Below, piece by piece: positions 1 to 64,000 of a DNA stretch of 64,000 nucleotides. The stretch's first letter is position 1; every line of letters starts with the position of its first letter. Origin of the DNA: Halomonas piscis (GTDB taxonomy: Bacteria > Pseudomonadota > Gammaproteobacteria > Pseudomonadales > Halomonadaceae); the NCBI RefSeq assembly GCF_031886125.1, contig NZ_CP119391.1:2914001-2978000 (forward strand), given 5' to 3'. Under the pieces are notes generated by a model that was not told the DNA's origin, did no database searches, and saw only the letters and a program-made list of their open reading frames with translations. The position numbers and the translations under genes are program-made.

Positions 1-1
1 C

Positions 2-1441
2 ACCATCATGGCTCTGCTGCTGATATTTGTTGGCTGGCAAGGCGACGTCGCCGCCACGCTGTTCTCGCGCCTACAGGACATCATGGCAGGCTCTACCGGC
101 TGGCTGCTCATTTTCATCATGAACGCCGTGCTGCTGTTTGCCTTATATCTCTTGTTTACTCCGCTGGCGCGAATTCGCCTGGGCGGGCCCGAGGCACGCC
201 CCGAGTTCAGCCGTCTTGACTGGTTTGGCATGTTATTCGCCGCGGGCATGGGCATCGGGCTTTTGTTCTACAGCGTTTCCGAGCCGCTGCAGCATTACGC
301 GTCGTTCGGCCCTTATCTGAATAGCGATGCCGCTACTGCCCAGTTTTCCATGGAAATGACGTTTCTTCACTGGGGCCTTCATCCCTGGGGTATCTACGCT
401 CTCGTAGGACTAACGCTGGCCTTCTTCCATTATAACGCCGGCCACAGGCTCAGCTTCGAGGCGCCGCTACGCGAGCTTCTACCCGCCGCCTGGGCACGCC
501 GTCTGGGCTGGGTGGCGAACATGGCAGCCGTCATTGGCACTATTTTTGGCATCACCACTTCACTTGGGCTGGGCGCCAGCCAGGCCAGCGCCGGCATCGC
601 CGAGCTAACCGAGCTGGACGCCAGCCTGGGCCTCAACCTGGGCATTATCGGCGGGGTATGCGCGCTGGCCATGGTTAGCGTACTCAGCGGACTGGGCAAC
701 GGCGTGCGTCTACTCAGCAAGTTGAATCTGGTCATCGCGGCCAGCCTGATGCTCTTTGTGTTATTTGCCGGCCAGCCGCTGTTTGTTTTCAAGGCGCTGG
801 GCGAGCATTTGGGCAGCTATATCAACGATCTACCCAAGCTATCCACCTGGAACGAGACCTATACCGGCACCCACTGGCAGGATCAATGGACCATTTTCTA
901 CTGGAGCTGGTGGATCTCCTGGTCCCCGTTCGTGGGCATGTTCATCGCTCAGGTCTCCCGGGGTCGGACCATCCGCGAATATCTGCTTGGCGTGCTGTTT
1001 GTCCCAACCCTTTTCAACTTCCTGTGGATGACGGTATTTGGCAGCAACGCGCTGTTTCTGGAACTATTCGAGGATGCCGGCTTTGCCGACATCGTGACCG
1101 TTGCTCCTGACGAAAGCCTCTATCGCTTGCTCGACTATCTCCCGCTGAGCCCCTTCACTACCGGCGTGGCCGTGCTGGTAGTGCTGATATTTTTCGTTAC
1201 CTCAGCCGACTCCGGCGCCCTGGTGGTGTCAACGCTGACGTCGAACGGTAACGCCCCCAGCTGGCGACAGCGCTTTTTCTGGGTAGCCGCGGTAGGCCTG
1301 GTCACCGCCTTCTTGCTGCGAGCAGGTGGACTCGACGCCCTCCAGTCTGCGGCCATTGCCAGCGGCCTGCCCTTTGGCCTGCTGCTGCTGACCTTCATCC
1401 CCGCGCTTAGCATCGCCCTGCGTCGGAGTCTGTCAACATAG
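2..1441 (+). CDS. BCCT-family betaine/choline/carnitine transporter, cut at both ends
   Basis: Inner-membrane secondary carrier, normally Na+ or H+ driven, for betaine-type compatible solutes. The reading frame is open from the window edge, so the true start lies upstream. Many hydrophobic segments are visible. The family signature is present at about residues 290-325, with a Trp-rich stretch (FYWSWWISWSPF) followed by SRGRT. The 3' end is not native: an IS begins at 1426, so the protein now ends in RRSLST, with the stop at 1439-1441 lying in IS sequence. The lost tail of 31 codons lies at 9168-9249. The transmembrane core is almost complete and the truncated protein may still work, although the cytosolic C-terminus of BCCT carriers often senses osmotic stress (family knowledge). 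The exact substrate cannot be read from the sequence; choline, glycine betaine and ectoine are candidates. Confidence 0.9.
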   Translation, partial: TIMALLLIFVGWQGDVAATLFSRLQDIMAGSTGWLLIFIMNAVLLFALYLLFTPLARIRLGGPEARPEFSRLDWFGMLFAAGMGIGLLFYSVSEPLQHYASFGPYLNSDAATAQFSMEMTFLHWGLHPWGIYALVGLTLAFFHYNAGHRLSFEAPLRELLPAAWARRLGWVANMAAVIGTIFGITTSLGLGASQASAGIAELTELDASLGLNLGIIGGVCALAMVSVLSGLGNGVRLLSKLNLVIAASLMLFVLFAGQPLFVFKALGEHLGSYINDLPKLSTWNETYTGTHWQDQWTIFYWSWWISWSPFVGMFIAQVSRGRTIREYLLGVLFVPTLFNFLWMTVFGSNALFLELFEDAGFADIVTVAPDESLYRLLDYLPLSPFTTGVAVLVVLIFFVTSADSGALVVSTLTSNGNAPSWRQRFFWVAAVGLVTAFLLRAGGLDALQSAAIASGLPFGLLLLTFIPALSIALRRSLST

Positions 1442-1467
1442 TTGCCATATAAAATGACTTCAGCTCT

Positions 1468-2010
1468 TTAAAATCCTGCGGCCTGTGGCACTGAGTCCCG
1501 TTCGGGATTTAGGTGCACCACATCCGGCAGGCTGAGTTTCCGGATGTCACCTGACCACCGCTCCGGGTGGCGCTGCTTCGCGGCTTCAAAAACCTCTCGG
1601 CGCTGCGCCAGAATGCCTTTGGCCTCGCCGTTGTGACGCTGGCTCGGCGTGACGTAGCGCAGGGCACTGTGCCGGTGCTCATGGTTGTACCACTCGGTGA
1701 ATTGCTGGACCCAGTCTTGTGCCTCGGCCAGCGTGGCGAAGCCGTCGGCGGGGAATCCCGGCCGGTACTTCAGTGTCTTGAAGGCCGACTCGGCGAAGGC
1801 GTTGTCGTTGCTGACCCTTGGCCGGCTGTACGACGGGGTGATGCCCAGGTCGTAGAGCTTCTCCAGGAAGGTCGCCGCCTTCATCGGGCTGCCGTTATCA
1901 GAATGCAAAATCAAAGGCTTGTGACGATCGGTGAGGTGCTCTCGCCAGCAGGCCTTCTGGATCAGCTCGGCGGCCAGCTCGCCGGTCTCGGTTTCATAGA
2001 CCTCGTGCCC
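1468..2010 (-). pseudogene. IS-A OrfB, C-terminal catalytic fragment
   Basis: The C-terminal part of an integrase-core (rve) transposase. The second catalytic Asp is in HSDNGSPM and the Glu is in NDNAFAESAFK, the D-E part of the DDE triad. The fragment is separated from its N-terminus by IS-B, which inserted with the 7-bp duplication CGTGCCC (2004-2010). An ATG in the inner IS end could give a truncated product, but it would lack the first catalytic Asp. Confidence 0.85.
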
Positions 2011-2090
2011 CCTGTGTGTCAACCTGAATCCATACACCGGCTCAGTGAGTTAAGCTCAATATCAGAGCCCGAGGTTCAGGAGCCCGTATC

Positions 2091-2495
2091 ATGCCGAAAC
2101 CGCCAACCGAGCTGCCCGATCATCAGGTCACGCCGAATCCCAAGCTGGAGAAACGCACACGTCGTCAGTTCTCGACCGAATACAAGTTGCGCATCCTCGC
2201 AGAAGCCGATGCCTGCCAGCATGGTGAGCTCGGGCAGCTGTTACGCCGCGAAAAGCTCTACAACAGCCAGCTGACCACTTGGCGCAAGGAGCTTGCCGAG
2301 AGCGGCGTGGAGAAGCTCCACAAGACCGCCCCAGGGCCGAACCCGAGCAAGACGCCGGAGCAGAAGCGTATCGAGGCACTGGAGCGTGAGAACGCCCGTC
2401 TTCAGCAGAGGCTCTCGACCGCCGAAGACTGCCTATCGCTCCAAAAAAAAGCGCTATCGATGCTCGATCGCATGAACAATGGGAGCGAACCATGA
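2091..2495 (+). CDS. IS-B transposase OrfA
   Basis: A 134-residue HTH transposase subunit. The N-terminal half carries the typical RRQFSTEYKLRILAEADAC segment followed by a helix-turn-helix. The C-terminal part (about residues 85-125) is a Glu/Arg/Gln-rich coiled coil (RIEALERENARLQQRL) used for multimerisation in this kind of protein. The stop overlaps the start of OrfB (ATGA at 2492-2495). The gene appears complete. Confidence 0.9.
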   Translation: MPKPPTELPDHQVTPNPKLEKRTRRQFSTEYKLRILAEADACQHGELGQLLRREKLYNSQLTTWRKELAESGVEKLHKTAPGPNPSKTPEQKRIEALERENARLQQRLSTAEDCLSLQKKALSMLDRMNNGSEP

Positions 2496-3604
2496 TCACG
2501 GTGCTCGAAGAGCGCCCGGCGCGCCTCCCATTGGCCATGGCCTGCCGAGCCCTGGGCATCAACCGCAGCACGGTGTACGCCTGGCGAAAACGCCGCCATG
2601 AGCCTTATACCGGAGCTTCAACGTCGCGCCGGCATTGCCCGCAGCCCAGGGCCCTGTCGGCCGAGGAGCGAGCGAAAATGCTGGAGATCGCACATAGCGA
2701 GCCTTATCGGGATCAGCCGGTGTATGAGATCTATCACGACCTGCTGCAGCAAGGGATCTATCTTGGCTCGCTCAGCACGTGGTACCGGCAGCTGCGTGAG
2801 GCCAAGGAGAGCGGTGACCGCCGTCCTCAGCGTGCTCCCCAACACCATGCCGTCCCACGCATCACGGCAAGGGCCGCCAATGAGGCCTGGACGTGGGACA
2901 TCAGCAAATTGCCCACGCGGCGACGCGGCGTCTACCTCAACCTCTACGTGGTGCTGGACCTGTACAGCCGCTTCATCGTGGCCTGGATGGTCTCCCACAA
3001 GGAGAATGCCGCCTTGGCTCAGCAGCTCTTCCAGGAGGCCGTGGATCGCTACGGTATCCCGCATGGCGCACTGACGCTCCACCAGGATCGAGGCTCGCCG
3101 ATGATCGCCCGGAGCTATCTGGATCTCATGGGAGAGCTGGGGGTCACGTGCAGTCATAGCCGGCCGCGGGTCAGCAACGACAACCCCTTCAGCGAAAGCC
3201 AGTTCAAGACCAGCAAGTACCAGCCCGATTACCCGGGGCGCTTCGAGAGCATCGTCCATGCCCGGCAGTGGTACAGCGCTTACGTCGACTGGTACAACCT
3301 GCTGCACCATCACAGCGGGCTGGCTGGCTTCACGCCGGAGCAGGTCTTCACCGGCCGATATCGCGAGATTGCCGAGGTCCGCCAGCGAGCGCTCGATGAC
3401 AGCTTCGAGGCGCATCCCGAGCGGTTCCTACGCGGACGCCCAAAGGTGGCGCTGCCACCGGACAGTGTCTCGATCAATCCAGTACAGCCCGATGACGACG
3501 ACCCGGCCCCCTACAGCGTGGTGAACTTCCCGACGCTATCGGCGGCAGGTGCCACCGCGACGAAATCGACACTAATTTTTAACGATCTGTCCGAATCAGG
3601 TTGA
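2492..3604 (+). CDS. IS-B transposase OrfB (DDE integrase core)
   Basis: A 370-residue transposase with an N-terminal HTH (ALGINRSTVYAWRKRR, about residues 18-33) and an rve catalytic core. The DDE residues are visible in TWDISKLP, LHQDRGSPM and NDNPFSESQFK. The C-terminus has the usual WYNLLHHHSGL motif. It is related to IS-A OrfB (compare the SRPRVSNDN block in both) but clearly divergent, so the two elements are cousins and not copies. The gene is intact, so IS-B may still be mobile. Confidence 0.92.
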   Translation: MITVLEERPARLPLAMACRALGINRSTVYAWRKRRHEPYTGASTSRRHCPQPRALSAEERAKMLEIAHSEPYRDQPVYEIYHDLLQQGIYLGSLSTWYRQLREAKESGDRRPQRAPQHHAVPRITARAANEAWTWDISKLPTRRRGVYLNLYVVLDLYSRFIVAWMVSHKENAALAQQLFQEAVDRYGIPHGALTLHQDRGSPMIARSYLDLMGELGVTCSHSRPRVSNDNPFSESQFKTSKYQPDYPGRFESIVHARQWYSAYVDWYNLLHHHSGLAGFTPEQVFTGRYREIAEVRQRALDDSFEAHPERFLRGRPKVALPPDSVSINPVQPDDDDPAPYSVVNFPTLSAAGATATKSTLIFNDLSESG

Positions 3605-3611
3605 CAGGTTC

Positions 3612-3689
3612 CGTGCCCAACGATCTTGCGGCTGAAGACGTCCATGATCAGGTACAGGTACCACCAGGTGCCGCGTGCAGGGCCCGGTA
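3612..3689 (-). pseudogene. IS-A OrfB, middle fragment between intron and IS-B
   Basis: A 26-codon piece of the transposase catalytic core (GTWWYLYLIMDVFSRKIVGH), lying between the 3' end of the intron at 3690 and the inner IS at 3611. It includes the right copy of the 7-bp repeat CGTGCCC (3612-3618). It links the DISW exon at 8167 to the final fragment that begins HEVYETETGE. Confidence 0.85.
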
Positions 3690-3774
3690 GTGGAGTAAGA
3701 AGCAGGGCGTAGTCGAGCTATTTCCCTACTTCTCCTCCCCGAACCGTACGTGCACCTCTCAGCGCATACGGCTC
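3690..3774 (-). ncRNA. Group II intron domains V and VI (ribozyme core)
   Basis: On the minus strand, 3774 to 3741 reads as the 34-nt domain V hairpin. It begins GAGCCGTATGCG and closes with the complementary CGTACGGTTC. Immediately after it, a GGAGGAGAAG / CTTCTTACTCC hairpin forms domain VI. An unpaired A in TTACTCC lies seven bases from the intron end and is a suitable branch-point adenosine. Both domains look intact. Confidence 0.92.
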
Positions 3775-4109
3775 TCCATTCAAGTGTGGCTCAAAGCCAT
3801 GGCAACATCTCGGTAGCGCGAAGTGACGGTGTTGCGTACCTCTTCCTGTGGCAGATAGGGATTTGCCTCAGGAAGCCGCCATCGGAAGGTCATCTTTCGA
3901 CTGGTTACCAGACGTCTCAGGCTCGTTACGCAGAAAACACCTCTGCCATTTGGGCCAAAGAATTTCCATGTCTTGGCTTGTTTCTCTGTTGGTCTCAGGA
4001 AGTGTTTTCGCATCATGGACTTTATCGATGCGCGATACTTCCTTGATAGCCAGTGGCCAAATCGCCAGAAGACAATGCCATCTATCTTCCTGTAAGTGAT
4101 CGCGGTGTA

Positions 4110-4966
4110 GGGCGTGTTGACGTTTCACATGGGCAGCCATAAAAAGCCGCAGGCCAAGGCCACCATGCTTTCGTAGTTTCGCTTGAGCTTGTCGTAACGC
4201 GTTGCGATGGCGCGATACGGCTTCAATCGAGCAAAGGCATTCTCAACCAGATGCCGATAGCGATATAAGCCTCTGTCCAGATTGGCATTTCCTTTCTTTG
4301 AGTTGCGTTTGCGTGGAATGACGGCAGCCATGCCCTTGGCTTCGATCTGTTCACGGATACGCTCGCTGTCATAGCCCTTGTCAGCCACCAATGCATCACC
4401 CGCTGGCAAATCGTCAATCAATGCCCGGGCTTCCGTGCTGTCGTGCACCTCACCCCCGGTTATTCTGAAGGTTATCGGTAGCCCATAGGCATCTACGGTC
4501 AAGTGGATCTTGCTGGTATTGCCTGCACGACTTTTGCCAATGGCTTCTGCGTCTTCCGTGGCAGCTCCGGTGCTGTCCTGGTGGGCCTTGACGTAGGAGC
4601 CATCAATGAACAGCCACTCAACATCAGGCTCCTCCACCAGAGAGCTGAAAAGCCTCATCAGCTTTCCACTCGCTGACCAGGCGTTAAAACGCTTGTAGAC
4701 CGTGTTCCAGGGGCCAAACGTCTCCGGTAGGTCCCGCCACGGGCAGCCGGTGCGCATCCGATAAAGGATGCCTTCTATCGTGGTACGCAAGTCGGCCTTG
4801 TCATAAATACCTTGTTGAAGCAGGATAGGTTTCAGCTTCGACCAGTGTTCATCCGTGAGCATTTGTCGGGGCATGGCAGGCTTGCAGTTTGTTGGTGTGG
4901 GAACCTTTATTCTGCGAGCTTGCCCCTATCCTGCCAATACCCCTGCCATGAAACGTCAACAGGCCC
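4110..4966 (-). mobile_element. IS5-family element, copy 1, in the intron RT gene
   Basis: An 857-bp element with inverted ends (GGGCGTGTTGACGTTTCA at the left; GGGCCTGTTGACGTTTCA read inward from the right) and a TA target duplication at 4108-4109 and 4967-4968. It carries one transposase gene. It is the twin of the copy at 39314-40170. The only difference seen by eye is T at 4473 against G at 39677, which is silent in the transposase. The near-identity implies very recent transposition. Confidence 0.95.
4125..4874 (-). CDS. IS5-family transposase (copy 1)
   Basis: A 249-residue single-ORF transposase. It has an N-terminal DUF4096-like region (GCPWRDLPETFGPWNTVYKR at about 43-62) and a DDE core with Asp in FIDGSYVKAHQ (about 95), Asp in VADKGYDS (about 165) and Glu in LVENAFARLK. 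Many IS5 relatives of this group split the gene into two overlapping frames; here it is one continuous frame and appears functional. The product is identical to the one from copy 2. Confidence 0.95.
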   Translation of the reverse strand: MPRQMLTDEHWSKLKPILLQQGIYDKADLRTTIEGILYRMRTGCPWRDLPETFGPWNTVYKRFNAWSASGKLMRLFSSLVEEPDVEWLFIDGSYVKAHQDSTGAATEDAEAIGKSRAGNTSKIHLTVDAYGLPITFRITGGEVHDSTEARALIDDLPAGDALVADKGYDSERIREQIEAKGMAAVIPRKRNSKKGNANLDRGLYRYRHLVENAFARLKPYRAIATRYDKLKRNYESMVALACGFLWLPM

Positions 4967-5141
4967 TAGTCGGTATGCTGGTAGAAATTTGCCCATCCCG
5001 CCAGTCGGCGATTCAGGCGGTCCACCATGTCAATCCTATTCGCGCTATGATTGCTAGACAATTCTTTCGCCAGTGATGCAGCGAAATTCTTTGCCTTTTC
5101 ACGGGGGATGGACGTGACCGGGCGCATTGTGCCATTGGGAC

Positions 5142-6475
5142 CTGAGGAATCCCCATGAAATGGGTAATAAAATCAGCATGATAGGATTGAAAAAGCCTGC
5201 ATGAGTCATGCATGTTGTGAGTTACGACACACAACAACATGCGAAGGAGACCCATGCAGGCCCCTCGATTCTTGCATAACTTGCTGACGTCTTCACTCTC
5301 CGTGATCCATGCCAAGCGGCTACAGACCGTCCTCGATACCGTTGGCGCTCTGCTGGGCGAGCGACGTCTGGGATTAACGGCCATTGGCCGTGCGTTGCCG
5401 AGCTCGACGGATGCCAAGCACGCCATCAAACGAGTCGATCGACTATTAGGCAACCCTCACCTTCATCAGGAACGACCGCTGTTCTATTGGCTCATGGCCT
5501 CGCTGCTGATCGGCCATACAACGCGCCCACTGATTCTGGTGGACTGGTCGCCGATTGATGACCGCGGCAGGCATTTCCTGCTGCGTGCGGCGGTGCCCTT
5601 CGCCGGGCGATCGCTGCCCATCTTCGAGAAGGTTCATCACAAGGAAGGATGCCCATACTGTGAAGCCTATCTGCTGGATGCGCTGGCAAGGATCCTGCCC
5701 GACAAGGCCACGCCGATCCTGGTGACCGATGCCGGCTTTCGTAACCCGTGGTTTCGGGCCGTTGAAGCGCGCGGCTGGTATATCGTTGGACGGGTCCGTC
5801 AGCCCGCCCGTTACCAGGCGTCAGGCGAAGCATGGCAACCCGTGAAGACCCTGTTTCAACACGCGACATCGGAACCGCAGGCGTGGGGCTCCGTCCGGAT
5901 CGCCGAAAACCATCCGTTCCGCGCTCAGATGGTGCTCTATTATCGACCGCCACGGGGACGTAAGCATCGCAATAAACAAGGCCGGATCTCTCGGGACGGC
6001 GGCAGCCGGACGATCGCCCGGCGTCAGCAGGAGCCCTGGGTGCTGGTCAGCAATCTGCCGGACCGCTCAACGCTGGCGAATAAAGTGGTAACGATCTACC
6101 GACAGCGCATGCAGATTGAGGAAGGGTTCCGCGATGTCAAAAGTCCCTTGTTCGGGCTGGGCTTCGGCATGCATCAGTCTCGCCAGGGCAAGCGCATCGA
6201 GGTCCTGCTGCTGATCGCCATGTTGGCGAACGTGGCCATGATGGTGGCCGGCCTGGATGTCCGAGCCCGGGGGCAACAGCGGCGCTATCAGAGCAACAGT
6301 ATCCGGCACCGGAGCGTGCTTTCCGTGTGGCGCCTGGGCTTGGAATGTCTTCGTCGTCATCAACCCGACGCCGTGCCTTGGCCTGCTTGGACAACCCTCC
6401 GAGCACGACTTCGCGAGGAAGTCAGGGAGCAGAGCCTATGCGGCGAGTAGCAACATATTCGTGGGGATTCGTCAG
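5142..6475 (+). mobile_element. IS10-like IS4-family element in the intron RT gene
   Basis: A 1334-bp element. It begins CTGAGGAATCCCC, and the right end read inward is CTGACGAATCCCC; both resemble IS10 ends. It is flanked by the 9-bp repeat CATTGGGAC at 5133-5141 and 6476-6484, the duplication length known for IS10. It encodes one transposase on the strand opposite to the RT. Excision with one repeat copy restores RT codons reading RGPNGTMRPV. Confidence 0.93.
5254..6450 (+). CDS. IS4/IS10-family transposase
   Basis: About 398 residues; the start at 5254 is chosen because AAGGAGA lies just upstream. The DDE catalytic core shows Asp in ILVDWSPIDD (about residue 95), Asp in LVTDAGFRNPWF (about 160) and Glu in the YREK-like motif YRQRMQIEEGFRDVKS (about 290). 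The length matches IS10 transposase (about 400 residues). The gene looks intact, so this copy may be active. Confidence 0.92.
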   Translation: MQAPRFLHNLLTSSLSVIHAKRLQTVLDTVGALLGERRLGLTAIGRALPSSTDAKHAIKRVDRLLGNPHLHQERPLFYWLMASLLIGHTTRPLILVDWSPIDDRGRHFLLRAAVPFAGRSLPIFEKVHHKEGCPYCEAYLLDALARILPDKATPILVTDAGFRNPWFRAVEARGWYIVGRVRQPARYQASGEAWQPVKTLFQHATSEPQAWGSVRIAENHPFRAQMVLYYRPPRGRKHRNKQGRISRDGGSRTIARRQQEPWVLVSNLPDRSTLANKVVTIYRQRMQIEEGFRDVKSPLFGLGFGMHQSRQGKRIEVLLLIAMLANVAMMVAGLDVRARGQQRRYQSNSIRHRSVLSVWRLGLECLRRHQPDAVPWPAWTTLRARLREEVREQSLCGE

Positions 6476-7493
6476 CATTGGGACCGCGTTTACGGACTAC
6501 TCTATGACCCAGGAAAATGAACCCATCATTCACATGTGTAACATGGGTCTTATCCATATTCAGAGTTAATGAGAGGTCGTCCTCAAGGAACAGTCGGCAC
6601 TCCTCGCGGATAGCCTCAGCATGAGCCTTGTTTCCTTTAACAACCAAGACGAAATCATCAGCGTAGCGACAGTAAGCTACCGCTGGTCGCCAATGTCGTC
6701 TTTCTCGCATGGCGATTGGAAATTCTCGTTGGATGCTAGAGTTCCAGTACCAACGATCTTTGCGAGCCTTCTTGCCAAGATAGCGTTTCTCAAGCCATTG
6801 GTCGAATTCATTCAGCATGATATTCGACAGTAATGGTGAAAGCACACCACCTTGCGGAACGCCGTCGTGAGCAGCATGAAACAGCCCTTTGTCGACATGG
6901 CCCGCTTTGATGAATTTCCAGAGGAGGTCTAGGAAACGACTGTCACAAATCCGCCTGCGAACGCACCGCATCAGCTTTCGGTGGTGGACAGTATCAAAGT
7001 AGCTTGCCAAGTCGCCTTCTATGACCCAGCGGCCCTTTGTTTCTCCACTATCCGTAAGCTGCAATTTCACGGTTCGGATAGCATGGTGCACGCTTCTTTC
7101 GGGGCGGAAGCCGTAGGATAAGCGATGGAAGTCGCTTTCCCATATGGGCTCCATTGCCATCAGCATCGCACGTTGTACAATCCTATCTCGCAGTGTTGGT
7201 ATCCCCAGTGGGCGCTTCTTGCCGTTGGCCTTCGGAATATAGATACGACGAGCAGGCTGAGGCTGATAGGTTCCAGCCAGCAGCTCTGAGCGAATATCAT
7301 CCACATAGTGGCTAATATCCTGCTCTACTACTCGTCGAGTCTCACCGTCTACCCCAGCAGTCTTGGCCCCCTTTGATGCCAGTGTTTTCCACGCAGCATC
7401 CAGGAGCCAATCGCGCCCTGCAATCAGCCTCAACAGTCGATCAATCCTACGATTCGGATCTTCTGTTGACCATGTTGCTAGCTTGCTCTGCAT

Positions 7494-8166
7494 TTCCCTG
7501 ATTATCAAAGGTCTTCACCTCTCTCAGTCAGGTAATTAGTGGAACAAGCCACTTGAACTGCCTCCCTTCGCCATGTGGTGGGCTTTCCCCACCTCGGACT
7601 ACTACGGAGGCTCCGCCAGCTTGTTGGGCATCGGGGTCGCACTCCCTTACCATCCCATACAAGCCTTCCCTCGTTTACATGCTGGACTCAAGCGTATGGA
7701 GGAGGTTGCCGATCGCAATCTTTACCCTTGCATGCTGCAAGTTGGTGTACCCGGTACGGATTAGCTGCGCACTGTCCATACCTCTGTTGGCAACGACTTG
7801 GCTATTCGTTGCCCGCAGCAGAAGTGAGCCGTACCTGTACTCACTGCTGGGGTACACACCTCCAATAAGCCGTGTAGGAGGTGGCGACACGTTCAGCCCA
7901 CAGACGCGGATTAATCGGTTCGTGTTCCTCAACCTTTCCATACTTAGCCTAGAGGTGCATCTTGGCGTAACGGCTTCGCCTCACACCCCGTTTCCCACGG
8001 GTTACATCACCCTGCCAGTGCACTGCAGGTCACTGCCGCTTCGGCTCATGCCCTCTCACAGCAGAGGGCAGCCCTTCACTAGGAGCATCCTGCTCGTCAT
8101 GAAGGTATTCCAGTCATGCTCGTGCCCATTCAGCTACTTCCTGCTGCCTTCAGGGTCGAGGCACAC
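7494..8166 (-). ncRNA. Group II intron 5' ribozyme region (domains I-IV)
   Basis: This stretch of 670 nt between the intron 5' end and the RT start has no convincing gene on either strand. It is where domains I to III and the start of domain IV should fold, including the exon-binding sites. I did not resolve individual helices by eye. A long open frame on the plus strand here (from 7553) is a by-product of the structured RNA and the transposase antisense. Confidence 0.8.
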
Positions 8167-8584
8167 ACCAGCTGATATCCCAGCACCAAAGCCGGTTTGG
8201 CGCCGTGGCCTGGTGTGTGGTCGGCGGTCGCTTGCGCTGTGGGGCCTGCTGTCGGCCCCGGTGGTGTTGCTGATCGTACTCATGAAGCACTCGGTACATC
8301 GTCGACTCAGAGGCCAGGTAGTTCCCCTTGTCCGCCTGATCGGCCACGATGAAGGCCGGAGGGCGGCTTCGATACTCCGGGGCATTGCACAGCGCCACGA
8401 TCGCCTCTCGCTCCCCGGGAGACAGCTTGTTGGCCGGCTCCGGGCGGTCGGCGTCGGGACGGCGATCAGCCATCACCTGGCCTTCAGTGACCCAGCGGTA
8501 GTAGGTGCGCACATTGATACCCATCACCTGACAGGCTTTGGCCAGCCGAGCACCGTCACGCTGGGCGTCTTGCACCAGAGTCAC
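8167..8584 (-). pseudogene. IS-A OrfB, N-terminal exon (interrupted by group II intron)
   Basis: This is the first of three pieces of the IS-A transposase. It covers the N-terminal HTH-like region and the first catalytic Asp motif (LWCWDISW), and is cut after the T at 8167, where the group II intron starts. The next piece is 3612-3689 and the last is 1468-2003. Joined, the three pieces total 1032 nt, exactly 344 codons including the stop, with the natural-looking junction sequence DISWLPGPARGTWWYLYL. The frame is therefore undamaged apart from the insertions. Confidence 0.85.
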
Positions 8585-8610
8585 GATGCGTTGGCGATCC
8601 GGGAGGCTGG

Positions 8611-9120
8611 TCAGTCGTCCTCGTCGTTGGTCGTGCCCCAGATCGCCTCGGCTTTTTTTGACAGGGCCAACAGCGCCGCCGTCTCGGCCAGGGCCTTGTC
8701 CTTGCGGTGCAACTCGCGCTCCAGCTTACGGAGCCGCTTCTGCTCCTCCTTGCGGGCCTGGCGTTGCTGCTTGGCCTGCGCTGCCGCATCGTCGTTGGCG
8801 TTCATGCAGGCATCCCGCCAAGCCTCCACCTGCTCGGGGTAGAGCCCGCGCTCGCGGCAGTAGGCGCTGACTTCAGCCTCGTTCATCGGAGCTGTCTCCA
8901 GGACGATCTGGAACTTCTCCTGACTGGTCCACTGATCTGGCTGGGTAGAACGTGATGGCAAAACCTGTCCTCGTGCTCTGGCCTGTTTCCGCCAATTGTA
9001 GAGGGTTGTCGCGGTGATGCCTTCCTGTTCGGCTAATTCCGGGATGGTCATGTTCATGGGCGGCGCCATCTTCTTGAGGATGGCTTCCTTACGCTCTGCG
9101 GGGTAACGCACGTTGATCAC
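8611..9120 (-). CDS. IS-A transposase OrfA (helix-turn-helix subunit)
   Basis: A 169-residue protein with a transposase-type helix-turn-helix near its N-terminus (ITATTLYNWRKQAR at about residues 35-48), followed by a charged, Lys/Arg/Glu-rich probable coiled coil (about 110-155) of the leucine-zipper kind seen in IS3-group OrfA proteins. It precedes the N-terminal part of OrfB in the normal orfA-orfB order, and IS3 elements usually join the two by programmed frameshifting. OrfA is intact, but its OrfB partner is split three ways, so the copy cannot transpose by itself. Confidence 0.85.
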   Translation of the reverse strand: MINVRYPAERKEAILKKMAPPMNMTIPELAEQEGITATTLYNWRKQARARGQVLPSRSTQPDQWTSQEKFQIVLETAPMNEAEVSAYCRERGLYPEQVEAWRDACMNANDDAAAQAKQQRQARKEEQKRLRKLERELHRKDKALAETAALLALSKKAEAIWGTTNDEDD

Positions 9121-9167
9121 CTCTCAATCCGTTTGGGTGACAACTACGTTGACGCATAGGGGCGTCG

Positions 9168-9249
9168 CCCTTACGTACGCCCCCCGAGCCCCGTGACGGC
9201 AGCGAGCACCGAGGTACCCGCCAAGCCTTCTGCACAGGAGAATGAGTAA
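9168..9249 (+). pseudogene. Displaced C-terminal tail of the BCCT transporter gene
   Basis: Joining 1425 to 9168 (one copy of the 6-bp repeat GCGTCG kept) continues the BCCT frame through a hydrophilic, Pro/Ala-rich tail beginning RPYVRPPSPV and ending QENE before TAA at 9247-9249. The joined length from the in-window ATG is 1500 nt, an exact multiple of three. This tail has no start codon or ribosome site of its own and is presumably untranslated now. Confidence 0.85.
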
Positions 9250-9429
9250 CGCTGTTGGCCCACCCCGGCCTGCCCTGCCGCTGGCATCCGCTAAGCCAGC
9301 GCCATTTCAGGGAAGCCGATCTCCAGACAGGTCGCTTTTTTCGCCCAGTTGCTCGAACTGTTGGCGCTCGCTATGCTGCCCGGGACCTGTCTTCACGATA
9401 ACCACCACAGCGCAAGGAATTTCGGGGCC

Positions 9430-10083
9430 ATGCAATCCACCCGCCGCTCGGTGTCGTTGTTTCGGCCGCTGGGCGGGCTTAGCCTGGCGGCCATGCTCAC
9501 CGGCTGCGCCGTGCTGGCGCCGGCACCGCCCGCAAACCAGGAGAATATCTGCGAGATCTTCCGCGAACAGCCCCGCTGGTACGACTACGCACAGGACTCG
9601 CAGGAGAAGTGGGGCACGCCTATCGCCACCCAGATGGCCTTCATCCAGCGCGAATCCAGCTTCCGCAGCCATGTAAAGCCGCCCCGTCGCCGGCTGCTGG
9701 GCTTCATTCCCTGGACACGCCCCTCCTCGGCCTATGGCTACGCCCAGGCTCAGGACCCGGTTTGGGAAGAGTACGAAGACGACGCCGGACGCCTGTTTGC
9801 GCGCCGTACCCACATGAAGCACGCGACCGACTTCATCGGCTGGTACAACGCCCGGACCCATCGCCTGACGGGCGTATCTCTCCACAATCCCGAGCACCTC
9901 TATCTGGCCTACCATGAAGGCCAGGGCGGCTATCAGCGCGGGTCCTATCGGGCCAGGCCGGCGGTCCGGCGGGCAGCCCGCCAGGTAGCGCGCAGCGCCT
10001 CGCGCTACCGAGGCCAGCTGGCAGCCTGCGAGGAAGAGTTCCAGTGCGACGGCCTGCTGGCATTCTGGCCCTTCTGCCGATAG
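9430..10083 (+). CDS. Lipoprotein with lytic-transglycosylase (SLT-like) domain
   Basis: A 217-residue putative outer-membrane lipoprotein. The N-terminal signal ends in a lipobox, LTGC, with Cys26 as the lipid-modified residue. The mature part contains MAFIQRESSFRSHV (Glu at about 78), the usual catalytic Glu context of SLT-type murein transglycosylases, followed by an AYGYAQ segment. The start at 9430 was chosen because it gives a proper signal peptide and has AAGGAA upstream; an earlier ATG at 9349 would bury the signal. A role in peptidoglycan cleavage is inferred. No operon partner is evident, and the next gene begins 200 bp downstream with its own ribosome site. Confidence 0.8.
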   Translation: MQSTRRSVSLFRPLGGLSLAAMLTGCAVLAPAPPANQENICEIFREQPRWYDYAQDSQEKWGTPIATQMAFIQRESSFRSHVKPPRRRLLGFIPWTRPSSAYGYAQAQDPVWEEYEDDAGRLFARRTHMKHATDFIGWYNARTHRLTGVSLHNPEHLYLAYHEGQGGYQRGSYRARPAVRRAARQVARSASRYRGQLAACEEEFQCDGLLAFWPFCR

Positions 10084-10282
10084 CGGCGCCGAGTTGCGGC
10101 GCGAGCACTCACTCATGGATAAGCGACTCCGGCATGTTAACTGCCGAATAGGCCTGATGGCTTGCAGGGCAGCGCTTGCAGCGCGGCCCCTGGCCTCTGT
10201 ATGCCTCTATGCTAAGGTGGACGAACAGGCGCCTTTATCAGGCGTTTTGCAAGTTCGCACGTGACAGAAAGGAGGGTTTACC

Positions 10283-10837
10283 ATGGCGCATCGTTGGCAT
10301 GCCGATCCGCTCGTCTGGGGTCACGGCCCGCGTCTGCTTGAGGTGTTTCAGGAACCGACCTGCCCCTTTTCCGTAAAGACCTTCAACAAGCTCGACGAGT
10401 TTCTTAGCCAGGCCGGCAAGGACAACGTCCGCGTGCAGATCTGGCTGCACTCTCAGCCATGGCACCTGTACTCCGGTATCGTCATCCGCGCCATTATTGC
10501 TGCCTCAACGCTTGAGGGCGGTAAAGACAATGCCTATCGGGTCATGGACGCGGTGGGCAAGCACCGCGACGAGTTCGTGTTTGAGGATCACTGCCGAGGG
10601 GCCAACCGGCGCACTACGCCGGATGAGGTTCTCCAGCGGCTGGAAGAGTACAGCGGCGTGGCACTCACCCCGGCGTTTGACACCCCCGACCTTGAGCGCG
10701 AGATCAAGCGCCACGCCAAATACTCACGCCAGAACGGCATCCACGGCTCGCCCACCTTTATGGTCGACGGCCTAATTGATCCCGGCATGGGCAGCGGCGA
10801 TGAAGTGAGCGAATGGGTCAAACGCCTTCTCGAATGA
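10283..10837 (+). CDS. DsbA-family thioredoxin-fold protein (CPFS active site)
   Basis: A 184-residue cytosolic protein with no signal peptide. The N-terminal strand leads into PTCPFSVKTFNK (about residues 27-38), where the usual CXXC is CPFS, so a single redox Cys remains. The helical insertion and the cis-Pro loop (GIHGSPTFMVDG, about 150-161) fit a DsbA/FrnE-like fold. Single-Cys members are often thiol-conjugating or reductase-like enzymes and not disulfide oxidases (family knowledge). A very strong ribosome site, AAAGGAGG, lies 8-9 nt before the ATG. The substrate is unknown. Confidence 0.8.
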   Translation: MAHRWHADPLVWGHGPRLLEVFQEPTCPFSVKTFNKLDEFLSQAGKDNVRVQIWLHSQPWHLYSGIVIRAIIAASTLEGGKDNAYRVMDAVGKHRDEFVFEDHCRGANRRTTPDEVLQRLEEYSGVALTPAFDTPDLEREIKRHAKYSRQNGIHGSPTFMVDGLIDPGMGSGDEVSEWVKRLLE

Positions 10838-10943
10838 GCTCAACTGATTGGCCGCAGGAGATATTCCGCGGCCTGCCCAAGCAACGATTCATCTACAGCT
10901 CGGCAGGCCGGTAGCGAGGCAGGGACGCTTGCAGCAGAGCCCG

Positions 10944-11633
10944 CTAAGCTTCTAACACAAGCCGATCGGCAAGAGCCTTCATGTCAGGCACGACAATATC
11001 CGGATAGGGAACGCCCGGTGCGGGTAAAACGGCGTTGTGGGGGCGCTTGAGAAAAGCACTGCGGCAGCCAGCAGCCTGAGCGCCGATGGTGTCCCACAAA
11101 TGACAGGCCACGAGGCACAGGCTGGAGGTTTCGACAGATAGCTCCCGGGCGACCAGACGATAGGTGTCAGGAGCCGGCTTGAACCGGCCCACCGTCTCGA
11201 TGCTGAACGCACGCTCAAAAAATGGCTGAAGCCCCGCGTTTTGCAGCGGCGTGGGTGAAGCGCCAGCAGCCGAGTTGGTGAGCGTTACCAGCCTGAAGCC
11301 TGCAGCGCTCAATCGAGTGAGCGCCGGGGTAGCGTCAGCATGAGCCGGCATGGTGCTGAGGAGCTCCTGCTGCTCGTTAATATCCGCTTGCGTCACGCTA
11401 ACCTGGTGGATATCCGCCAGCATTCGTAATACGCCCGCTCCAATGTCGCCAAAAGGGGTATAGAGACCGGAAAGCGTCATGGACTGGGAGTAAAGCACCA
11501 GCTGCGCAAACCATTCGCGCAGCACCGCGCGATCACCGAAAACGCGCTCAAAAAAGGGGGCAAGGTGCGTTATATCCAGCAGCGTTTCGTTAACATCGAA
11601 AACAATAACGGAAGAAGCTGTGACATGAGCCAT
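10944..11633 (-). CDS. HAD-superfamily hydrolase, haloacid dehalogenase type II
   Basis: About 229 residues from the ATG at 11633, which has AGGAGA just upstream; an in-frame ATG at 11708 is less likely. HAD motif I is VFDVNETLLD (nucleophile Asp at about 14), motif II is VTLTNSAAG, motif III Lys is in GRFKPAPDTY, and the acidic motif follows in CHLWDTIGAQAAG. These match the (S)-2-haloacid dehalogenase type II subgroup, whose members hydrolyse 2-halo acids or act on unknown phosphate esters. The gene is 88 bp downstream of the broken AbrB-family gene on the same strand and may have been co-transcribed with it. Confidence 0.8.
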   Translation of the reverse strand: MAHVTASSVIVFDVNETLLDITHLAPFFERVFGDRAVLREWFAQLVLYSQSMTLSGLYTPFGDIGAGVLRMLADIHQVSVTQADINEQQELLSTMPAHADATPALTRLSAAGFRLVTLTNSAAGASPTPLQNAGLQPFFERAFSIETVGRFKPAPDTYRLVARELSVETSSLCLVACHLWDTIGAQAAGCRSAFLKRPHNAVLPAPGVPYPDIVVPDMKALADRLVLEA

Positions 11634-12377
11634 GGTGTCTCCTCTGCGCCGCTCAGTCCTTGACAAGTATCGCCATTGATCTTGCAGCACAAAAAGCCGA
11701 GAAGCCATCGGCGGAAGACGTCAGGCCGCTGCCTTCTGCCGGAGCAACAGCGGTAACAAAAGCGCCAGCAGCGAAATACGCAGCAGGTGGTGGGTCGTGA
11801 CGAACGCCGGCTCGATGCCGAGCGACAGCGCGACCAGGCTGAGCTCGGGGGCGCCGCCCGGCATATAGGCAAGCAGCGCCGCGGCGGCCGAGTAGCCGGT
11901 CAGCAAATGGCCGATCCAGGCCGCTACCATAGCGATGACCAGCAGTACCAGCGCCTGAGCCACCGCCATCAGCATGGCCCGGCCCACCAACGCCAGCGAC
12001 GTACCCGCAAAGCGCACGCCGATCGAGACACCGATAAGCACCTGGGCCAGGGCCACCAGCACTGGCGGAATCGCCGCCTCGGTGACGCCGGCAAGATGCA
12101 GCGTCGCCGAGGCCAGCGCCGGCCCAAACAGCAAGGCATTGGGCAGGCGCAGCCGACGCCCCAGCCAGGCACCGCCCACCCCGGCAGCCATCAGCCAACC
12201 CGTATCCGCCGGCCCGGGCAGCGTGAACCATCGCGCCGGCCCCGGCGTGGCATTGCCCAGATCCACATGCCCGATAGCCTGGATCACCGGCGGAATGGCC
12301 ACCAGCAGCACCATGATGCGCACCGCATGGGTAATGCCGATCACTCTCAGGTCGGCACCGGTTCCCGCCGCCATCAT

Positions 12378-14094
12378 CCCGCCTTATTCACGAAGACGCT
12401 GACTGGGCGGCGTGAAGAGGCTGGCTGGCGGCGTCGCTCATCAGGATCGGCCTCTCCGACGCGAGAGGCCGCTGAGTAATGCCCGAACATGGCTTTCTTC
12501 CCGGTTTCTTATAGCTCTTGGGAATCCATTGCGACCGTCAAAGCAGCCGTGACCGCCGGCCGCTGCAGCGGTCGCTCGATTTCAGGTCCTGAAGCCGTCT
12601 CGCCGGGCGTCAACTCAGCGCCGTCAGCTTCGGCAGCCCCTTCAGCAACGTCGGCCACCACTTATCGGCGGCGGCACCCAGATGAAGGGTGATCCGCCGG
12701 GCATGCAGCTTCAGTGTGGCGGCGACCTTAAGCACCTGCTCGCGCATCCGACTCAGGCTCCAGCCTTGCCGAGTCTGCCGCTCCAGCAGGCAGCGCAGGC
12801 CATGCAGGACCTGATAAGCATAGAGGCTGAGTAGCAGGCTCACCTCGTTACGCGCCATCACGTCCTGAACCGTGGAGGCGCCACGATCCGTCGACGAGAG
12901 GTGTACGTCGAGCGCTGATTTCACCTCGCCCATGTGCGCTTCGGCGCTACCGCGCTTGCGGTACAGTGCCAGGACCTTCTCCGGCGGCCAGTCGAACTTG
13001 TTGAGGTTGGTGACCAGGAAGAAGGCATGCAACAGCAGGTCATCGGGTCGCTCTTGCACGACCAGTACCACGCGCCGTGGTTCAGGCCAGGTGCCGGCCT
13101 GGTACTCCAGGTCATGACACCATTCCCGTGGCTGCTCGGGCGGCCGACCTCGGGGCCGCTTCAGGTACGGCGCCGCCAGTGTCTGCAGCCCCGTGTGACT
13201 GCGCAGCCGGCCCAGGTACTCGATGCCGCGATCTTCCAACGCCTCCAGCGTGTCGTTGTCGGTGAACCCGGCGTCGATACGCACCCGAACCTGGGCGCCG
13301 GTGCTTTCGTTGAGCCGCTTCACCAGGTGCGGGATCCAGGTATCGGCGTTCTCGGCCGGGCCGGCGTTGCCTTCGCGTAGTAGGCCGCCCACCATGTCAC
13401 CGGTTTCGGCCAGCGAGGCGACCAGCGGCGAGTAGATGCGGACCCCGTAAAGGCCATGATAGGCCGAGCCACCTTGGTGACCGTGGACCTCGATCGGCAG
13501 GCCGTCGATGTCGAGGGTCAACTGCTTGGGTCGCTCGCCGTTCTTCAGCGAGGTCAGGCGCCAGACTACCAGTCGCAGCAGGCCTTCATGCACGGCATCG
13601 ATGTTGTCGTTGCGTCCAAGGCAAGTCAGCAGCCGCGACAGCGTGGCTTGAGACGGCCGGTCCTGGGCCAGTGGCGTCATTCCACGCGCATCGCTGCAGG
13701 CCAGCTGCCAGAGGGGATCACGCCGCAACGTGTCGGTATCGCTGAGGTCGATCCAGCCCATCGCGCGCTGCAGCACCAGGGTTCGCAGCTGGCTGGCCAG
13801 CGAGTGGCGGATGCGTAGCGGGTGGCGTTGATCGACCAGATTGTCTTCGAGCGCCTCGATCACACCGCTGTTGTCGAGGGCTTCACGCAGCAGCAGAGCG
13901 CCGCTGTCACTGGTGGTGCGGTGGCCGCTCAGCTCGACACGGACGGAGCCGTTGCACGAGGGCGTCCAGGTAGATAGGCTTTCACCCATAGCGGATGGCT
14001 CTCTTGGTTCAGGTTCTTGGCGGAACACATTGAATTTTCAAGAGAATACCATCCGCTATCTTCGTTTTCAGGCCGGCCTCATGAATAGGCCGGG
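12378..14094 (-). mobile_element. IS1380-family insertion sequence
   Basis: A 1717-bp element between 5-bp direct repeats ATCAT (12373-12377 and 14095-14099). Imperfect inverted ends match at 13 of 16 positions: CCCGCCTTATTCACGA at the left and CCCGGCCTATTCATGA read inward from the right. It carries one transposase gene. The 230 bp between the left end and the transposase stop hold no gene that I can support. Confidence 0.9.
12610..14028 (-). CDS. IS1380-family transposase
   Basis: About 472 residues, or 459 if it starts at the internal ATG at 13989. IS1380 features include an N-terminal SGHRTTSDSGALLLREAL block, catalytic Asp in LTLDIDGLPIEVHGHQGG, Asp in VRIDAGFTDNDTLEALED, and the later YRKRGSAEAHMGEVKSALD block with the Glu. 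The length fits the family (about 440-480). It is intact and probably functional. Confidence 0.93.
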   Translation of the reverse strand: MFRQEPEPREPSAMGESLSTWTPSCNGSVRVELSGHRTTSDSGALLLREALDNSGVIEALEDNLVDQRHPLRIRHSLASQLRTLVLQRAMGWIDLSDTDTLRRDPLWQLACSDARGMTPLAQDRPSQATLSRLLTCLGRNDNIDAVHEGLLRLVVWRLTSLKNGERPKQLTLDIDGLPIEVHGHQGGSAYHGLYGVRIYSPLVASLAETGDMVGGLLREGNAGPAENADTWIPHLVKRLNESTGAQVRVRIDAGFTDNDTLEALEDRGIEYLGRLRSHTGLQTLAAPYLKRPRGRPPEQPREWCHDLEYQAGTWPEPRRVVLVVQERPDDLLLHAFFLVTNLNKFDWPPEKVLALYRKRGSAEAHMGEVKSALDVHLSSTDRGASTVQDVMARNEVSLLLSLYAYQVLHGLRCLLERQTRQGWSLSRMREQVLKVAATLKLHARRITLHLGAAADKWWPTLLKGLPKLTALS

Positions 14095-14507
14095 ATCATG
14101 GTAACCAGCGAAACGCCGCCCGGGACGCCGGCATAGAGCGCCGTATCCGCTGAGTAGCCGCCGAGCCGCCGTGAAAACCACACCGAGAACAACATCATGG
14201 CCGCCGTCGCGACCAGCATGATCGCCAGGCTCAGACTCCACCGCCCCAGGGCGCCCGAAAGTTCCGGCGTGAACGCCGACCCCAGCATCACCCCGATCAC
14301 CACCAGCACGCCTTGACGGCTGCGCGTCGGTGAATGCAGTTCCATGCCGGCCAGGCTTGCCGCGGTAGTGGCCAGCATGGCACCCAGCAGCCAGGGCAAC
14401 GGCAAGCCCAGCGCAAACGCCAGCGTACCGCCGGCAAGCCCCAGCGCGAGAGCGGGCAGCAGCCGAAGCAGGGAAGACAGCAAGGGCAAAGCAGAGTCCC
14501 TCAATTC

Positions 14508-14535
14508 AAAAAGTACGGGCCCGCCAGCGGGCCCG
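14508..14535 (-). terminator. Rho-independent terminator after usp
   Basis: A GC-rich hairpin, CGGGCCCGC / GCGGGCCCG (14516-14535), is followed on the minus strand by TACTTTTT. It lies 80 bp downstream of the universal stress gene and just before the AbrB-family gene, so it separates two transcription units. Confidence 0.8.
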
Positions 14536-14616
14536 ATGAAGAAGTGCCGGCCTTCTCACTGCCGCTGGCGGCCGGCAAGCAGCCTCCCACACTTGCTAGT
14601 CGCATCTGCCAGGGGG

Positions 14617-15105
14617 TCAAGGCGCGGCAGGTACCACCACCACGGGTACCGTCGCGCGCTTGATAACGCCTTTGGTAATCTTGCCGGCGTAAGACGCCCT
14701 GCTGCCCTGCTTGTTGGCCGCCATCACGATCATGCTGAAGCCGCCGTCAGTGGCAAAGTGCGCAATGATCGAGCCGGGATAGCCCTCCCGCACCAGCTGG
14801 GTAACCCTTTGCTCCTGCACCATTTTCTGCAGCGCCGGATAGCGTGTACAGGCCGTCTCAACTTTTTCGGCCAGCTCAGTGCGTCGCTCCTCGAGGCGCT
14901 GTTCCAGCAGCGCGTTCAGGGTTTCGCGGTCGCGGATATTGGTTTTCAAGGTATTGTACATGTCCTCGGGAAAGGACCTGGCGACGTGCAATATGTGCAG
15001 CTCGGCGCCGGTGACAAGCGCCAGGTCAGCGGCCTGTTCAAGCACGTGATCGCAGTTGCCGCGCATGCCGATGCTGCACAGGATCCGCTTTTTCTCTTGG
15101 GTCAT
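14617..15105 (-). CDS. Universal stress protein family (UspA)
   Basis: About 162 residues from the ATG at 15105, which follows GGAGAC. A single Usp domain with N-terminal strand KRILCSIGMRG and a nucleotide-binding style C-terminal stretch, IVMAANKQGSRASYAGKITK, ending TVPVVVVPAAP. The paralogue at 28996-29484 has the same length and shares NIRDRE, MIVMAANKQ and ASYAGK. Both usp genes sit at the ends of sulfonate-linked units, and Usp genes are known neighbours of taurine clusters in other bacteria. The role here (stress or energy sensing during sulfonate growth) is inference. Confidence 0.88.
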   Translation of the reverse strand: MTQEKKRILCSIGMRGNCDHVLEQAADLALVTGAELHILHVARSFPEDMYNTLKTNIRDRETLNALLEQRLEERRTELAEKVETACTRYPALQKMVQEQRVTQLVREGYPGSIIAHFATDGGFSMIVMAANKQGSRASYAGKITKGVIKRATVPVVVVPAAP

Positions 15106-15192
15106 ACTGTCTCCTTGGCTTGTCGGGCGGCACAAGACTCAGCGCCTTCAATCGGCACATGCTCTGTGGCCGGCACTAAGCATTTTCTGGCC

Positions 15193-16515
15193 TTACCCTA
15201 AATATTTGATCATAACACCCGCGGCGACGGCAGACCCGATAACACCGGCCACGTTGGGCCCCATGGCGTGCATCAAGAGAAAATTATGCGGGTTGGATTC
15301 CAGCCCCACTTTGTTGGAGACTCGCGCCGCCATCGGCACGGCCGACACGCCGGCTGACCCGATCAGCGGATTGATCGGATGCTTGCTTATCACGTTGAGT
15401 AGCTTGGCCATCAGCACACCGCACGCGGTACCTATGGCAAAAGCCACGATACCCAAGCCGAGAATGCCGAGGGTTTCTACTGCCAGAAAGCGATCGGCCA
15501 TCAGCTTGGAGCCTACCGAGAGTCCGAGAAAGATGGTCACGATATTGATCAGCGCGTTCTGTGACGTCTGCGATAGCCGTTCGACCACGCCGCATTCGCG
15601 CATCAGGTTGCCAAAGCAGAACATCCCCAGCAGCGGAGCCGCATCGGGGAGAAACAGCACCACCAGAATCAATAGAGCCAGCGGAAAAACGATCTTCTCG
15701 AGCGTCGAAACCGGGCGCAGCTGAGTCATGGCGATGGCGCGCTCTTTCTGCGACGTCAGGGCGCGCATGATCGGCGGCTGGATCAGCGGAACCAGCGCCA
15801 TGTAGGAGTACGAGGCAACGGCAATCGCGCCCAAAAGCTCCGGTGCCAGCAGGCTCGACACATAGATTGAGGTGGGGCCGTCGGCGCCGCCGATAATGGC
15901 GATGGCCGCCGCCTGATCAAGGCTGAAGTCCATCCATCCCATCACCGTCATGAGCACTGCACCAAGCAGCGTGGCAAAGATGCCGAACTGCGCCGCCGCT
16001 CCCAGAAACAGCGTGCGTGGATTGGCCAGCAGCGGCCCGAAGTCGGTCATCGACCCCACACCCATGAAGATCACCAGCGGGGCGATACCGGAGGCAATCG
16101 CCACGCGGTAGAACTGGTACAGCATGCCGTGCGCGTAGCCCGCCTCCATGGCCACATCATTGGCGGAGCGTAAGAGCGACGGCGAGGCGTCACCGCTAAG
16201 CGCCTCCCCCAGCGCCTGGCGCCAAGCTTCCAGGTCGCCGCTCGCCGGCAGCGCTACCTTCAGGGCATCGGCCATTGGCTTGAGCAGTTCGGGAGGTCCC
16301 TGATGGATGGCCTGTTCGGCGGCCGACAGCGCAAGCCCGGCCTCGGGAATATTCGCCAGGATACCGCCAAACCCGATCGGCACCAGCAGCAGAGGCTCAA
16401 ACTTCTTGGCAATGGCAAGCCACAACAGCAGCAGACCAATACCCAGCATCACGGTCTGGCCGAGGCTCAGGTTATATAGCCCGGAGCCGTACCAAAGTGT
16501 CAGTATCTTTTCCAT
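15193..16515 (-). CDS. oadB: Oxaloacetate decarboxylase, Na+-pumping beta subunit
   Basis: A 440-residue integral membrane subunit that decarboxylates the carboxybiotin and couples this to Na+ export. It shows the Na+-channel motif [10 protein letters not shown] (about residues 220-229) and the conserved [13 protein letters not shown] and [17 protein letters not shown] blocks near the C-terminus. A soluble insertion (about residues 65-130, ending [14 protein letters not shown]) follows the first helices, as in many proteobacterial OadB proteins. It follows oadA by 9 bp and completes the oadG-oadA-oadB unit. Confidence 0.95.
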
Positions 16516-16524
16516 GAGGTGTCC

Positions 16525-18339
16525 TTAAAGCACGATCAGCGCGTCGCCCACGGATACGCTGTCGCCTTCCGCTACCTTGACCTCGGAAACCGTGCCGCTC
16601 TGGGGGGCCCGCACTTCGGTTTCCATTTTCATGGCTTCAAGAATAAGCACTACCTCGTCCTCGACAACGCTCTCGCCGGGCTTGACGTTGATCTGGAAGA
16701 TATTGCCGGCCAGCGGCGCATTGATGCTTTCTCCGCTGGAGGCCGCCAGTGCCGGCGCTTCGCTGTCGGCAGACGGCGCCGGTGACGACGGCTGCACCTG
16801 GGAAATATCGCCGCCTTCGCTCACCTCGACCACATAAGATGCGCCGTTGACGCTGATCGTATAGGTCTCGGGGCCGGCAGGCGGGGCCGGGCGCTCGGCT
16901 TTCTCGGAGACCGCTGGCGAAGTCTCGGACGCTGCCTCACCCGGTACAGGCTCAAAGGCGTCGGGGTTATCGCGGTTTTGCAAGAACTTAAGCCCGATCT
17001 GAGGAAAGAGGGCGTAGGTCAGAACGTCGTCGATATGGCGTTCGCCCTCGGCCAGGCGAATATCTTTCTGCTCGGCGGTCTCGTCCAGCTCATCGGCAAG
17101 CCTGGCCATCTCGGGCGACAGAAGGTCGGCGGGGCGCTCCGTCACGGGGTCACCGCCCTCCAGGACTCGTTTTTGGAGCGCTTCATCGAAGGGCGCGGGG
17201 GCGGCACCGTACTCTCCCTTGAGCAGGGCCTGAACTTCCTTGGAAATCGACCCATAGCGCTCGCCCATCATCACGTTCATCAGCGCCTGGGTACCGACGA
17301 TCTGGGACGTGGGAGTCACCAGCGGAATCAGCCCCAGGTCGTCCCGCACGCGCGGAATTTCGGCCATGACCTCATCCAGCTTGTCGCCCGCTCCCTGCTC
17401 CTTGAGCTGATTTTCCATGTTGGTCAGCATGCCGCCGGGCACCTGGGCGACAAGAATGCGCGAATTGACGCCCTTGAGCGAGCCTTCAAAGGCCGCGTAT
17501 TTGCCGCGCACCTGGCGAAAATAGGCGGCGATATCCTCAAGCTGTTCAAGGTCCAGCCCGGTATCCCGGTCGGTACCTTCAAGCATCGCCACGATCGACT
17601 CGGTAGGGCTATGGCCATAGGTCATCGACATCGAGGAAATGGCGCTATCGACGTTGTCGATCCCGGCTTCTATGGCCTTGAGGATGGTGGCCGTCGACAG
17701 GCCCGTGGTCGCGTGACAGTGCAGCTGGACGGGGATGTCCAGCGTGGCCTTGAGCCGGGTGACCAGCTCATGGGCCTCGTAGGGCCTGAGCAGACCGGCC
17801 ATGTCCTTGATCGCCAACGAGTCGGCGCCCATGGCAGCAATGGTGTCGGCAAGTTCCACCCAGCTTTCCAGGGTGTGCACCGGGCTTTGGGTATAAGACA
17901 GCGTCCCCTGAGCATGGCCGTCGTTGGCCTTGACGGCGCCAATGGCGCGCTCCAGATTGCGCGGGTCGTTCATCGCGTCAAAAACGCGGAACACGTCGAT
18001 GCCGTTGACCCTGGCCCGCTCGACAAAACGGTCTACCACGTCATCGGCATAGTGGCGATAGCCAAGCAGGTTCTGCCCGCGCAGCAGCATTTGCTGCGGC
18101 GTGTTGGGCATGACTTCCTTTAGCGCCCGGATGCGCTCCCACGGATCCTCGCCCAGATAGCGAATACAGGCATCGAAGGTAGCGCCGCCCCAGGATTCCA
18201 ACGACCAGAACCCCACCTGGTCAAGCTTTTCCGCGATGGGCAGCATATCGTCCAGGCGCATGCGCGTGGCGAGAAGCGACTGGTGGGCATCGCGCAGGAC
18301 GACGTCAGTGATACCTAGCGGGCGTTTCGTCTCGCTCAT
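16525..18339 (-). CDS. oadA: Oxaloacetate decarboxylase alpha subunit (biotin carboxyltransferase)
   Basis: 604 residues. It transfers CO2 from oxaloacetate to biotin in the cytosol. The N-terminal HMGL-like TIM barrel (about 1-290) carries the metal-binding start [13 protein letters not shown] and the substrate region [17 protein letters not shown] domain follows (about 300-460). After an Ala/Pro/Ser-rich linker (about 475-520), the biotinyl domain has [11 protein letters not shown], with Lys at about 571 as the biotin site. Length and layout are standard. The 55-bp gap from oadG and 9-bp gap to oadB indicate an operon. The pump converts oxaloacetate to pyruvate while building a Na+ gradient, which would drive the nearby Na+-linked TRAP carriers. 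Confidence 0.96.
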
Positions 18340-18394
18340 TGTCGTTTCCTTGTCATTGTGAGCATGGGAGCGTCAGATAAGAACTGCCAAGCGA

Positions 18395-18661
18395 TCAGCG
18401 CGGATGATCCCGCCGATAGCGATGCACCGCCGCACTGAGCACGGCGATCAGCTGCTCGTCTTCACGGGCAGGTGCCCGTTCGGCAGCCGCCTGTGGAGAG
18501 GCCGATGCGGCTGGGCCAGGGGGCGGCTCGGGAAACAGGCGTCTAATCACCCGGGACATCAGAGTCGTGATCATGACCAGCACGGTCAGAAACACAACCA
18601 CAAAGCCCATGCCGGCTGCCATGAGCGCGAGACTTTCACTGACTAGCTGGGCATCTTGCAT
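18395..18661 (-). CDS. oadG: Oxaloacetate decarboxylase gamma chain
   Basis: A small subunit of 88 residues with one N-terminal membrane helix (MGFVVVFLTVLVMITTLMSRVI), an Ala/Pro-rich linker and a C-terminal cytosolic tail ending YRRDHPR. This is the normal OadG pattern, which anchors OadA to OadB and binds Zn. The start at 18661 follows GGAGG at a better distance than the in-frame ATG at 18673. It is the first gene of oadGAB. Sequence conservation in this subunit is low, so the call leans on topology and position. Confidence 0.88.
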   Translation of the reverse strand: MQDAQLVSESLALMAAGMGFVVVFLTVLVMITTLMSRVIRRLFPEPPPGPAASASPQAAAERAPAREDEQLIAVLSAAVHRYRRDHPR

Positions 18662-18841
18662 AGAGACTGGCATCCTCCAGACGCAATTGACTCAAGGGTG
18701 AAAGCACGTTTACGCGCGGGTCCCACGCTATTGCGAGGTATTTTGCTCGTTCAACCGCATGGCATGGCGTCACAGGCAGCAGACGCTAGCGGCCTGGAGT
18801 TCACCCTGGCACGCTCCAAAGAAAACTCCCTGGCCATTGCT

Positions 18842-19582
18842 TTAGCTCCCCTCGGCGGCGGCTGCCACTCCTTCTGCCAGCACCTGAACGCTATCGATGA
18901 CGGGAATCTGAGTGGTCAAACCATCGCGGATCACGGAGAGCTCCGTGCATGCCAGTACCAGCACGTCGGCGCCGCGGTGGTAAAGTTCTTCCGCTGCCTT
19001 GGTGAAAGCCGCAAGCGTTTCGTCATGATGGCCCTGGCCGCGCTTGACGGCACGGATTATCTCCAGCACCGGCGCTTCGTCTTCGGGGTACAAAAGCGAC
19101 AGGCCGCGCTCTTCGATAAAGTTTTCATAAAGGCCGATTTTACGCAGCGCCGGCGAGCAAAGCATACCCACTTTGGCCCCGGGCGCCTGGCACGCAACCT
19201 CGTCCAGCGTCATCGCCACAATATGCCAGACGGGAATGTCCACCGCCTTCTGGGCATCCTGCCAGTAGTAGTGAGCGGTGTTGCACGGCATCACCAGGAA
19301 ATCGGTGCCGGCCTGCTCCAGACGACGGGCCATCGCGGCAATGGTCGGGCCGGGGCTCTCCCCGGTTCCTTCAATCAGCGCCTTGATACGCGAAGGCACC
19401 TTGGGGTTGTTATCGACCAGCATGTGCACATGCTCGATATCATCTTCGGCCGGCGTGGCATCAATCACACGCTGCATAAACGTCAAGGTAGCGTCGGGAC
19501 CCATGCCGCCCAGCACGCCAACCATTGCATGACGGTCAGTATGCTGAGCCTCACTAGCGTTATGATCAGCGGTCTTGTTCAT
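18842..19582 (-). CDS. Aspartate/glutamate racemase-family protein, possible cysteate racemase
   Basis: A 246-residue cofactor-independent amino-acid racemase. The two catalytic Cys are visible: MPCNTAHYYW (about residue 99) and LVLACTELSV (about 212), with an N-terminal VGVLGGMGPDAT loop. The gene follows the TRAP large permease by 21 bp and is last in the cuyA operon. In that context the likely substrate is D-cysteate or a related sulfonated amino acid, since cysteate is a close structural analogue of aspartate. That assignment is inference; a general aspartate or glutamate racemase is the alternative. A gap of 180 bp to oadG follows, with no gene seen in it. Confidence 0.85.
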   Translation of the reverse strand: MNKTADHNASEAQHTDRHAMVGVLGGMGPDATLTFMQRVIDATPAEDDIEHVHMLVDNNPKVPSRIKALIEGTGESPGPTIAAMARRLEQAGTDFLVMPCNTAHYYWQDAQKAVDIPVWHIVAMTLDEVACQAPGAKVGMLCSPALRKIGLYENFIEERGLSLLYPEDEAPVLEIIRAVKRGQGHHDETLAAFTKAAEELYHRGADVLVLACTELSVIRDGLTTQIPVIDSVQVLAEGVAAAAEGS

Positions 19583-19603
19583 GGCTTGCCTATTACCTCT
19601 CTG

Positions 19604-20884
19604 TTAGAAGCCCATGATGCGGGGCAGCATCAGCGACAGCTCGGGGAAAAATGCCAGCACCAGATCAATCACTACCATGGAGCCAACCAAGGGCAGAGCA
19701 CGCACGGAAATCCGCTCGATCGAGACGTTGGCAATGCTTGAACTAATAAACATGTTTTCGCCCAGCGGCGGCGTAGAAAAGCCGATGCCCAGGCTCACTA
19801 CCAGCACAATGCCGAAGTGGATAGGGTCTACCCCCAGCTCCATCATGACGGGCAGCAGCACCGGAGTGACGATCATGATGGTCGCCAGAATCTCTATGAA
19901 CATCCCGACTATCAGCAGGAACCCTATCACCAGTAACCATATTAACCACAGGCTATCGGTAATATAGAGAATACCCTGAGCAATCATCGCCGGTATCTGG
20001 TGCTCTACCAGTATGCGGCCGAAGGCAGTGGCGGTAAACATGATGATAAGCACGCGCCCGGTGAGCCAGGTCGTGCTTTGAAAGGCCTCATTAAGGCCGC
20101 GCAGGGATGACTCCTTGTGAATAAAGACACCCACAAACAGAGCATAAAAAATCGATACCACGGCGGCTTCGGTGGGAGTAAACATGCCGGAGTAAATACC
20201 GCCCAGTATCACTACCGGTGCCATTAGTGACCAAATACCGTCCTTCAGAGCCTTGGCGACACGTTTGACGTCGTAGCTGTGCCCTTCTGTTTGATAGCCG
20301 TTGCGTTTGGCCGCGATATAGTTGGCTGTCACCAACCCTACACCGAGCAGCATCCCGGGGATCACCCCCGCCATGAACATCGCCGAGATCGACTCGTTGG
20401 CCGTCACGCCATAGATGATCAACGGCATACTGGGAGGGATGACGACGCCTAGCCCCCCGGCCGTTGCGGTCAGCGCAGCCGGATAGCTCTTGCCGTAACC
20501 CCGCTCGATCATCGCCGGAATTACCAGCATCCCCACCGCCGCCGTTGTGGCCGGACCGGAGCCGGAAATGGCACCAAAAAACATGCAGGCAATGACGGTA
20601 GCCGCGCCAAGGCCGCCGGCAGCGGGCCCGGCAAGCTCTTCGGCGATATAGATCAAGCGTCGAGCAATGCCCGCATCACCCATCAAGGCGCCGGCAAGAA
20701 TGAAAGAGGGTAGTGCCATGAGGGGGAACGAGTTGATAGCGGAAAAGGCCAGCTCTATCAGCGAGCTTATGTCCTGCCCGCTGACCACGTAGACCGCCAT
20801 GGAAGCCACGCCCAGGGCAACTACTATTGGTGCGCCAAGCAGCAGCAGCACTCCGAAAAAGGAAAAAAGGACTGTTGCGGCCAT
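19604..20884 (-). CDS. TRAP transporter large permease (DctM family), sulfonate operon 1
   Basis: A 426-residue membrane protein with about 12 hydrophobic segments. Typical TRAP-M motifs are AISGSGPATTAAVGMLVIPAM (about 110-130) and GGIYSGMFTPTEAAVV (about 225-240). Together with the small permease (5 bp upstream) and the binding protein it forms a Na+-coupled high-affinity importer. It sits between cuyA-linked enzyme genes and a racemase, so a sulfonate such as cysteate, cysteinolate or dihydroxypropanesulfonate is a plausible substrate (inference). Its paralogue is at 29572. Confidence 0.93.
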   Translation of the reverse strand: MAATVLFSFFGVLLLLGAPIVVALGVASMAVYVVSGQDISSLIELAFSAINSFPLMALPSFILAGALMGDAGIARRLIYIAEELAGPAAGGLGAATVIACMFFGAISGSGPATTAAVGMLVIPAMIERGYGKSYPAALTATAGGLGVVIPPSMPLIIYGVTANESISAMFMAGVIPGMLLGVGLVTANYIAAKRNGYQTEGHSYDVKRVAKALKDGIWSLMAPVVILGGIYSGMFTPTEAAVVSIFYALFVGVFIHKESSLRGLNEAFQSTTWLTGRVLIIMFTATAFGRILVEHQIPAMIAQGILYITDSLWLIWLLVIGFLLIVGMFIEILATIMIVTPVLLPVMMELGVDPIHFGIVLVVSLGIGFSTPPLGENMFISSSIANVSIERISVRALPLVGSMVVIDLVLAFFPELSLMLPRIMGF

Positions 20885-20889
20885 TGTTC

Positions 20890-21447
20890 TTACCCCTTGT
20901 CCGTGTTCGAGTCAGTATTATTTTTCTGATAGGACTCGTCCTCAGTAATCTTGTCGGTTTCCTCCTTTTCCACATCACCCGGTTCAATACCTTTTACCAG
21001 CTTGAGATACTGAACCTGCAAAACACGAAATGCCATCAGGGTAAAAGCAATAGGGAAAATAAAGTAGACGTAAGCCAGAGACCAGCCCAACGCCGGAGAT
21101 TTATAGGGAAACTCAAGCAGCAGATCAATAAGCTCAAGACTCTTGTAAGCAAGCACCAGGCAAAAACCTGCCCAAATAAGGTCTACAAATAACAGCAGCC
21201 CCTTGGCCATATTCTTGGGAAGCAGGTTGATATGCACCTGCAGCCGATTGTGCGCACTCAGGTGAGCCGCATGAGTCGCCCCTAGAAACACAAACCAGAC
21301 AAAAGAATAGCGTGCCAGCTCTTCAATCCATGACATGCCAATGCCAAGCACCATCCTCATGACTACCTGAACAAAGAGCAGGATGACGAATACGGCAAGC
21401 AGGGCGCGGCAGGCGTAGTCTTCTATATAATTGAGTTTTGATAACAC
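20890..21447 (-). CDS. TRAP transporter small permease (DctQ family), sulfonate operon 1
   Basis: 185 residues with four hydrophobic helices and the DctQ hallmark RYSFVWFVFLGATHAAH (about 45-61). The C-terminal tail of about 30 residues is acidic and hydrophilic. It lies between the binding-protein gene (80 bp upstream, with a hairpin in the gap) and dctM (5 bp downstream). Confidence 0.9.
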   Translation of the reverse strand: MLSKLNYIEDYACRALLAVFVILLFVQVVMRMVLGIGMSWIEELARYSFVWFVFLGATHAAHLSAHNRLQVHINLLPKNMAKGLLLFVDLIWAGFCLVLAYKSLELIDLLLEFPYKSPALGWSLAYVYFIFPIAFTLMAFRVLQVQYLKLVKGIEPGDVEKEETDKITEDESYQKNNTDSNTDKG

Positions 21448-21486
21448 GAGAGCATCCTCCCCTCAGGGGATAAGTGATCATAGCCA

Positions 21487-21513
21487 GGCCGGGCAGCAGC
21501 ATGCTTCCCGGCC
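21487..21513 (-). other. Intergenic hairpin between dctP and dctQ (operon 1)
   Basis: A GGCCGGG / CCCGGCC stem (21487-21493 with 21507-21513) lies in the 80-bp gap after the binding-protein gene. It has no T-tract on the minus strand, so it is more likely an mRNA 3'-end stabiliser or attenuator that keeps the binding protein more abundant than the permeases. The second TRAP operon has a hairpin at the same place. Confidence 0.55.
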
Positions 21514-21527
21514 CGGCCCTACTTCAC

Positions 21528-22511
21528 TCAGCGGCCCAAAGCTTTTTGCATTTCATCGAAGGCTTCCTTGCCGCCGATCTCGTCATAAAACTCCGGCCAG
21601 ACTTCTTCCCTGGCAATTTCAATCCATTTGTCCTCATTTTCCAGAGTCGATACCTCGACGCCTTCTTCTTCCATGTTCGCGCGTGCCTTGGGCGCTTCGG
21701 TCAGCTGGAACTGAAGCGCATACAGCTGCGACTCCAGGCCTGCCCGATCAATAATCGCGCGCTCTTCTTCCGATAGCTTCTGATAGGTTCTAGCCCCCAT
21801 CACAATAGGCTGTAGCGAGTACTGGTAATGCACTTCCGTGAGGTAGTCCTGCACCTCGTAAAACTTCATCGTATTGTTGACGATATAAGGATTGTCTTGC
21901 CCATCGATGACGCCCTGTTGCAGCCCGGTAAAGACTTCCGGCCAGGACATGCTGATGGGATTGGCTCCCCAAGCCTCGTAGGTAGAAACCATCTGTTCGT
22001 TCTGGGGCAGCCTCACCTTGAGACCGTCCAGCTCCTCTAGCGTGGTTATCGGACGCTGGGAATTCGTCAGGTAACGAAAGCCTGAATACAGCCAGCTGAC
22101 AATGTGGACGCCGGCGTCTTCCTCGGCAATATTGTTCCAGCGATCGGCCAGCGTACCGGTAGTCGCCTTGACGGCATCCGCATGGCTGCGGATGGCATAG
22201 GGCATGGTCAGAGCGCCCAGGCGCGACGCGTAGGGCGTTAGGTTACCTACGCCTACCAGGGCAAAATCCAGCTTGCCGATGCGGGTACCCTGGATCATTT
22301 CTGTCTCGGCGCCCAGCTGGCCGCCGGGGTACAGCTCTACCTGCATTTCGCCATCGGAAAGCTCTTCGACCATTTCCTTGAAGCGCTGCGCCAGCGCCCC
22401 CTGGTCCGAGTCCATGGGATCTCCCATGCCGAGCTTGAACGTCTCGGCCTGGGCGGCCTGAACGCTCAGGAGGGAAAAGACGGCAGTTGTTAATAATGCT
22501 TTCTTGTACAT
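21528..22511 (-). CDS. TRAP transporter substrate-binding protein (DctP family), sulfonate operon 1
   Basis: About 327 residues from the ATG at 22511; an earlier in-frame ATG would overlap the upstream gene and spoil the signal peptide. A Sec signal (MYKKALLTTAVFSLLSVQA) is cut near AQAE. The mature domain has DctP landmarks: the conserved Arg in LDGLKVRLPQNE (about 152) that binds the ligand carboxylate or sulfonate, and the WPEVFTGLQQGVIDGQDNP segment. It is periplasmic. It starts 31 bp after the aminotransferase gene and belongs to the cuyA operon. Confidence 0.93.
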   Translation of the reverse strand: MYKKALLTTAVFSLLSVQAAQAETFKLGMGDPMDSDQGALAQRFKEMVEELSDGEMQVELYPGGQLGAETEMIQGTRIGKLDFALVGVGNLTPYASRLGALTMPYAIRSHADAVKATTGTLADRWNNIAEEDAGVHIVSWLYSGFRYLTNSQRPITTLEELDGLKVRLPQNEQMVSTYEAWGANPISMSWPEVFTGLQQGVIDGQDNPYIVNNTMKFYEVQDYLTEVHYQYSLQPIVMGARTYQKLSEEERAIIDRAGLESQLYALQFQLTEAPKARANMEEEGVEVSTLENEDKWIEIAREEVWPEFYDEIGGKEAFDEMQKALGR

Positions 22512-22542
22512 TGTTATCACTCCAGTCGATAAGCGGTGAGTG

Positions 22543-23751
22543 TTACACAGTGTTGGATTTGCTGATGACTTCATTCATAGCATCGTCCATCAGCTGAATA
22601 ATGTCGTCGCAGTCTTTCTCATCAAACGTCAACGGTAGGCGCAGGTCACAAAGCGTGGCCAATACACGATCGGCGTTGGGCAGTGGCCGAGTCGCGGGGA
22701 GATACCCCCAGCTATCATAGCGGCTGGTGTAATCTGCCGGCTGTGCCTGGCCGAACCACTTGACCGGGATACCGCGCTCGGCACAGCCAGCGACGAAGCC
22801 GGCAATATCTTCTCGGGTCAGCGACGGCAGACGAAACTGGATCGAACTGCCGACAAAGTCTTCCTTTTCATGGCGCGGAACGCGCTCAAAACGCTCCATG
22901 CGGGACAGGCCGGCATCCATGCGGTGATAGAGCGCATTCCAGCGCTCCTTGCGCGCTTCAAGCTCGGCCAGCTGCGGCCGCAGAACGGCTGCCCGAAGGT
23001 CATCCATCCGCCCGCTCATATTGGGCGTCACCAGTCGGGTATCGCCATACCCTGCCGCTTCCGGCGCGGCCAGATGACGATCGTAAAACATGTAAGACCC
23101 CGAGAGGATGACCGCTCGGCGCATCACTTCGGGATCGTCCGAACTCAGCACCCCGCCTTCACCCGAATTCAGGTGCTTATAGGTTTGCGTGCTGTAGCAG
23201 CCTACCTTCCCGAAGGTGCCGCTTGGCTTGCCGGCAAAGTTGGCCCCCAGCGTATGGGCGCAGTCCTCGATCAGGGTAATCCCATGGGTCTCACATACCG
23301 CCATAACAGCGTCCATGTCGCCAATGTGGCCGCGCATATGCGATAGCACGAAGAAGCGCGCGCCGGACTCCCGCGCTGCCGCCTCAAGGTCATCCGGATC
23401 AATGGTGGTATCGTCCAGGATGTCGACCAGTACGGCCTCCCCACCTGCGGCATGAATACTGCCCGGTACGGGCGACAGCGTGAAGGCATTACACAGCACG
23501 GCATCGCCGTGCTGAAGCCCGCAGGCACGCAGCGCCAGCTGCAGCGCATAGCCGCCCGAGGCACAGGCCAGCGCGAAAGGCACGCCAAGCGCGTCGGCAA
23601 ACTCTTGTTCAAAGAGTGCTGTCTCGCCCTTCTCGCCTTCTACCAGGTTATAGCGGTGCAGGCGCCCGGTGCGCATGAGGGCCACTGCCGCGTCAATCGA
23701 GGCGTCGGAAAGCGGCTCTTGCTGGGTGAACGATTTCGAGAAACGGCGCAT
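22543..23751 (-). CDS. DegT/DnrJ/EryC1-family PLP aminotransferase in the cuyA operon
   Basis: A 402-residue PLP enzyme. The catalytic Lys is in YSTQTYKHLNSGEGG (about residue 192), the PLP-stacking and Asp region is LIEDCAHTLGA (about 156-166), and the N-terminal GGYALQLALRA binds the cofactor phosphate. DegT enzymes normally aminate keto-sugars, so its place between an HpsN-like dehydrogenase (10 bp upstream) and a sulfonate-type TRAP transporter is unusual. I infer a transamination that links a keto-sulfonate (for example 3-hydroxy-2-oxopropanesulfonate) with an amino-sulfonate such as cysteinolate, or the reverse. No sugar-nucleotide genes lie nearby, which argues against a role in surface polysaccharide. 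Confidence 0.85.
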   Translation of the reverse strand: MRRFSKSFTQQEPLSDASIDAAVALMRTGRLHRYNLVEGEKGETALFEQEFADALGVPFALACASGGYALQLALRACGLQHGDAVLCNAFTLSPVPGSIHAAGGEAVLVDILDDTTIDPDDLEAAARESGARFFVLSHMRGHIGDMDAVMAVCETHGITLIEDCAHTLGANFAGKPSGTFGKVGCYSTQTYKHLNSGEGGVLSSDDPEVMRRAVILSGSYMFYDRHLAAPEAAGYGDTRLVTPNMSGRMDDLRAAVLRPQLAELEARKERWNALYHRMDAGLSRMERFERVPRHEKEDFVGSSIQFRLPSLTREDIAGFVAGCAERGIPVKWFGQAQPADYTSRYDSWGYLPATRPLPNADRVLATLCDLRLPLTFDEKDCDDIIQLMDDAMNEVISKSNTV

Positions 23752-23761
23752 TTGGCGTACC

Positions 23762-25078
23762 TCAATAGCGCTGCTGACGGTGGACCGGAAACTGCCAGTC
23801 CTCGTCGGGAAAATATTTGATCAGACGCCAGTCGCAGGCCCGGGCATGCCCTTCCATGCCTTCCACCCGGGAAATGCGTGAACCCACCGCGCTGAACGTG
23901 CGGTTGGCCTCTTCGCTCAGCTGCTGGGTCGTCAGCACCTTCATGAACTTGTGCACGTTCAGCCCGCCGGAATAGCGGCCAGCCCGTTTGGTGGGAAGGA
24001 TATGGTTGGTGCCGGAGCACTTGTCGCCGTGTGTGACCGTGCTGCCCTCGCCCAGAAACAGCGACCCATAGTTGGACAGGTTCTCTTTCCACCAGTCCAG
24101 ATCCTCGCACAGGACTTGCAGGTGCTCACACGCGTAGCGATCGCTGATCTCAACGATTTCTTCACGGCTGTCACCGACGATGACTTCACCGTGATCACGC
24201 CAGGCAGCATGAACGACGTCAGCGTTGGGCATGTCATCGGCGACCTTGGGCACCAGCTCAATGACTTTTTTCCCTACCGCTTCGCTGGTGGTGAACAGCC
24301 ACACCGGCGAGTTGGTCCCGTGCTCGGCCTGAGACACCAGATCGACGGCAATGGTCATCGGATCCGCTTGATCATCGGCGATGATGGCCGACTCGGTGGG
24401 GCCGGCAAACACGTCGATACCCACCTGACCAAACAGCAAACGCTTGGCTTCGGCCACGTAAGCGTTGCCCGGGCCAACGAGAATATCTGCCTCGCGGCCG
24501 TCGAAGAGGCCAAAGGCCATGGTCGCCATGGCATGCACGCCGCCCATCTCAAGAATCACGTCGGCGCCGGCCACATCGAGCGCATAGGCCACGGCCGGAT
24601 TGATGCTGTCGCCGCGCGGCGGCGAGCAGGCGACCACGTGAGGCACGCCTGCCGCCTTGGCAGTGGCGACGCTCATCAGCGCCGATGCCGCATGGGCAAA
24701 ACGCCCGCCGGGGATATAACACCCGGCGCAGTTAACGGGCAGCACTCGCTGACCAAGGCGAACGCCGGGCTCGGTCTCGATCTCGAAAGAGGTGAGACTA
24801 TCGCGCTGCGCGTCGGCGAAGCGCCGAATCTGACGATGGGCAAAATCGATATCGTCTTTCACCGACTGGGGCACGCTATCGATAAGCTGCTTGCGCTTGG
24901 CGTCGCTGAGCGTGAAATCGGAGGTCCAGCCGTCAAACTTTTCAGCATAGTCACGTACCGCGGACTCCCCGCGCTTGCGGATATCCTCCAGCATTTGCTG
25001 CACCGAGGCAGTGATGCGCTGATCTTCGGAGGCAGCTTCTTCTCCTCCCTCCGCCGGCTTAAGATACTGAATTGTCAT
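23762..25078 (-). CDS. hpsN: HpsN-like (histidinol-dehydrogenase family) sulfonate dehydrogenase
   Basis: About 438 residues from the ATG at 25078, which has GGAG six bases upstream. Histidinol-dehydrogenase fold with LPVNCAGCYIPGGRFAHAAS (about 110-129), GPTESAIIADD (about 215-225), the catalytic AACEHLQV-like segment RYACEHLQVL (about 330), and Zn-ligand regions near SAVGSRISRVEGMEGHARA. It is closest in style to HpsN, which oxidises (R)-2,3-dihydroxypropane-1-sulfonate to (R)-sulfolactate with two NAD+. The biosynthetic HisD role is unlikely because no his genes are present. Because cuyA comes directly before it, an amino-alcohol sulfonate (cysteinolate to cysteate, chemically parallel to histidinol to histidine) is a reasonable alternative substrate (inference). 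Confidence 0.85.
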   Translation of the reverse strand: MTIQYLKPAEGGEEAASEDQRITASVQQMLEDIRKRGESAVRDYAEKFDGWTSDFTLSDAKRKQLIDSVPQSVKDDIDFAHRQIRRFADAQRDSLTSFEIETEPGVRLGQRVLPVNCAGCYIPGGRFAHAASALMSVATAKAAGVPHVVACSPPRGDSINPAVAYALDVAGADVILEMGGVHAMATMAFGLFDGREADILVGPGNAYVAEAKRLLFGQVGIDVFAGPTESAIIADDQADPMTIAVDLVSQAEHGTNSPVWLFTTSEAVGKKVIELVPKVADDMPNADVVHAAWRDHGEVIVGDSREEIVEISDRYACEHLQVLCEDLDWWKENLSNYGSLFLGEGSTVTHGDKCSGTNHILPTKRAGRYSGGLNVHKFMKVLTTQQLSEEANRTFSAVGSRISRVEGMEGHARACDWRLIKYFPDEDWQFPVHRQQRY

Positions 25079-25169
25079 TGTCTTCTCCGAAATGGAGCTA
25101 AAGTTCAAAGGATCGTTGAAGTTGCCCAAAGACACTTAGCCGCTCAGCGGCCCGGCTCAGGCCTGCGCG

Positions 25170-26183
25170 TTATGCCTGGTAGTCAGGAAGCCCAAAGGCG
25201 TTGGTATAGCCAAACAGGGCAACGCTTCCGCCGGTGTGGAGGAAGACAACGTCTTCACCTTCCTTGAAGTGCCCCTGACGAATCAGGTCGATCAGCCCGG
25301 CCATCCCCTTGCCGGAATACACCGGATCGAGCAGGATGCCTTCGTGGCGCGCCAGCAAGGTCACCGCTTCCACCATGCTGTCGGTGGGGATACCATAGCC
25401 GTCGCCGACGTAGTCGCAGTTGGCAACGACCTTGTCGCGCTTGACCACGTCGGACAGCCCCAGCTTGGCTTCCGTCTTCTGCGCCAGGGCAAAGACGTTG
25501 GCTTCCTGCTTGTCCTTCGGAGCGCGCACGCCGACACCCAGTATCGGGATGCCCGCGTTGCAGGCCTCAAGGCCTGTCACCAGCCCGGCCTGCGTGCCGG
25601 CGCTGCCGGTTGCGTGTACCAGGTGATCGATCTGCAGCCCCATGTCGTTCGCCTGCGTCAGCAGCTCCAGCGCTGCGTTCACATAGCCTAGCGCGCCGAT
25701 TTCATTGGAACCGCCGCCGGGAATAATGTAGGGCTTCTTGCCTTCGCTTTTCAGCTGCTCGGCCAGCTTTTCCATCTCGGCTGCCATGTCGGCACCTCCG
25801 GGACGCTTGCTGACGGTAGCGCCGTGCAGCTGGTCGAGGAGGACGTTACCGTTGTAGTTGTAGTCGGGAGCCTCACTACCGGTACGGTCTTCGAGTAGAA
25901 TGTGGCAATCCATTCCCAGCTTGCAGGCCGCGGCAACGGTCTGGCGGGCATGGTTTGACTGGGTAGCCCCCTGGGTGATGATGGTGTCGGCGTTTTGCTC
26001 CTGGGCATCGGCCATCAGAAACTCGAGCTTGCGCGTCTTGTTACCGCCGGTGGAAAGCCCGGTGCAGTCGTCGCGCTTGATCCACAGGCGCGGCCCGCCC
26101 AGCAGGCGGCTCAGATTGTCCATGGGCTCTAGCGGTGTCGGTAGATGGCCAAGCCGAACACGGGGGAAACGGGAAAGATGCAT
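25170..26183 (-). CDS. cuyA: L-cysteate sulfo-lyase
   Basis: About 337 residues, PLP fold type II of the ACC deaminase/D-cysteine desulfhydrase family. The start at 26183 (GGAGG upstream, giving [20 protein letters not shown]) fits CuyA proteins better than the ATG at 26213. The PLP Lys is in [12 protein letters not shown] (about 46) and the substrate loop is TQSNHARQ. The reaction is L-cysteate to pyruvate, sulfite and ammonium in the cytosol. It is the first gene of a minus-strand operon (cuyA, hpsN-like, degT-like, dctPQM, racemase) divergent from a LysR gene. D-cysteine desulfhydrase is the main alternative, but the sulfonate setting favours CuyA. Confidence 0.88.
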
Positions 26184-26353
26184 ACGGGCCTCCAGGCGGG
26201 TGGTTTTGTGCATAGCGTGCTCTCATCGCAACCATCGGCTAAATAACGGAATACTACGTTTCACAACCGATCGGTCTGCCCTCAACGCTAGCTCTCAGGT
26301 CTTGCTGCTTGCCAATGCCAAGTTACTCACTAGCGGTTAATTTTTTGCATGTA

Positions 26354-26368
26354 TGGTAAAAAATACCA
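26354..26368. promoter_or_regulatory. Palindrome in the cuyA/lysR divergent promoter
   Basis: TGGTA-N5-TACCA lies 28 bp before the LysR start and about 170 bp before cuyA. The size and symmetry fit a LysR-type box. It is the best candidate for autoregulation and for control of the cuyA operon in the 180-bp intergenic region. Confidence 0.55.
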
Positions 26369-26396
26369 ATATCGTCGATTCTTTTAGGACATTTAC

Positions 26397-27302
26397 ATGA
26401 AAACGGAGTGGCTGGAAGACTTCTTTGCCTTGATCGAGGCCGGGACCTTCTCCCAGGCCGCCGAGAGGCGCCATGTTACCCAGCCGGCCTTCTCGCGCCG
26501 TATACGGCAGCTGGAAGAGTGGCTCGGCGCTGAGCTGATCGATCGCACTTCGTCTCAGCTAACGCTTACCCCCCACGCCCGAACGTATGAGGTGCCGATG
26601 CGCAACTGGCTCGCCGGGCTCTATGCCATGCGCAGCCGCATACGCGCCGACGTGGAGCGCGGCCCGCGCGCCATTCTGACCACCCAGCACACCCTGACCG
26701 TCAGCTACCTGCCGCAGCTGCTGCGCTACTTTCGCAACCGGGCGCCTGAGGCGCGATTACAGGTCAGGACGGCCGACCGCATTGACTGCATCCACGATTT
26801 CCAGCGCGGCGAAGCGGATCTGCTGCTGTGTAACGAGGTGGTGGATTCACCGCTGTTTTTGTCTCAGGACGATGTCGAACGCGTCACCCTGGGCACCGAA
26901 CAGCTGATTCCGGTATGCGCAGCCGACCGCCTGGGCCGGCCGATATACGATCTGGACAGTGAAGCCCGCCTGCCGCTTATCGGCTACGATGACAACAGCT
27001 TTCTGGGCAAGATTCTGGCAGCGCCCTACCTGCTGAACCTGCAGCGCCGCTATGAAATTGAGCTGGTTTGCGAAACGGCCTTCACCATCGGCATTCGTGA
27101 GCTTTCACTGGCCGGACTCGGCGTCGGCTGGTTGCCCCACGGCCTGATTGAAGAAGACCTGGCGGCGGGCAAGCTCGTCTCTCTGCTGGAAGTGCTCGGC
27201 GGACCCAAGCTGGTAGTGGCATGCTACACCCACCCCCAGGACGACGCCTCTAGCGTTAATCAGCTCTGGCAGCTGCTTAACGAGCGTCCACCTACCCTAT
27301 AA
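26397..27302 (+). CDS. LysR-family regulator of the cuyA operon
   Basis: 301 residues. The N-terminal winged HTH (WLEDFFALIEAGTFSQAAERRHVTQPAFSRRIRQLEE) is standard LTTR, split here as residues 3-22 and 23-40. A periplasmic-binding-like co-inducer domain follows (about 90-300). It is divergent from cuyA with a palindrome in the shared promoter, so it most likely senses the imported sulfonate or cysteate and activates the operon (inference). It is distinct from the GcvA-like LysR at 49988. Confidence 0.88.
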   Translation: MKTEWLEDFFALIEAGTFSQAAERRHVTQPAFSRRIRQLEEWLGAELIDRTSSQLTLTPHARTYEVPMRNWLAGLYAMRSRIRADVERGPRAILTTQHTLTVSYLPQLLRYFRNRAPEARLQVRTADRIDCIHDFQRGEADLLLCNEVVDSPLFLSQDDVERVTLGTEQLIPVCAADRLGRPIYDLDSEARLPLIGYDDNSFLGKILAAPYLLNLQRRYEIELVCETAFTIGIRELSLAGLGVGWLPHGLIEEDLAAGKLVSLLEVLGGPKLVVACYTHPQDDASSVNQLWQLLNERPPTL

Positions 27303-27362
27303 TCCTTGCCTTGTCGCTCGAGAGTCGGGAAACGCGAGGGATTTGCGACGAGCCGCGGGTGA

Positions 27363-27914
27363 GCGAGGCACAAACACGGCACCAGTGCCACGCTAAGACA
27401 GGCTGGCCACGACGGCCACGGCAGCCCGCTGACGGAAGGCGACGTCCTGATGGTAAGCGAGGCCGCCTCCCAGCGCGCCAATAGCCAGCACGCGCCGGAG
27501 GAGGCAATACCGGACTATCGGGCGACGCCCGAGCTGGCGCTGATTCCGGGCGCGCAGATTGCCGAGTTCGACGGCGCCAGCCTGTACGCAGCATTCAACC
27601 GGCCCTGGCACATTGACGACCGGGCTGACCGCATGGGCGTGCGCCTTTGTGGCCCGGCGCTTCGCTGCCGTCTTGACCGGATGATTTCGGAAGGGCTCGG
27701 GCTGGGCGCCGTCCAGGTCCCGTCGGACGGCCAGCCCATCGCCCTGCTCAACGATCGCCAGACCATTGGCGGCTACCCGCGGCTGGGAGCGCTCGCCCCT
27801 CTGGCCTGCGCCCGCCTGGCGCAGTGCATGCCGGGGGACACCGTCACCCTGAAGCCCGCATCAGCCGAGGCGGCGCTTGCCCACTACCGCCGCTTTATCA
27901 GAAGTTTGCACTAA
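27363..27914 (+). pseudogene. Remnant of a biotin-dependent carboxyltransferase/5-oxoprolinase subunit C (PxpC/KipA) gene
   Basis: Only the C-terminal half of the AHS2 (KipA-like) domain is present. The recognisable core is GLGLGAVQVPSDGQPIALLN followed by DRQTIGGYPRLGALAPL, with a C-terminal GDTVTLKP motif. The frame is closed upstream by TGA at 27360-27362, and no N-terminal half (normally about 150 more residues) or PxpB partner is present. The ATG at 27450 could still start a 154-residue fragment. It ends 25 bp from the convergent tauZ-like gene. It is probably a decaying gene left by a deletion. Confidence 0.75.
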
Positions 27915-27938
27915 GGGACGGCGTCAACGCCGCCCTCC

Positions 27939-28973
27939 CTACATCCCTGCCAGGCCAAAATAAATGCAGGCCAACACCAGCAGCAGCAAGAAAAGCGTTT
28001 CCGCCATCATCAGGATGACCGGCTTCCAGCCCACCACGGCAAGCTTCTGGAAAGATGTCTTGATACCCAGCGCCGCAATGGCCGTGACCAGACACCAGCG
28101 CGACAGGTCGGTAATCGCCTCGGTCGCCATCGTGGGAATCCAGCCTAGGCTGTTGATCAGCACGATGACGACAAACGCCACCAGAAAGCTGGGCAGAAGC
28201 GGCATTTTCCTGCCTCCCTCTTCCTGACGGCTGTTGCGGAAAATAAACATGAACACCATGACAGCGGGAACCAGCATCGCCACGCGCATCAGCTTGACGA
28301 AGGTAGAAATATCGCCGGTACCTTCGGAAATCATGTAGCCGGCCCCCACCACCTGCGCGACGTCATGGATGGTACCCCCCAGGAGAATCCCGGCATCGCT
28401 GTCGCTCAGGTTCAGCGCAGAGACGAGCAGCGGATAAACGATCATCGCCATGGTAGACAGGGTCGTCACCCCGGCGACGGTCATGATGGTATTGCGCTCG
28501 TGCGTTTCATGGCGTGGCATAACGGCGGATAGCGCCAGCGCCGCTGAAGCGCCGCATATCGCGACCGAGCCGCCGGTCAGCAGCCCCATGTCACGCTCAA
28601 GCCCCAACACGCGGGCCAGCAGAGCGCCGATTGCAATCGTCAGCGTGACGCCGCCAATCACCGTCACCAGGGGACCGATGCCCAATTCGGCCACCTGCTC
28701 GAGCGTGATACGCACCCCGAGCAAGGCCACCCCCAGGCGCAGTATCGTGCGTGCCGAAAACTCGATACCGGCCAGGCAGCGACCTTCTTCCGAGAGAAAA
28801 TGCAGCGTCATACCGAATAGCAAGGCATATAGCAGCGTGGGACCGCCGTAGTTATCGGCAATAAACGTCGTGGCCAGGGCAATAGTGACGCAAATAATGA
28901 CCCCGGGCATGACTTGCTGGCCCCTGGCAAACAGGTTGGGCAACGACAGTCGCGTTGGCTCGAGACTCGCCAT
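27939..28973 (-). CDS. tauZ: YeiH/TauZ-type putative sulfite/sulfate exporter
   Basis: A 344-residue inner-membrane protein with about ten hydrophobic segments of the UPF0324 (YeiH) family. Motifs include LRLGVALLGVRITL (about 80-93), GGSVAICGASAALALSAVMP (about 130-149) and GTIHDVAQVVGAGY (about 200-213). Homologues called TauZ or CuyZ accompany taurine and cysteate genes in other bacteria and are proposed to export sulfite or sulfate made by desulfonation. It follows the usp gene by 22 bp in the TRAP operon 2 unit, the order known from taurine clusters. The transported ion is not proven for the family. Confidence 0.8.
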   Translation of the reverse strand: MASLEPTRLSLPNLFARGQQVMPGVIICVTIALATTFIADNYGGPTLLYALLFGMTLHFLSEEGRCLAGIEFSARTILRLGVALLGVRITLEQVAELGIGPLVTVIGGVTLTIAIGALLARVLGLERDMGLLTGGSVAICGASAALALSAVMPRHETHERNTIMTVAGVTTLSTMAMIVYPLLVSALNLSDSDAGILLGGTIHDVAQVVGAGYMISEGTGDISTFVKLMRVAMLVPAVMVFMFIFRNSRQEEGGRKMPLLPSFLVAFVVIVLINSLGWIPTMATEAITDLSRWCLVTAIAALGIKTSFQKLAVVGWKPVILMMAETLFLLLLVLACIYFGLAGM

Positions 28974-28995
28974 CTTTTTATCACTCCTGGAACTA

Positions 28996-29484
28996 TCAGC
29001 TTGCGTTGGGCATCACCACCACCGGCACCCGCGCGCGTTTGATCACGCCCTTGGTGACCTTGCCGGCGTAGGACGCCATTTGATGTTGCTTGTTGGCCGC
29101 CATGACGATCATGCTGATGTTTTCCTGGCTGGCGAAATGGGCAATCACCGAAGCGGGATGCCCTTCAAGCACGGTATTGACAATGCGGCCTTCTTCCATG
29201 GCCTTTTTCAGCGGCGGGTACTGCTGACAGGCAGCGTCAACGTTTTCTGTCAGCTTTTCGCGCCGCTCCCTGATGCGCTGCTGCATCATCGCTTCCAGAG
29301 CCTCGCGATCACGGATGTTGATTTTCAGCGTGTTGAGCACGTCACCCGATAGCGGCTTGATAACGTGCAAGACATGCATATCTGCGCCGGTTGCGTTAGC
29401 CAGAGCGAGGGCTTTTTCCAATACGTGACCATCGTTTCCGCGCAAGCCGACGCTGCACAAGACAGACTCATGTTCTTTCGCCAT
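28996..29484 (-). CDS. Universal stress protein, taurine operon
   Basis: 162 residues, Usp domain, from the ATG at 29484. The upstream leader contains a short tandem repeat of GGAGATAGT units ending in GGAGGAGG, a very purine-rich ribosome site. The protein matches the paralogue at 14617 over its whole length (NIRDREAL and MIVMAANKQHQMASYAGK). It lies between dctM and the tauZ-like exporter, a location also seen in Rhodobacter taurine clusters. Confidence 0.88.
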   Translation of the reverse strand: MAKEHESVLCSVGLRGNDGHVLEKALALANATGADMHVLHVIKPLSGDVLNTLKINIRDREALEAMMQQRIRERREKLTENVDAACQQYPPLKKAMEEGRIVNTVLEGHPASVIAHFASQENISMIVMAANKQHQMASYAGKVTKGVIKRARVPVVVMPNAS

Positions 29485-29571
29485 GCTTCCTCCTCCACTA
29501 TCTCCTCCACTATCTCCTTCCCTACCTCGCCCCATCTCAAGCACGCCGTAGAGACGTTTTTAGCTATGGCT

Positions 29572-30912
29572 TTAATAACCCAGCAAACGAGGTAGCCACA
29601 AGGACAGCTGAGGGAAGTAGGCAATTACAAAAATGGCCGTGATCGAAGCCGCCGCAAAGGGCAGTGCCTTGAGGGAGATCTCCTCCACCGAGCATCCCCC
29701 GATCCCCGAAGCGACAAAGAGGTTTTCCCCCAGCGGCGGCGTCTGAAAGCCGATGGCCAACGAGCACACCACCACAATGCCGACGTGAACCGGGTCCATC
29801 CCCAGCATATACATGATCGGCAACAGCACCGGGGTAAGGATCATGATGGCGGCCAGGGTTTCCATGAACATGCCCACAAACAGCAGAAAGCCGATAATCA
29901 TGGCCCAGATCAGATAGAGGTTATCCGTAACCGCCAGCATGACTTCGGCAATATAGGCCGGCACCTGGTTCTCAACGAGCAGGCGGCCAAAGACCGTCGC
30001 GGTAAACAGAATAAGCAGCACCCGCCCGGTAATCCAGGTCGTGGTCTCCAGCGTTTTCAGCGCCGGCTTAAGCTCCAGTTCCTTGTGCAGGAAAATCCCT
30101 ACCACCAGGGTATAGACGATTGCCACCACGGCGGATTCGGTCGGTGTAAAAAGGCCGCTATAGATACCGCCCAAAATGATGATAGGTGCCAGCATGGACC
30201 AGATACCCTTGCGCAGGGTGGTGCGAATATCCGCCATGGACCAGTGTTCGCTCAGCCCGCGGTAGCCACGCTTGCGTGAAATGAAATAGTTGACCACAAG
30301 AATGAATCCGGCAATGACCATGCCGGGAATAATGCCGGCAATAAACAGCTTGGGAATGGACAGTGTCTGGAAGGGGCCGTGCTCGGCAATCGCCTCGGAG
30401 GGCGGCTGCAGCCCCATGCCCGAGATGCCGAAAATCACCATCGGAATAGAGGGCGGGATCACCACGCCCAGCCCCCCCGTTGAGGCCGTCACCGCCGAGG
30501 CGTAGCCGCGGTCATAGCCGCGGTTCGACATCGCCGGAATCATGAGCATGCCCACGGCCGCGGTCGTTGCCGGGCCGGAGCCGGAGATGGCGCCAAAAAA
30601 CATGCAGGCAAACACCGTCGCCGCCGCCAGGCCGCCCGATACGGGCCCGGCAAAGGCTTCTGCTATGTCGACCAGCCGCTTGGAAATACCCGATACTTCC
30701 ATCAGCGCGCCGGCAAGGATAAAGGCCGGCAGCGCCATGAGAGGGAAAGCCCCCACTGAGGTAAAGGCCATTTGGACAAAGGCCAGCGGATTTTCCCCCA
30801 GGGTAAGATAGGTGGCCAATGCGGCCACGCCCAGCGAGATCGCAATGGGAGCGCCCAGCACCAGCAGCAGGAAAAACACGCCAAACAGAACATAGACAAG
30901 CGTCGTGACCAT
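29572..30912 (-). CDS. tauM: TRAP transporter large permease, taurine operon
   Basis: A 446-residue DctM-family permease with about 12-13 hydrophobic stretches. Diagnostic motifs are MFFGAISGSGPATTAAVGML (about 108-127) and GGIYSGLFTPTESAVVA (about 245-261). Compared with the paralogue at 19604 it has a 20-residue insertion around 170-190 (LQPPSEAIAEHGPFQTLSIP). It is 2 bp from the small permease gene. The setting with tauY, tauX, a TauR-like regulator and a tauZ-like exporter indicates taurine or a related sulfonate as substrate (inference from synteny). Confidence 0.9.
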   Translation of the reverse strand: MVTTLVYVLFGVFFLLLVLGAPIAISLGVAALATYLTLGENPLAFVQMAFTSVGAFPLMALPAFILAGALMEVSGISKRLVDIAEAFAGPVSGGLAAATVFACMFFGAISGSGPATTAAVGMLMIPAMSNRGYDRGYASAVTASTGGLGVVIPPSIPMVIFGISGMGLQPPSEAIAEHGPFQTLSIPKLFIAGIIPGMVIAGFILVVNYFISRKRGYRGLSEHWSMADIRTTLRKGIWSMLAPIIILGGIYSGLFTPTESAVVAIVYTLVVGIFLHKELELKPALKTLETTTWITGRVLLILFTATVFGRLLVENQVPAYIAEVMLAVTDNLYLIWAMIIGFLLFVGMFMETLAAIMILTPVLLPIMYMLGMDPVHVGIVVVCSLAIGFQTPPLGENLFVASGIGGCSVEEISLKALPFAAASITAIFVIAYFPQLSLWLPRLLGY

Positions 30913-30914
30913 TT

Positions 30915-31478
30915 TTATTCTCCCCCGTTTTCTTTCAGCTGCGGCTCATCCCGCTCTTTTTTGTCTATGCTGTCGAGCTCTTTCTCCTCAGCGTTTGGAG
31001 CAGATTTTTCCTTAAAGAACTTGAGGTAGTTCTTCTGAACAACTCTTATCGTCATTGCCACAAAGGCAATGGGCAATATGAAATAAAAGTACTTCATCGG
31101 GACGCCCATGGTTTGGGAAGTCCAGAAAGCGTTCATTCTGTTGAACACAAAGTCATAGCTCAAATATATAAAGACGGCATTAAAGCCAATCCAGACAATA
31201 TCTGTGAGCAGCTCACAAAACGTTGCCACCCACCGGGGAAACAGTTTGAACTGAAAAGTGATACGGTTATGAGCCGACAGCTTCGTACCATAGGCGGCGC
31301 CCAGATAGGCAAACCAGACAAAGGCGTAAGTTGCCAGCTCGTCGCCCCAGGGTATAGAGTAGCTGAAGATATTCCTCATCACGATTTGCACAAACAAAAG
31401 CGCAACAAACCCTACCAACAGAAGCTGGCAAAGATACCCTTCTATATTATCTATAAAATAAAGCAGCTTCTTTTTCAT
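30915..31478 (-). CDS. tauL: TRAP transporter small permease, taurine operon
   Basis: 187 residues from the ATG at 31478 (MKKKLLYFIDNIEGYLCQ). The four-helix DctQ motif YAFVWFAYLGAAYGTKLSAH (about 48-67) is clear. The acidic and Lys-rich tail (about 150-187) is cytosolic. The gap of 95 bp from dctP contains a strong hairpin. Confidence 0.9.
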   Translation of the reverse strand: MKKKLLYFIDNIEGYLCQLLLVGFVALLFVQIVMRNIFSYSIPWGDELATYAFVWFAYLGAAYGTKLSAHNRITFQFKLFPRWVATFCELLTDIVWIGFNAVFIYLSYDFVFNRMNAFWTSQTMGVPMKYFYFILPIAFVAMTIRVVQKNYLKFFKEKSAPNAEEKELDSIDKKERDEPQLKENGGE

Positions 31479-31517
31479 ATCAGCTACCACCTGACAAGAC
31501 ACTCGAGAAAGTGGCAC

Positions 31518-31543
31518 CCGGGCTTTTCATTCGAAAAGCCCGG
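31518..31543 (-). other. Intergenic hairpin between dctP and dctQ (operon 2)
   Basis: An 11-bp perfect stem, CCGGGCTTTTC / GAAAAGCCCGG, with a 4-nt loop lies 30 bp after the binding-protein stop. No T-run follows on the minus strand. As in operon 1, it probably stabilises the dctP message or partly terminates transcription, giving excess binding protein. Confidence 0.7.
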
Positions 31544-31573
31544 ATATTTGAGTGGTTAATCCTGAAAGAAGGC

Positions 31574-32590
31574 TTATTTTTCGGGAGCCGGCTCGCGACC
31601 CAGGACTTCCAGCACGTGGTCAAGCTTTTCCTTGCCGCCGATACTGTCGTAGAAATCCGGCCATATGCTGGTTGCCTGGGAAATCCATTCCTCTTCGTTG
31701 TTATCAGGCTCGGTAATTTCGATACCTTCTTCTTCCACCAGCCGGGTTTTGATTTTTTCTTCCGTTTCTTGCAGGTAGTCGTAGCTGTGCTGAGTCGCCG
31801 CTTCACCGGCTTTCTTAACGAGCTCCTTGTTCTCTTCACTCAGGGCCTGGTAAGCCCCTTCGCCCATGACCAGCGGCTCAAGGGAAAACACGTAGCAGCT
31901 ATCGGTGATGTAGTCCTGAACCTCATAGAACTTCATGGCATCAATGGTGATATAAGGGTTGTCCTGACCGTCGACGACCCCTTGCTGCAGCGCGGTAAAG
32001 GTTTCCGACCATGCCATCGGGTTGGGATTGACGCCCCATGCCTGATAGGAGGCCATCATGATTTCGTTTTTGGGCACCCGGATGACCAGCCCATCCAGGT
32101 CTTCCGGCGAGGAGACGGGCCTTTCGGAGTTACTCAGGCGGCGGCAGCCGGAATAGGCCCAGCCCAGGATACGAACGCCGGCATCGCGAATGGTATTCTC
32201 GGTCAGTTCCTCTCCGACCTCCCCCTGGGTCAAGGTCTTGGCGTCTTCCGCTCCCTGGATGACGTAAGGCAGCGTCAGAACGCCTACCGTGGGCGAGAAG
32301 GGCGTAATATTGTTAATGGCAATGATCGATAGATCCAGCATCCCCATGCTGGCGTTATTCAGCGTGTCCTGCTCGCTGCCAAGCTGGCTGTTGGGAAACA
32401 GATCGACCGTAATCTCGCCGTCAGAGCGCTTCTCTATCTGTTCGGCAAACGTCTTGCCCAGCTCATACTGGGTGCCACCGGCAGCGTCACCGATCGCCAT
32501 TTTCCAGGTTTCCGCGGCGGCACCGGTGCTGAGCGCCAGGCAAGCGGTAGAAATAGCTACAGACAGTGTCAATTTTGTTGGGTTAGGCAT
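31574..32590 (-). CDS. tauK: TRAP transporter substrate-binding protein, taurine operon
   Basis: 338 residues with a Sec signal ending near STGAAAE, then a DctP domain. The ligand-pairing Arg is in LDGLVIRVPKNE (about 178) and the conserved WSETFTALQQGVVDGQDNP follows. The C-terminus is Glu-rich. It is the first gene of the unit dctP-dctQ-dctM-usp-tauZ and is divergent from the MocR-type regulator, with a 270-bp intergenic region. Confidence 0.9.
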   Translation of the reverse strand: MPNPTKLTLSVAISTACLALSTGAAAETWKMAIGDAAGGTQYELGKTFAEQIEKRSDGEITVDLFPNSQLGSEQDTLNNASMGMLDLSIIAINNITPFSPTVGVLTLPYVIQGAEDAKTLTQGEVGEELTENTIRDAGVRILGWAYSGCRRLSNSERPVSSPEDLDGLVIRVPKNEIMMASYQAWGVNPNPMAWSETFTALQQGVVDGQDNPYITIDAMKFYEVQDYITDSCYVFSLEPLVMGEGAYQALSEENKELVKKAGEAATQHSYDYLQETEEKIKTRLVEEEGIEITEPDNNEEEWISQATSIWPDFYDSIGGKEKLDHVLEVLGREPAPEK

Positions 32591-32718
32591 AATGTCCTCC
32601 AGACCTTGTTATTATTTTGATGGCTGTCGTCGGGCAGCAATGTCCGGCCCGACGGCGGCATCAGAAACATGAATATGCTGACCCGTCTTCTTTTACGCAC
32701 TTCTGGCGCCGTTCCATA

Positions 32719-32749
32719 GTGCCAGCTGGCCACCTGGTTTGGTGCCAGC
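32719..32749. promoter_or_regulatory. Direct repeats GTGCCAGC, putative MocR (TauR) operator
   Basis: Two copies of GTGCCAGC start at 32719 and 32742, 23 bp or about two helical turns apart, between the divergent TRAP operon and the MocR-type regulator. MocR regulators such as GabR and TauR bind spaced direct repeats. The intergenic stretch 32591-32861 holds no gene. Confidence 0.5.
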
Positions 32750-32861
32750 AAGGAGAAGCTATGCCACCATCTAGTCTTTAGTCGCATCCTGCCGACTACT
32801 ACCGAGTGCCATAATGGCCCGCTGTCCTTACTTCACCTGGCAAGCCAAGGGGTCTGACGCC

Positions 32862-34331
32862 ATGCTGCTTTTCCATCTAGACCCGGCACGCCCAGAAAGC
32901 CTGCAAAATCAGCTGCGCGAGCAGGTGGCCAACGCCATTCTCGACGGCCAGATCCCGGTCGATAAGGCGCTACCCTCCAGCCGCAAGCTGGCCGAGCAGC
33001 TTAACGTGGCGCGCAATACCGTCGTGCTGGCCTACGAACAGCTGCTGGATGACGGCTACCTCATCGCCAGAAGCCGCAGCGGCTACTTCGTCAATACGGA
33101 CGTGCTGGAAGGCCGCGCCGAACGCCCGGTGCGCCTCAACGATATCGACGCCGACCCCATGCCCTGGGAACGCCTGCTCACGGCGCGCCCTTCGCAGCAA
33201 AAAGCGATCCGCAAGCCGGTTGACTGGCATCGCTACGAGTATCCCTTTGTCTACGGCCAGATAGATCCGGCGCTGTTTCCTACCCAGCACTGGCGCGAAT
33301 GCAGCCGCGACTCGGTGAGCGTGCCGGCAATCAACCGCTGGTCAGTCGACCATTTCACCGAGGACGATCCCGCTCTCATCGAGCAAGTGCGCACCCGGCT
33401 TCTTCCCCGGCGCGGGGTATGGGCCAGGCCGGAAGAGATACTCATCACGATGGGGACTCAGCAGGCGCTCTGGACCGTGGCTCAGCTATTGCTCAAGCCC
33501 GGTCGCCGCCTGGGCATGGAAAACCCGGGGTATGTCGACATGTACAACATCGCCCGCCTTTTGACCGACGACATCCAGCTGCTGCCGGTCGATGCGCAGG
33601 GGATGCGCCCGGATGACTCGCTCGGCCAGTGCGACCTCGTGTACGTAACGCCCAGCCACCAGTGCCCCACAGCCGTCACCATGCCGCTGCAGCGTCGCCG
33701 ACACCTGCTGGATCTCGCAGAAGTGAATAACTTCCTGGTTGTCGAGGACGACTACGACAGCGAGACCAACTATCAAAACAACCCGACACCGGCCCTCAAA
33801 AGCCTGGACCGCCACCAGCGGGTGATTTATCTGGGCAGCCTGTCAAAAACGCTGTCGCCAGGACTGCGCCTAGGTTATATGGTGGCCCACCCGACGCTGA
33901 TTCGTGAAGCACGCGCCATTCGGCGTCTGATGCTGCGCCATCCGCCCACCAACAATCAGCGGACCCTGGCGCTATTTCTGGAGCGCGGCTATCACGACGC
34001 GCTGCTGCGCCAGATCCACCGCACGTTTCAGCGCCGCTGGCAGCGCATGAGCGAGGCGCTGGCCACACACTTGCCGGACTTCCACACTTCGTCAACCATG
34101 GGCGGCACCAGCTTTTGGCTGCGGGCGCCCCAAGAGCTGGACTTCCGCAAATGGCAGGCACTGGCCAGAAAGCAAAGCATTCTGATCGAATGCGGCGATA
34201 TCCATTACTTCGACCGCTCCTGCAGCGCCCATTTGCGGCTGGGCTTTTCCGCCATCCACGAAGACAGGATAGAGCCAGGTCTCAAGCGCCTGGCTGACTT
34301 GCTGCCGGAGGCCATGACTGCTCGCCGCTGA
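32862..34331 (+). CDS. tauR: MocR-type (GntR-HTH plus aminotransferase) regulator, TauR-like
   Basis: About 489 residues from the ATG at 32862. The N-terminal GntR winged HTH (LPSSRKLAEQLNVARNTVVL, about 35-54) is followed by a fold-type I aminotransferase domain. The PLP Lys is in YLGSLSKTLSPGLRLGY (about 333) and the PLP-binding Asp region is VVEDDYDSE (about 298). MocR proteins sense PLP adducts of amino compounds, and TauR activates taurine genes in Rhodobacter. Its position, divergent from a TRAP operon and convergent (6-bp gap) with tauY, supports taurine sensing. GabR- or PdxR-like roles are the alternatives. Confidence 0.85.
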   Translation: MLLFHLDPARPESLQNQLREQVANAILDGQIPVDKALPSSRKLAEQLNVARNTVVLAYEQLLDDGYLIARSRSGYFVNTDVLEGRAERPVRLNDIDADPMPWERLLTARPSQQKAIRKPVDWHRYEYPFVYGQIDPALFPTQHWRECSRDSVSVPAINRWSVDHFTEDDPALIEQVRTRLLPRRGVWARPEEILITMGTQQALWTVAQLLLKPGRRLGMENPGYVDMYNIARLLTDDIQLLPVDAQGMRPDDSLGQCDLVYVTPSHQCPTAVTMPLQRRRHLLDLAEVNNFLVVEDDYDSETNYQNNPTPALKSLDRHQRVIYLGSLSKTLSPGLRLGYMVAHPTLIREARAIRRLMLRHPPTNNQRTLALFLERGYHDALLRQIHRTFQRRWQRMSEALATHLPDFHTSSTMGGTSFWLRAPQELDFRKWQALARKQSILIECGDIHYFDRSCSAHLRLGFSAIHEDRIEPGLKRLADLLPEAMTARR

Positions 34332-34337
34332 GCCGGC

Positions 34338-35786
34338 TTATTTACGCTCGTCCTTGAAGTTGTACCAGTGGTACAAAAAGCGCTGCCCGATACGGCGAAA
34401 CGGAGCAAACGCCTGGGACTCCACCATCTCCTTGACGTTGGGGTACGGCAGCTTTGAAGTGAAGATCGGCATGTCCAGCCCGCCGCCGTCGCCGGCGATA
34501 AGCTGCGCCAGGCGCCGCCCTGCCTGGGCCGAGTACATCACGCCGTTGCCGCCGTAGCCCAGCGCGTAATAAACCGTTCTGGTCGGGTCCGGCTGAAAAA
34601 TACGCGGCATCAGATCATGGCTGACGTCAACCCATCCCCACCAGGAGTAGTCGATCCGGGCGCCCTGCAAATGAGGGAATTTGCGATGCATGTCGCCAAT
34701 GAGCATGTCCTCATATTTTTTGTTGGGCGCTTCTTTCCCGGTAATGGCGCTGCGGCTGCCAATCTGCAGCCGGTTGTCCGGCAGCAGACGGTAATAGTGG
34801 CGCAGTATCCGGGCATCGGTAATCACCTGGCGCGTATGCAGATGGCTGGCCTGTATTTCCTCGTCGGTCAGCACCCGGGTCACAATCGAGTTGGACAGGA
34901 TCGGCATCAGGCGATTTTTCAGCTGGGGATGCAGGCTTTGCGACGTGTAACCCCCGGTGGCCATGCCCACGGCGCCGGCCTTGACGGTTCCACCGGGGGT
35001 TTTCAGATAGTGTACGCCGTCGCGGGTTTCCCAGCTCTGCACCGGGCTTGAAGGATGAATCTTGACGCCCAGCGCGCGCGCCTTGCGATGATAGCCAAAG
35101 GCCAGCTTGCCGGCGTGAACGCCGATGCCTTCGGGTTCGTGCATTGCCCCTACCGTCTCCTGGTCACCCAGCCATTCATTTTTGACGGTGTCGGCGTCCA
35201 GAATCTGCGCGTCGTAATGGAACGTATCGCGCAGCAGCCGGGCCTCCTTTTCCAGGTCCGGCATCTGCCGCTTGCGGTGGGCAATATAGAGATGGCCGCC
35301 GGGCTGCGGTTCGCAGTCGATGTCCTCGATCAGCTCCTTGAACGTGGCCATACCCGCCAGGCACTCCTCGTGCAGCCGATGGGCGGCATCCAGGCCGTAA
35401 CGCTCGATCCACTGCGAACGCGACAGGCGCCCCATGGCGCACTGGGCCTGCCCGCCGTTGCGGGTAGAGCATCCCCAGCTGGTACGGTTGGCTTCCAGCA
35501 CCGTGGCCTTGATGCCATGGTTTTGCGCCAGGAAGATGGCCGCGGTCAGCCCGGTAAACCCCGACCCCACAATCACCACCTCGGCGTCGGTATCGCCCTG
35601 TATCGGCCCGTCATCCGCCGGCGGCTCGCCGGCCGTGTCGATCCAATAGGTGGGGGCGTAGTCACGCCCGGTGCCGGGCGTGGGGTTTTTCAGCGGGTCG
35701 TACATGGGGTCGTAAGGCAGCGACGGCGCGGTGCTTTGCTGCCCTACGTTACTGTCAGCGGTCGCGTTTTGTTGTGCGGTTTGCAT
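34338..35786 (-). CDS. tauY: Taurine dehydrogenase large subunit (DAO-family flavoenzyme)
   Basis: A 482-residue FAD-dependent amine oxidoreductase. After a 60-residue leader the dinucleotide fold EVVIVGSGFTGLTAAIFLA (about 69-87) begins. CSTRNGGQAQCAMGR (about 107-121) and the C-terminal YALGYGGNGVMYSAQAGRRL (about 430-449) are DAO-family landmarks. The partner tauX-like gene lies 59 bp upstream on the same strand. The predicted reaction is taurine to sulfoacetaldehyde plus ammonium, with electrons passed to a cytochrome-type acceptor. PuuB/OrdL-type polyamine oxidases are similar in sequence, so the call depends on the xsc, pta and tauX context. Confidence 0.8.
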   Translation of the reverse strand: MQTAQQNATADSNVGQQSTAPSLPYDPMYDPLKNPTPGTGRDYAPTYWIDTAGEPPADDGPIQGDTDAEVVIVGSGFTGLTAAIFLAQNHGIKATVLEANRTSWGCSTRNGGQAQCAMGRLSRSQWIERYGLDAAHRLHEECLAGMATFKELIEDIDCEPQPGGHLYIAHRKRQMPDLEKEARLLRDTFHYDAQILDADTVKNEWLGDQETVGAMHEPEGIGVHAGKLAFGYHRKARALGVKIHPSSPVQSWETRDGVHYLKTPGGTVKAGAVGMATGGYTSQSLHPQLKNRLMPILSNSIVTRVLTDEEIQASHLHTRQVITDARILRHYYRLLPDNRLQIGSRSAITGKEAPNKKYEDMLIGDMHRKFPHLQGARIDYSWWGWVDVSHDLMPRIFQPDPTRTVYYALGYGGNGVMYSAQAGRRLAQLIAGDGGGLDMPIFTSKLPYPNVKEMVESQAFAPFRRIGQRFLYHWYNFKDERK

Positions 35787-35845
35787 AGCGGGCTCCTCGC
35801 GATCGGGTGGCCTTGTCCTGGAACGGACAGTTCCAGCGTGAAAAC

Positions 35846-36229
35846 TCAGGCGTTAACCGGAGGACGGTTCTTGCGGAACGCGTTCTTGACGGCAATTTTG
35901 CCATCGCGGAAAGTAAAGACGTCGATCATGCGGGCTTCGGTCCGCGCGCCGTCCGTCGTGGTCCCTTTATAGGTGGTTTCGGAGAACCCCTTGTCGCCGC
36001 TGACGTGAAGCTCGGCATCGACCCAGCAGGCGTCCGGCGCCGTTTTCCAGGCGTTTTCCAGACCCGCGCGCACCTCCTGCTGCCCGACAAAGCTTTTGCC
36101 TTGCAGCTCCGGGCCGGCCACGGCGTGGAACACGCAGTCATCGGTCATCATTTCCATGATCGCATCGATATCGTGGTTGTTCAGGGCTTCATTGAAAGCC
36201 TGGAGGAAAGCAATGCTTGGCTGGCTCAT
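35846..36229 (-). CDS. tauX: SnoaL/NTF2-like protein, probable taurine dehydrogenase small subunit
   Basis: 127 residues, a single NTF2-like (ketosteroid-isomerase-type) cone fold: N-terminal helix FLQAFNEALNNHDIDAIMEM, then strands ending MIDVFTFRDGKIAVKNAFRK. Known TauX subunits are small and encoded directly before tauY, as here. Its position upstream of the flavoprotein with a short gap makes it the likely small subunit, although generic SnoaL-like proteins look similar. Confidence 0.72.
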   Translation of the reverse strand: MSQPSIAFLQAFNEALNNHDIDAIMEMMTDDCVFHAVAGPELQGKSFVGQQEVRAGLENAWKTAPDACWVDAELHVSGDKGFSETTYKGTTTDGARTEARMIDVFTFRDGKIAVKNAFRKNRPPVNA

Positions 36230-36549
36230 CGTAAACTCCTGTTGGCAGAAAACATTGTCGTTGTTGTCACAAGCGCTGTTGCCACGCTCGGGGAAGGCGC
36301 TTAATGACAGCCAGTCTACTCCCCGATTTTTATGCGCATTAGCGCCAGTTACAGGTCTTTATTTGGGCCAGAAGCGCCTTGCTGGCTACGCACCGCGCCA
36401 CTCAGAAGCCCCACCCGTATCTTAAAACGAAACTTTCCATTCCACTTTTTATATATAGCCAGATAGGCTAGGCTGCACAAAGAACACACAGACGGCTTGA
36501 AGGGCCACTGACCGCTGCCCCTGCACCCGGTGTCCCCAAGGAGACAGAC
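36230..36549. promoter_or_regulatory. Divergent intergenic region tauX / cobS-like
   Basis: 320 bp without a supported gene. It is AT-rich around 36425-36485 (TTTTTATATATAGCC) and should hold the promoters of the tauXY unit (leftward) and the cobST-lin0512 unit (rightward). I could not assign a convincing operator. The CDS at 36550 has AAGGAGA in its leader. Confidence 0.5.
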
Positions 36550-37518
36550 ATGACAGATTTAGCCGACATGAAGCCTGATACCTTGCGCTCGGTGCGCGAT
36601 CTCTTCGGCATCGACAGCGACCTGCAGGTGCCCGCCTTCAGCCAGAAAAACGACTATGTGCCCGAGGTTGACGAGGCCTACCGCTTCAACCCGGACGTTA
36701 CTCTGGCCATTATCGCCGGCTTTACGCGCAACCGCCGCGTCATGGTTCAGGGGCTGCACGGCACCGGCAAGTCGACGCATATCGAGCAGATTGCCGCACG
36801 TCTTAACTGGCCGTGCATGCGGGTGAACCTGGACGGCCACATCAGCCGCCTGGACCTGGTGGGCAAGGATGCCATTGTGGTCAGGGACGGCGTACAGGTG
36901 ACCGAGTTTCAGGAAGGCATTGTCCCCTGGTCGCTGCAGCGTCCCGTGGCGCTTATTTTTGACGAGTACGATGCCGGCCGCCCCGATGTCATGTTCGTCA
37001 TCCAGCGCATCCTCGAGCGCGACGGGCATTTTTCGCTGCTGGACCAGAACCGGGTTATCCACCCACATCCGTACTTCCGCCTGTTCTCGACCGCCAACAC
37101 CGTCGGACTGGGCAATATGTCCGGCCTTTATCAGGGCGCCCAGGTGCTGAACCACGCCCAGATCGACCGCTGGAATATCGTCGCCAAGCTGGACTACCTG
37201 GACGCGGAGGAAGAGGCCGCCATTGTTTTGTCGCGCGTACCCGAGAAGGATACAACCCAGGGCCACGAGCTCATTGCCGCCATGGTGGGCGTCGCCAACC
37301 TGACGCGCAAAGGCTTTGCCGCCGGCGATATTTCAACGCTGATGTCGCCACGCACCGTCATTACCTGGGCGGAAAACTGCGAGATTTTCCGCGATCCGGC
37401 ACTGGCCTTCCGGCTGTCCTTCTTGAACAAGTGCGACGCCACCGAACGCCAGACGGTTGCTGAATACTACCAGCGCTGCTTTGGCCAGGAGCTGGACGAA
37501 GCTCGGTTCATGGAGTAA
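36550..37518 (+). CDS. CobS-like MoxR-type AAA+ ATPase
   Basis: 322 residues. Walker A is GLHGTGKSTH (about 73-82), Walker B is ALIFDEYDAGR (about 136-146), sensor 1 is in LFSTANTVG (about 178), and an N-terminal CobS helper segment (VRDLFGIDSDLQVPAF) is present. The sequence is closest in style to CobS, the ATPase of aerobic cobaltochelatase. No cobN or other cobalamin gene lies in the window, so it may instead serve, with the VWA partner 6 bp downstream, as a metal-insertion or enzyme-activation chaperone like NorQ/NorD or CbbQ/CbbO. It is the first gene of a four-gene unit with two Lin0512 proteins and is divergent from tauXY. Confidence 0.85.
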   Translation: MTDLADMKPDTLRSVRDLFGIDSDLQVPAFSQKNDYVPEVDEAYRFNPDVTLAIIAGFTRNRRVMVQGLHGTGKSTHIEQIAARLNWPCMRVNLDGHISRLDLVGKDAIVVRDGVQVTEFQEGIVPWSLQRPVALIFDEYDAGRPDVMFVIQRILERDGHFSLLDQNRVIHPHPYFRLFSTANTVGLGNMSGLYQGAQVLNHAQIDRWNIVAKLDYLDAEEEAAIVLSRVPEKDTTQGHELIAAMVGVANLTRKGFAAGDISTLMSPRTVITWAENCEIFRDPALAFRLSFLNKCDATERQTVAEYYQRCFGQELDEARFME

Positions 37519-37524
37519 CGCGAC

Positions 37525-39261
37525 ATGAGCAGCAGTGTTCAGCAGCAAGCCCGCCGCCAGCAGCAGGTGGAAGCCCTTTGCGCCGCCGCCATCCGTGCGC
37601 TCAGCGGCCGGTCGGATCTTCATTTCCGGGGCAAGCAGCTGTATCAGGGCGAGCGCCGACTTCCCATGTACGCCCCTCACCATCGAATCGACACGGCAAC
37701 AGCGCCGTTTGCCGACTGCCGCGCCGCGGCGGACGGCATGGCCCTGCGGCTGCTTTACAGCGATGCCGACCTGCATCGGGCGAGCTGCCCGGAAAGGCCC
37801 GTGGCGCGGCTGGTGTTCGAACTGCTGGAGCAGCTGCGGGTAGAAACCCAGGTGCCGGCGCAGCTGCCGGGCATGGCCGCCAATCTGGAACAGCGCTTTA
37901 TCCGCTGGTCTCTGGACTTTCATCGCTCGGGACAAACCGAAACCAGCAGCGGCCTACTGGTCTACACGATTGCCCAGATGAGCTGGTCGCGGCTGAACGC
38001 GCGTCAGGTGCTCGAGGAAACCGAAGACCTCATCGAAAGCACGCGGTTTTCCCTGGCGTCGTCCATGGGCATGGCGCTGGCCGGCCTGCGCCATCACCGC
38101 CACGACCAGGCGGCCTTCATCCCCCATGCCCAGGCCGTGGCCAGGCTGGTCGACGACACGCTGGAATCCTGGCAGGAAGGCGAAGACGACAGTGACCGCG
38201 AGCGTCAGGATGACGACGAGGCCGATGACCGGAAAAGCCTGGCCCTGCTGCTGGACTTTGATCAGGAAGGGGATGAAGAGCGCTTTGCCAGCGCCCGCAG
38301 CGGCACCAGCAAGGCACTTGGCGAAAGTCGGCAGGGCTATACGGTGTATACCACCGCCCATGACCGCGAAATTGTCGCCTCGGACCTGGTGCGCAAGGCA
38401 CAGCTTGAAGAATTTCGCCGGCGGCTGGATACCGGCATTGCCGAACAGGGCATCAACGTACCGCGCCTGGCGCGTCAGCTATCGGCCATTCTGGCCACGC
38501 CCCAGTACGACGGCTGGCAATACGGCGAGGAAGAAGGACGCATCGACGGCCGGCGTCTGGCCCAGCTGGTGAGCTCGCCGACGGAGCGGCGCCTGTTCTA
38601 CCAGGATCGTCAGCGCCCGGTTGCCGACTGCGTGGTCACGCTGCTGGTGGACTGCTCCGGCTCCATGCGCCACCAAAGCGAATCCGTCGCCATGCTGGCC
38701 GACTGTTTGATCCGCGCGCTGGACATCGCGGGCGGGCGCAGCGAGCTGCTGGGCTTTACCACCAACGCCTGGAACGGCGGCAAACCTTACCAGGAATGGA
38801 TGCGCCAGGGGCGCCCGCCTGCTCCGGGGAGGCTCAATGAGGTCTGCCATCTGATCTTCAAAAAAGCCGGCCGCGGCTGGCGCCGGTCTCGTCGCGACAT
38901 CGCAGCCATGCTGAAAGGCAACCTGTTCCGCGAGGGCGTGGACGGCGAAGCCGTGGACTGGGCCTGCTCGCGTCTTTTGGCGCGCGAAGAGCAGCGCAAG
39001 ATCCTCATCGTGATCTCCGACGGCAGCCCTTCGGACACCGCCACCAACCTGACCAACGACGCCTATTACCTGGATAACCATCTGAAATCCGTCCTCGCTC
39101 GGCATGAGCGCCAGGGCGAGATCGACATCCTGGGCCTGGGGGTCGGTCTGGATTTAAGCCCCTTCTATCGCCACAGCCTGGCGACCGACATGTCCCAGGC
39201 GCTGGATAACCACTTGTTTGACGAAATCGTGCAGCTGATAGCTCAGCGCATACGCCGCTAA
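37525..39261 (+). CDS. CobT-like VWA-domain protein
   Basis: 578 residues. The N-terminal half is alpha-helical and CobT-like. An acidic stretch (about 213-240, Asp/Glu-rich, QEGEDDSDRERQDDDEADD) separates it from the C-terminal VWA domain, which has a complete MIDAS start, LLVDCSGSMRHQSE (about 372-385), and ISDGSPSDT (about 497-505). CobT proteins have the same acidic linker and metal-binding VWA. It pairs with the ATPase just upstream (6-bp gap). The stop is followed by 35 bp, a ribosome site and then an IS5 copy that splits the next gene from its leader. Confidence 0.85.
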   Translation: MSSSVQQQARRQQQVEALCAAAIRALSGRSDLHFRGKQLYQGERRLPMYAPHHRIDTATAPFADCRAAADGMALRLLYSDADLHRASCPERPVARLVFELLEQLRVETQVPAQLPGMAANLEQRFIRWSLDFHRSGQTETSSGLLVYTIAQMSWSRLNARQVLEETEDLIESTRFSLASSMGMALAGLRHHRHDQAAFIPHAQAVARLVDDTLESWQEGEDDSDRERQDDDEADDRKSLALLLDFDQEGDEERFASARSGTSKALGESRQGYTVYTTAHDREIVASDLVRKAQLEEFRRRLDTGIAEQGINVPRLARQLSAILATPQYDGWQYGEEEGRIDGRRLAQLVSSPTERRLFYQDRQRPVADCVVTLLVDCSGSMRHQSESVAMLADCLIRALDIAGGRSELLGFTTNAWNGGKPYQEWMRQGRPPAPGRLNEVCHLIFKKAGRGWRRSRRDIAAMLKGNLFREGVDGEAVDWACSRLLAREEQRKILIVISDGSPSDTATNLTNDAYYLDNHLKSVLARHERQGEIDILGLGVGLDLSPFYRHSLATDMSQALDNHLFDEIVQLIAQRIRR

Positions 39262-39313
39262 TATCAGCTGAACAGAGCCGTCATCAGCTATACGAATACA
39301 GGAGTGGCACCTA

Positions 39314-40170
39314 GGGCGTGTTGACGTTTCACATGGGCAGCCATAAAAAGCCGCAGGCCAAGGCCACCATGCTTTCGTAGTTTCGCTTGAGCTTGTCGTA
39401 ACGCGTTGCGATGGCGCGATACGGCTTCAATCGAGCAAAGGCATTCTCAACCAGATGCCGATAGCGATATAAGCCTCTGTCCAGATTGGCATTTCCTTTC
39501 TTTGAGTTGCGTTTGCGTGGAATGACGGCAGCCATGCCCTTGGCTTCGATCTGTTCACGGATACGCTCGCTGTCATAGCCCTTGTCAGCCACCAATGCAT
39601 CACCCGCTGGCAAATCGTCAATCAATGCCCGGGCTTCCGTGCTGTCGTGCACCTCACCCCCGGTTATTCTGAAGGTGATCGGTAGCCCATAGGCATCTAC
39701 GGTCAAGTGGATCTTGCTGGTATTGCCTGCACGACTTTTGCCAATGGCTTCTGCGTCTTCCGTGGCAGCTCCGGTGCTGTCCTGGTGGGCCTTGACGTAG
39801 GAGCCATCAATGAACAGCCACTCAACATCAGGCTCCTCCACCAGAGAGCTGAAAAGCCTCATCAGCTTTCCACTCGCTGACCAGGCGTTAAAACGCTTGT
39901 AGACCGTGTTCCAGGGGCCAAACGTCTCCGGTAGGTCCCGCCACGGGCAGCCGGTGCGCATCCGATAAAGGATGCCTTCTATCGTGGTACGCAAGTCGGC
40001 CTTGTCATAAATACCTTGTTGAAGCAGGATAGGTTTCAGCTTCGACCAGTGTTCATCCGTGAGCATTTGTCGGGGCATGGCAGGCTTGCAGTTTGTTGGT
40101 GTGGGAACCTTTATTCTGCGAGCTTGCCCCTATCCTGCCAATACCCCTGCCATGAAACGTCAACAGGCCC
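39314..40170 (-). mobile_element. IS5-family element, copy 2, upstream of lin0512A
   Basis: 857 bp, with TA duplications at 39312-39313 and 40171-40172 and the same ends as the copy at 4110-4966. The only difference I found is G at 39677 against T at 4473. It separates cobS/cobT from the two Lin0512 genes and lies antisense to them, so any transcription through the unit must cross the whole IS. Confidence 0.95.
39329..40078 (-). CDS. IS5-family transposase (copy 2)
   Basis: A 249-residue product identical to the one from copy 1, with the same DDE residues (FIDGSYVKAHQ, VADKGYDS, LVENAFARLK). The single base difference changes an Ile codon from ATA to ATC only. The gene is intact and probably active. 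Confidence 0.95.
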   Translation of the reverse strand: MPRQMLTDEHWSKLKPILLQQGIYDKADLRTTIEGILYRMRTGCPWRDLPETFGPWNTVYKRFNAWSASGKLMRLFSSLVEEPDVEWLFIDGSYVKAHQDSTGAATEDAEAIGKSRAGNTSKIHLTVDAYGLPITFRITGGEVHDSTEARALIDDLPAGDALVADKGYDSERIREQIEAKGMAAVIPRKRNSKKGNANLDRGLYRYRHLVENAFARLKPYRAIATRYDKLKRNYESMVALACGFLWLPM

Positions 40171-40172
40171 TA

Positions 40173-40526
40173 ATGGCCAACGCCCCCTTGGTACATCAGT
40201 TCGGCACCGGGACCTCTATCCGCAGCCGCGACTATACTGCAGCCTGCGTCCGGGCCATCCGCGATGCGCTGTGGCACAACTCCCTCAGCGTGGCCGAGGT
40301 CTTTGACTCTCCCCGCGAGGCGATGATGATCGACGTACAGCTCGGCATTCCCCGCCCCGAAGAAGTGGACACCCGGAAACTGCCGGATGTCTTTCCCTAC
40401 GGCAAACCCCGTATCACGCTGACTCGGGGCGGGCTCGAGATTCTCAAACCCGACGGCAGCGGCGCCAGCGTTATCGCCAACGCCGTCCTTACCGTTTCTC
40501 TGGCGAGGGAGTCCGACAATGGCTGA
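40173..40526 (+). CDS. Lin0512-family protein A
   Basis: 117 residues, a member of a small conserved family of unknown function named after Listeria lin0512. The pattern is visible: N-terminal FGTGTSIRSRDYTAACVRAI, then MMIDVQLGIPRPEEVD and a C-terminal GKPRITLTRGGLEI strand. The native start is set at 40173, because the upstream sequence is IS5. It overlaps the second Lin0512 gene by 8 nt, so the two are translationally coupled and probably form a heteromer. The original unit was cobS-cobT-lin0512A-lin0512B. Function is unknown; the context suggests a subunit or client of the CobS/CobT machine. Confidence 0.8.
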   Translation: MANAPLVHQFGTGTSIRSRDYTAACVRAIRDALWHNSLSVAEVFDSPREAMMIDVQLGIPRPEEVDTRKLPDVFPYGKPRITLTRGGLEILKPDGSGASVIANAVLTVSLARESDNG

Positions 40527-40857
40527 GAAGCGACTTATTCTGGCCATGGGCAGCGGCCATGCCGGCCTTCACGAAGGCTATACCCAGGCTGCACGCCACG
40601 CCGTCCACGATGCCCTGAGCCACTCTTCGCTGGCCCTTTTTCAATCGCTCAAGCTGGATGAGCGCCAAGCGCGGACCGAAGTGACGATTGGCGTACAGCA
40701 GCCGGACAGCATAGACGAGCAAGCCATTATCTCCGAGTTTGCGACCGGGGAGGTAAGCGTTACGGTACGCCACGGCGGCCTTGACGTGCAGGAAACAGAC
40801 GGCAGCCCATCGCGCCTTGTGGCTGCCGCGGCAGTGGCCGTCTTTTTAACCACGTAG
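40519..40857 (+). CDS. Lin0512-family protein B
   Basis: 112 residues, a paralogue of protein A. It has the same layout: MGSGHAGLHEGYTQAARHAV at the N-terminus, TEVTIGVQQPDSID in the centre and EVSVTVRHGGLDVQE near the end. No signal peptide or membrane segment. The tandem pair with an 8-nt overlap suggests two related subunits of one complex. It converges with the exporter gene (19-bp gap). No biochemical role is known to me. Confidence 0.8.
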   Translation: MAEKRLILAMGSGHAGLHEGYTQAARHAVHDALSHSSLALFQSLKLDERQARTEVTIGVQQPDSIDEQAIISEFATGEVSVTVRHGGLDVQETDGSPSRLVAAAAVAVFLTT

Positions 40858-40876
40858 CCAACGCGGCTCGACCGCC

Positions 40877-41635
40877 TCAAAACGTCAGGCCGGCCGCTAT
40901 CAGTGACGCACCGATTATCATCAGCATGGCAAACACCAGCCGCCGCATGGCCAGTGCCGAGAGCGGCGGCGGCCAGCGCCGGCCAACCCAGGTTGCCGCC
41001 ACGACGGCCGGCAAGGACCAGCCGACAAGGGCCAGAATATCCAGGCTTAGCTGCCCCTGAACGGCGATAAACAGGGTGCGCATCCCCGCCGTGACGGCAA
41101 AGAGCAGAATCAAGGTGTTACGAATACGCGCGGGGGGCAGCGGCTGGCGATAGTAATGATAAATCAGCGGCGGCCCGGCGATGCCCAAAAGCCCGCCGAG
41201 AAAGCCGGAGAAGCCGCCGAACAGGGTGAAGCTGGCAGGGCTGGCCACATGCGCCTGGTGCGTCGGCTTCAGCAGCAGCCCGGCGGCGCCGTAAAGAATG
41301 ACCCCGCCCAGCACGACCCTGAGCACTGACGAGGCCTCATCGCTGAGATAGTGCAGCATCGCCACCCCGGCCAGAATGCTCGGCACGACGCCCACCATCA
41401 CCGCCCCCGCCGAAGGCCACTCAATGTGCTGCAGGCGCCCGGGAAGCGCCACCACGCAGTTGATGAGCAGCATCAGGCTGATCACCGCGGCAACCGTTGC
41501 CACCGAGGCCACTTCCAGACCGCCGGCCAGGCCCATGACCACCATCCCCAGGCCAAAGCCCGTCACCGTTTGCAAATAGCCGCCCAGGCCGGCAATGAGC
41601 AAAAACAGCCACGGCACCTCAGCGACGATATCCAT
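40877..41635 (-). CDS. tauE: TauE/SafE (TSUP) family sulfite exporter
   Basis: About 252 residues from the ATG at 41635. A GTG at 41671 is a possible earlier start but would overlap the end of pta. About eight hydrophobic helices are present with the internal TSUP duplication: GLGGYLQTVTGFGLGMVVMG in the first half and GGFSGFLGGLLGIAGPPLIY in the second. TSUP members export sulfite, sulfoacetate or other organosulfur anions. It starts 8 bp after pta on the same strand and so would remove the sulfite produced by Xsc. Confidence 0.85.
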   Translation of the reverse strand: MDIVAEVPWLFLLIAGLGGYLQTVTGFGLGMVVMGLAGGLEVASVATVAAVISLMLLINCVVALPGRLQHIEWPSAGAVMVGVVPSILAGVAMLHYLSDEASSVLRVVLGGVILYGAAGLLLKPTHQAHVASPASFTLFGGFSGFLGGLLGIAGPPLIYHYYRQPLPPARIRNTLILLFAVTAGMRTLFIAVQGQLSLDILALVGWSLPAVVAATWVGRRWPPPLSALAMRRLVFAMLMIIGASLIAAGLTF

Positions 41636-41642
41636 CGGTGCG

Positions 41643-42665
41643 TCAGCCCTTGGCGCCGGCGCGCTTGTCACTCGCCTGAGCCTGGACCGACGTCACGGCA
41701 ATGACGTGGTAGATATCGTCGACGCTACAGCCGCGCGACAGATCGTTGGCCGGCTTGTTCAGCCCCTGGAGCAGCGGGCCAATAGCGTCTGCGCCGCCGA
41801 TACGCTCCGCCATTTTATAGCCGATGTTGCCAGCGTTCAGGTTGGGAAATACCAGCACGTTGGCCTGGCCCTTGACGCGGGAGTCCGGCAGCTTTTTCGC
41901 GGCGATGTCGGGCACAATCGCGGCGTCCAGCTGCACGTCTTCATCGATGGCCAGCTCCGGTCGCTGCTGCTTGACTGCCCGGGCGGCATCACGCACGCGA
42001 TCCACGTGATCGTGCTGAGCGCTGCCGCTGGTGGAAAAGGACAGCATGGCCACTCGGGGCGCTTCATCCAGCAGCGTTTCGGCACTGTCGGCTGCCGCCA
42101 GCGCGATCTGGGAGAGCTGGTCGGCGTCGGGGTCGACCATCAGCCCGCAGTCCGCAAAGATCACCCCGCCCTTGGGCTGGTGAAACGGCTGGCACAGCAT
42201 CATCAGAAAGAAGCTGGATACCAGCGAGTACCCCGGCGCCAGCCCCAGCGTCTGAATGGCGTTACGCACCACGTCGGCCGTCGTGTTGACCGCGCCGGCA
42301 ACGGAGCCATCAGCGTGACCTTCGCGCACCAGCATGTGAGCAAAGCACAGCGGCTCACGCACGCTGGTTTCGGCCTGCTCGCGGGTCATGCCCTTTTTCT
42401 CGCGCAGCGCGTGTAGAGCCTGCGCCAGGCTTTCCGTCAGCGGCGAAGTAGCGGGATCCACCACCTCAATCGCCGAAACGTCAACGCCATGTTCCCGGGC
42501 CGCCGCGGCAACGGTTTTTTCCCCGCCTACCAGCATGACTCGTGCAATGCCTGCCTTGGCTGCCTTGGCCGCCGCGCGCAGTACGCGCTCGTCTTCGCTT
42601 TCGCACAGCACAATGCGCTTGGGGTCCCGCCGGGCATTATCCAGTATTTGATTCAACGCTTTCAT
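41643..42665 (-). CDS. pta: Phosphate acetyltransferase (sulfonate-linked)
   Basis: A 340-residue short-form Pta without the N-terminal DRTGG domain of long forms. Motifs include ADGSVAGAVNTTADVVRNAI (about 119-138), MLSFSTSGSAQHDHVDRV (about 202-219) and the C-terminal NVLVFPNLNAGNIGYK (about 272-287). It converts the acetyl phosphate made by Xsc, with CoA, to acetyl-CoA. It lies 85 bp after xsc, with a terminator-like hairpin between, and 8 bp before tauE. Confidence 0.95.
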   Translation of the reverse strand: MKALNQILDNARRDPKRIVLCESEDERVLRAAAKAAKAGIARVMLVGGEKTVAAAAREHGVDVSAIEVVDPATSPLTESLAQALHALREKKGMTREQAETSVREPLCFAHMLVREGHADGSVAGAVNTTADVVRNAIQTLGLAPGYSLVSSFFLMMLCQPFHQPKGGVIFADCGLMVDPDADQLSQIALAAADSAETLLDEAPRVAMLSFSTSGSAQHDHVDRVRDAARAVKQQRPELAIDEDVQLDAAIVPDIAAKKLPDSRVKGQANVLVFPNLNAGNIGYKMAERIGGADAIGPLLQGLNKPANDLSRGCSVDDIYHVIAVTSVQAQASDKRAGAKG

Positions 42666-42702
42666 GGTACCTGCCTATACCGCCAACGGGGCGGTAGAAC
42701 GT

Positions 42703-42726
42703 AAAACCCCCGGCCAGGCCGGGGGT
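42703..42726 (-). terminator. Terminator or attenuator between xsc and pta
   Basis: On the minus strand an ACCCCCGG-CCTGG-CCGGGGGT hairpin is followed by TTTTAC, 24 bp after the xsc stop. It should end or attenuate xsc transcription, so xsc would be made in excess over pta, or pta may have its own promoter in the remaining 40 bp. Confidence 0.75.
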
Positions 42727-42749
42727 AAAGACATAATAGCGCTTAGGCC

Positions 42750-44570
42750 TTATACGTAATCCTGGTACTTCTCGAGCAGACGCACCGGCTTTTTCAGCGC
42801 GTCACGACGGAAGGGGTCGCCCAGCTCGCGCGTACACATGATTTCGATGACGGTGGTTTTACCTTCGTTCATCTGCATGTCGACGGCCTTCTTCAGAGCC
42901 GGACCCACGTCTTCCAGGCGGTCCACGGTAATGCCTTCGGCCCCCATGGAGCGTCCCATCTCCGCAAAGCTCTTGTTCTCCAGCTCGCCGGCAACGAAGC
43001 GGTGGTTATAGAACTCCACCTGGTTCTTCTTCTCGGCACCCCACTGGCGGTTGTGGAATACCACGGCGGTGACCGGAATATCGTGACGTACCGCGGTCAT
43101 GATTTCGGTCATGCTCATGGCCCAGGCGCCGTCACCGGCGTAGGCAATAGCCGGGCGCTCGGGAGCCGCAGCCTTGGCACCGATGATGGTGGGCAGCGCA
43201 TACCCGCAGTTGCCGAAGCTCATGGGTGCAAAGAAGCTGCGGGGCTTTTCAAAGCGCAGATAGCTGTGGGCTACCGCGTTGATATTGCCGATGTCGGTAG
43301 ACACCATCTTGTCTTCCGGCATGGCTTTCTCCAGCTCCCGCAACACCTGGCGTGGATGCAGGTAAGCACCGCCGGAGAAGGGCGTTTCACCCTTGGCTTC
43401 ATCGATGGCGTCAAGGCTGTAGGGATCGTCTTCGTGAGTCCACTCGTCCAGCTCTTTTTCCCAGGCTTCCTTCTCGCTGGCGATGCGCTCGGCGCGCTCG
43501 TCGCGAGTGGAATCGCATGCCAGGTTACGCTCCTGCAGACGCTCGGTCAGCGCATCGGCCGCTTCCCGGGCATCGCCGCAAATGCCGACGGCAATCTTCT
43601 TCACCAGGCCGAGCATCTTGTGATCGGCGTCCACCTGGATGATCTTGGCATTCTTCGGCCAGTAATCCATGCCGTGCTGGGGCAGCGTGCCGAAGGGCCC
43701 AAGACGAGTACCCAGAGCGAGGACAACGTCAGCGTCGGCGATCAGCTTCATGCCGGCCTTCGACCCCTGATAGCCAAGGGGGCCGCACCACAGCGGATGG
43801 CTGGCCGGGAAGGAGTCGTTATGCTGGTAGCTGTTGACGACGGGTGCGCCCAGCCGCTCGGCAAGTGCCTTGCAGGCATCAACGCCGTCCGCCATCACCA
43901 CACCGCCACCGGAAACGATGACCGGGAAGCGCGCCTCGGCGAGAAGCTCGGCGGCTTCGTCCAGGCTCTTGGGTCCGCCGGGGCCGCGGTCGAGCTCCAG
44001 CGGCCGGGGGATCTCGGCTTCAATCTCACCGTAGAAGTAGTCGCGAGGAATATTGAGCTGGGTAGGCCCGATTTCCGTCATCGCCCGCTCAAAGCAGCGG
44101 CCCGTGTATTCGGCCATGCGCGCCGGATGCGTCACATGCCCCTGATACTTGACGAATTCCTGGAACATCGGCAGCTGGTTACACTCCTGGAAACCGCCCA
44201 GCCCGATACCCATGGTGCCGGTTTCCGGCGTGATGGCGACCACCGGGCTGTGCGCCCAGTATGCCGCAGCAATGCCGGTAACGCTGTTGGAAACGCCGGG
44301 GCCATTTTGGCCGATCAGCACGCCGTGGCGACCGGATACCCGGGCATAGCCGTCGGCCATATGGGCCGAGCCCTGCTCGTGCACCACCGGAATCAGGCGG
44401 ATGCCGGCGGGGGCAAAAATATCCATGGCGTCCATGAAGGCCGAGCCCATGATGCCAAAAATATCGGTAACGCCGTTGGCCACCAGCGTTTCAACAAACG
44501 CCTCGGAAGGCGTCATCTTCTGCTTGCCTTCAACAACCTGGCGGTTATCTGTGGGGTTCTGCGTGCTCAT
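42750..44570 (-). CDS. xsc: Sulfoacetaldehyde acetyltransferase
   Basis: A 606-residue ThDP enzyme. It converts sulfoacetaldehyde and phosphate to acetyl phosphate and sulfite. The N-terminal PYR domain has the ThDP-activating Glu in VVHEQGSAHMADGYAR (about 64), and the C-terminal PP domain has the GDG...N motif as AYAGDGAWAM and VVFHNRQWGAE (about 475-512). The length and the N-terminal TPSEAFVETLVANGV match Xsc, not acetolactate synthase. GGAG lies before the ATG at 44570. It is divergent from an IclR gene across a region with repeated TTCCGGAA-like sites. Confidence 0.95.
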   Translation of the reverse strand: MSTQNPTDNRQVVEGKQKMTPSEAFVETLVANGVTDIFGIMGSAFMDAMDIFAPAGIRLIPVVHEQGSAHMADGYARVSGRHGVLIGQNGPGVSNSVTGIAAAYWAHSPVVAITPETGTMGIGLGGFQECNQLPMFQEFVKYQGHVTHPARMAEYTGRCFERAMTEIGPTQLNIPRDYFYGEIEAEIPRPLELDRGPGGPKSLDEAAELLAEARFPVIVSGGGVVMADGVDACKALAERLGAPVVNSYQHNDSFPASHPLWCGPLGYQGSKAGMKLIADADVVLALGTRLGPFGTLPQHGMDYWPKNAKIIQVDADHKMLGLVKKIAVGICGDAREAADALTERLQERNLACDSTRDERAERIASEKEAWEKELDEWTHEDDPYSLDAIDEAKGETPFSGGAYLHPRQVLRELEKAMPEDKMVSTDIGNINAVAHSYLRFEKPRSFFAPMSFGNCGYALPTIIGAKAAAPERPAIAYAGDGAWAMSMTEIMTAVRHDIPVTAVVFHNRQWGAEKKNQVEFYNHRFVAGELENKSFAEMGRSMGAEGITVDRLEDVGPALKKAVDMQMNEGKTTVIEIMCTRELGDPFRRDALKKPVRLLEKYQDYV

Positions 44571-44631
44571 GAAACATCTCCGGATCAGTACCGAGGCTCT
44601 CGCCTGAAAAATTCATTTTATTGTATGTTGA

Positions 44632-44727
44632 ATTCCGGAAAACGGAATAACTTGAAATCTAGACGTTACTCGGCGCAACGTCAACAGGAATTCCGTAATT
44701 TTATTCAAATTGATTTATTTTCCGGAA
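44632..44727. promoter_or_regulatory. Three TTCCGGAA-like sites in the xsc/iclR promoter
   Basis: ATTCCG-N5-CGGAAT (44632-44648), GGAATTCCG (44687-44695) and TTCCGGAATGGAA (44720-44732) lie in the 192-bp gap between xsc and the IclR gene, which is AT-rich elsewhere. The repetition of one short palindrome fits cooperative IclR binding and control of both genes. Confidence 0.65.
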
Positions 44728-44762
44728 TGGAACATACTTCTGCCATATAAGAGGAATCTGCT

Positions 44763-45569
44763 ATGAGCACCACAAAATCTGAGGCGAGCCGCCTGGAAGG
44801 CGATACCCCAGCGCAACGGCTGCTAACGCTGCTTGAGGTAATATCCGAGAAAGATCAGTTCTTTACGTTGCAGAGCATGGTGGAGGAGACCCACATGCCC
44901 AAGCCGACTCTGCACCGCATGCTGCAGCAGCTGGAAAGCTCGGGAATGCTGCAGCGAGAAGCTGACGGCCGCCACTACAGCCACGGCAGGCGCTTGCAGC
45001 AGCTGGCGGAAAACCTGCTGCTAAACGACACCCTGCGCGGCACGCGCCACGCCATCTTGAGCTCGCTGGCCGAGGAAATCGGCGAAAGCTGCAATATTAC
45101 CGCCCTGTCGCACGGCGAAGTCCTCTACCTCGACCGCGTGGAAACCTCGGCGCCGCTGCGCTTTTATTTGCAGCCAGGGTCGCGCGTCCCCGTTCACTGC
45201 TCTGCCAGCGGCAAGCTTTTCCTGGCGCAAATGACGCCGGCACAGCGTCGCCGTCTGCTGTGCGATCTGCCGCTTGAGCGCTTCACCGCCAATACGCTCA
45301 CCGATCGCCAAGCGCTGGAAGAAGAAATTCAGCACGTCAAGCAGCACGGCTACTCCTTTGATAACGAAGAATTTTTACCCGGCCTTTTGTGCATCGCCGT
45401 GCTCGCCTCAAAGCCCAGCGGGGTATCCAACATTGGCGTGGCCGTTCAGGGGCCGATCATGCGCTTTAATCACGACCAGGCACTCGCCTGCCTGCCGGCT
45501 CTCAGGCGCGCTGCAGACGCCATTGCCGATCTCTGTCAGGAAGGCGTCTCGACGGCTGACCAAGCCTGA
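44763..45569 (+). CDS. IclR-family regulator of xsc
   Basis: 268 residues. N-terminal winged HTH (LQSMVEETHMPKPTLHRMLQ, about 38-57) and an IclR effector domain (about 85-255) with VHCSASGKLFLAQM (about 142-155) and YSFDNEEFLPGLLCIAV. It is divergent from xsc over the repeated palindromes and 71 bp before the aldehyde dehydrogenase gene on the same strand. It probably responds to sulfoacetaldehyde or a related metabolite (inference). IclR control of xsc would be separate from TauR control of taurine uptake. Confidence 0.88.
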   Translation: MSTTKSEASRLEGDTPAQRLLTLLEVISEKDQFFTLQSMVEETHMPKPTLHRMLQQLESSGMLQREADGRHYSHGRRLQQLAENLLLNDTLRGTRHAILSSLAEEIGESCNITALSHGEVLYLDRVETSAPLRFYLQPGSRVPVHCSASGKLFLAQMTPAQRRRLLCDLPLERFTANTLTDRQALEEEIQHVKQHGYSFDNEEFLPGLLCIAVLASKPSGVSNIGVAVQGPIMRFNHDQALACLPALRRAADAIADLCQEGVSTADQA

Positions 45570-45640
45570 CCCCCGCACCGCTCCGCGCCGCTTGCCGGAC
45601 GACGGCCCATCCAGCCAGCTAGACATCACAAGGAAACACC

Positions 45641-47083
45641 ATGCCCTACGCACAGCTACTGATGACCAAGGCGTACATCGACGGTCAATGGCATGACAGC
45701 GCACGTCATTTTGCGGTGGCCAACCCGGCAACGCACGAAACGCTTGCCCAGGTGCCGGATATGGGCGCTGAAGACGCCCGGGAAGCGATTGCCGCTGCAG
45801 ATCGAGCGTTTGCCGGCTGGCGTAAAAAAGCCGCCAAAGAGCGCGCGGCTCTGCTGCGTCGCTGGTTCGAGGCCATCATGGCACACCAGGAAGAGCTCGC
45901 GCAGCTGATGACGCTGGAGCAGGGAAAGCCGCTGGCCGAGTCACGCGGGGAGGTCGCCTACGGCGCAAGCTTCGTCGAGTATTTTGCCGAAGAAGCCAAG
46001 CGGATCGCCGGGGAAACCTTGCCCGGCCACGGGGCCGATAAACGCATCCTGGTATTTCGCGAACCCGTCGGCGTTGTCACGGCCATTACGCCCTGGAATT
46101 TTCCCCTGGCGATGATTACCCGCAAGTGCGCGCCGGCCCTGGCGGCCGGCTGCAGCGTAGTGATCAAGCCGGCAGAGGCGACTCCCCTGACAGCCCTGGC
46201 ACTGGCCAAGCTGGCCGAAGAGGCCGGCTTGCCCGCCGGCGTGCTCAACGTTATTACCGCTTCCACCGGGGCTGAAATCGGTGAAGTCCTGAGTACCGAT
46301 GCGCGAGTCCGCAAAATCTCCTTCACCGGCTCAACCCCCGTTGGCAAAAAGCTGCTTGCCCAGTGCGCCGATACCGTCAAGAAAGCCTCCATGGAACTCG
46401 GCGGCAACGCCCCCTTCATCGTGTTCGACGACGCCGATATTGACGCTGCGGTAGAGGGGGCCCTGCTCTCCAAGTACCGCAACACCGGCCAGACCTGCGT
46501 CTGCACCAACCGCTTTCTGGTGCAGGATAACGTCTATGAGACTTTCCTTGAGAAGCTGGCCACCCGGGTCAAGGCGCTCAAGGTAGGCAACGGAATGGAG
46601 GATGGCGTGGTTCAGGGGCCGTTGATCAACCAGGCGGCCGTGGAGAAGGTCCAGACGCACATCGGCGACGCCCTGGATAAAGGCGGCCGCCTGGTCTGCG
46701 GCGGCAAGACCCACGCCCTGGGCGGCACCTTTTTCGAGCCGACGGTCATTGCGGATGCGACCCCGGACATGCGCGTTGCCCGGGAAGAAACCTTTGGTCC
46801 GCTGGCGCCGGTGTTCCGCTTTACCACTGAAGAAGAGGCTGTCGCCCTGGCCAACGCCACCGAGTTTGGTCTGGCGGCCTATTTCTACGCTCGGGATTAC
46901 CGGCGCATCTGGCACGTCTCGGAGAGTCTGGAATACGGCATGGTGGCCGTCAACGAGGGGCACCTTTCTACCGAGCTGGCCCCGTTCGGCGGTGTCAAGG
47001 AATCCGGCCTGGGTCGGGAAGGCTCCCGCTACGGCCTGGAAGAATTCACAGAGCTCAAATACGTGTGCATCGGCAGCCTCTGA
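45641..47083 (+). CDS. NAD(P)+-dependent aldehyde dehydrogenase (GabD-like)
   Basis: A 480-residue class I-type ALDH. The cofactor region is ITPWNFPLAMITRK (about 147-160), the catalytic Glu is in MELGGNAPFIVFDDADID (about 253), and the nucleophile Cys is in NTGQTCVCTNRFLV (about 287). The C-terminus is GREGSRYGLEEFTELKYV. By sequence it groups with succinate-semialdehyde dehydrogenase. In this place it could instead oxidise sulfoacetaldehyde to sulfoacetate (as SafD does) or another aldehyde from amine catabolism. The ribosome site is AAGGAA. It may be co-transcribed with iclR. Confidence 0.88.
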   Translation: MPYAQLLMTKAYIDGQWHDSARHFAVANPATHETLAQVPDMGAEDAREAIAAADRAFAGWRKKAAKERAALLRRWFEAIMAHQEELAQLMTLEQGKPLAESRGEVAYGASFVEYFAEEAKRIAGETLPGHGADKRILVFREPVGVVTAITPWNFPLAMITRKCAPALAAGCSVVIKPAEATPLTALALAKLAEEAGLPAGVLNVITASTGAEIGEVLSTDARVRKISFTGSTPVGKKLLAQCADTVKKASMELGGNAPFIVFDDADIDAAVEGALLSKYRNTGQTCVCTNRFLVQDNVYETFLEKLATRVKALKVGNGMEDGVVQGPLINQAAVEKVQTHIGDALDKGGRLVCGGKTHALGGTFFEPTVIADATPDMRVAREETFGPLAPVFRFTTEEEAVALANATEFGLAAYFYARDYRRIWHVSESLEYGMVAVNEGHLSTELAPFGGVKESGLGREGSRYGLEEFTELKYVCIGSL

Positions 47084-47196
47084 GCCATGCTTTTTCCCCA
47101 GATTCGATAAGCATCGCTTGGCCCTTTGAGCGGGCATAGATTATCCCGGAAGTGCCTCGCCGCACGTAAAGCTTCGGGGTTATACTCTCGGCCTTT

Positions 47197-48045
47197 TCAG
47201 GACATTCCGCTTTTCTGGAGTAGCACAATGCCTATCACAATAAGGCATGCCGACACTATTCGACGGGCTCCAAACGGCTCGTTGAGTAACTTTGTGCCAA
47301 TCAGGGCAGCGATGATAACGCTCGTTTCACGAAGCGCCGAGACATAGGTCATCGGCGTTATGACCATGGCCCATACCACCAGGCCATAGGAGCCGACATG
47401 CAGCACGCCGCTCATCAGCCCCTGCTTCCAGTTTTCCACTAGCTGTGTCTTCAGCGCACCTTGTTTAAGGATGAATATAACGGCCATAAAGCCGACGCCG
47501 TCTATGACAAAAAGCCACGACACATAGCTCAGCGCATTACCCGACAGTCTCGCACCCGTACCATCGACAACAGTGTAGGTGGCAATAGACAAGGCAGTCA
47601 CAAAGGCACACACCACGGCCTTTCCGCTGGTACGCAGGATGGAGGGGTGCAGCGCCAGCATGCAGATCGCCATGGAAATAATACCGATACTGACAACACC
47701 CAGAAAAGTTAGCGTTTCTCCTGCCAGCAGAAAGGCCCCAATGGCTACAAAAGGCGGCGCCGCTCCGCGCGCGATGGGATAAATCAGCGATAGATCGGCC
47801 GTACGGTAGCTCAAGGAGAGAAAGGAATAATAAAAGATATGCACGCCCAACGACGTCAGCAGATACGGCCAGCTTTCAGGGGCAGGCAGCTCCAGAAAGA
47901 AGACCAGCGGAAGCACTACCAGCGCTGAAAAACCGTTTGTAATGGCTAGCCGAATGGCCGGTTCGCCCCCTACTTTGACAAGGGTATTCCAGCCTGCGTG
48001 CATGACGGCAGCCATCAGCACCAGGCCAACAACCGTTGGCTCCAT
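47197..48045 (-). CDS. EamA-family (DMT superfamily) transporter
   Basis: About 282 residues from the ATG at 48045, chosen because GGAGG sits 5 nt upstream. Ten hydrophobic segments form two EamA repeats (about 3-137 and 148-280), with LIYPIARGAAPPFVAIGAFL in the first and TYVSALRETSVIIAALIG in the second. The substrate is unknown. Some EamA proteins accompany phosphonate genes as candidate exporters or importers. A strong terminator precedes it (48055-48097), so it may be only weakly linked to tmpAB. Confidence 0.85.
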   Translation of the reverse strand: MEPTVVGLVLMAAVMHAGWNTLVKVGGEPAIRLAITNGFSALVVLPLVFFLELPAPESWPYLLTSLGVHIFYYSFLSLSYRTADLSLIYPIARGAAPPFVAIGAFLLAGETLTFLGVVSIGIISMAICMLALHPSILRTSGKAVVCAFVTALSIATYTVVDGTGARLSGNALSYVSWLFVIDGVGFMAVIFILKQGALKTQLVENWKQGLMSGVLHVGSYGLVVWAMVITPMTYVSALRETSVIIAALIGTKLLNEPFGARRIVSACLIVIGIVLLQKSGMS

Positions 48046-48054
48046 CAAAACCTC

Positions 48055-48097
48055 CACAAAAAAACGCTATTGCGTCCCTTGAGATGCAATAGCGTTT
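48055..48097 (-). terminator. Rho-independent terminator after tmpB
   Basis: A 12-bp perfect stem, AAACGCTATTGC / GCAATAGCGTTT (48062-48073 with 48086-48097), is followed on the minus strand by a T7 run. It ends the tmpA-tmpB unit 36 bp after the tmpB stop. The T-run also abuts the EamA ribosome site. Confidence 0.88.
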
Positions 48098-48132
48098 CTG
48101 ACTTATTGCGTTATAGCATTCAGGCCCGTCTA

Positions 48133-48720
48133 TCAGGCTTTCTTCCCGGCATGCTCCTGAACAAGGCCTTTCAACAGGGGCATATAGTGGCTGAACGGGG
48201 GCGTTTCCATGTTGGCATCCTTGCCTTCATCGTCCCATACGCGCAGCCTGAGCGCATCTTTATAATAAGTATTTTTTTCAAACTCCTCGACTTCTTCCCG
48301 ACTCATGGGGCCGCCCTGAACGTTGAGCGAGTTGACAGAGGCCGGTGACAGGCGCGAAAAGTAGTCGTCACTTGTGGCACACAGGTAGCGCTTGGCGGCC
48401 ACATGAAGCTCGATAGGCTGGATAACCGACTCCGGAAAAAAATCTTGCAGTACACGAGCACCAGAGGTTTCGTGGTAGTTATCCTGGCCCTGCTCCAGTG
48501 ACTCTTCGGGAAACTCGCTGGTGTAATGGCCGATATCATGTAGCAAAGCCGCAGCAACCAGCGTGTCCGGTGCCTTGGCCTTTTCCGCCAGCCGAGCACT
48601 CTGAAGCATATGCTCCGACATGGTGACGTCCTCCCCCAGATAGGAGTCTCCACCGCGCCGGGAAAAAATATCGGCAATGAACTCAACGATATTATCGGCG
48701 TTAAGCGATTCGAAACTCAT
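48133..48720 (-). CDS. tmpB: HD-domain mixed-valence diiron oxygenase, TmpB/PhnZ-like
   Basis: 195 residues from the ATG at 48720. The HD motif is ALLHDIGHYT (about 63-72), with upstream metal-ligand His in MSEHMLQSARLA (about 37) and a downstream His in IELHVAAKRYL (about 111). The early Y-x-G-E-D-V-T segment resembles PhnZ and TmpB, which oxidatively cleave the C-P bond of alpha-hydroxyphosphonates. It starts 5 bp after the TmpA-like hydroxylase and should act on its product, releasing phosphate and glycine betaine if the substrate is hydroxy-trimethylaminoethylphosphonate. The sequence alone cannot separate it from PhnZ, whose partner is PhnY. Confidence 0.85.
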   Translation of the reverse strand: MSFESLNADNIVEFIADIFSRRGGDSYLGEDVTMSEHMLQSARLAEKAKAPDTLVAAALLHDIGHYTSEFPEESLEQGQDNYHETSGARVLQDFFPESVIQPIELHVAAKRYLCATSDDYFSRLSPASVNSLNVQGGPMSREEVEEFEKNTYYKDALRLRVWDDEGKDANMETPPFSHYMPLLKGLVQEHAGKKA

Positions 48721-48725
48721 GGCGT

Positions 48726-49877
48726 TTATCCCCACTCCTGGTGCAACGTCGCAAGTTTTGAGCGCAGGCTGTCCGTATCCGCATAGCAGCCCTGAAGCCA
48801 GCGGGAACCTGACCCCTCGTAGGCAACTCGCCCGTGCAGCACGCGCGTATTGTCGACGATAAACAGCTCACCGGGCTTCAGCTTGAAGGTAACCTGCAGC
48901 TCGGCACGCTCGACGATTTCCGCCAGATGCCGGTAGGCGTCGTAATAGGCCGCCATCTTGTCGAAGGGGATCTCGGTTAATGGCCCGATGGAGCGGTTAT
49001 TGAAGCGTACCGCCTTCAGCTCACCATCCGGGCCCAGCTCGATCATTGGCCGCTTCGAGGCGAGGTAAACGTCTGCCGCCCCCGCATAGGTATAGCAGGC
49101 GGGATAACCGGCCAGCAGATCGAATTTCTGCGGCGCTTCCTCACGCAGCACTTCGACGGCCTTGAAAGCGTCAACCACCACGGAGTCACCGCCTTCGACG
49201 GAGTTGTCCAGGCAGGACAGCAGCTGCAGCGTCGGTACCGGATCGCGGTAAGGGTTGTCCGTATGAACCTGCAACCCCAGGCCGGTATAGGCCAGGTTCA
49301 CCGGGTTGACTTCGGTGCGAACTTCAAAGTAGCGGCCATAGTTTGTTTCACGAACAAACCCGAAAAGGTCCACCACCTGACAAATGGCCCCGCTTTCGAC
49401 CGGCATATCGACCATCTTGGCCACGCCATAGCGGTCTACATCCCGCAGCCAGCGGTAGAGCTCGACACCCTGCTCGCGCGCTTTTTCAAAGCTTTCAACG
49501 GGTAGCTCCGGCTCCAGCTCGGATCCCCAGCGTACGACTTCCTTGCGCGTCCACCCCGGCGCCCGACTGGCCAACTCCGGCCGATCATAACGATTCGCCC
49601 ACAGCCAGTCGGCATCAAACGCTACGGTCTTGTTTTCGGGGCCGAAGGTCACGCTGATTTTCCCGTCATCTTTACGCGATACAGCCTCAATCCGCACGTC
49701 GGCAGGAATATCCTGAACCCGGATGAGCCTTTGGCCGTTTCCCGGTGCCAGAGTGTCCTTGTCGGGGGCATGGTCCCGCAGCCAAACCGCATGAAAGCGC
49801 GCCCGGCTTTCGTTTTCCCATACCACCTCAATGCCTTCATCCCGCTTCAGGGATTGAACACTGTCCACGCTCAACAT
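48726..49877 (-). CDS. tmpA: Fe(II)/2-oxoglutarate hydroxylase, TmpA-like
   Basis: 383 residues. The N-terminal gamma-butyrobetaine-hydroxylase-type Zn/N-terminal domain (about 10-100, with ARFHAVWLRDHAPD) is followed by a TauD-like catalytic domain. The metal triad is seen as LQVHTDNPYRDP (His and Asp at about 205-207) and the distal His in VDNTRVLHGRVAY (about 350), with Arg in GSRWLQGCY for 2-oxoglutarate. Such enzymes hydroxylate trimethylammonium substrates. The tight pairing with an HD oxygenase points to TmpA, which hydroxylates 2-trimethylaminoethylphosphonate, not to carnitine synthesis. Confidence 0.85.
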   Translation of the reverse strand: MLSVDSVQSLKRDEGIEVVWENESRARFHAVWLRDHAPDKDTLAPGNGQRLIRVQDIPADVRIEAVSRKDDGKISVTFGPENKTVAFDADWLWANRYDRPELASRAPGWTRKEVVRWGSELEPELPVESFEKAREQGVELYRWLRDVDRYGVAKMVDMPVESGAICQVVDLFGFVRETNYGRYFEVRTEVNPVNLAYTGLGLQVHTDNPYRDPVPTLQLLSCLDNSVEGGDSVVVDAFKAVEVLREEAPQKFDLLAGYPACYTYAGAADVYLASKRPMIELGPDGELKAVRFNNRSIGPLTEIPFDKMAAYYDAYRHLAEIVERAELQVTFKLKPGELFIVDNTRVLHGRVAYEGSGSRWLQGCYADTDSLRSKLATLHQEWG

Positions 49878-49906
49878 CTATGATGACTCCATTTGCCAAT
49901 TGATCC

Positions 49907-49933
49907 AGGTCATGATATTTGTCTTTTTGACCT
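49907..49933. promoter_or_regulatory. Inverted repeat AGGTCA-N15-TGACCT in tmpA/lysR promoter
   Basis: Perfect 6-bp arms lie in the 110-bp divergent region between tmpA and the LysR gene, which is otherwise AT-rich. This is a candidate operator for the adjacent regulator. Confidence 0.5.
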
Positions 49934-49987
49934 AAAAAAAATAATCGTTTTTACCCCTTTGACGATAAAATATCTATAGGAGGTGCC

Positions 49988-50875
49988 ATGACGTCCCCTG
50001 ACACCAACCAGCACATCCCGCCCCTCAACTGGCTCCAGGCCTTTGAGGCGGCAGCCCGGCTGGAAAGCTTTACCCTGGCCTCGACGGAGCTTAGCCGAAC
50101 CCAGGCGACCATCAGCCAACAGATCCGCAACCTGGAGTTGCACCTGGCAACCGAGCTGTTCCAGCGCCTGCCCCGAGGCGTGGAACTGACGCTTGACGGC
50201 GCTGCTTATCTGCCCCACGTCCGCTCGGCTTTTCAGACCATCGCCGCTTCCACCCGGGACCTGTTTGCTCACGACCAGTCGCAGTCCGTCTCGCTTTCCA
50301 GCCCGGTGTCTTTCGTGGCTGCGTGGATTGCGCCTTTACTGCCCGAGCTGCGCCGGCTGGACGACAGAATCAACCTGTCCATCGTCAGCATTCAGCGGCC
50401 GGTGGATTACACCGTCGAAGATGCCGACCTTGAAATTCGCTACGGCAACGGGCCCTGGCCCGGCACGGAGGCAACGCTGCTGCTTGAGGACGTGCTGGTA
50501 CCGGTATGCGCACCGGCATTGGCAAACAGTACGGGTGACTGGCGTAACCTCCCGGTCATCGCCCTTGCCGGCGCGCGAGCAGGGTGGTCAGACTGGTGTG
50601 CCCACGCCGGTATTGCTCCGCTATCCAACCCGGTGCTGCGGTTTGACAGCTTTATTCTCGCGCTGGAAGCGGCCAAGGCCGGCGGCGGTCTGCTGCTCGC
50701 TCCCCTGTCATTGATCCGAGCGACGCTTCGGGAAGGCGAACTGGTCCGCCTTTCCGACATCGAGCTGCGAACCGAGAGCGGTCACTGGCTGCTCCGCGAT
50801 ACGCAAAAGCCGTCCACGCAAGCGATCGACAAGATACGCGCCTGGCTCATCAACAAGGCCAGGGCCTCTCGTTAG
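49988..50875 (+). CDS. LysR-family regulator (GcvA-like) of the phosphonate module
   Basis: 295 residues. The HTH is LNWLQAFEAAARLESFTLAS then TELSRTQATISQQIRNLE (about 13-50), of the GcvA subgroup, followed by a co-inducer domain. The ribosome site AGGAGG is strong. It is divergent from tmpA and overlaps the end of the convergent ABC ATPase gene by 4 nt. In known phosphonate operons a LysR regulator commonly stands next to phnY/phnZ or tmpA/tmpB, so it probably controls both tmpAB and perhaps the transporter. Confidence 0.88.
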   Translation: MTSPDTNQHIPPLNWLQAFEAAARLESFTLASTELSRTQATISQQIRNLELHLATELFQRLPRGVELTLDGAAYLPHVRSAFQTIAASTRDLFAHDQSQSVSLSSPVSFVAAWIAPLLPELRRLDDRINLSIVSIQRPVDYTVEDADLEIRYGNGPWPGTEATLLLEDVLVPVCAPALANSTGDWRNLPVIALAGARAGWSDWCAHAGIAPLSNPVLRFDSFILALEAAKAGGGLLLAPLSLIRATLREGELVRLSDIELRTESGHWLLRDTQKPSTQAIDKIRAWLINKARASR

Positions 50876-52491
50876 TCAGCCGCCAGGACACGATCCAGCC
50901 AGGCAGGGTCCATATCCGGCACCGAGTTGAGCAGCCGCTGGGTATAGTCGACGTGCGGAGGCGTAAACACATCCTGCTTCGCCCCCTGCTCGACCACTCG
51001 GCCGTGCTGCATGACCACGACCTCGTCTGCGATGGCATCCACCGTGGCCAGATCATGGGTGATGAACAGATAAGACATGTTCAAGTCCCGCTGCAGCTCC
51101 ATCAGCAAAGACAGAATTTGCTCGCCCACGATCTGGTCCAGCGCCGAAGTTACCTCGTCGCAGATGATAATATCCGGATTAGCGGCCAGCGCCCGGGCAA
51201 TACACACCCTTTGTTTCTGCCCGCCGGAGAGCTGCCACGGATAGCTTTCCATGAAAGAACTATCCAGGTACGTCATGGCCAATAGCTCTTCGATCCTCTG
51301 CTGCTTATCCGACCCCTGAAGGCCCAGATAAAACTGCAGCGGACGACCAATGATCTCTTCGACCTTCTGGCGGGGGTTGAGCGCGGTATCCGGGAGCTGA
51401 TATATCATCTGCAGCCGGCGCAAGGTGTCTTTGTCCCGATGCTTAAGCTGGGGCGACAGCGGCGCTTCGTGCAGTTTCACGCTCCCTTCGACTGGCGGCA
51501 ACAGGCCGGTCACCACCCGGGCAAGCGTGCTCTTTCCAGACCCGGACTCCCCGACAATGGCCACCGTCCGGCCCAGGTCCACCTGCAACGAGACATCGTT
51601 CAGCACCGGCACGCCTCGCTTGTATTCGGCCGATAGACCACTCAGCGTCATGACCGGTGTCCCGGCCGGCGAGGCCTCCTTGTGCAGGTGACGCACACTC
51701 ACCAGCTGGCGGGTGTAGTCCTCCGCTGGCGCTTCCAGCAGGGCCCGGGTATCACCCTCTTCAACCAGCTCGCCGTTGCGCAATACCATAATGCGGTTGG
51801 CCAGCTGGGCCACCACGGCCAGATCGTGAGTAATATACAAAGCGGCCGTATTGTGCAGGCGGATAGTCGCCCTGATAGCCGCCAGCACTTCAATCTGCGT
51901 CGTGACGTCAAGCGCCGTGGTGGGTTCGTCGAACACCAGAATATCCGGCCGGCAGGCCATCGCGGTTGCCACCATGGCACGCTGCAGCTGGCCCCCGGAT
52001 ACCTGATGCGGATAGCGCTGGCCAAACGTTTCGGGTTCCGGCAGCCCCATTTCCCGGTATAGTTCAACCGCCTCCGCCCGAGCCTCTGCTGCGCTACACA
52101 CCCCGTGGTAGACCGCCGCTTCCACATACTGATCGATCAGCCTGTGGGCCGGATTAAAAGCCGCCGCCGCACTCTGGGCAACGTAGGCAATATGGCGACC
52201 TCGATATGCGCGCTTTTCCCGTTCGGAGAGCTGAAGGAGATCAACCCCGTTGAATATGACCTCGCCCCCGGCGATCACGCAGCCGTCGCGGGCATAGCCA
52301 AGGCTCGCCAGACCGATGGTGGATTTACCCGCCCCGGATTCGCCGATAACCCCCAGCACCTCGCCGCGATGCAAGCCGAGGCTCACGCCTTTGACCAGCT
52401 GCCTGGGGTTCTTTTTGCTATCCGTTTCGATCACCAGGTGGCGGATTTGCAGAATGTCGTTATCCGTTGTCTTGCTGTTGCCATGCGTCAT
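50872..52491 (-). CDS. Peptide/nickel-type ABC transporter, fused dual ATPase
   Basis: 539 residues holding two complete ABC domains (DppD-DppF type fusion, like YejF). Domain 1 has Walker A GESGAGKSTIG (about 54) and signature VSGGQLQRA. Domain 2 has Walker A GESGSGKSTLA (about 315) and signature LSGGQKQRV. It energises import through the two permeases encoded directly upstream with 4-nt overlaps. Substrates of such systems include oligopeptides, nickel and, in some bacteria, phosphonates or quaternary amines. Confidence 0.92.
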   Translation of the reverse strand: MTHGNSKTTDNDILQIRHLVIETDSKKNPRQLVKGVSLGLHRGEVLGVIGESGAGKSTIGLASLGYARDGCVIAGGEVIFNGVDLLQLSEREKRAYRGRHIAYVAQSAAAAFNPAHRLIDQYVEAAVYHGVCSAAEARAEAVELYREMGLPEPETFGQRYPHQVSGGQLQRAMVATAMACRPDILVFDEPTTALDVTTQIEVLAAIRATIRLHNTAALYITHDLAVVAQLANRIMVLRNGELVEEGDTRALLEAPAEDYTRQLVSVRHLHKEASPAGTPVMTLSGLSAEYKRGVPVLNDVSLQVDLGRTVAIVGESGSGKSTLARVVTGLLPPVEGSVKLHEAPLSPQLKHRDKDTLRRLQMIYQLPDTALNPRQKVEEIIGRPLQFYLGLQGSDKQQRIEELLAMTYLDSSFMESYPWQLSGGQKQRVCIARALAANPDIIICDEVTSALDQIVGEQILSLLMELQRDLNMSYLFITHDLATVDAIADEVVVMQHGRVVEQGAKQDVFTPPHVDYTQRLLNSVPDMDPAWLDRVLAAD

Positions 52492-53384
52492 TTTGAAAGC
52501 CCGCTTGCCTTGTTCAAAAACCAGTCCACAACCAGGTTGACGGAAATCGTCAATACGGCGATCGCGGCGGCGGGTAATAGCGGCGTGAACTTGCCAAAGG
52601 TAATCAGCATGGCATTTTCACGCACCATGGCCCCCCAGTCTGCCGTTGGCGGCTGAAGGCCCAGTCCGAGGAAGCTCAGCGAGCTGACCAGCAGAAAGAT
52701 AAAGCAGAAGCGCAGCCCGAATTCGGCAAACAGCGGCGCCAGGATATTGGGCAGGACTTCTCGGCGAACGATCCACAATAGCCCTTCACCCCGCAGCCGA
52801 GCGGCTTCGACATAGTCCATTACCACCACGTTCATGCTGACTGCCCGGGCAAGCCGGAAAACACGCGTCGATTCCAGAAAGGAGACGATCAGTATCATCG
52901 CCGGGATCGAGCTACCAAAGATCATTAGCAGCAGTAGCGCAAATATCAGCAGCGGAATGGACATCAGGATGTCGACAACACGGGATAGAATCTGATCGAC
53001 CCAGCCGCCGAGAACCGCCGCCACAATGCCCACCGACGAACCCAGCACAAACGTCAGGACGGTGATGAGAAAGGTCATGCCGACGGTGTTGCGCGCGCCA
53101 TAAATCAAACGGCTGAAAATATCCCGTCCGAGACTGTCGGTACCCAGGAGATAGGAGCTGCCCCAGGGCTCGAACGCCCCGCCCACGACAGTAGCTTCGC
53201 CATAGGGCGCAAGCCACGGCGCCAGAACAATCACAAACAGGTAAAAGAGAATAATGAGCAGGCTGATCTGGCCTGTCAGTGGCGCTTCTGCCAGCGAGCG
53301 ATACAGCCTGAAGCCCAGAGACGGCCGCGGCAACGGTGGCGCGGCCCCGGACCCTTCGGTGGGGGAATACGCAGTATGTGTCAT
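52488..53384 (-). CDS. Peptide/nickel-type ABC transporter permease (DppC-like)
   Basis: 298 residues with an N-terminal OppC_N segment (about 30-80), then a binding-protein-dependent permease domain with six hydrophobic helices. The EAA loop is seen as YVEAARLRGEGLLWIVRREV (about 189-208), and LGTDSLGRDIFSRLIYGAR is typical of DppC proteins. It overlaps both neighbours by 4 nt (ATGA junctions). Confidence 0.92.
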   Translation of the reverse strand: MTHTAYSPTEGSGAAPPLPRPSLGFRLYRSLAEAPLTGQISLLIILFYLFVIVLAPWLAPYGEATVVGGAFEPWGSSYLLGTDSLGRDIFSRLIYGARNTVGMTFLITVLTFVLGSSVGIVAAVLGGWVDQILSRVVDILMSIPLLIFALLLLMIFGSSIPAMILIVSFLESTRVFRLARAVSMNVVVMDYVEAARLRGEGLLWIVRREVLPNILAPLFAEFGLRFCFIFLLVSSLSFLGLGLQPPTADWGAMVRENAMLITFGKFTPLLPAAAIAVLTISVNLVVDWFLNKASGLSK

Positions 53385-54337
53385 TTTGGGTGCAATAACT
53401 TGGGGTTACTGACAATGGCAATCACGTCAGCAACGAGGTTGAAAAGAATATAGGTGGCCGCAAAAATCAGGCTCGCCGCCTGCACTACCGGCAAATCCCG
53501 CTTGGAAACCGAATCAACCATCAGCTGGCCAAGCCCCGGGTACACAAACACTATTTCCACCACTACAACGCCGGTGATCAGGTAGGCCAGGTTCATGGCA
53601 ATCACGTTGACGATAGGTGCCCAGGCATTCGGCAGGGCATGATGGATAATCACTTGCCAGGCGCCAAGGCCCTTGAGCCGGGCCATCTCTATATAAGAGC
53701 TCGATAGCAGATTGATCAGTGCGGCTCGCGTCATGCGCATCATGTGAGCACAGGTGACAAAGGTCAGCGCCAGCGCGGGCAGCAGCGTCATGTGCAGCCG
53801 TTCCCAAAAGGGCATGCCCACTTCCACCTTCGACATGCTCGGTACCCAGCCAAGCTGAACCGCCACAAACAGGATCAGCACGTAGGCAATAAAGAACTCC
53901 GGCATGGAGATGGCGGACAAGGTAAACATCGACACGGCACGATCCACCACCGAGTTACGGTAAAGCGCCGCGGTAATGCCGAGCGCCAACGCCAGTGGAA
54001 CAGAGACCGCCGCGGCAAAGCCGGCGAGATAAAGCGTATTGACCAGCCGGGAATCCAGCATATCCATCACGTCACGGTCAGTGGCAAGCGACTGGCCGAA
54101 ATCCCCCTGGAAAATGCCCAGCATCCAATCCCAATAGCGAACATGAAGCGGCTGCTCGAGACCCAGCTTTTCGCGAATGGAAGCCACCGTTTCCGGCGTT
54201 GCCATCTGACCGAGGATTTCCGTTGCGATATCGCCCGGCAGCATTTCGACCGCCAGAAAGATCAGCAGCGATATGATCCACAGGGTAATCAGGCCAAGCC
54301 CCACTCGCTTGGCAACTGTCAGCAATAACTTATCCAT
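53381..54337 (-). CDS. Peptide/nickel-type ABC transporter permease (DppB-like)
   Basis: 318 residues from the ATG at 54337 (MDKLLLTVAKRVGLGL), 2 bp after the binding-protein stop. DppB features are the LGLEQPLHVRYWDWMLGIFQ N-terminal domain and the EAA loop YIEMARLKGLGAWQVIIHHA (about 207-226). It has six membrane helices. Confidence 0.92.
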   Translation of the reverse strand: MDKLLLTVAKRVGLGLITLWIISLLIFLAVEMLPGDIATEILGQMATPETVASIREKLGLEQPLHVRYWDWMLGIFQGDFGQSLATDRDVMDMLDSRLVNTLYLAGFAAAVSVPLALALGITAALYRNSVVDRAVSMFTLSAISMPEFFIAYVLILFVAVQLGWVPSMSKVEVGMPFWERLHMTLLPALALTFVTCAHMMRMTRAALINLLSSSYIEMARLKGLGAWQVIIHHALPNAWAPIVNVIAMNLAYLITGVVVVEIVFVYPGLGQLMVDSVSKRDLPVVQAASLIFAATYILFNLVADVIAIVSNPKLLHPK

Positions 54338-54339
54338 GA

Positions 54340-55926
54340 TCAGCCCTTGAACCACCAGCGTTCCGCGATCCGATTACCGTCCATGTCGCGGTTGGTACCG
54401 ATGCGTCCGTGTCCGACCTTTCTATTGGCCGCGCTGACATAGCTGGAAAACATCGGCGATACCCGGCCGCCCTGCTCATGGATCAACGACTGCATTTCCG
54501 CGTACATCTGCGCCCGGCGCTCTTCGTCAAGCTCCGAGCGCGCTTCGTTCAGCAAATGATTGAAGCGATCGTTGTTCCAGTTAGTATCGTTCCAGCTGGC
54601 ATCGCCTGCAAAATACTGAGAGAAGAACCAGTCTGCCGTCCCCCGGGGGCTTGAATAGGACATGCACCAGGGACGCTTCATCCAGACGTTTTCCCAGTAG
54701 CCGTCTGCCGGTTCGCGGATGACATTGATATTGATCCCGGCGTCAGCCGCATGCTCCTTGTAAAGCACGGCCGCGTCGACCGCACCGGTAAAGACCGCAT
54801 CCGACGTGCTCAGATCGAGATTCAGCGAATCGTAGCCGGCCTTTTTCAAATAGTGGCGCGCCTTGTCAGGGTCATACTGGCGCTGGGGCAGATCGGCAAA
54901 GTAACGATAGGAGCCGCCGATTGGATGGTCGTTGGCGACCCGACCATAGCCCTTGAGCACCCGCTCGACCATATCCTCCCGGTCGACCGCATGCTTGAGC
55001 GCCAAACGCACGTTGTTGTCGTCAAAAGGCTTGGCCTGGACGTTCATGGGAAAGTAATAGATCTGATCGCTTTCTACCGTATTCACCTGAATATCAGGAT
55101 CCATTTCCAGCAGATTGACGGTTTTCAGATCGACTCTGTCCATGGCATCGATCTGACCGGTCCGCAGCGCATTGGTCCGCGCAGCTTCATCGGTAATGGA
55201 CAAGAAGCTGACGCTGTCAAACCAGGCCCGATCGGACTTCCAGTAATCGGGATTGCGCTCGACCACGGCTTCGACGCCGGGTTCAAAACTTTTTAGTTTA
55301 AAACCACCGCAGCCAATACCCGAAGCGGGATCAATCTTTCCTTCATTTGAAGGAAGAATGGCCAAATGGTAGTCGGAGGTAATGTAGGCAAAGTCAGCAT
55401 TACCTTCTTTCAGGGTAAACACAACTTTATGTGGACCATCCGTAGTAATACTTTCAATCGGATCCACCATACCCTTGGCGGCTGAAGTTGAATCGTCGCC
55501 GCGGTGATGATTAAAGGAAGCGACAACGTCTTCAGAGGTTAAAGAACGGCCATCATGGAAAGTTACCCCTTCACGCAGCTGGAAAACCCACTGTTTGGCA
55601 TCTTTACTGGGCTCCCAGCTTTCAGCCAGCTCGCCCTTGAGCTGACCTTCCTCATCAATCTCGGTGAGATAGTTATGAATGGCAAAGCCAAGGCTTTGCA
55701 TGAAGACATCAGCGAAGTGCGCCGGATTCAGAGTATCGCTGGTGGAGCCGCGTGAAAGCCCTAGACGGAAGTGCCCGCCGCGCGCCGGGGTAGCCGTTTC
55801 GCTGGCGAAAGCAGGAAGAACAAGGGAGCCGGCCGAGGTGGCAGCGACGCCTAACGCGCCCCCCATCCCCAGAAAAGAGCGGCGAGTAATTCCTGCTTTA
55901 ACTGCTGAACATTTCACTTCTTTCAT
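54340..55926 (-). CDS. ABC transporter solute-binding protein (SBP family 5), Tat-type signal
   Basis: A 528-residue periplasmic binding protein. The signal has a twin-Arg motif, ITRRSFLGMGG (about 13-23), then a hydrophobic core and cleavage near AFASE. The SBP_bac_5 domain includes WVFQLREGVTFHDGRSLTSEDVVASF, split here as WVFQLREGVTFHDG (about 112-125) and LTSEDVVASF. It is first in the four-gene transporter operon. The operon ends on the LysR-tmpA module, so a quaternary-ammonium phosphonate is a possible cargo (inference); di- or oligopeptide is the default guess. Confidence 0.9.
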   Translation of the reverse strand: MKEVKCSAVKAGITRRSFLGMGGALGVAATSAGSLVLPAFASETATPARGGHFRLGLSRGSTSDTLNPAHFADVFMQSLGFAIHNYLTEIDEEGQLKGELAESWEPSKDAKQWVFQLREGVTFHDGRSLTSEDVVASFNHHRGDDSTSAAKGMVDPIESITTDGPHKVVFTLKEGNADFAYITSDYHLAILPSNEGKIDPASGIGCGGFKLKSFEPGVEAVVERNPDYWKSDRAWFDSVSFLSITDEAARTNALRTGQIDAMDRVDLKTVNLLEMDPDIQVNTVESDQIYYFPMNVQAKPFDDNNVRLALKHAVDREDMVERVLKGYGRVANDHPIGGSYRYFADLPQRQYDPDKARHYLKKAGYDSLNLDLSTSDAVFTGAVDAAVLYKEHAADAGININVIREPADGYWENVWMKRPWCMSYSSPRGTADWFFSQYFAGDASWNDTNWNNDRFNHLLNEARSELDEERRAQMYAEMQSLIHEQGGRVSPMFSSYVSAANRKVGHGRIGTNRDMDGNRIAERWWFKG

Positions 55927-56487
55927 TCACCAAACCTTCTTCAAGACAGCATAAATTAATAGACACAATAATTAGCATTTGTGCCGACATCTAAAAAAAG
56001 CCGAAATATTTCATAAGGGCGAAAAGATGTCAAGAAACCACAAACTCGCCCTAACAAAGGAAGCTACTATAAAGAACTCCTTCCGGACATTCAATTACCT
56101 TAACTTCTAATGGCGATAAAGATAAATTGATATCACACAAAAAAAGGGAGTTCAACAAACTCCCTGATATAGATATATTGACCCCACTTCATTATTTAAA
56201 TGAGGGTCAACTTTCAACTTTATATAATATTGCGAAGAGCAAGCAGGAGAGTGAAGGCAGGAGAAGAGCGCCAGCTCGCTTCGCCATGTACTGGCCGCAG
56301 CGAGTCGCAGCTGAAGCATCTTTGATACGGCCGTGTCGCAAGGCGACGGGCGTAAGCCAAGGAGAGCCTGCCCGGCAGGCAGGCGAGCATGGAAAACGCC
56401 AGCTTCGCCAAACTGGCGCTTTCTGGCATCGATTGGTAGCTAATATCGCCGCCCCACGGACGTTGGCAGCCGCGGGACAGCCCGGCC
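55927..56487. other. AT-rich intergenic region without a supported gene
   Basis: 560 bp between the binding-protein gene and the cytochrome gene. The part 55960-56250 is clearly poorer in GC than the rest of the window and includes a terminator hairpin. The part 56250-56480 is GC-rich. An open frame at 56127-56594 spans both but changes composition halfway, runs antisense into the cytochrome gene, and has no ribosome site or recognisable motif. Confidence 0.6.
56139..56164 (-). terminator. Rho-independent terminator, minus strand
   Basis: GGGAGTT-TGTTG-AACTCCC on the minus strand is followed by TTTTTTT. It lies 320 bp after the cytochrome stop and upstream of the ABC operon, isolating the two units. 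If it serves the cytochrome gene, the message has a long 3' end. Confidence 0.8.
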
Positions 56488-56847
56488 TCAGCCCTCGTCG
56501 TCGGCGCTGGCGCAGTCCGGTTGTTGCTGGCTGTAGTACGCGGCGATATCGGCGATATCCTCGTCCGACAAACTCGCTGCCTGAGGCTCCATGACCGAGG
56601 ACATGCCGCCCTTGCGGTTGCCTTCGCGGTAGGCCGTCAGCGCGCTTTTCAGGTAGGTAGCCGACTGGCCGGCCAGGTTGGGATAGGTGTCGGCCGAGGC
56701 CATGCCGTCCTGGCCGTGGCAGGCGGCACAGGCAGCCACTTTCCCCTCTCCGGCTTCCGGATCGCCGTCTGCCACGACGGTACCGGAAAGCGCGGCGGTG
56801 CTCAACATGATGGCAGCGGCCAGCGCTGCCTGCGGAATGGTTCTCAT
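56488..56847 (-). CDS. Class I c-type cytochrome (c4/c5-like, single heme)
   Basis: A 119-residue periplasmic monoheme cytochrome c. A Sec signal of about 26 residues ends near VVADG. The heme site is CAACH (about 40-44), with the distal Met in GGMSSVMEPQA (about 82-86). The C-terminus is DIAAYYSQQQ. It is divergent from the molybdoenzyme operon with an FNR-like site between them, so it may carry electrons to or from that enzyme, as cytochromes c do for DMS dehydrogenase and chlorate reductase (inference). Confidence 0.9.
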   Translation of the reverse strand: MRTIPQAALAAAIMLSTAALSGTVVADGDPEAGEGKVAACAACHGQDGMASADTYPNLAGQSATYLKSALTAYREGNRKGGMSSVMEPQAASLSDEDIADIAAYYSQQQPDCASADDEG

Positions 56848-56953
56848 AGTGCTCTCCCTATTGGGCTAATGGCTGACAGGCCACTCTTGGCCGTCATTAA
56901 ACAGCGACTTTTCCCGGGCAGCAAGCGGCATCGAAGTCGCTATCTTCCAATGC

Positions 56954-56967
56954 TTGACTCACGTCAA
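56954..56967. promoter_or_regulatory. FNR/ANR-like box TTGAC-N4-GTCAA
   Basis: A perfect inverted repeat, TTGACTCACGTCAA, lies about 107 bp before the cytochrome start and 182 bp before the molybdoenzyme start. It matches the FNR/ANR pattern TTGAY-N4-RTCAA and suggests oxygen control of one or both units. Confidence 0.65.
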
Positions 56968-57148
56968 CCATCGCCACGAAAAGCCGATCGCGTTCTATCG
57001 AGCCTCCGGGCGGCGATGGTATTCTGCGCCCATCCTGATAAGCGCATTAATCGATTTTGTTACCCAAGCATGGCCACCCGGTCAGATGAGCGCCGGCATC
57101 AGGCGACAGCCCGGCACCCTGGCGGTAGCAGCAGACGAGGAGAAAACC

Positions 57149-59917
57149 ATGGGGATGTGGAAGGTAAAGCGTCGTGACTTCCTGAAAGGCCTGGGACTGA
57201 CCGGCACCGGCGCCATGCTCAGCGGCAACGTCTGGGCGCTCAACCGGCTAGAACCAATCGGCGATACCCTGGCAAGCGAATACCCCTACCGCAGCTGGGA
57301 AGACCTGTACCGCAACGAGTGGACCTGGGACAGCGTAGGCCACGCCGCCCACTGCATCAACTGCATGGGCAACTGCGCCTGGAACGTCTACGTCAAGGAC
57401 GGCATCGTCATCCGCGAGGAGCAGATCGCCAAGTACCCCCAGGTCAACCCCAACGTCCCCGACGCCAACCCCCGGGGATGCCAGAAGGGCGCGATCCACT
57501 CCACCGCCATGTACGAAGCCGACCGCCTGCGCTACCCGCTCAAGCGCGCCGGCGAGCGCGGCGAGGGCAAATGGCAGCGCATTTCCTGGGATCAGGCCAC
57601 CGAGGAAGTCGCCGACAAGATCATCGACATCTTCGAGAAATACGGCCCGGGCAAGCTCAAGACCCACCAGGGCTCGGGCAACCAGACCATGGTGCGCCAG
57701 TCCGGCCCCGCGCGCTTTGCCGCCCTGGTCGGCGGCATTCAGCTCGACGGCTTCACCGTGGTCGGCGATCTTTTGACCGGCGCCCACCTGGCCTACGGCA
57801 ACCCGCTGGAAAGCTTCACTTCGGACGCCTGGTTCGACGCCGACTACATCATGCTCGGCATGATCAATCCCAACGCCACCCGGATTCCCGATGCCCACTA
57901 CATCTGGGAAGCCAAGTACAACGGCGCGCGCATCACCAGCACCGCGCCGGACTATAACCCCAGCTCGATTCACACCGACCTGTGGATGCCGATCAAGCAG
58001 GGCACCGACCCCTTCCTGGCGATGTCGCTGGTCAACGTCATCATCGAAGAAAAACTCTTCAAGCCGGCCTTCATGAAGGAGCAGACCGACCTGCCCATGC
58101 TGGTGCGCGTGGACAACGGCAAGCTCTTGCGCGAGGCCGATCTGGTCGAGAACGGCTCCGACGAGGTGTTCTATCACTGGGATCTGAACAGCGGTCAGGG
58201 CGTCAAGGCCAAGGGCTCCATGGGCGACGACGACAAGACGCTCAAGCTCGGCGACGTAGACCCGGCCATCGAAGGCGAATTCGACTTCGACGGCATTCGC
58301 GTCACCACGGTGTTCGAGCAGGTCAAGCGCGAGGCGGCCAAGTTCACTCCGGAAGAAACCCAGGCCACCACCAATATTCACCCGGGCATGGTGCGCCAGG
58401 AAGCCCGCCACCTGGCGGCGGCCAACAAGGCCATCATCATGCTGGGCTACATCACCTCCAGCTACTCCAACTGCCTCTACACCTGCTGGGGCTACGCGCT
58501 GACGCTGGCACTGACCGGCCACGGCGGTCGCACCGGCGGGCTGGATACTTCCTGGGTGGCCTGGAACCATCCGCGCTGGAACGAGCTTGCCGGCTTTGAA
58601 GGCAAGTCCGCACGGCTGGAGCCCGGCGGCCTGGGCGAGTTTCTGCGCGGCGGCATGATGGAAGGCGCGCGCCAGCACTTCGACAACGCCAAGCTCAAGG
58701 AGCGCGTGGGCTTCGATCTCGACGAGATGGAAGAAATGATGCAGGAGTCCATCGACGAAGGCTGGATGCCCTACTACGGCGAGATCAAGGGCATGATATC
58801 GATTGCCGACAACACCTTCCGCCGCAACAAGATGTCGGAAACCTACCGCGATGAGCACCTGCGCCAGGCAAGCGAGCTCTACGTCAACATCAACGTGCGC
58901 ATGGACTCCACCGCCGAGTGGGCGGACTACATCCTGCCCGCGGCCAGCCACTACGAGGCCTGGGACATCCGTACCCAGGGCTACCACCGCTTTGCCAACA
59001 TCTTTACCCAGTCGGTGCCGCCGGTAGGCGAGTCCAAGCCCGACTGGGACATCATGGCCCTTTTGACCCAGAAGATTCAGGAGCGCGCCATCGCCCGGGA
59101 TATCGGCCCCATCGAGGACGGCGACGTGACTCGGGACCTGCACACCATTCACGACGACTTTACCCGCCAGGGTACGCTCAACACCGACCACGACGTGCTC
59201 AAGCACATCGTCGAGGATTCGCCGGAGTTTGGCGGCGTGACGCTGGAAGAGGCCGCCGAGCGGGGCTTTATCGTGATGAACGAGCACGCCGGCAGCAACC
59301 AGCCGCTCAAGCCCGACGAGCCGTACAACCCCTTCACCGCGCAGACCGACGGCAAAAAGCCCTACGACACCCTGACCGGGCGGATTACCTTCTACTGCGA
59401 CCACCCGCGCTTCGAGCAGCTGGAGTCCACCGTACCCACCGCGCGCCTTTACGCCGGCCCGGAGGCCTCCAACTACCCGCTGCACTTCTACTCGCCGCAC
59501 GCGCGCTGGGGCATTCACTCCAACTGGCGCAGCAACAAGTACCTTCTGCGCCTGCAGCGCGGCGAGCCCAACATCTACATCAACCCGCAGCTCGCCGACG
59601 AGCGCGGCATCAAGGACGGCGACCGAGTGCGGCTGTTCAACGGCGTCGGCGAGTTCTTCGCCCAGGCCAAGTTCTACCCCAGCATCCCCGTGGACTCGAT
59701 CATGATGGAGCACGGCTGGGAGCCGCACCAGTACATTCAGCGCAAGAACATGAACATGTCCAACGCCGTCTTTTTGCAGCCGCTGGAGCTGGTCGGCGGC
59801 TGGGGACACCTGAAATTCATCTACGCCATGTGGAACGCCAACCAGCATATCCACGAAAGCTGCTACGACATCGAGCTTGCCAGGGCGGAAGACATTGCCG
59901 AGCCGCGCGCCGTTTAA
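57149..59917 (+). CDS. Type II DMSO-reductase-family molybdoenzyme, catalytic alpha subunit
   Basis: 922 residues from the ATG at 57149 (GAGGAGA upstream). A Tat signal, KRRDFLKGLGLTG, begins at residue 7, so it is exported folded. The Fe-S cluster motif is HCINCMGNCAW (H-x3-C-x3-C) with the fourth Cys in NPRGCQKGA, the His-ligated type seen in NarG and type II enzymes. The probable Mo-ligand Asp is in VVGDLLTGAHLAYG (about 210). The C-terminal molydopterin-binding domain runs from about 790. Order alpha-beta-chaperone-gamma equals ddhABDC, serABDC and clrABDC. The substrate (DMS, selenate, chlorate or a hydrocarbon) cannot be told from sequence by eye. Confidence 0.9.
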   Translation: MGMWKVKRRDFLKGLGLTGTGAMLSGNVWALNRLEPIGDTLASEYPYRSWEDLYRNEWTWDSVGHAAHCINCMGNCAWNVYVKDGIVIREEQIAKYPQVNPNVPDANPRGCQKGAIHSTAMYEADRLRYPLKRAGERGEGKWQRISWDQATEEVADKIIDIFEKYGPGKLKTHQGSGNQTMVRQSGPARFAALVGGIQLDGFTVVGDLLTGAHLAYGNPLESFTSDAWFDADYIMLGMINPNATRIPDAHYIWEAKYNGARITSTAPDYNPSSIHTDLWMPIKQGTDPFLAMSLVNVIIEEKLFKPAFMKEQTDLPMLVRVDNGKLLREADLVENGSDEVFYHWDLNSGQGVKAKGSMGDDDKTLKLGDVDPAIEGEFDFDGIRVTTVFEQVKREAAKFTPEETQATTNIHPGMVRQEARHLAAANKAIIMLGYITSSYSNCLYTCWGYALTLALTGHGGRTGGLDTSWVAWNHPRWNELAGFEGKSARLEPGGLGEFLRGGMMEGARQHFDNAKLKERVGFDLDEMEEMMQESIDEGWMPYYGEIKGMISIADNTFRRNKMSETYRDEHLRQASELYVNINVRMDSTAEWADYILPAASHYEAWDIRTQGYHRFANIFTQSVPPVGESKPDWDIMALLTQKIQERAIARDIGPIEDGDVTRDLHTIHDDFTRQGTLNTDHDVLKHIVEDSPEFGGVTLEEAAERGFIVMNEHAGSNQPLKPDEPYNPFTAQTDGKKPYDTLTGRITFYCDHPRFEQLESTVPTARLYAGPEASNYPLHFYSPHARWGIHSNWRSNKYLLRLQRGEPNIYINPQLADERGIKDGDRVRLFNGVGEFFAQAKFYPSIPVDSIMMEHGWEPHQYIQRKNMNMSNAVFLQPLELVGGWGHLKFIYAMWNANQHIHESCYDIELARAEDIAEPRAV

Positions 59918-59929
59918 GAGGAGATACCC

Positions 59930-60910
59930 ATGGCTGTCAAACGCCAACTCAGCATGGTGCTGGATTTGAACAAATGCATCGGCTGTCAGACCTGTACCGC
60001 CGCCTGCAAGCTGATGTGGACCAACCGCAACGGCCGCGAACACATGTACTGGAACAACGTGGAGACCCAGCCCGGGCTTGGCTATCCGCGCGACTACCAG
60101 AACATGGGCGGCGGCTTTGACGACGACGGCGCCCTGCGCCTGGGCCGCCAGCCAAGCCAGGAAGACTACGGTATTCCCTGGGAGTACAACTACTCCGAGG
60201 CGCTGATGACCGGCACCGACCCCTGGCTCAGGCCCAACGTCAAACCCACCTGGGGGGCCAACTGGGACGAAGACGAGGGCGAAGGCGACTATCCCAACAG
60301 CTACTATTTCTACCTGCCCAGGCTTTGCAACCACTGCGCCAACCCGGCGTGCCTGGCGGCCTGTTCGCGCAACGCCATCTACAAGCGCCAGGAAGACGGT
60401 ATCGTGCTGGTGGATCAGGAGCGCTGCCGGGGCTATCGCTACTGCGTCAACGCCTGCCCCTACAAGAAGATCTACTTCAACGAGCAGATCTCCAAGTCGG
60501 AGAAGTGCATCTTCTGCTACCCGCGCATCGAGAAGGGCCTGCCCACCGCCTGCGCCCAGCAGTGTGTCGGCCGTATCCGCTGGATCGGCTACCGCGACGA
60601 CGAGGACGGCCCCATCCACATGCTGGTGGACAAGCACAAGGTCGCCCTGCCGCTGCACGCCGAGTGGGGCACCCAGCCCAACGTCTTCTACGTGCCGCCG
60701 ACCTCGCCGCCCAAAATCGGCCCCAACGGCGAGGAGCTCGACGAGTCGCGCATTCCGCTCGACTACCTGGAAAGCCTCTTCGGCCCCCGAGTGGGCGAAG
60801 TGCTGGACACGCTGGCCGAGGCCCGCCAGGCCAAGGCCGACGGCAAGGAAAGCGAGCTGATGGATACCCTGATCGGCTTCAAGCACGCCGAAATGTTCAA
60901 GCTGAGCTGA
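59930..60910 (+). CDS. Type II DMSO-reductase-family beta subunit, four Fe-S clusters
   Basis: 326 residues. Four Cys groups are visible: KCIGCQTCTAACK (about 16-28), CNHCANPACLAAC (about 135-147), CRGYRYCVNACP (about 168-179) and CIFCYPRIEKG...CAQQC (about 197-218). In the third group the second Cys position is Tyr, which in relatives (Trp in NarH) gives a [3Fe-4S] cluster. No signal peptide, so it travels with alpha through Tat. It is 12 bp from alpha and moves electrons between the Mo site and the heme-b gamma subunit. Confidence 0.93.
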   Translation: MAVKRQLSMVLDLNKCIGCQTCTAACKLMWTNRNGREHMYWNNVETQPGLGYPRDYQNMGGGFDDDGALRLGRQPSQEDYGIPWEYNYSEALMTGTDPWLRPNVKPTWGANWDEDEGEGDYPNSYYFYLPRLCNHCANPACLAACSRNAIYKRQEDGIVLVDQERCRGYRYCVNACPYKKIYFNEQISKSEKCIFCYPRIEKGLPTACAQQCVGRIRWIGYRDDEDGPIHMLVDKHKVALPLHAEWGTQPNVFYVPPTSPPKIGPNGEELDESRIPLDYLESLFGPRVGEVLDTLAEARQAKADGKESELMDTLIGFKHAEMFKLS

Positions 60911-60922
60911 GGGAGAGGCGCC

Positions 60923-61663
60923 ATGACCCAATCAACCGTCGCTCCCGCGGCCTCGCCCGAGGCCGCGCACCTGGCCGCCGAAGCGACGCTTTATCGCCTC
61001 GCCGCGGTGCTGCTGAGCTACCCGCTGGCCGAAACCCAGCAGGCGCTGGAAGACGGCCGCCTGAGCGCCACCCTGGACCCGGCCTGGCAAACGCTCACCG
61101 GCGAGGCCTGGCCGGCGCTCCCCCCGAGCGCCAGCCTTGAAGCGCTGGAGGTCGGCTACATGGCGACCTTTATCCACGGCCGGCGCGGCAAGCCCCGGGT
61201 ACCGCTGGTGGCCAACGCCTACGAGGCGCTGCTTGCCGGACAGACCCCCGGCAGCTACATGCTCAACGTCCAGGCCTTTTATCGCCACTTCGACCTCCAG
61301 GCGGCCCAGGGCGACGAAGGACATACCGACGAGCCCGACCATTTGGCGACCATGCTCGAGTTCTGCACGCTGCTCTGCCATCTGGAGTCCCGGGCCGACG
61401 CCGACGGCCGAGATGCCTCGCCCTATCGCCGCGCCCGGCGCGACTTCATCGCCCGCCACCTGGCTCCGCTGCTGCACGCGGTCAAGGCCAGCTACGCCGA
61501 CGCCGCCGACCAGGGGCTGGATGCCACCCTGGCCCATCTGATCGAAGTATTGCCCGACTGGGCCGATCGCCAGCGTGCCAGGCTCGAAGCCCAGGCGGGC
61601 CCCTGCCCGGCGCCGGGCAGCAAGGCGGCGGCCGGCGCTGCCAACCAGGCCATGTGGGACTGA
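60923..61663 (+). CDS. TorD/DdhD-like assembly chaperone
   Basis: 246 residues, all-helical TorD/NarJ-family style: LYRLAAVLLSYPLAETQQAL at about 22-41 and EVGYMATFIHGRRGKPRVPL (about 73-92, with the typical Y-x-x-x-F region), then a helical C-half ending in an Ala-rich tail. It is cytosolic. Such proteins hold the alpha subunit until its cofactor is loaded and shield the Tat signal. It sits between beta (12 bp) and gamma, the place of ddhD, serD and clrD. Confidence 0.85.
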   Translation: MTQSTVAPAASPEAAHLAAEATLYRLAAVLLSYPLAETQQALEDGRLSATLDPAWQTLTGEAWPALPPSASLEALEVGYMATFIHGRRGKPRVPLVANAYEALLAGQTPGSYMLNVQAFYRHFDLQAAQGDEGHTDEPDHLATMLEFCTLLCHLESRADADGRDASPYRRARRDFIARHLAPLLHAVKASYADAADQGLDATLAHLIEVLPDWADRQRARLEAQAGPCPAPGSKAAAGAANQAMWD

Positions 61664-61728
61664 GCGCCGCTCACCCCGCGCTCCGGGCGATTTTCGCCCG
61701 GCATCCCTACACCGTTGAGGAACATGCC

Positions 61729-62541
61729 ATGAAACTGCGTCACTTGTTATTCGGCACGGCCGCGCTGGCATTCGCCACTGCCGCCACCGGGGCCCTGGCG
61801 GACCATGACGAGCGCGACCCCAACGTCACCGAAGTCAAGCCCGGCGATATCGTCAAGGTGGCCACGGTGCCGGGCAATATCTACCTGCGCACCCAGGACG
61901 ACCCCGACGATTTGATCTGGGATCGCCTGCCCACCTATCGCACCGCCCTGCAGCCCGCGCCGCCGGTGCATCAGTCGGTCAAGCTGCGTTTCGCCGACGA
62001 GATCGAAGCCGGCAAGCAGCTGTACTTCCAGGTCGCCCGCACCGACGAGCGCTTTTATCTCCGCCTGCGCTGGAAGGACGCCACCCGGGACGACAGCACC
62101 ACCGTGGACGCCTTTCGCGACGGCGTGGCGGTGCAGTTTGCCATCAACGGCGCGGACACCTCGTACATGATGGGCTCGGGGCCGGACAATCCGGTCAACA
62201 TCTGGTACTGGCGCGCCGACCACGAAGAGCAGATCGACAACCTCGCCGCCGGCGGCTACGGCAGCACCACCACCCTGCCCGCGCAGAACGTGGAAGGGGC
62301 CAGCGCCTACATCACCGAGGAAAACCGCGCCAACAGCGAATGGCATGTGGTAATGTCGCGCCCCCTCGACGTGAAAGACGACGAGCACAGCGTCGACCTT
62401 GATCGCGACACCGTGCCCATGGGCTTCGCCCTGTGGCAAGGCAGCGACAACGAGCGCGACGGCAATAAGCGCGTGACCCACACCTGGATCATGCTGGATA
62501 CCGGCGTTGGCGAAGACGCCGAGACATCAACAGAAGGTTAA
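61729..62541 (+). CDS. Heme-b gamma subunit (ethylbenzene-dehydrogenase-related)
   Basis: About 270 residues from the ATG at 61729. A Sec signal (MKLRHLLFGTAALAFATAAT) ends near GALADHD. The mature beta-sandwich matches DdhC, SerC, ClrC and EbdC: AVQFAINGADTSYMMGSGPD carries the likely axial Met (about residue 146), and NKRVTHTWIML near the C-terminus carries the likely axial Lys. It sits in the periplasm and hands electrons to or takes them from a cytochrome c. The earlier in-frame ATG at 61654 would overlap the chaperone gene and hide the signal. Confidence 0.87.
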   Translation: MKLRHLLFGTAALAFATAATGALADHDERDPNVTEVKPGDIVKVATVPGNIYLRTQDDPDDLIWDRLPTYRTALQPAPPVHQSVKLRFADEIEAGKQLYFQVARTDERFYLRLRWKDATRDDSTTVDAFRDGVAVQFAINGADTSYMMGSGPDNPVNIWYWRADHEEQIDNLAAGGYGSTTTLPAQNVEGASAYITEENRANSEWHVVMSRPLDVKDDEHSVDLDRDTVPMGFALWQGSDNERDGNKRVTHTWIMLDTGVGEDAETSTEG

Positions 62542-62554
62542 CGAGGTAACGACG

Positions 62555-63631
62555 ATGTCGGTTTCCCATTTCTCGCCCGATGAGCGCGACCCTCTGGCGC
62601 TGGCCCCGGCCGACTGCGGCCGCGGCCATTCCTGCCAGTTTTGCCCCCACGAGAGCACCTGCAGCCTCGACAAGCCGGCGCACGAGAAGCACCTGATCGA
62701 GTCGCGCCTGGGCCAGATCGGTCAGATCCTGCTGGTCATGGCCAACAAGGGCGGCGTGGGCAAGAGCACGGTGTCGGCCAACGTCGCTGCCGGGCTCGCC
62801 GCCCGGGGCTACCGCGTGGGCGTTGCCGATGCCGACATCCACGGCCCCAACCAGAGCCGCTTTTTCGGCTTTGCCGGCCAGCGCATCCGCCTGAGCCAGG
62901 AAGGGCTTTCCACCCAGGCGTTTCACGCCGAGGGCATCGAGCATCCGGTCAAGGTGGGCTCGCTGGCCTTCATGATGGAAACCGACGACACCCCCATCGT
63001 CTGGCGCGACGCTTACAAGCACGACTTCATGCACCACCTGGTCGGCTCGTTTGACTGGGGGCCGCTGGACTACCTCGTCGTCGACATGCCCCCGGGCACC
63101 GGCAACGAGCTGATTACCCTGGCCGACATGCTCGAAGGCCAGGACGTTGCCGCCCTGCTCGCCACCACGCCCCAGGAAGTGGCGCTGATGGACAGCCTCA
63201 AGGCGGTGCGCTTCTGCCAGGAGCGCAGCCTGCCCCTGCTCGGCGCGGTGGAGAACATGTCCGGCGTCGTCTGCCCGCACTGCAGCGGCGAGTTTCATCT
63301 CTTCCCCCGGGCCCACCTGGCCGAAGCGCTGGCCGAACACGACATTGAATCGCTTGCGCAGATTCCGCTGTCGCCGGCGCTGGCCAGCGGCTCGGATAGC
63401 GGCCGCCCCGTCGTCATCGACGCCCCGGAAAGTCCCGAGGCCAAAGCGTTTGCGCCGGTGATCGACGCCTGCGTCGAACACGCCCGGGCGATGTTTGCCG
63501 AGGCCGCCGTGGCTTCCCTTGATACCCTGGAACAGGGCGCCGGCAGCGACTTCGACGCCGCCATTGCCGACCTGCCCCGGGACCAGCAGGACGAGCTGCG
63601 CGGCCAGCTGGCCGATCTGCTGCGGCAGTAA
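62555..63631 (+). CDS. Mrp/NBP35-type P-loop ATPase with N-terminal Cys motif
   Basis: About 358 residues from the ATG at 62555. The N-terminal motif C-x5-C-x2-C-x5-C (CGRGHSCQFCPHESTC, about 21-36) has the spacing x2-C-x5-C seen in NBP35-type Fe-S scaffolds. The deviant Walker A is ANKGGVGKST (about 63-72), then ADADIHGPNQSRFF, and the bridging Cys pair is VVCPHCSGEF (about 238-247). An extra C-terminal domain of about 75 residues follows. It most likely assembles or carries an Fe-S cluster, here for the molybdoenzyme it follows by 13 bp (inference). Confidence 0.85.
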   Translation: MSVSHFSPDERDPLALAPADCGRGHSCQFCPHESTCSLDKPAHEKHLIESRLGQIGQILLVMANKGGVGKSTVSANVAAGLAARGYRVGVADADIHGPNQSRFFGFAGQRIRLSQEGLSTQAFHAEGIEHPVKVGSLAFMMETDDTPIVWRDAYKHDFMHHLVGSFDWGPLDYLVVDMPPGTGNELITLADMLEGQDVAALLATTPQEVALMDSLKAVRFCQERSLPLLGAVENMSGVVCPHCSGEFHLFPRAHLAEALAEHDIESLAQIPLSPALASGSDSGRPVVIDAPESPEAKAFAPVIDACVEHARAMFAEAAVASLDTLEQGAGSDFDAAIADLPRDQQDELRGQLADLLRQ

Positions 63632-63660
63632 CCCTCTTTGCTCTTCGCCAGGACGCTTTC

Positions 63661-64000
63661 ATGACCCAGACAGCCAATCCGGATCGCCGTCGCTTCTTTC
63701 GCCAGCTGCTCGACGGCGCCAACCCCAACGCTCCCCAGCGCGCGGCCTGGCACCGCGTGCCCGAAGTCGGCGCCGGCGACGGCGACGTGCTGTGGTCCGG
63801 CTGGGCCGGCGACGGCGAGGTCTTCGTCGTCGGCGACGAAGCCATGGTGCTGCACTTCGACGGCCAGACCGACGCACACGGTCGACTGTGGAAGCCCATG
63901 GCAACCCCCGGCAATCTGCCGCTCCACGATATCTGGGGGCTATCCCGGGACAGCCTCTTCGCCGTGGGCTGGATGGGCTGCATTCTGCACTTTGACGGCA
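63661..64000 (+). CDS. Repeat protein, possible beta-propeller, cut by window end
   Basis: The first 113 residues of a longer protein. The N-terminus MTQTANPDRRRFFRQLLDGA has a Tat-like RRRFFRQ but no hydrophobic core after it. From about residue 37, repeats of the type WSGWAGDGEVFVVGD, LHFDG, IWGLSRDSLFAVGWMGCILH appear. This G-x-F-x-V-G-x-x-G-x-x-L-H-F-D-G pattern is typical of propeller blades in poorly characterised proteins. It lies 30 bp after the Mrp gene and in the same operon. I cannot assign a function. Confidence 0.6.
   Translation, partial: MTQTANPDRRRFFRQLLDGANPNAPQRAAWHRVPEVGAGDGDVLWSGWAGDGEVFVVGDEAMVLHFDGQTDAHGRLWKPMATPGNLPLHDIWGLSRDSLFAVGWMGCILHFDG

Follow-up and report, generated by a model that had tools for sequence, protein, structure and literature searches.

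A candidate operon for catabolism of the algal sulfonate cysteinolate in Halomonas piscis

Which compound is degraded by an operon that joins the enzymes of cysteate cleavage to a dehydrogenase, an aminotransferase, and an importer? In the window (the whole 64,000-nucleotide stretch of Halomonas piscis DNA analysed), seven genes occupy positions 18842-26213, all on the minus strand and all with open reading frames. From the upstream end these are: cuyA, for a D-cysteate sulfo-lyase of 347 residues (25170..26213; NF052482, 574 bits, cut-off 450); a hisD-like gene for the proposed cysteinolate dehydrogenase (23762..25135, with a likely true start at 25078 that yields 438 residues; PF00815, 435 bits); a gene for a degT-type PLP aminotransferase (22543..23751; PF01041, 185 bits); genes for the TRAP solute-binding protein DctP (21528..22574, likely true start 22511; PF03480, 230 bits), small permease DctQ (20890..21447; PF04290, 86 bits), and large permease DctM (19604..20884; TIGR00786, 379 bits); and cuyB, for cysteate racemase (18842..19582; NF052483, 269 bits, cut-off 190). 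CuyA and CuyB both pass the cut-offs of curated families. Spacing between the genes runs from an 80-base gap to a 32-base overlap, so a single transcription unit is likely. All of the genes named in a first-pass annotation are present, in the order and on the strand that it gave. The set (hereafter, the cassette) recurs in similar form across many quite different bacterial lineages, which points to more than chance. Halomonas cerina and Cobetia amphilecti are among its bearers.

Two flanking genes may belong to the same function. A divergent LysR-family gene (26397..27302, plus strand; PF00126 and PF03466) probably encodes the operon regulator; a homologue is divergent from cuyA also in loci L012 and L016. 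A YeiH-family exporter (27939..28973, minus strand; TIGR00698, 146 bits, below the cut-off of 232.6) probably serves for sulfite exit; homologues 75-77% identical are present in cassette loci L012-L014, directly after cuyB in L012.

Comparison with other genomes suggests that the operon is probably catabolic for algal cysteinolate (2-amino-3-hydroxypropane-1-sulfonate). This compound is reported to be abundant in algae (PMC8703288), and titles of published work name the algal form both D- and L-. In the proposed pathway, the TRAP transporter would import cysteinolate, and the HpsN-like (that is, HisD-like) dehydrogenase would convert the C3 alcohol to the acid by way of a bound aldehyde, using two NAD+; the product of this four-electron oxidation would be cysteate, probably L (R). 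CuyB would then turn L-cysteate into D-cysteate; CuyA would release sulfite and ammonium, leaving pyruvate; and the YeiH-type exporter would let the sulfite out. The DegT enzyme would most likely interconvert cysteinolate and the ketone 2-oxo-3-hydroxypropanesulfonate, opening use of the ketone or of the other cysteinolate enantiomer.

The core of this route, oxidation of cysteinolate to cysteate by the HpsN-like enzyme and cleavage of cysteate by CuyA, was put forward in the first-pass annotation; it has the best support of the readings weighed here, and comparative evidence now adds to it. The racemase, drawn there as the supplier of L-cysteate, probably works in the reverse sense. CuyA is described as preferring D-cysteate, and CuyB as interconverting L- and D-cysteate (PMC11382572); the racemase therefore most likely feeds CuyA with D-cysteate.

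Is the dehydrogenase simply a histidinol dehydrogenase? Enzymes of that kind have the same fold and perform four-electron chemistry, and the window protein passes the TIGR00069 hisD model (423 bits, cut-off 243.8), which thus cannot separate it from histidinol dehydrogenase. The genome contains a second, true HisD (C1:1492585, 558 bits), in which Tyr replaces the His of the sulfonate-recognition position. Given that enzyme, and the sulfonate His retained in the window protein, a plain histidinol dehydrogenase is ruled out.

The best PDB relative is instead CpHpsN (8v35, 533 bits), and identity to the Cupriavidus HpsN is 58%. HpsN, encoded in the hpsNOP operons of Cupriavidus pinatubonensis and Ruegeria pomeroyi, is an (R)-DHPS 3-dehydrogenase; the two enzymes share the PF00815 fold along with catalytic and sulfonate-binding residues. 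All 43 cassette-type rows, the window's included, retain His126, Glu318, His319, Asp352, Lys353, and His359 (CpHpsN numbers), as well as the sulfonate-recognition motif that ends in His126; these 43 rows include near-copies and the same genomes twice, and 75 of the 79 tree rows are distinct. (Residue counts leave out L001, L002, L019 (hisD in two pieces), L102 (same as the window), and L009 (two pieces; by length), and place L106 and L110, which have neither neighbour type, in no group. The alignment of the sulfonate-site His lost L014, L041, and L045 to short extraction and L071 to length; L009 and L019 were not extracted, and L002, the window's own copy, was omitted.) L-cysteate binds CpHpsN as R-sulfolactate does, and is a weak inhibitor with an IC50 of 2.4 mM (PMC11382572). 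Inhibition this weak suggests, rather than proves, that an amine is tolerated in the site.

What, then, sets the cassette enzymes apart from HpsN? The window enzyme and its close cassette relatives form one clade of 43 rows (support 100/97) outside the characterised HpsN, and the other side of the tree holds HpsN together with alphaproteobacterial cassette enzymes (99/97). A constraint uniting the alphaproteobacterial and gamma/delta cassette HisDs is rejected (p-AU 0.0006), which means that two distinct HpsN-like lineages occur within one and the same gene set. The gamma/delta clade is marked by His/Gln350, Gln/His321, Thr240, and Cys415. Because the six alphaproteobacterial cassette enzymes retain Phe350 and most other HpsN-like residues, position 321 is the only mark of both lineages: at this site, near Glu318-His319, all 49 cassette enzymes have Gln or His, and all 25 HpsN have Glu or Thr.

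Neighbouring genes divide in the same way. In samples seeded on HisD alone, not on DegT, and scored within about 1.5 kb, cassette-type loci have degT in 19 of 19 and hpsO or hpsP in none, whereas HpsN-type loci have degT in 0 of 25 and hpsO in 23 (12 of the 14 Halomonadaceae loci of this type were fetched, and three of the 25 are shortened by contig ends). Identity to the window enzyme separates the two types completely: it is 71-100% for the cassette type and at most 58% for the HpsN type. Neither hpsO nor hpsP is present in any of 29 cassette loci, and sulfolactate enzymes are absent alongside the cassette except in locus L021. TRAP import is shared with the hps loci of Leisingera and Sulfitobacter.

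These patterns bear on DHPS as the substrate. By tblastn (E 1e-15), the window has no homologue of hpsO, hpsP, suyB, comD, comE, slcD, comC, or slcC, in agreement with the earlier reading that HpsO/HpsP, sulfolactate dehydrogenase, and SuyAB are lacking here. The genome (3,227,066 bases, one contig, 99.84% complete) gives no SuyB match at 1e-80, and no match for ComC-type proteins at 1e-10 or ComE at 1e-5, both in searches run without a positive control; SlcD has one distant relative (39% identity), and SlcC four (at most 39%). Neighbour genes and genome content together disfavour a plain DHPS operon.

A DHPS route with an unusual tail deserves separate weighing. The HpsN-like enzyme would form R-sulfolactate, an unlinked dehydrogenase sulfopyruvate, and DegT the cysteate for CuyBA. 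Such a CuyA branch of DHPS breakdown has been described in Ruegeria pomeroyi, where the aminotransferase is unknown (PMC11382572). The named HpsN sulfonate-site residues are retained here, and the distant SlcC- and SlcD-like proteins of the genome could serve. One cassette of the 29, that of L021 (Oceanisphaera), has an SlcC-like gene about 1.9 kb past cuyB, 59% identical to the hydroxyacid dehydrogenase of a sulfolactate locus. Moreover, loci L028, L031, L051, and L062 have cuyA-degT with no cassette-type hisD nearby, nor is such a HisD found anywhere in their genomes (at 1e-100); in genomes G016 and G013 the HisD-like proteins are all more distant ones. Cysteinolate catabolism does not explain this pattern. 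Nevertheless, a DHPS route is unlikely. It conflicts with the missing hpsO, hpsP, and ComC matches, and with the second, HpsN-type enzyme (50-56% identity) in seven of 30 panel genomes that have the cassette, three of which, Halomonas cerina among them, carry a separate hpsN-suyB locus (within about 5 kb). It also leaves unexplained two kinds of cassette neighbour: genes for a decarboxylase resembling cysteine sulfinic acid decarboxylase (CSAD), and N-demethylase-like genes.

CuyA scores above its cut-off in 20 of the 30 panel genomes with a cassette-type HisD, and hisD and degT lie together without cuyA or cuyB in 11 of the 29 loci (sequence examined; some contigs end early). Five of these 11 have the CSAD-like gene beside hisD-degT. 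The decarboxylase adjoins hisD-degT in five Oceanospirillaceae loci, and Neptunomonas and Pontibacterium are among the bacteria that encode it. Four of these five genomes have neither CuyA nor CuyB above cut-off, one has CuyA alone, and Xsc is found in all five. Its PDB scores favour CSAD-type enzymes (308-314 bits) over glutamate decarboxylases (281-291 bits), and its best NCBIfam matches, diaminobutyrate and PanP-type decarboxylases, fall far under cut-off. These loci fit conversion of cysteate to taurine, the CSAD/GADL1-type reaction, in place of CuyBA; the window differs in having CuyBA instead of the decarboxylase. The two branches would converge on cysteate. About 15 kb separates the operon from the Xsc-Pta genes of the window.

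Might the operon serve cysteate alone, with the HpsN-like and DegT enzymes devoted to an unrelated compound? CuyA and CuyB suffice for cysteate (PMC11382572), and what distinguishes this operon from known cysteate dissimilation is its alcohol-to-acid dehydrogenase and transaminase. The pairing of hisD with degT where cuyA and cuyB are missing, in five cases next to the decarboxylase gene, and the retention of His126 and Lys353 in the sulfonate site make this highly improbable.

The role of DegT follows less directly. Its fold, lysine, and GEGG motif are those of the DegT/DnrJ/EryC1/StrS sugar aminotransferases: Lys192, invariant within TYKHLNSGEGG, is presumably the PLP-holding lysine of the family. 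The AlphaFold model (pLDDT 90; best Foldseek match, 5w70) confirmed the fold and gave no hint of substrate. The window protein reads SHMRGH where five solved relatives read VHLYSA, VHMCGS, VHLFGS (twice), and VHMAGL, and Arg140 and His142 are invariant in 61 of 61 DegT rows. No NCBIfam family reaches its cut-off (the best, PseC, scores 118 bits against 423.5), and assignment as a known nucleotide-sugar or cyclitol transaminase was rejected for want of an equivalog hit at that level. The first-pass suggestion that DegT links keto and amino forms is plausible, but it is made less secure by locus L093, whose cassette has no degT, and by the four cuyA-degT loci that have no cassette-type hisD close by.

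By a variant of this idea, the imported compound is the ketone itself, which DegT aminates to cysteinolate for HisD, CuyB, and CuyA. The constant company of degT and hisD in the seeded loci would suit it, as would its closest solved relatives, some of which are named as transaminases that act on cyclitol or sugar ketones. We consider it quite unlikely. Cysteinolate itself is what has been reported as abundant in algae (PMC8703288), and an amine substrate is suggested by the N-demethylase-like neighbours. These dimethylglycine-dehydrogenase-like genes (at least 57% identity) occur in 9 of 43 cassette loci, a count that includes L028, L031, L038, L051, and L062 (no hisD nearby) and L093 (no degT), versus 0 of 56 others; one such cassette is that of Pseudomonas sp. 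MPC6. L093 also speaks against the ketone, having cuyA-cuyB-hisD without degT. Of the six Rhodobacterales genomes in the panel, two (G045 and G046) weaken L093 as proof that DegT is dispensable: in both, a hisD-like gene adjoins cuyA and is not within 10 kb of the glmSU-linked degT, so a paralogue could replace the missing gene. In Rhodobacterales, the same DegT clade (tree of 85 rows, omitting rows of 350 residues or fewer, rows with stops, and L002) stands beside glmS-glmU, often with a HAD phosphatase.

The TRAP binding protein was a fruitless guide to substrate: its closest PDB entries are DctP proteins with no named substrate (top match 222 bits), and the sole named sulfonate-binding relative, the isethionate-binding 8t9t, scores far lower (112 bits).

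Each enzyme family in the proposed cysteinolate catabolism was already known; what seems to be new is the HisD subfamily and the way in which the genes are combined. The sources returned by a literature search name no bacterial enzyme for cysteinolate breakdown. A survey of HpsN retained only homologues that have hpsO and hpsP close by, 272 out of 1000 (PMC11382572), a filter outside which the cassette-type HisD class would have fallen. Homologue counts that use CpHpsN alone may mix cysteinolate and DHPS turnover; if the proposed function is true, the hisD-like subfamily beside degT would be a marker to tell the two apart in ocean data.

A broader proposal is tentative and rather doubtful. Aerobes and Desulfovibrio/Desulfobacter-type sulfidogens alike may use the cassette as a widespread pathway dedicated to cysteinolate and its N-methylated forms, built with two HpsN-like lineages; its DegT clade might interconvert cysteinolate and 2-oxo-3-hydroxypropanesulfonate and, where glmS-glmU-linked in Rhodobacterales, make the head group, cysteinolate, of the sulfur-aminolipids of roseobacters. 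Anaerobes of the Desulfovibrio/Desulfobacter kind make sulfide, and the proposal, if true, would link an algal sulfonate to them.

The cassette is also found on plasmids. Among 12 plasmid matches to DegT with coverage of at least 80%, eight were opened: seven are cassettes and one is not. In one of the seven, from Polaromonas, cuyA and hisD were seen only by further search.

The first-pass annotation proposed a candidate cysteinolate route, and all seven genes it names are borne out: cuyA, hisD-like, degT, dctP, dctQ, dctM, and cuyB are open and lie in this order on the minus strand (18842–26213), with a LysR gene divergent from them. Both CuyA and CuyB pass curated NCBIfam cut-offs. The true starts of the hisD-like gene and dctP probably lie later than the longest frames, at 25078 and 22511, respectively; from these positions the proteins open as their relatives do, or with a stretch resembling a signal peptide. 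The host genome is a single contig of 3.23 Mb, and its DegT has its nearest relative in Halomonas garicola (92%).

The HisD-like enzyme most closely resembles, among solved structures, HpsN of Cupriavidus pinatubonensis (8v35, 533 bits) and the (R)-DHPS dehydrogenase 8wwe (458 bits), whereas histidinol dehydrogenases reach at most 251 bits. It keeps His126, Glu318, His319, Asp352, Lys353, and His359 (HpsN numbering), residues assigned to sulfonate recognition or catalysis in the accessible text of PMC11382572. HpsN Ser226 is replaced by Thr, which also occurs in some HpsN. Unlike this enzyme, the genome's true HisD has Tyr at position 126, and two HisD-like proteins of other operons have Met.

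To avoid starting from DegT, genome searches were seeded with the dehydrogenase alone. Within the family, 28 of 201 genomes match at 1e-135, and they split without overlap: 18 at 81–100% identity (close type) and 14 at 54–56% (distant, HpsN type), four genomes having both. Within the class, 14 of 369 genomes match, the host included, adding one close relative (74%) and 13 loci at 50–58%. Neighbours within about 1.5 kb follow the same division. Close-type loci have degT in 19/19, cuyA in 14/19, and hpsO or hpsP in 0/19; distant-type loci, which take in 12 of the family's 14, have hpsO in 23/25 and degT or cuyA in 0/25.

The close type forms one clade in a tree of 79 rows (support 100/97), and HpsN lies on the opposite side together with alphaproteobacterial cassette enzymes (99/97). 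Constraining all cassette dehydrogenases to a single group is rejected by the AU test (p-AU 0.0006). The same gene set therefore occurs with HpsN-like enzymes of two separate lineages, and two histories would account for this: the set was assembled twice, or HpsN derived from within. Thirty-one alignment positions set the close type apart from HpsN. Position 350 is His or Gln in 43/43 close-type enzymes and Phe or Tyr in HpsN; the six alphaproteobacterial cassette enzymes retain Phe350. The accessible text of PMC11382572 reports that HpsN loop 348–354 shifts when substrate binds. Position 321, Gln or His in 49/49 cassette enzymes and Glu or Thr in 25/25 HpsN, is the sole position common to both cassette lineages and distinct from HpsN. 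Such residues can also be fixed through shared ancestry.

A chosen panel of 47 genomes extends the comparison to whole-genome content. Thirty encode a cassette-type enzyme (one in pieces), and CuyA is over cut-off in 20 of these. Seven of the 30 also encode an HpsN-type enzyme (50–56%), within about 5 kb of suyB in three: Halomonas cerina, Enterovibrio calviensis, and Grimontia celer. That one cell holds two dehydrogenases, each with its own partner set, argues for two substrates. SuyB has no match in the H. piscis genome and is present in 12/47 panel genomes; ComC and ComE likewise have no match there (both searches lacking a positive control), and SlcD and SlcC are represented by distant relatives only.

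Named genomes were also scanned with a DegT alignment, and the best 80 of at least 585 loci were kept (L0xx numbers here denote loci). Cassette-type hisD is present in 29 of these 80, with cuyA in 15 (in one case fragmentary, at the end of a contig), cuyB in 15, and either in 18, counts biased by the best-80 choice and by contig ends. None of the 29 matches hpsO, hpsP, suyB, comD, comE, slcD, or comC; one, L021 (Oceanisphaera), has a SlcC-like gene. Hosts include Halomonas, Cobetia, Vibrionaceae, Oceanospirillaceae, and a SAR324 MAG, along with the anaerobes Desulfovibrio, Desulfobacula, Desulfotignum, and a Mailhella MAG. Of eight plasmids inspected, all but one bear the set cuyA, degT, cuyB, and hisD, accompanied by a TRAP importer, a taurine-type ABC importer, or none; the remaining plasmid is without the cassette. 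The hisD gene is in two pieces in Marinomonas locus L019 (8666–9983) and, upstream of degT, on Polaromonas plasmid L009.

Five Oceanospirillaceae loci (L020, L023, L027, L032, and L040) have a decarboxylase near hisD-degT; the L020 protein shares 65–76% identity with the other four. Among solved structures it scores best against cysteine sulfinic acid decarboxylase (CSAD; 314 bits) and GADL1 (308), and glutamate decarboxylases reach 281–291; its best NCBIfam matches, diaminobutyrate and PanP-type decarboxylases, are far under cut-off. Neither CuyA nor CuyB is over cut-off in four of the five genomes; in that of L023, CuyA passes and CuyB does not. All five genomes have Xsc above its cut-off. 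The simplest reading of these gene contents is that cysteate would be the common intermediate of the CuyBA and decarboxylase tails. Decarboxylases like CSAD and GADL1 act on the L-form and need no racemase, which by analogy suggests that the dehydrogenase would make L-cysteate. This agrees with HpsN being R-specific and with the L-cysteate bound in its crystal, as described in the accessible text of PMC11382572.

DegT has the fold of sugar and cyclitol transaminases. The family lysine is kept throughout the clade; Arg140 and His142 are invariant in 61/61 relatives, and are other residues in five aligned solved relatives. A role in interconverting cysteinolate and 2-oxo-3-hydroxypropanesulfonate would suit this enzyme; both compounds are reported in algae (PMC11131964, accessible text). 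Some loci do not fit such a role: L093 has no degT, and L028, L031, L051, and L062 pair cuyA with degT but have no cassette-type hisD close by. In 30 of 85 DegT tree rows, mostly Rhodobacterales, degT lies instead beside glmS/glmU, where its role is possibly biosynthetic. These glmS- and/or glmU-linked loci (L025, L035, L044, L069, L089, and 25 more) are without hisD nearby, and often have a HAD phosphatase. Locus L078 (Desulfofustis MAG, 7563–11188) combines DegT with an HpsO-like SDR (53–56% identity) and a SerC-like aminotransferase; its genome has no HisD-like enzyme at 1e-100.

A protein of dimethylglycine dehydrogenase architecture (DAO, GCV_T, GCV_T_C) occurs in 9/43 cassette loci: the query, L031, and L003, L006, L008, L049, L051, L061, L075, and L093 at 57–88% identity. 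(A tenth match, L032, is only 29% identical and is outside the nine.) Six of the 43, all among these nine, also encode a trimethylamine-methyltransferase-like (MttB-like) protein; each gene is found in 0/56 other loci. The dehydrogenase-like gene lies immediately ahead of hisD-degT in L061 and L049, and is accompanied by ETF and one-carbon genes in Pseudomonas and Paracoccus; L031 and L051 are without hisD nearby. N-demethylation of methylated cysteinolate by these neighbours is a lead, and would point to an amine as the compound taken in.

In the portion of the open-access literature on cysteinolic acid that was covered, no catabolic enzyme for cysteinolate was found; subscription papers are mostly outside this scope, so a claim of first description is unsafe.

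Only one other genome of the genus matches in the family-level dehydrogenase search, and it is of HpsN type; the cassette may therefore be acquired. IS1380 and IS5 transposases (12610–14028 and 39329–40078) flank the sulfonate region. Beyond cuyB, and on the same minus strand, lie sodium-pumping-type oxaloacetate decarboxylase alpha and beta subunits (15193–18339). A second sulfonate-type region (27939–45569) starts with a YeiH exporter and includes a TRAP importer (29572–32590), a MocR/PdxR-like regulator (32814–34331), an FAD oxidoreductase like aminophosphonate oxidases (34338–35786), Pta (41643–42665), and Xsc (42750–44570). Such gene content points to taurine, or a sulfonate related to it, as a further substrate. 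Nearby are a fragment that matches the last half of the CT_A_B carboxyltransferase domain (5-oxoprolinase/urea amidolyase type; 27450–27914), CobS- and CobT-like cobaltochelatase subunits (36550–39261, both under cut-off), and a TmpA-like 2-trimethylaminoethylphosphonate dioxygenase (48726–49877; 558 bits, over cut-off).
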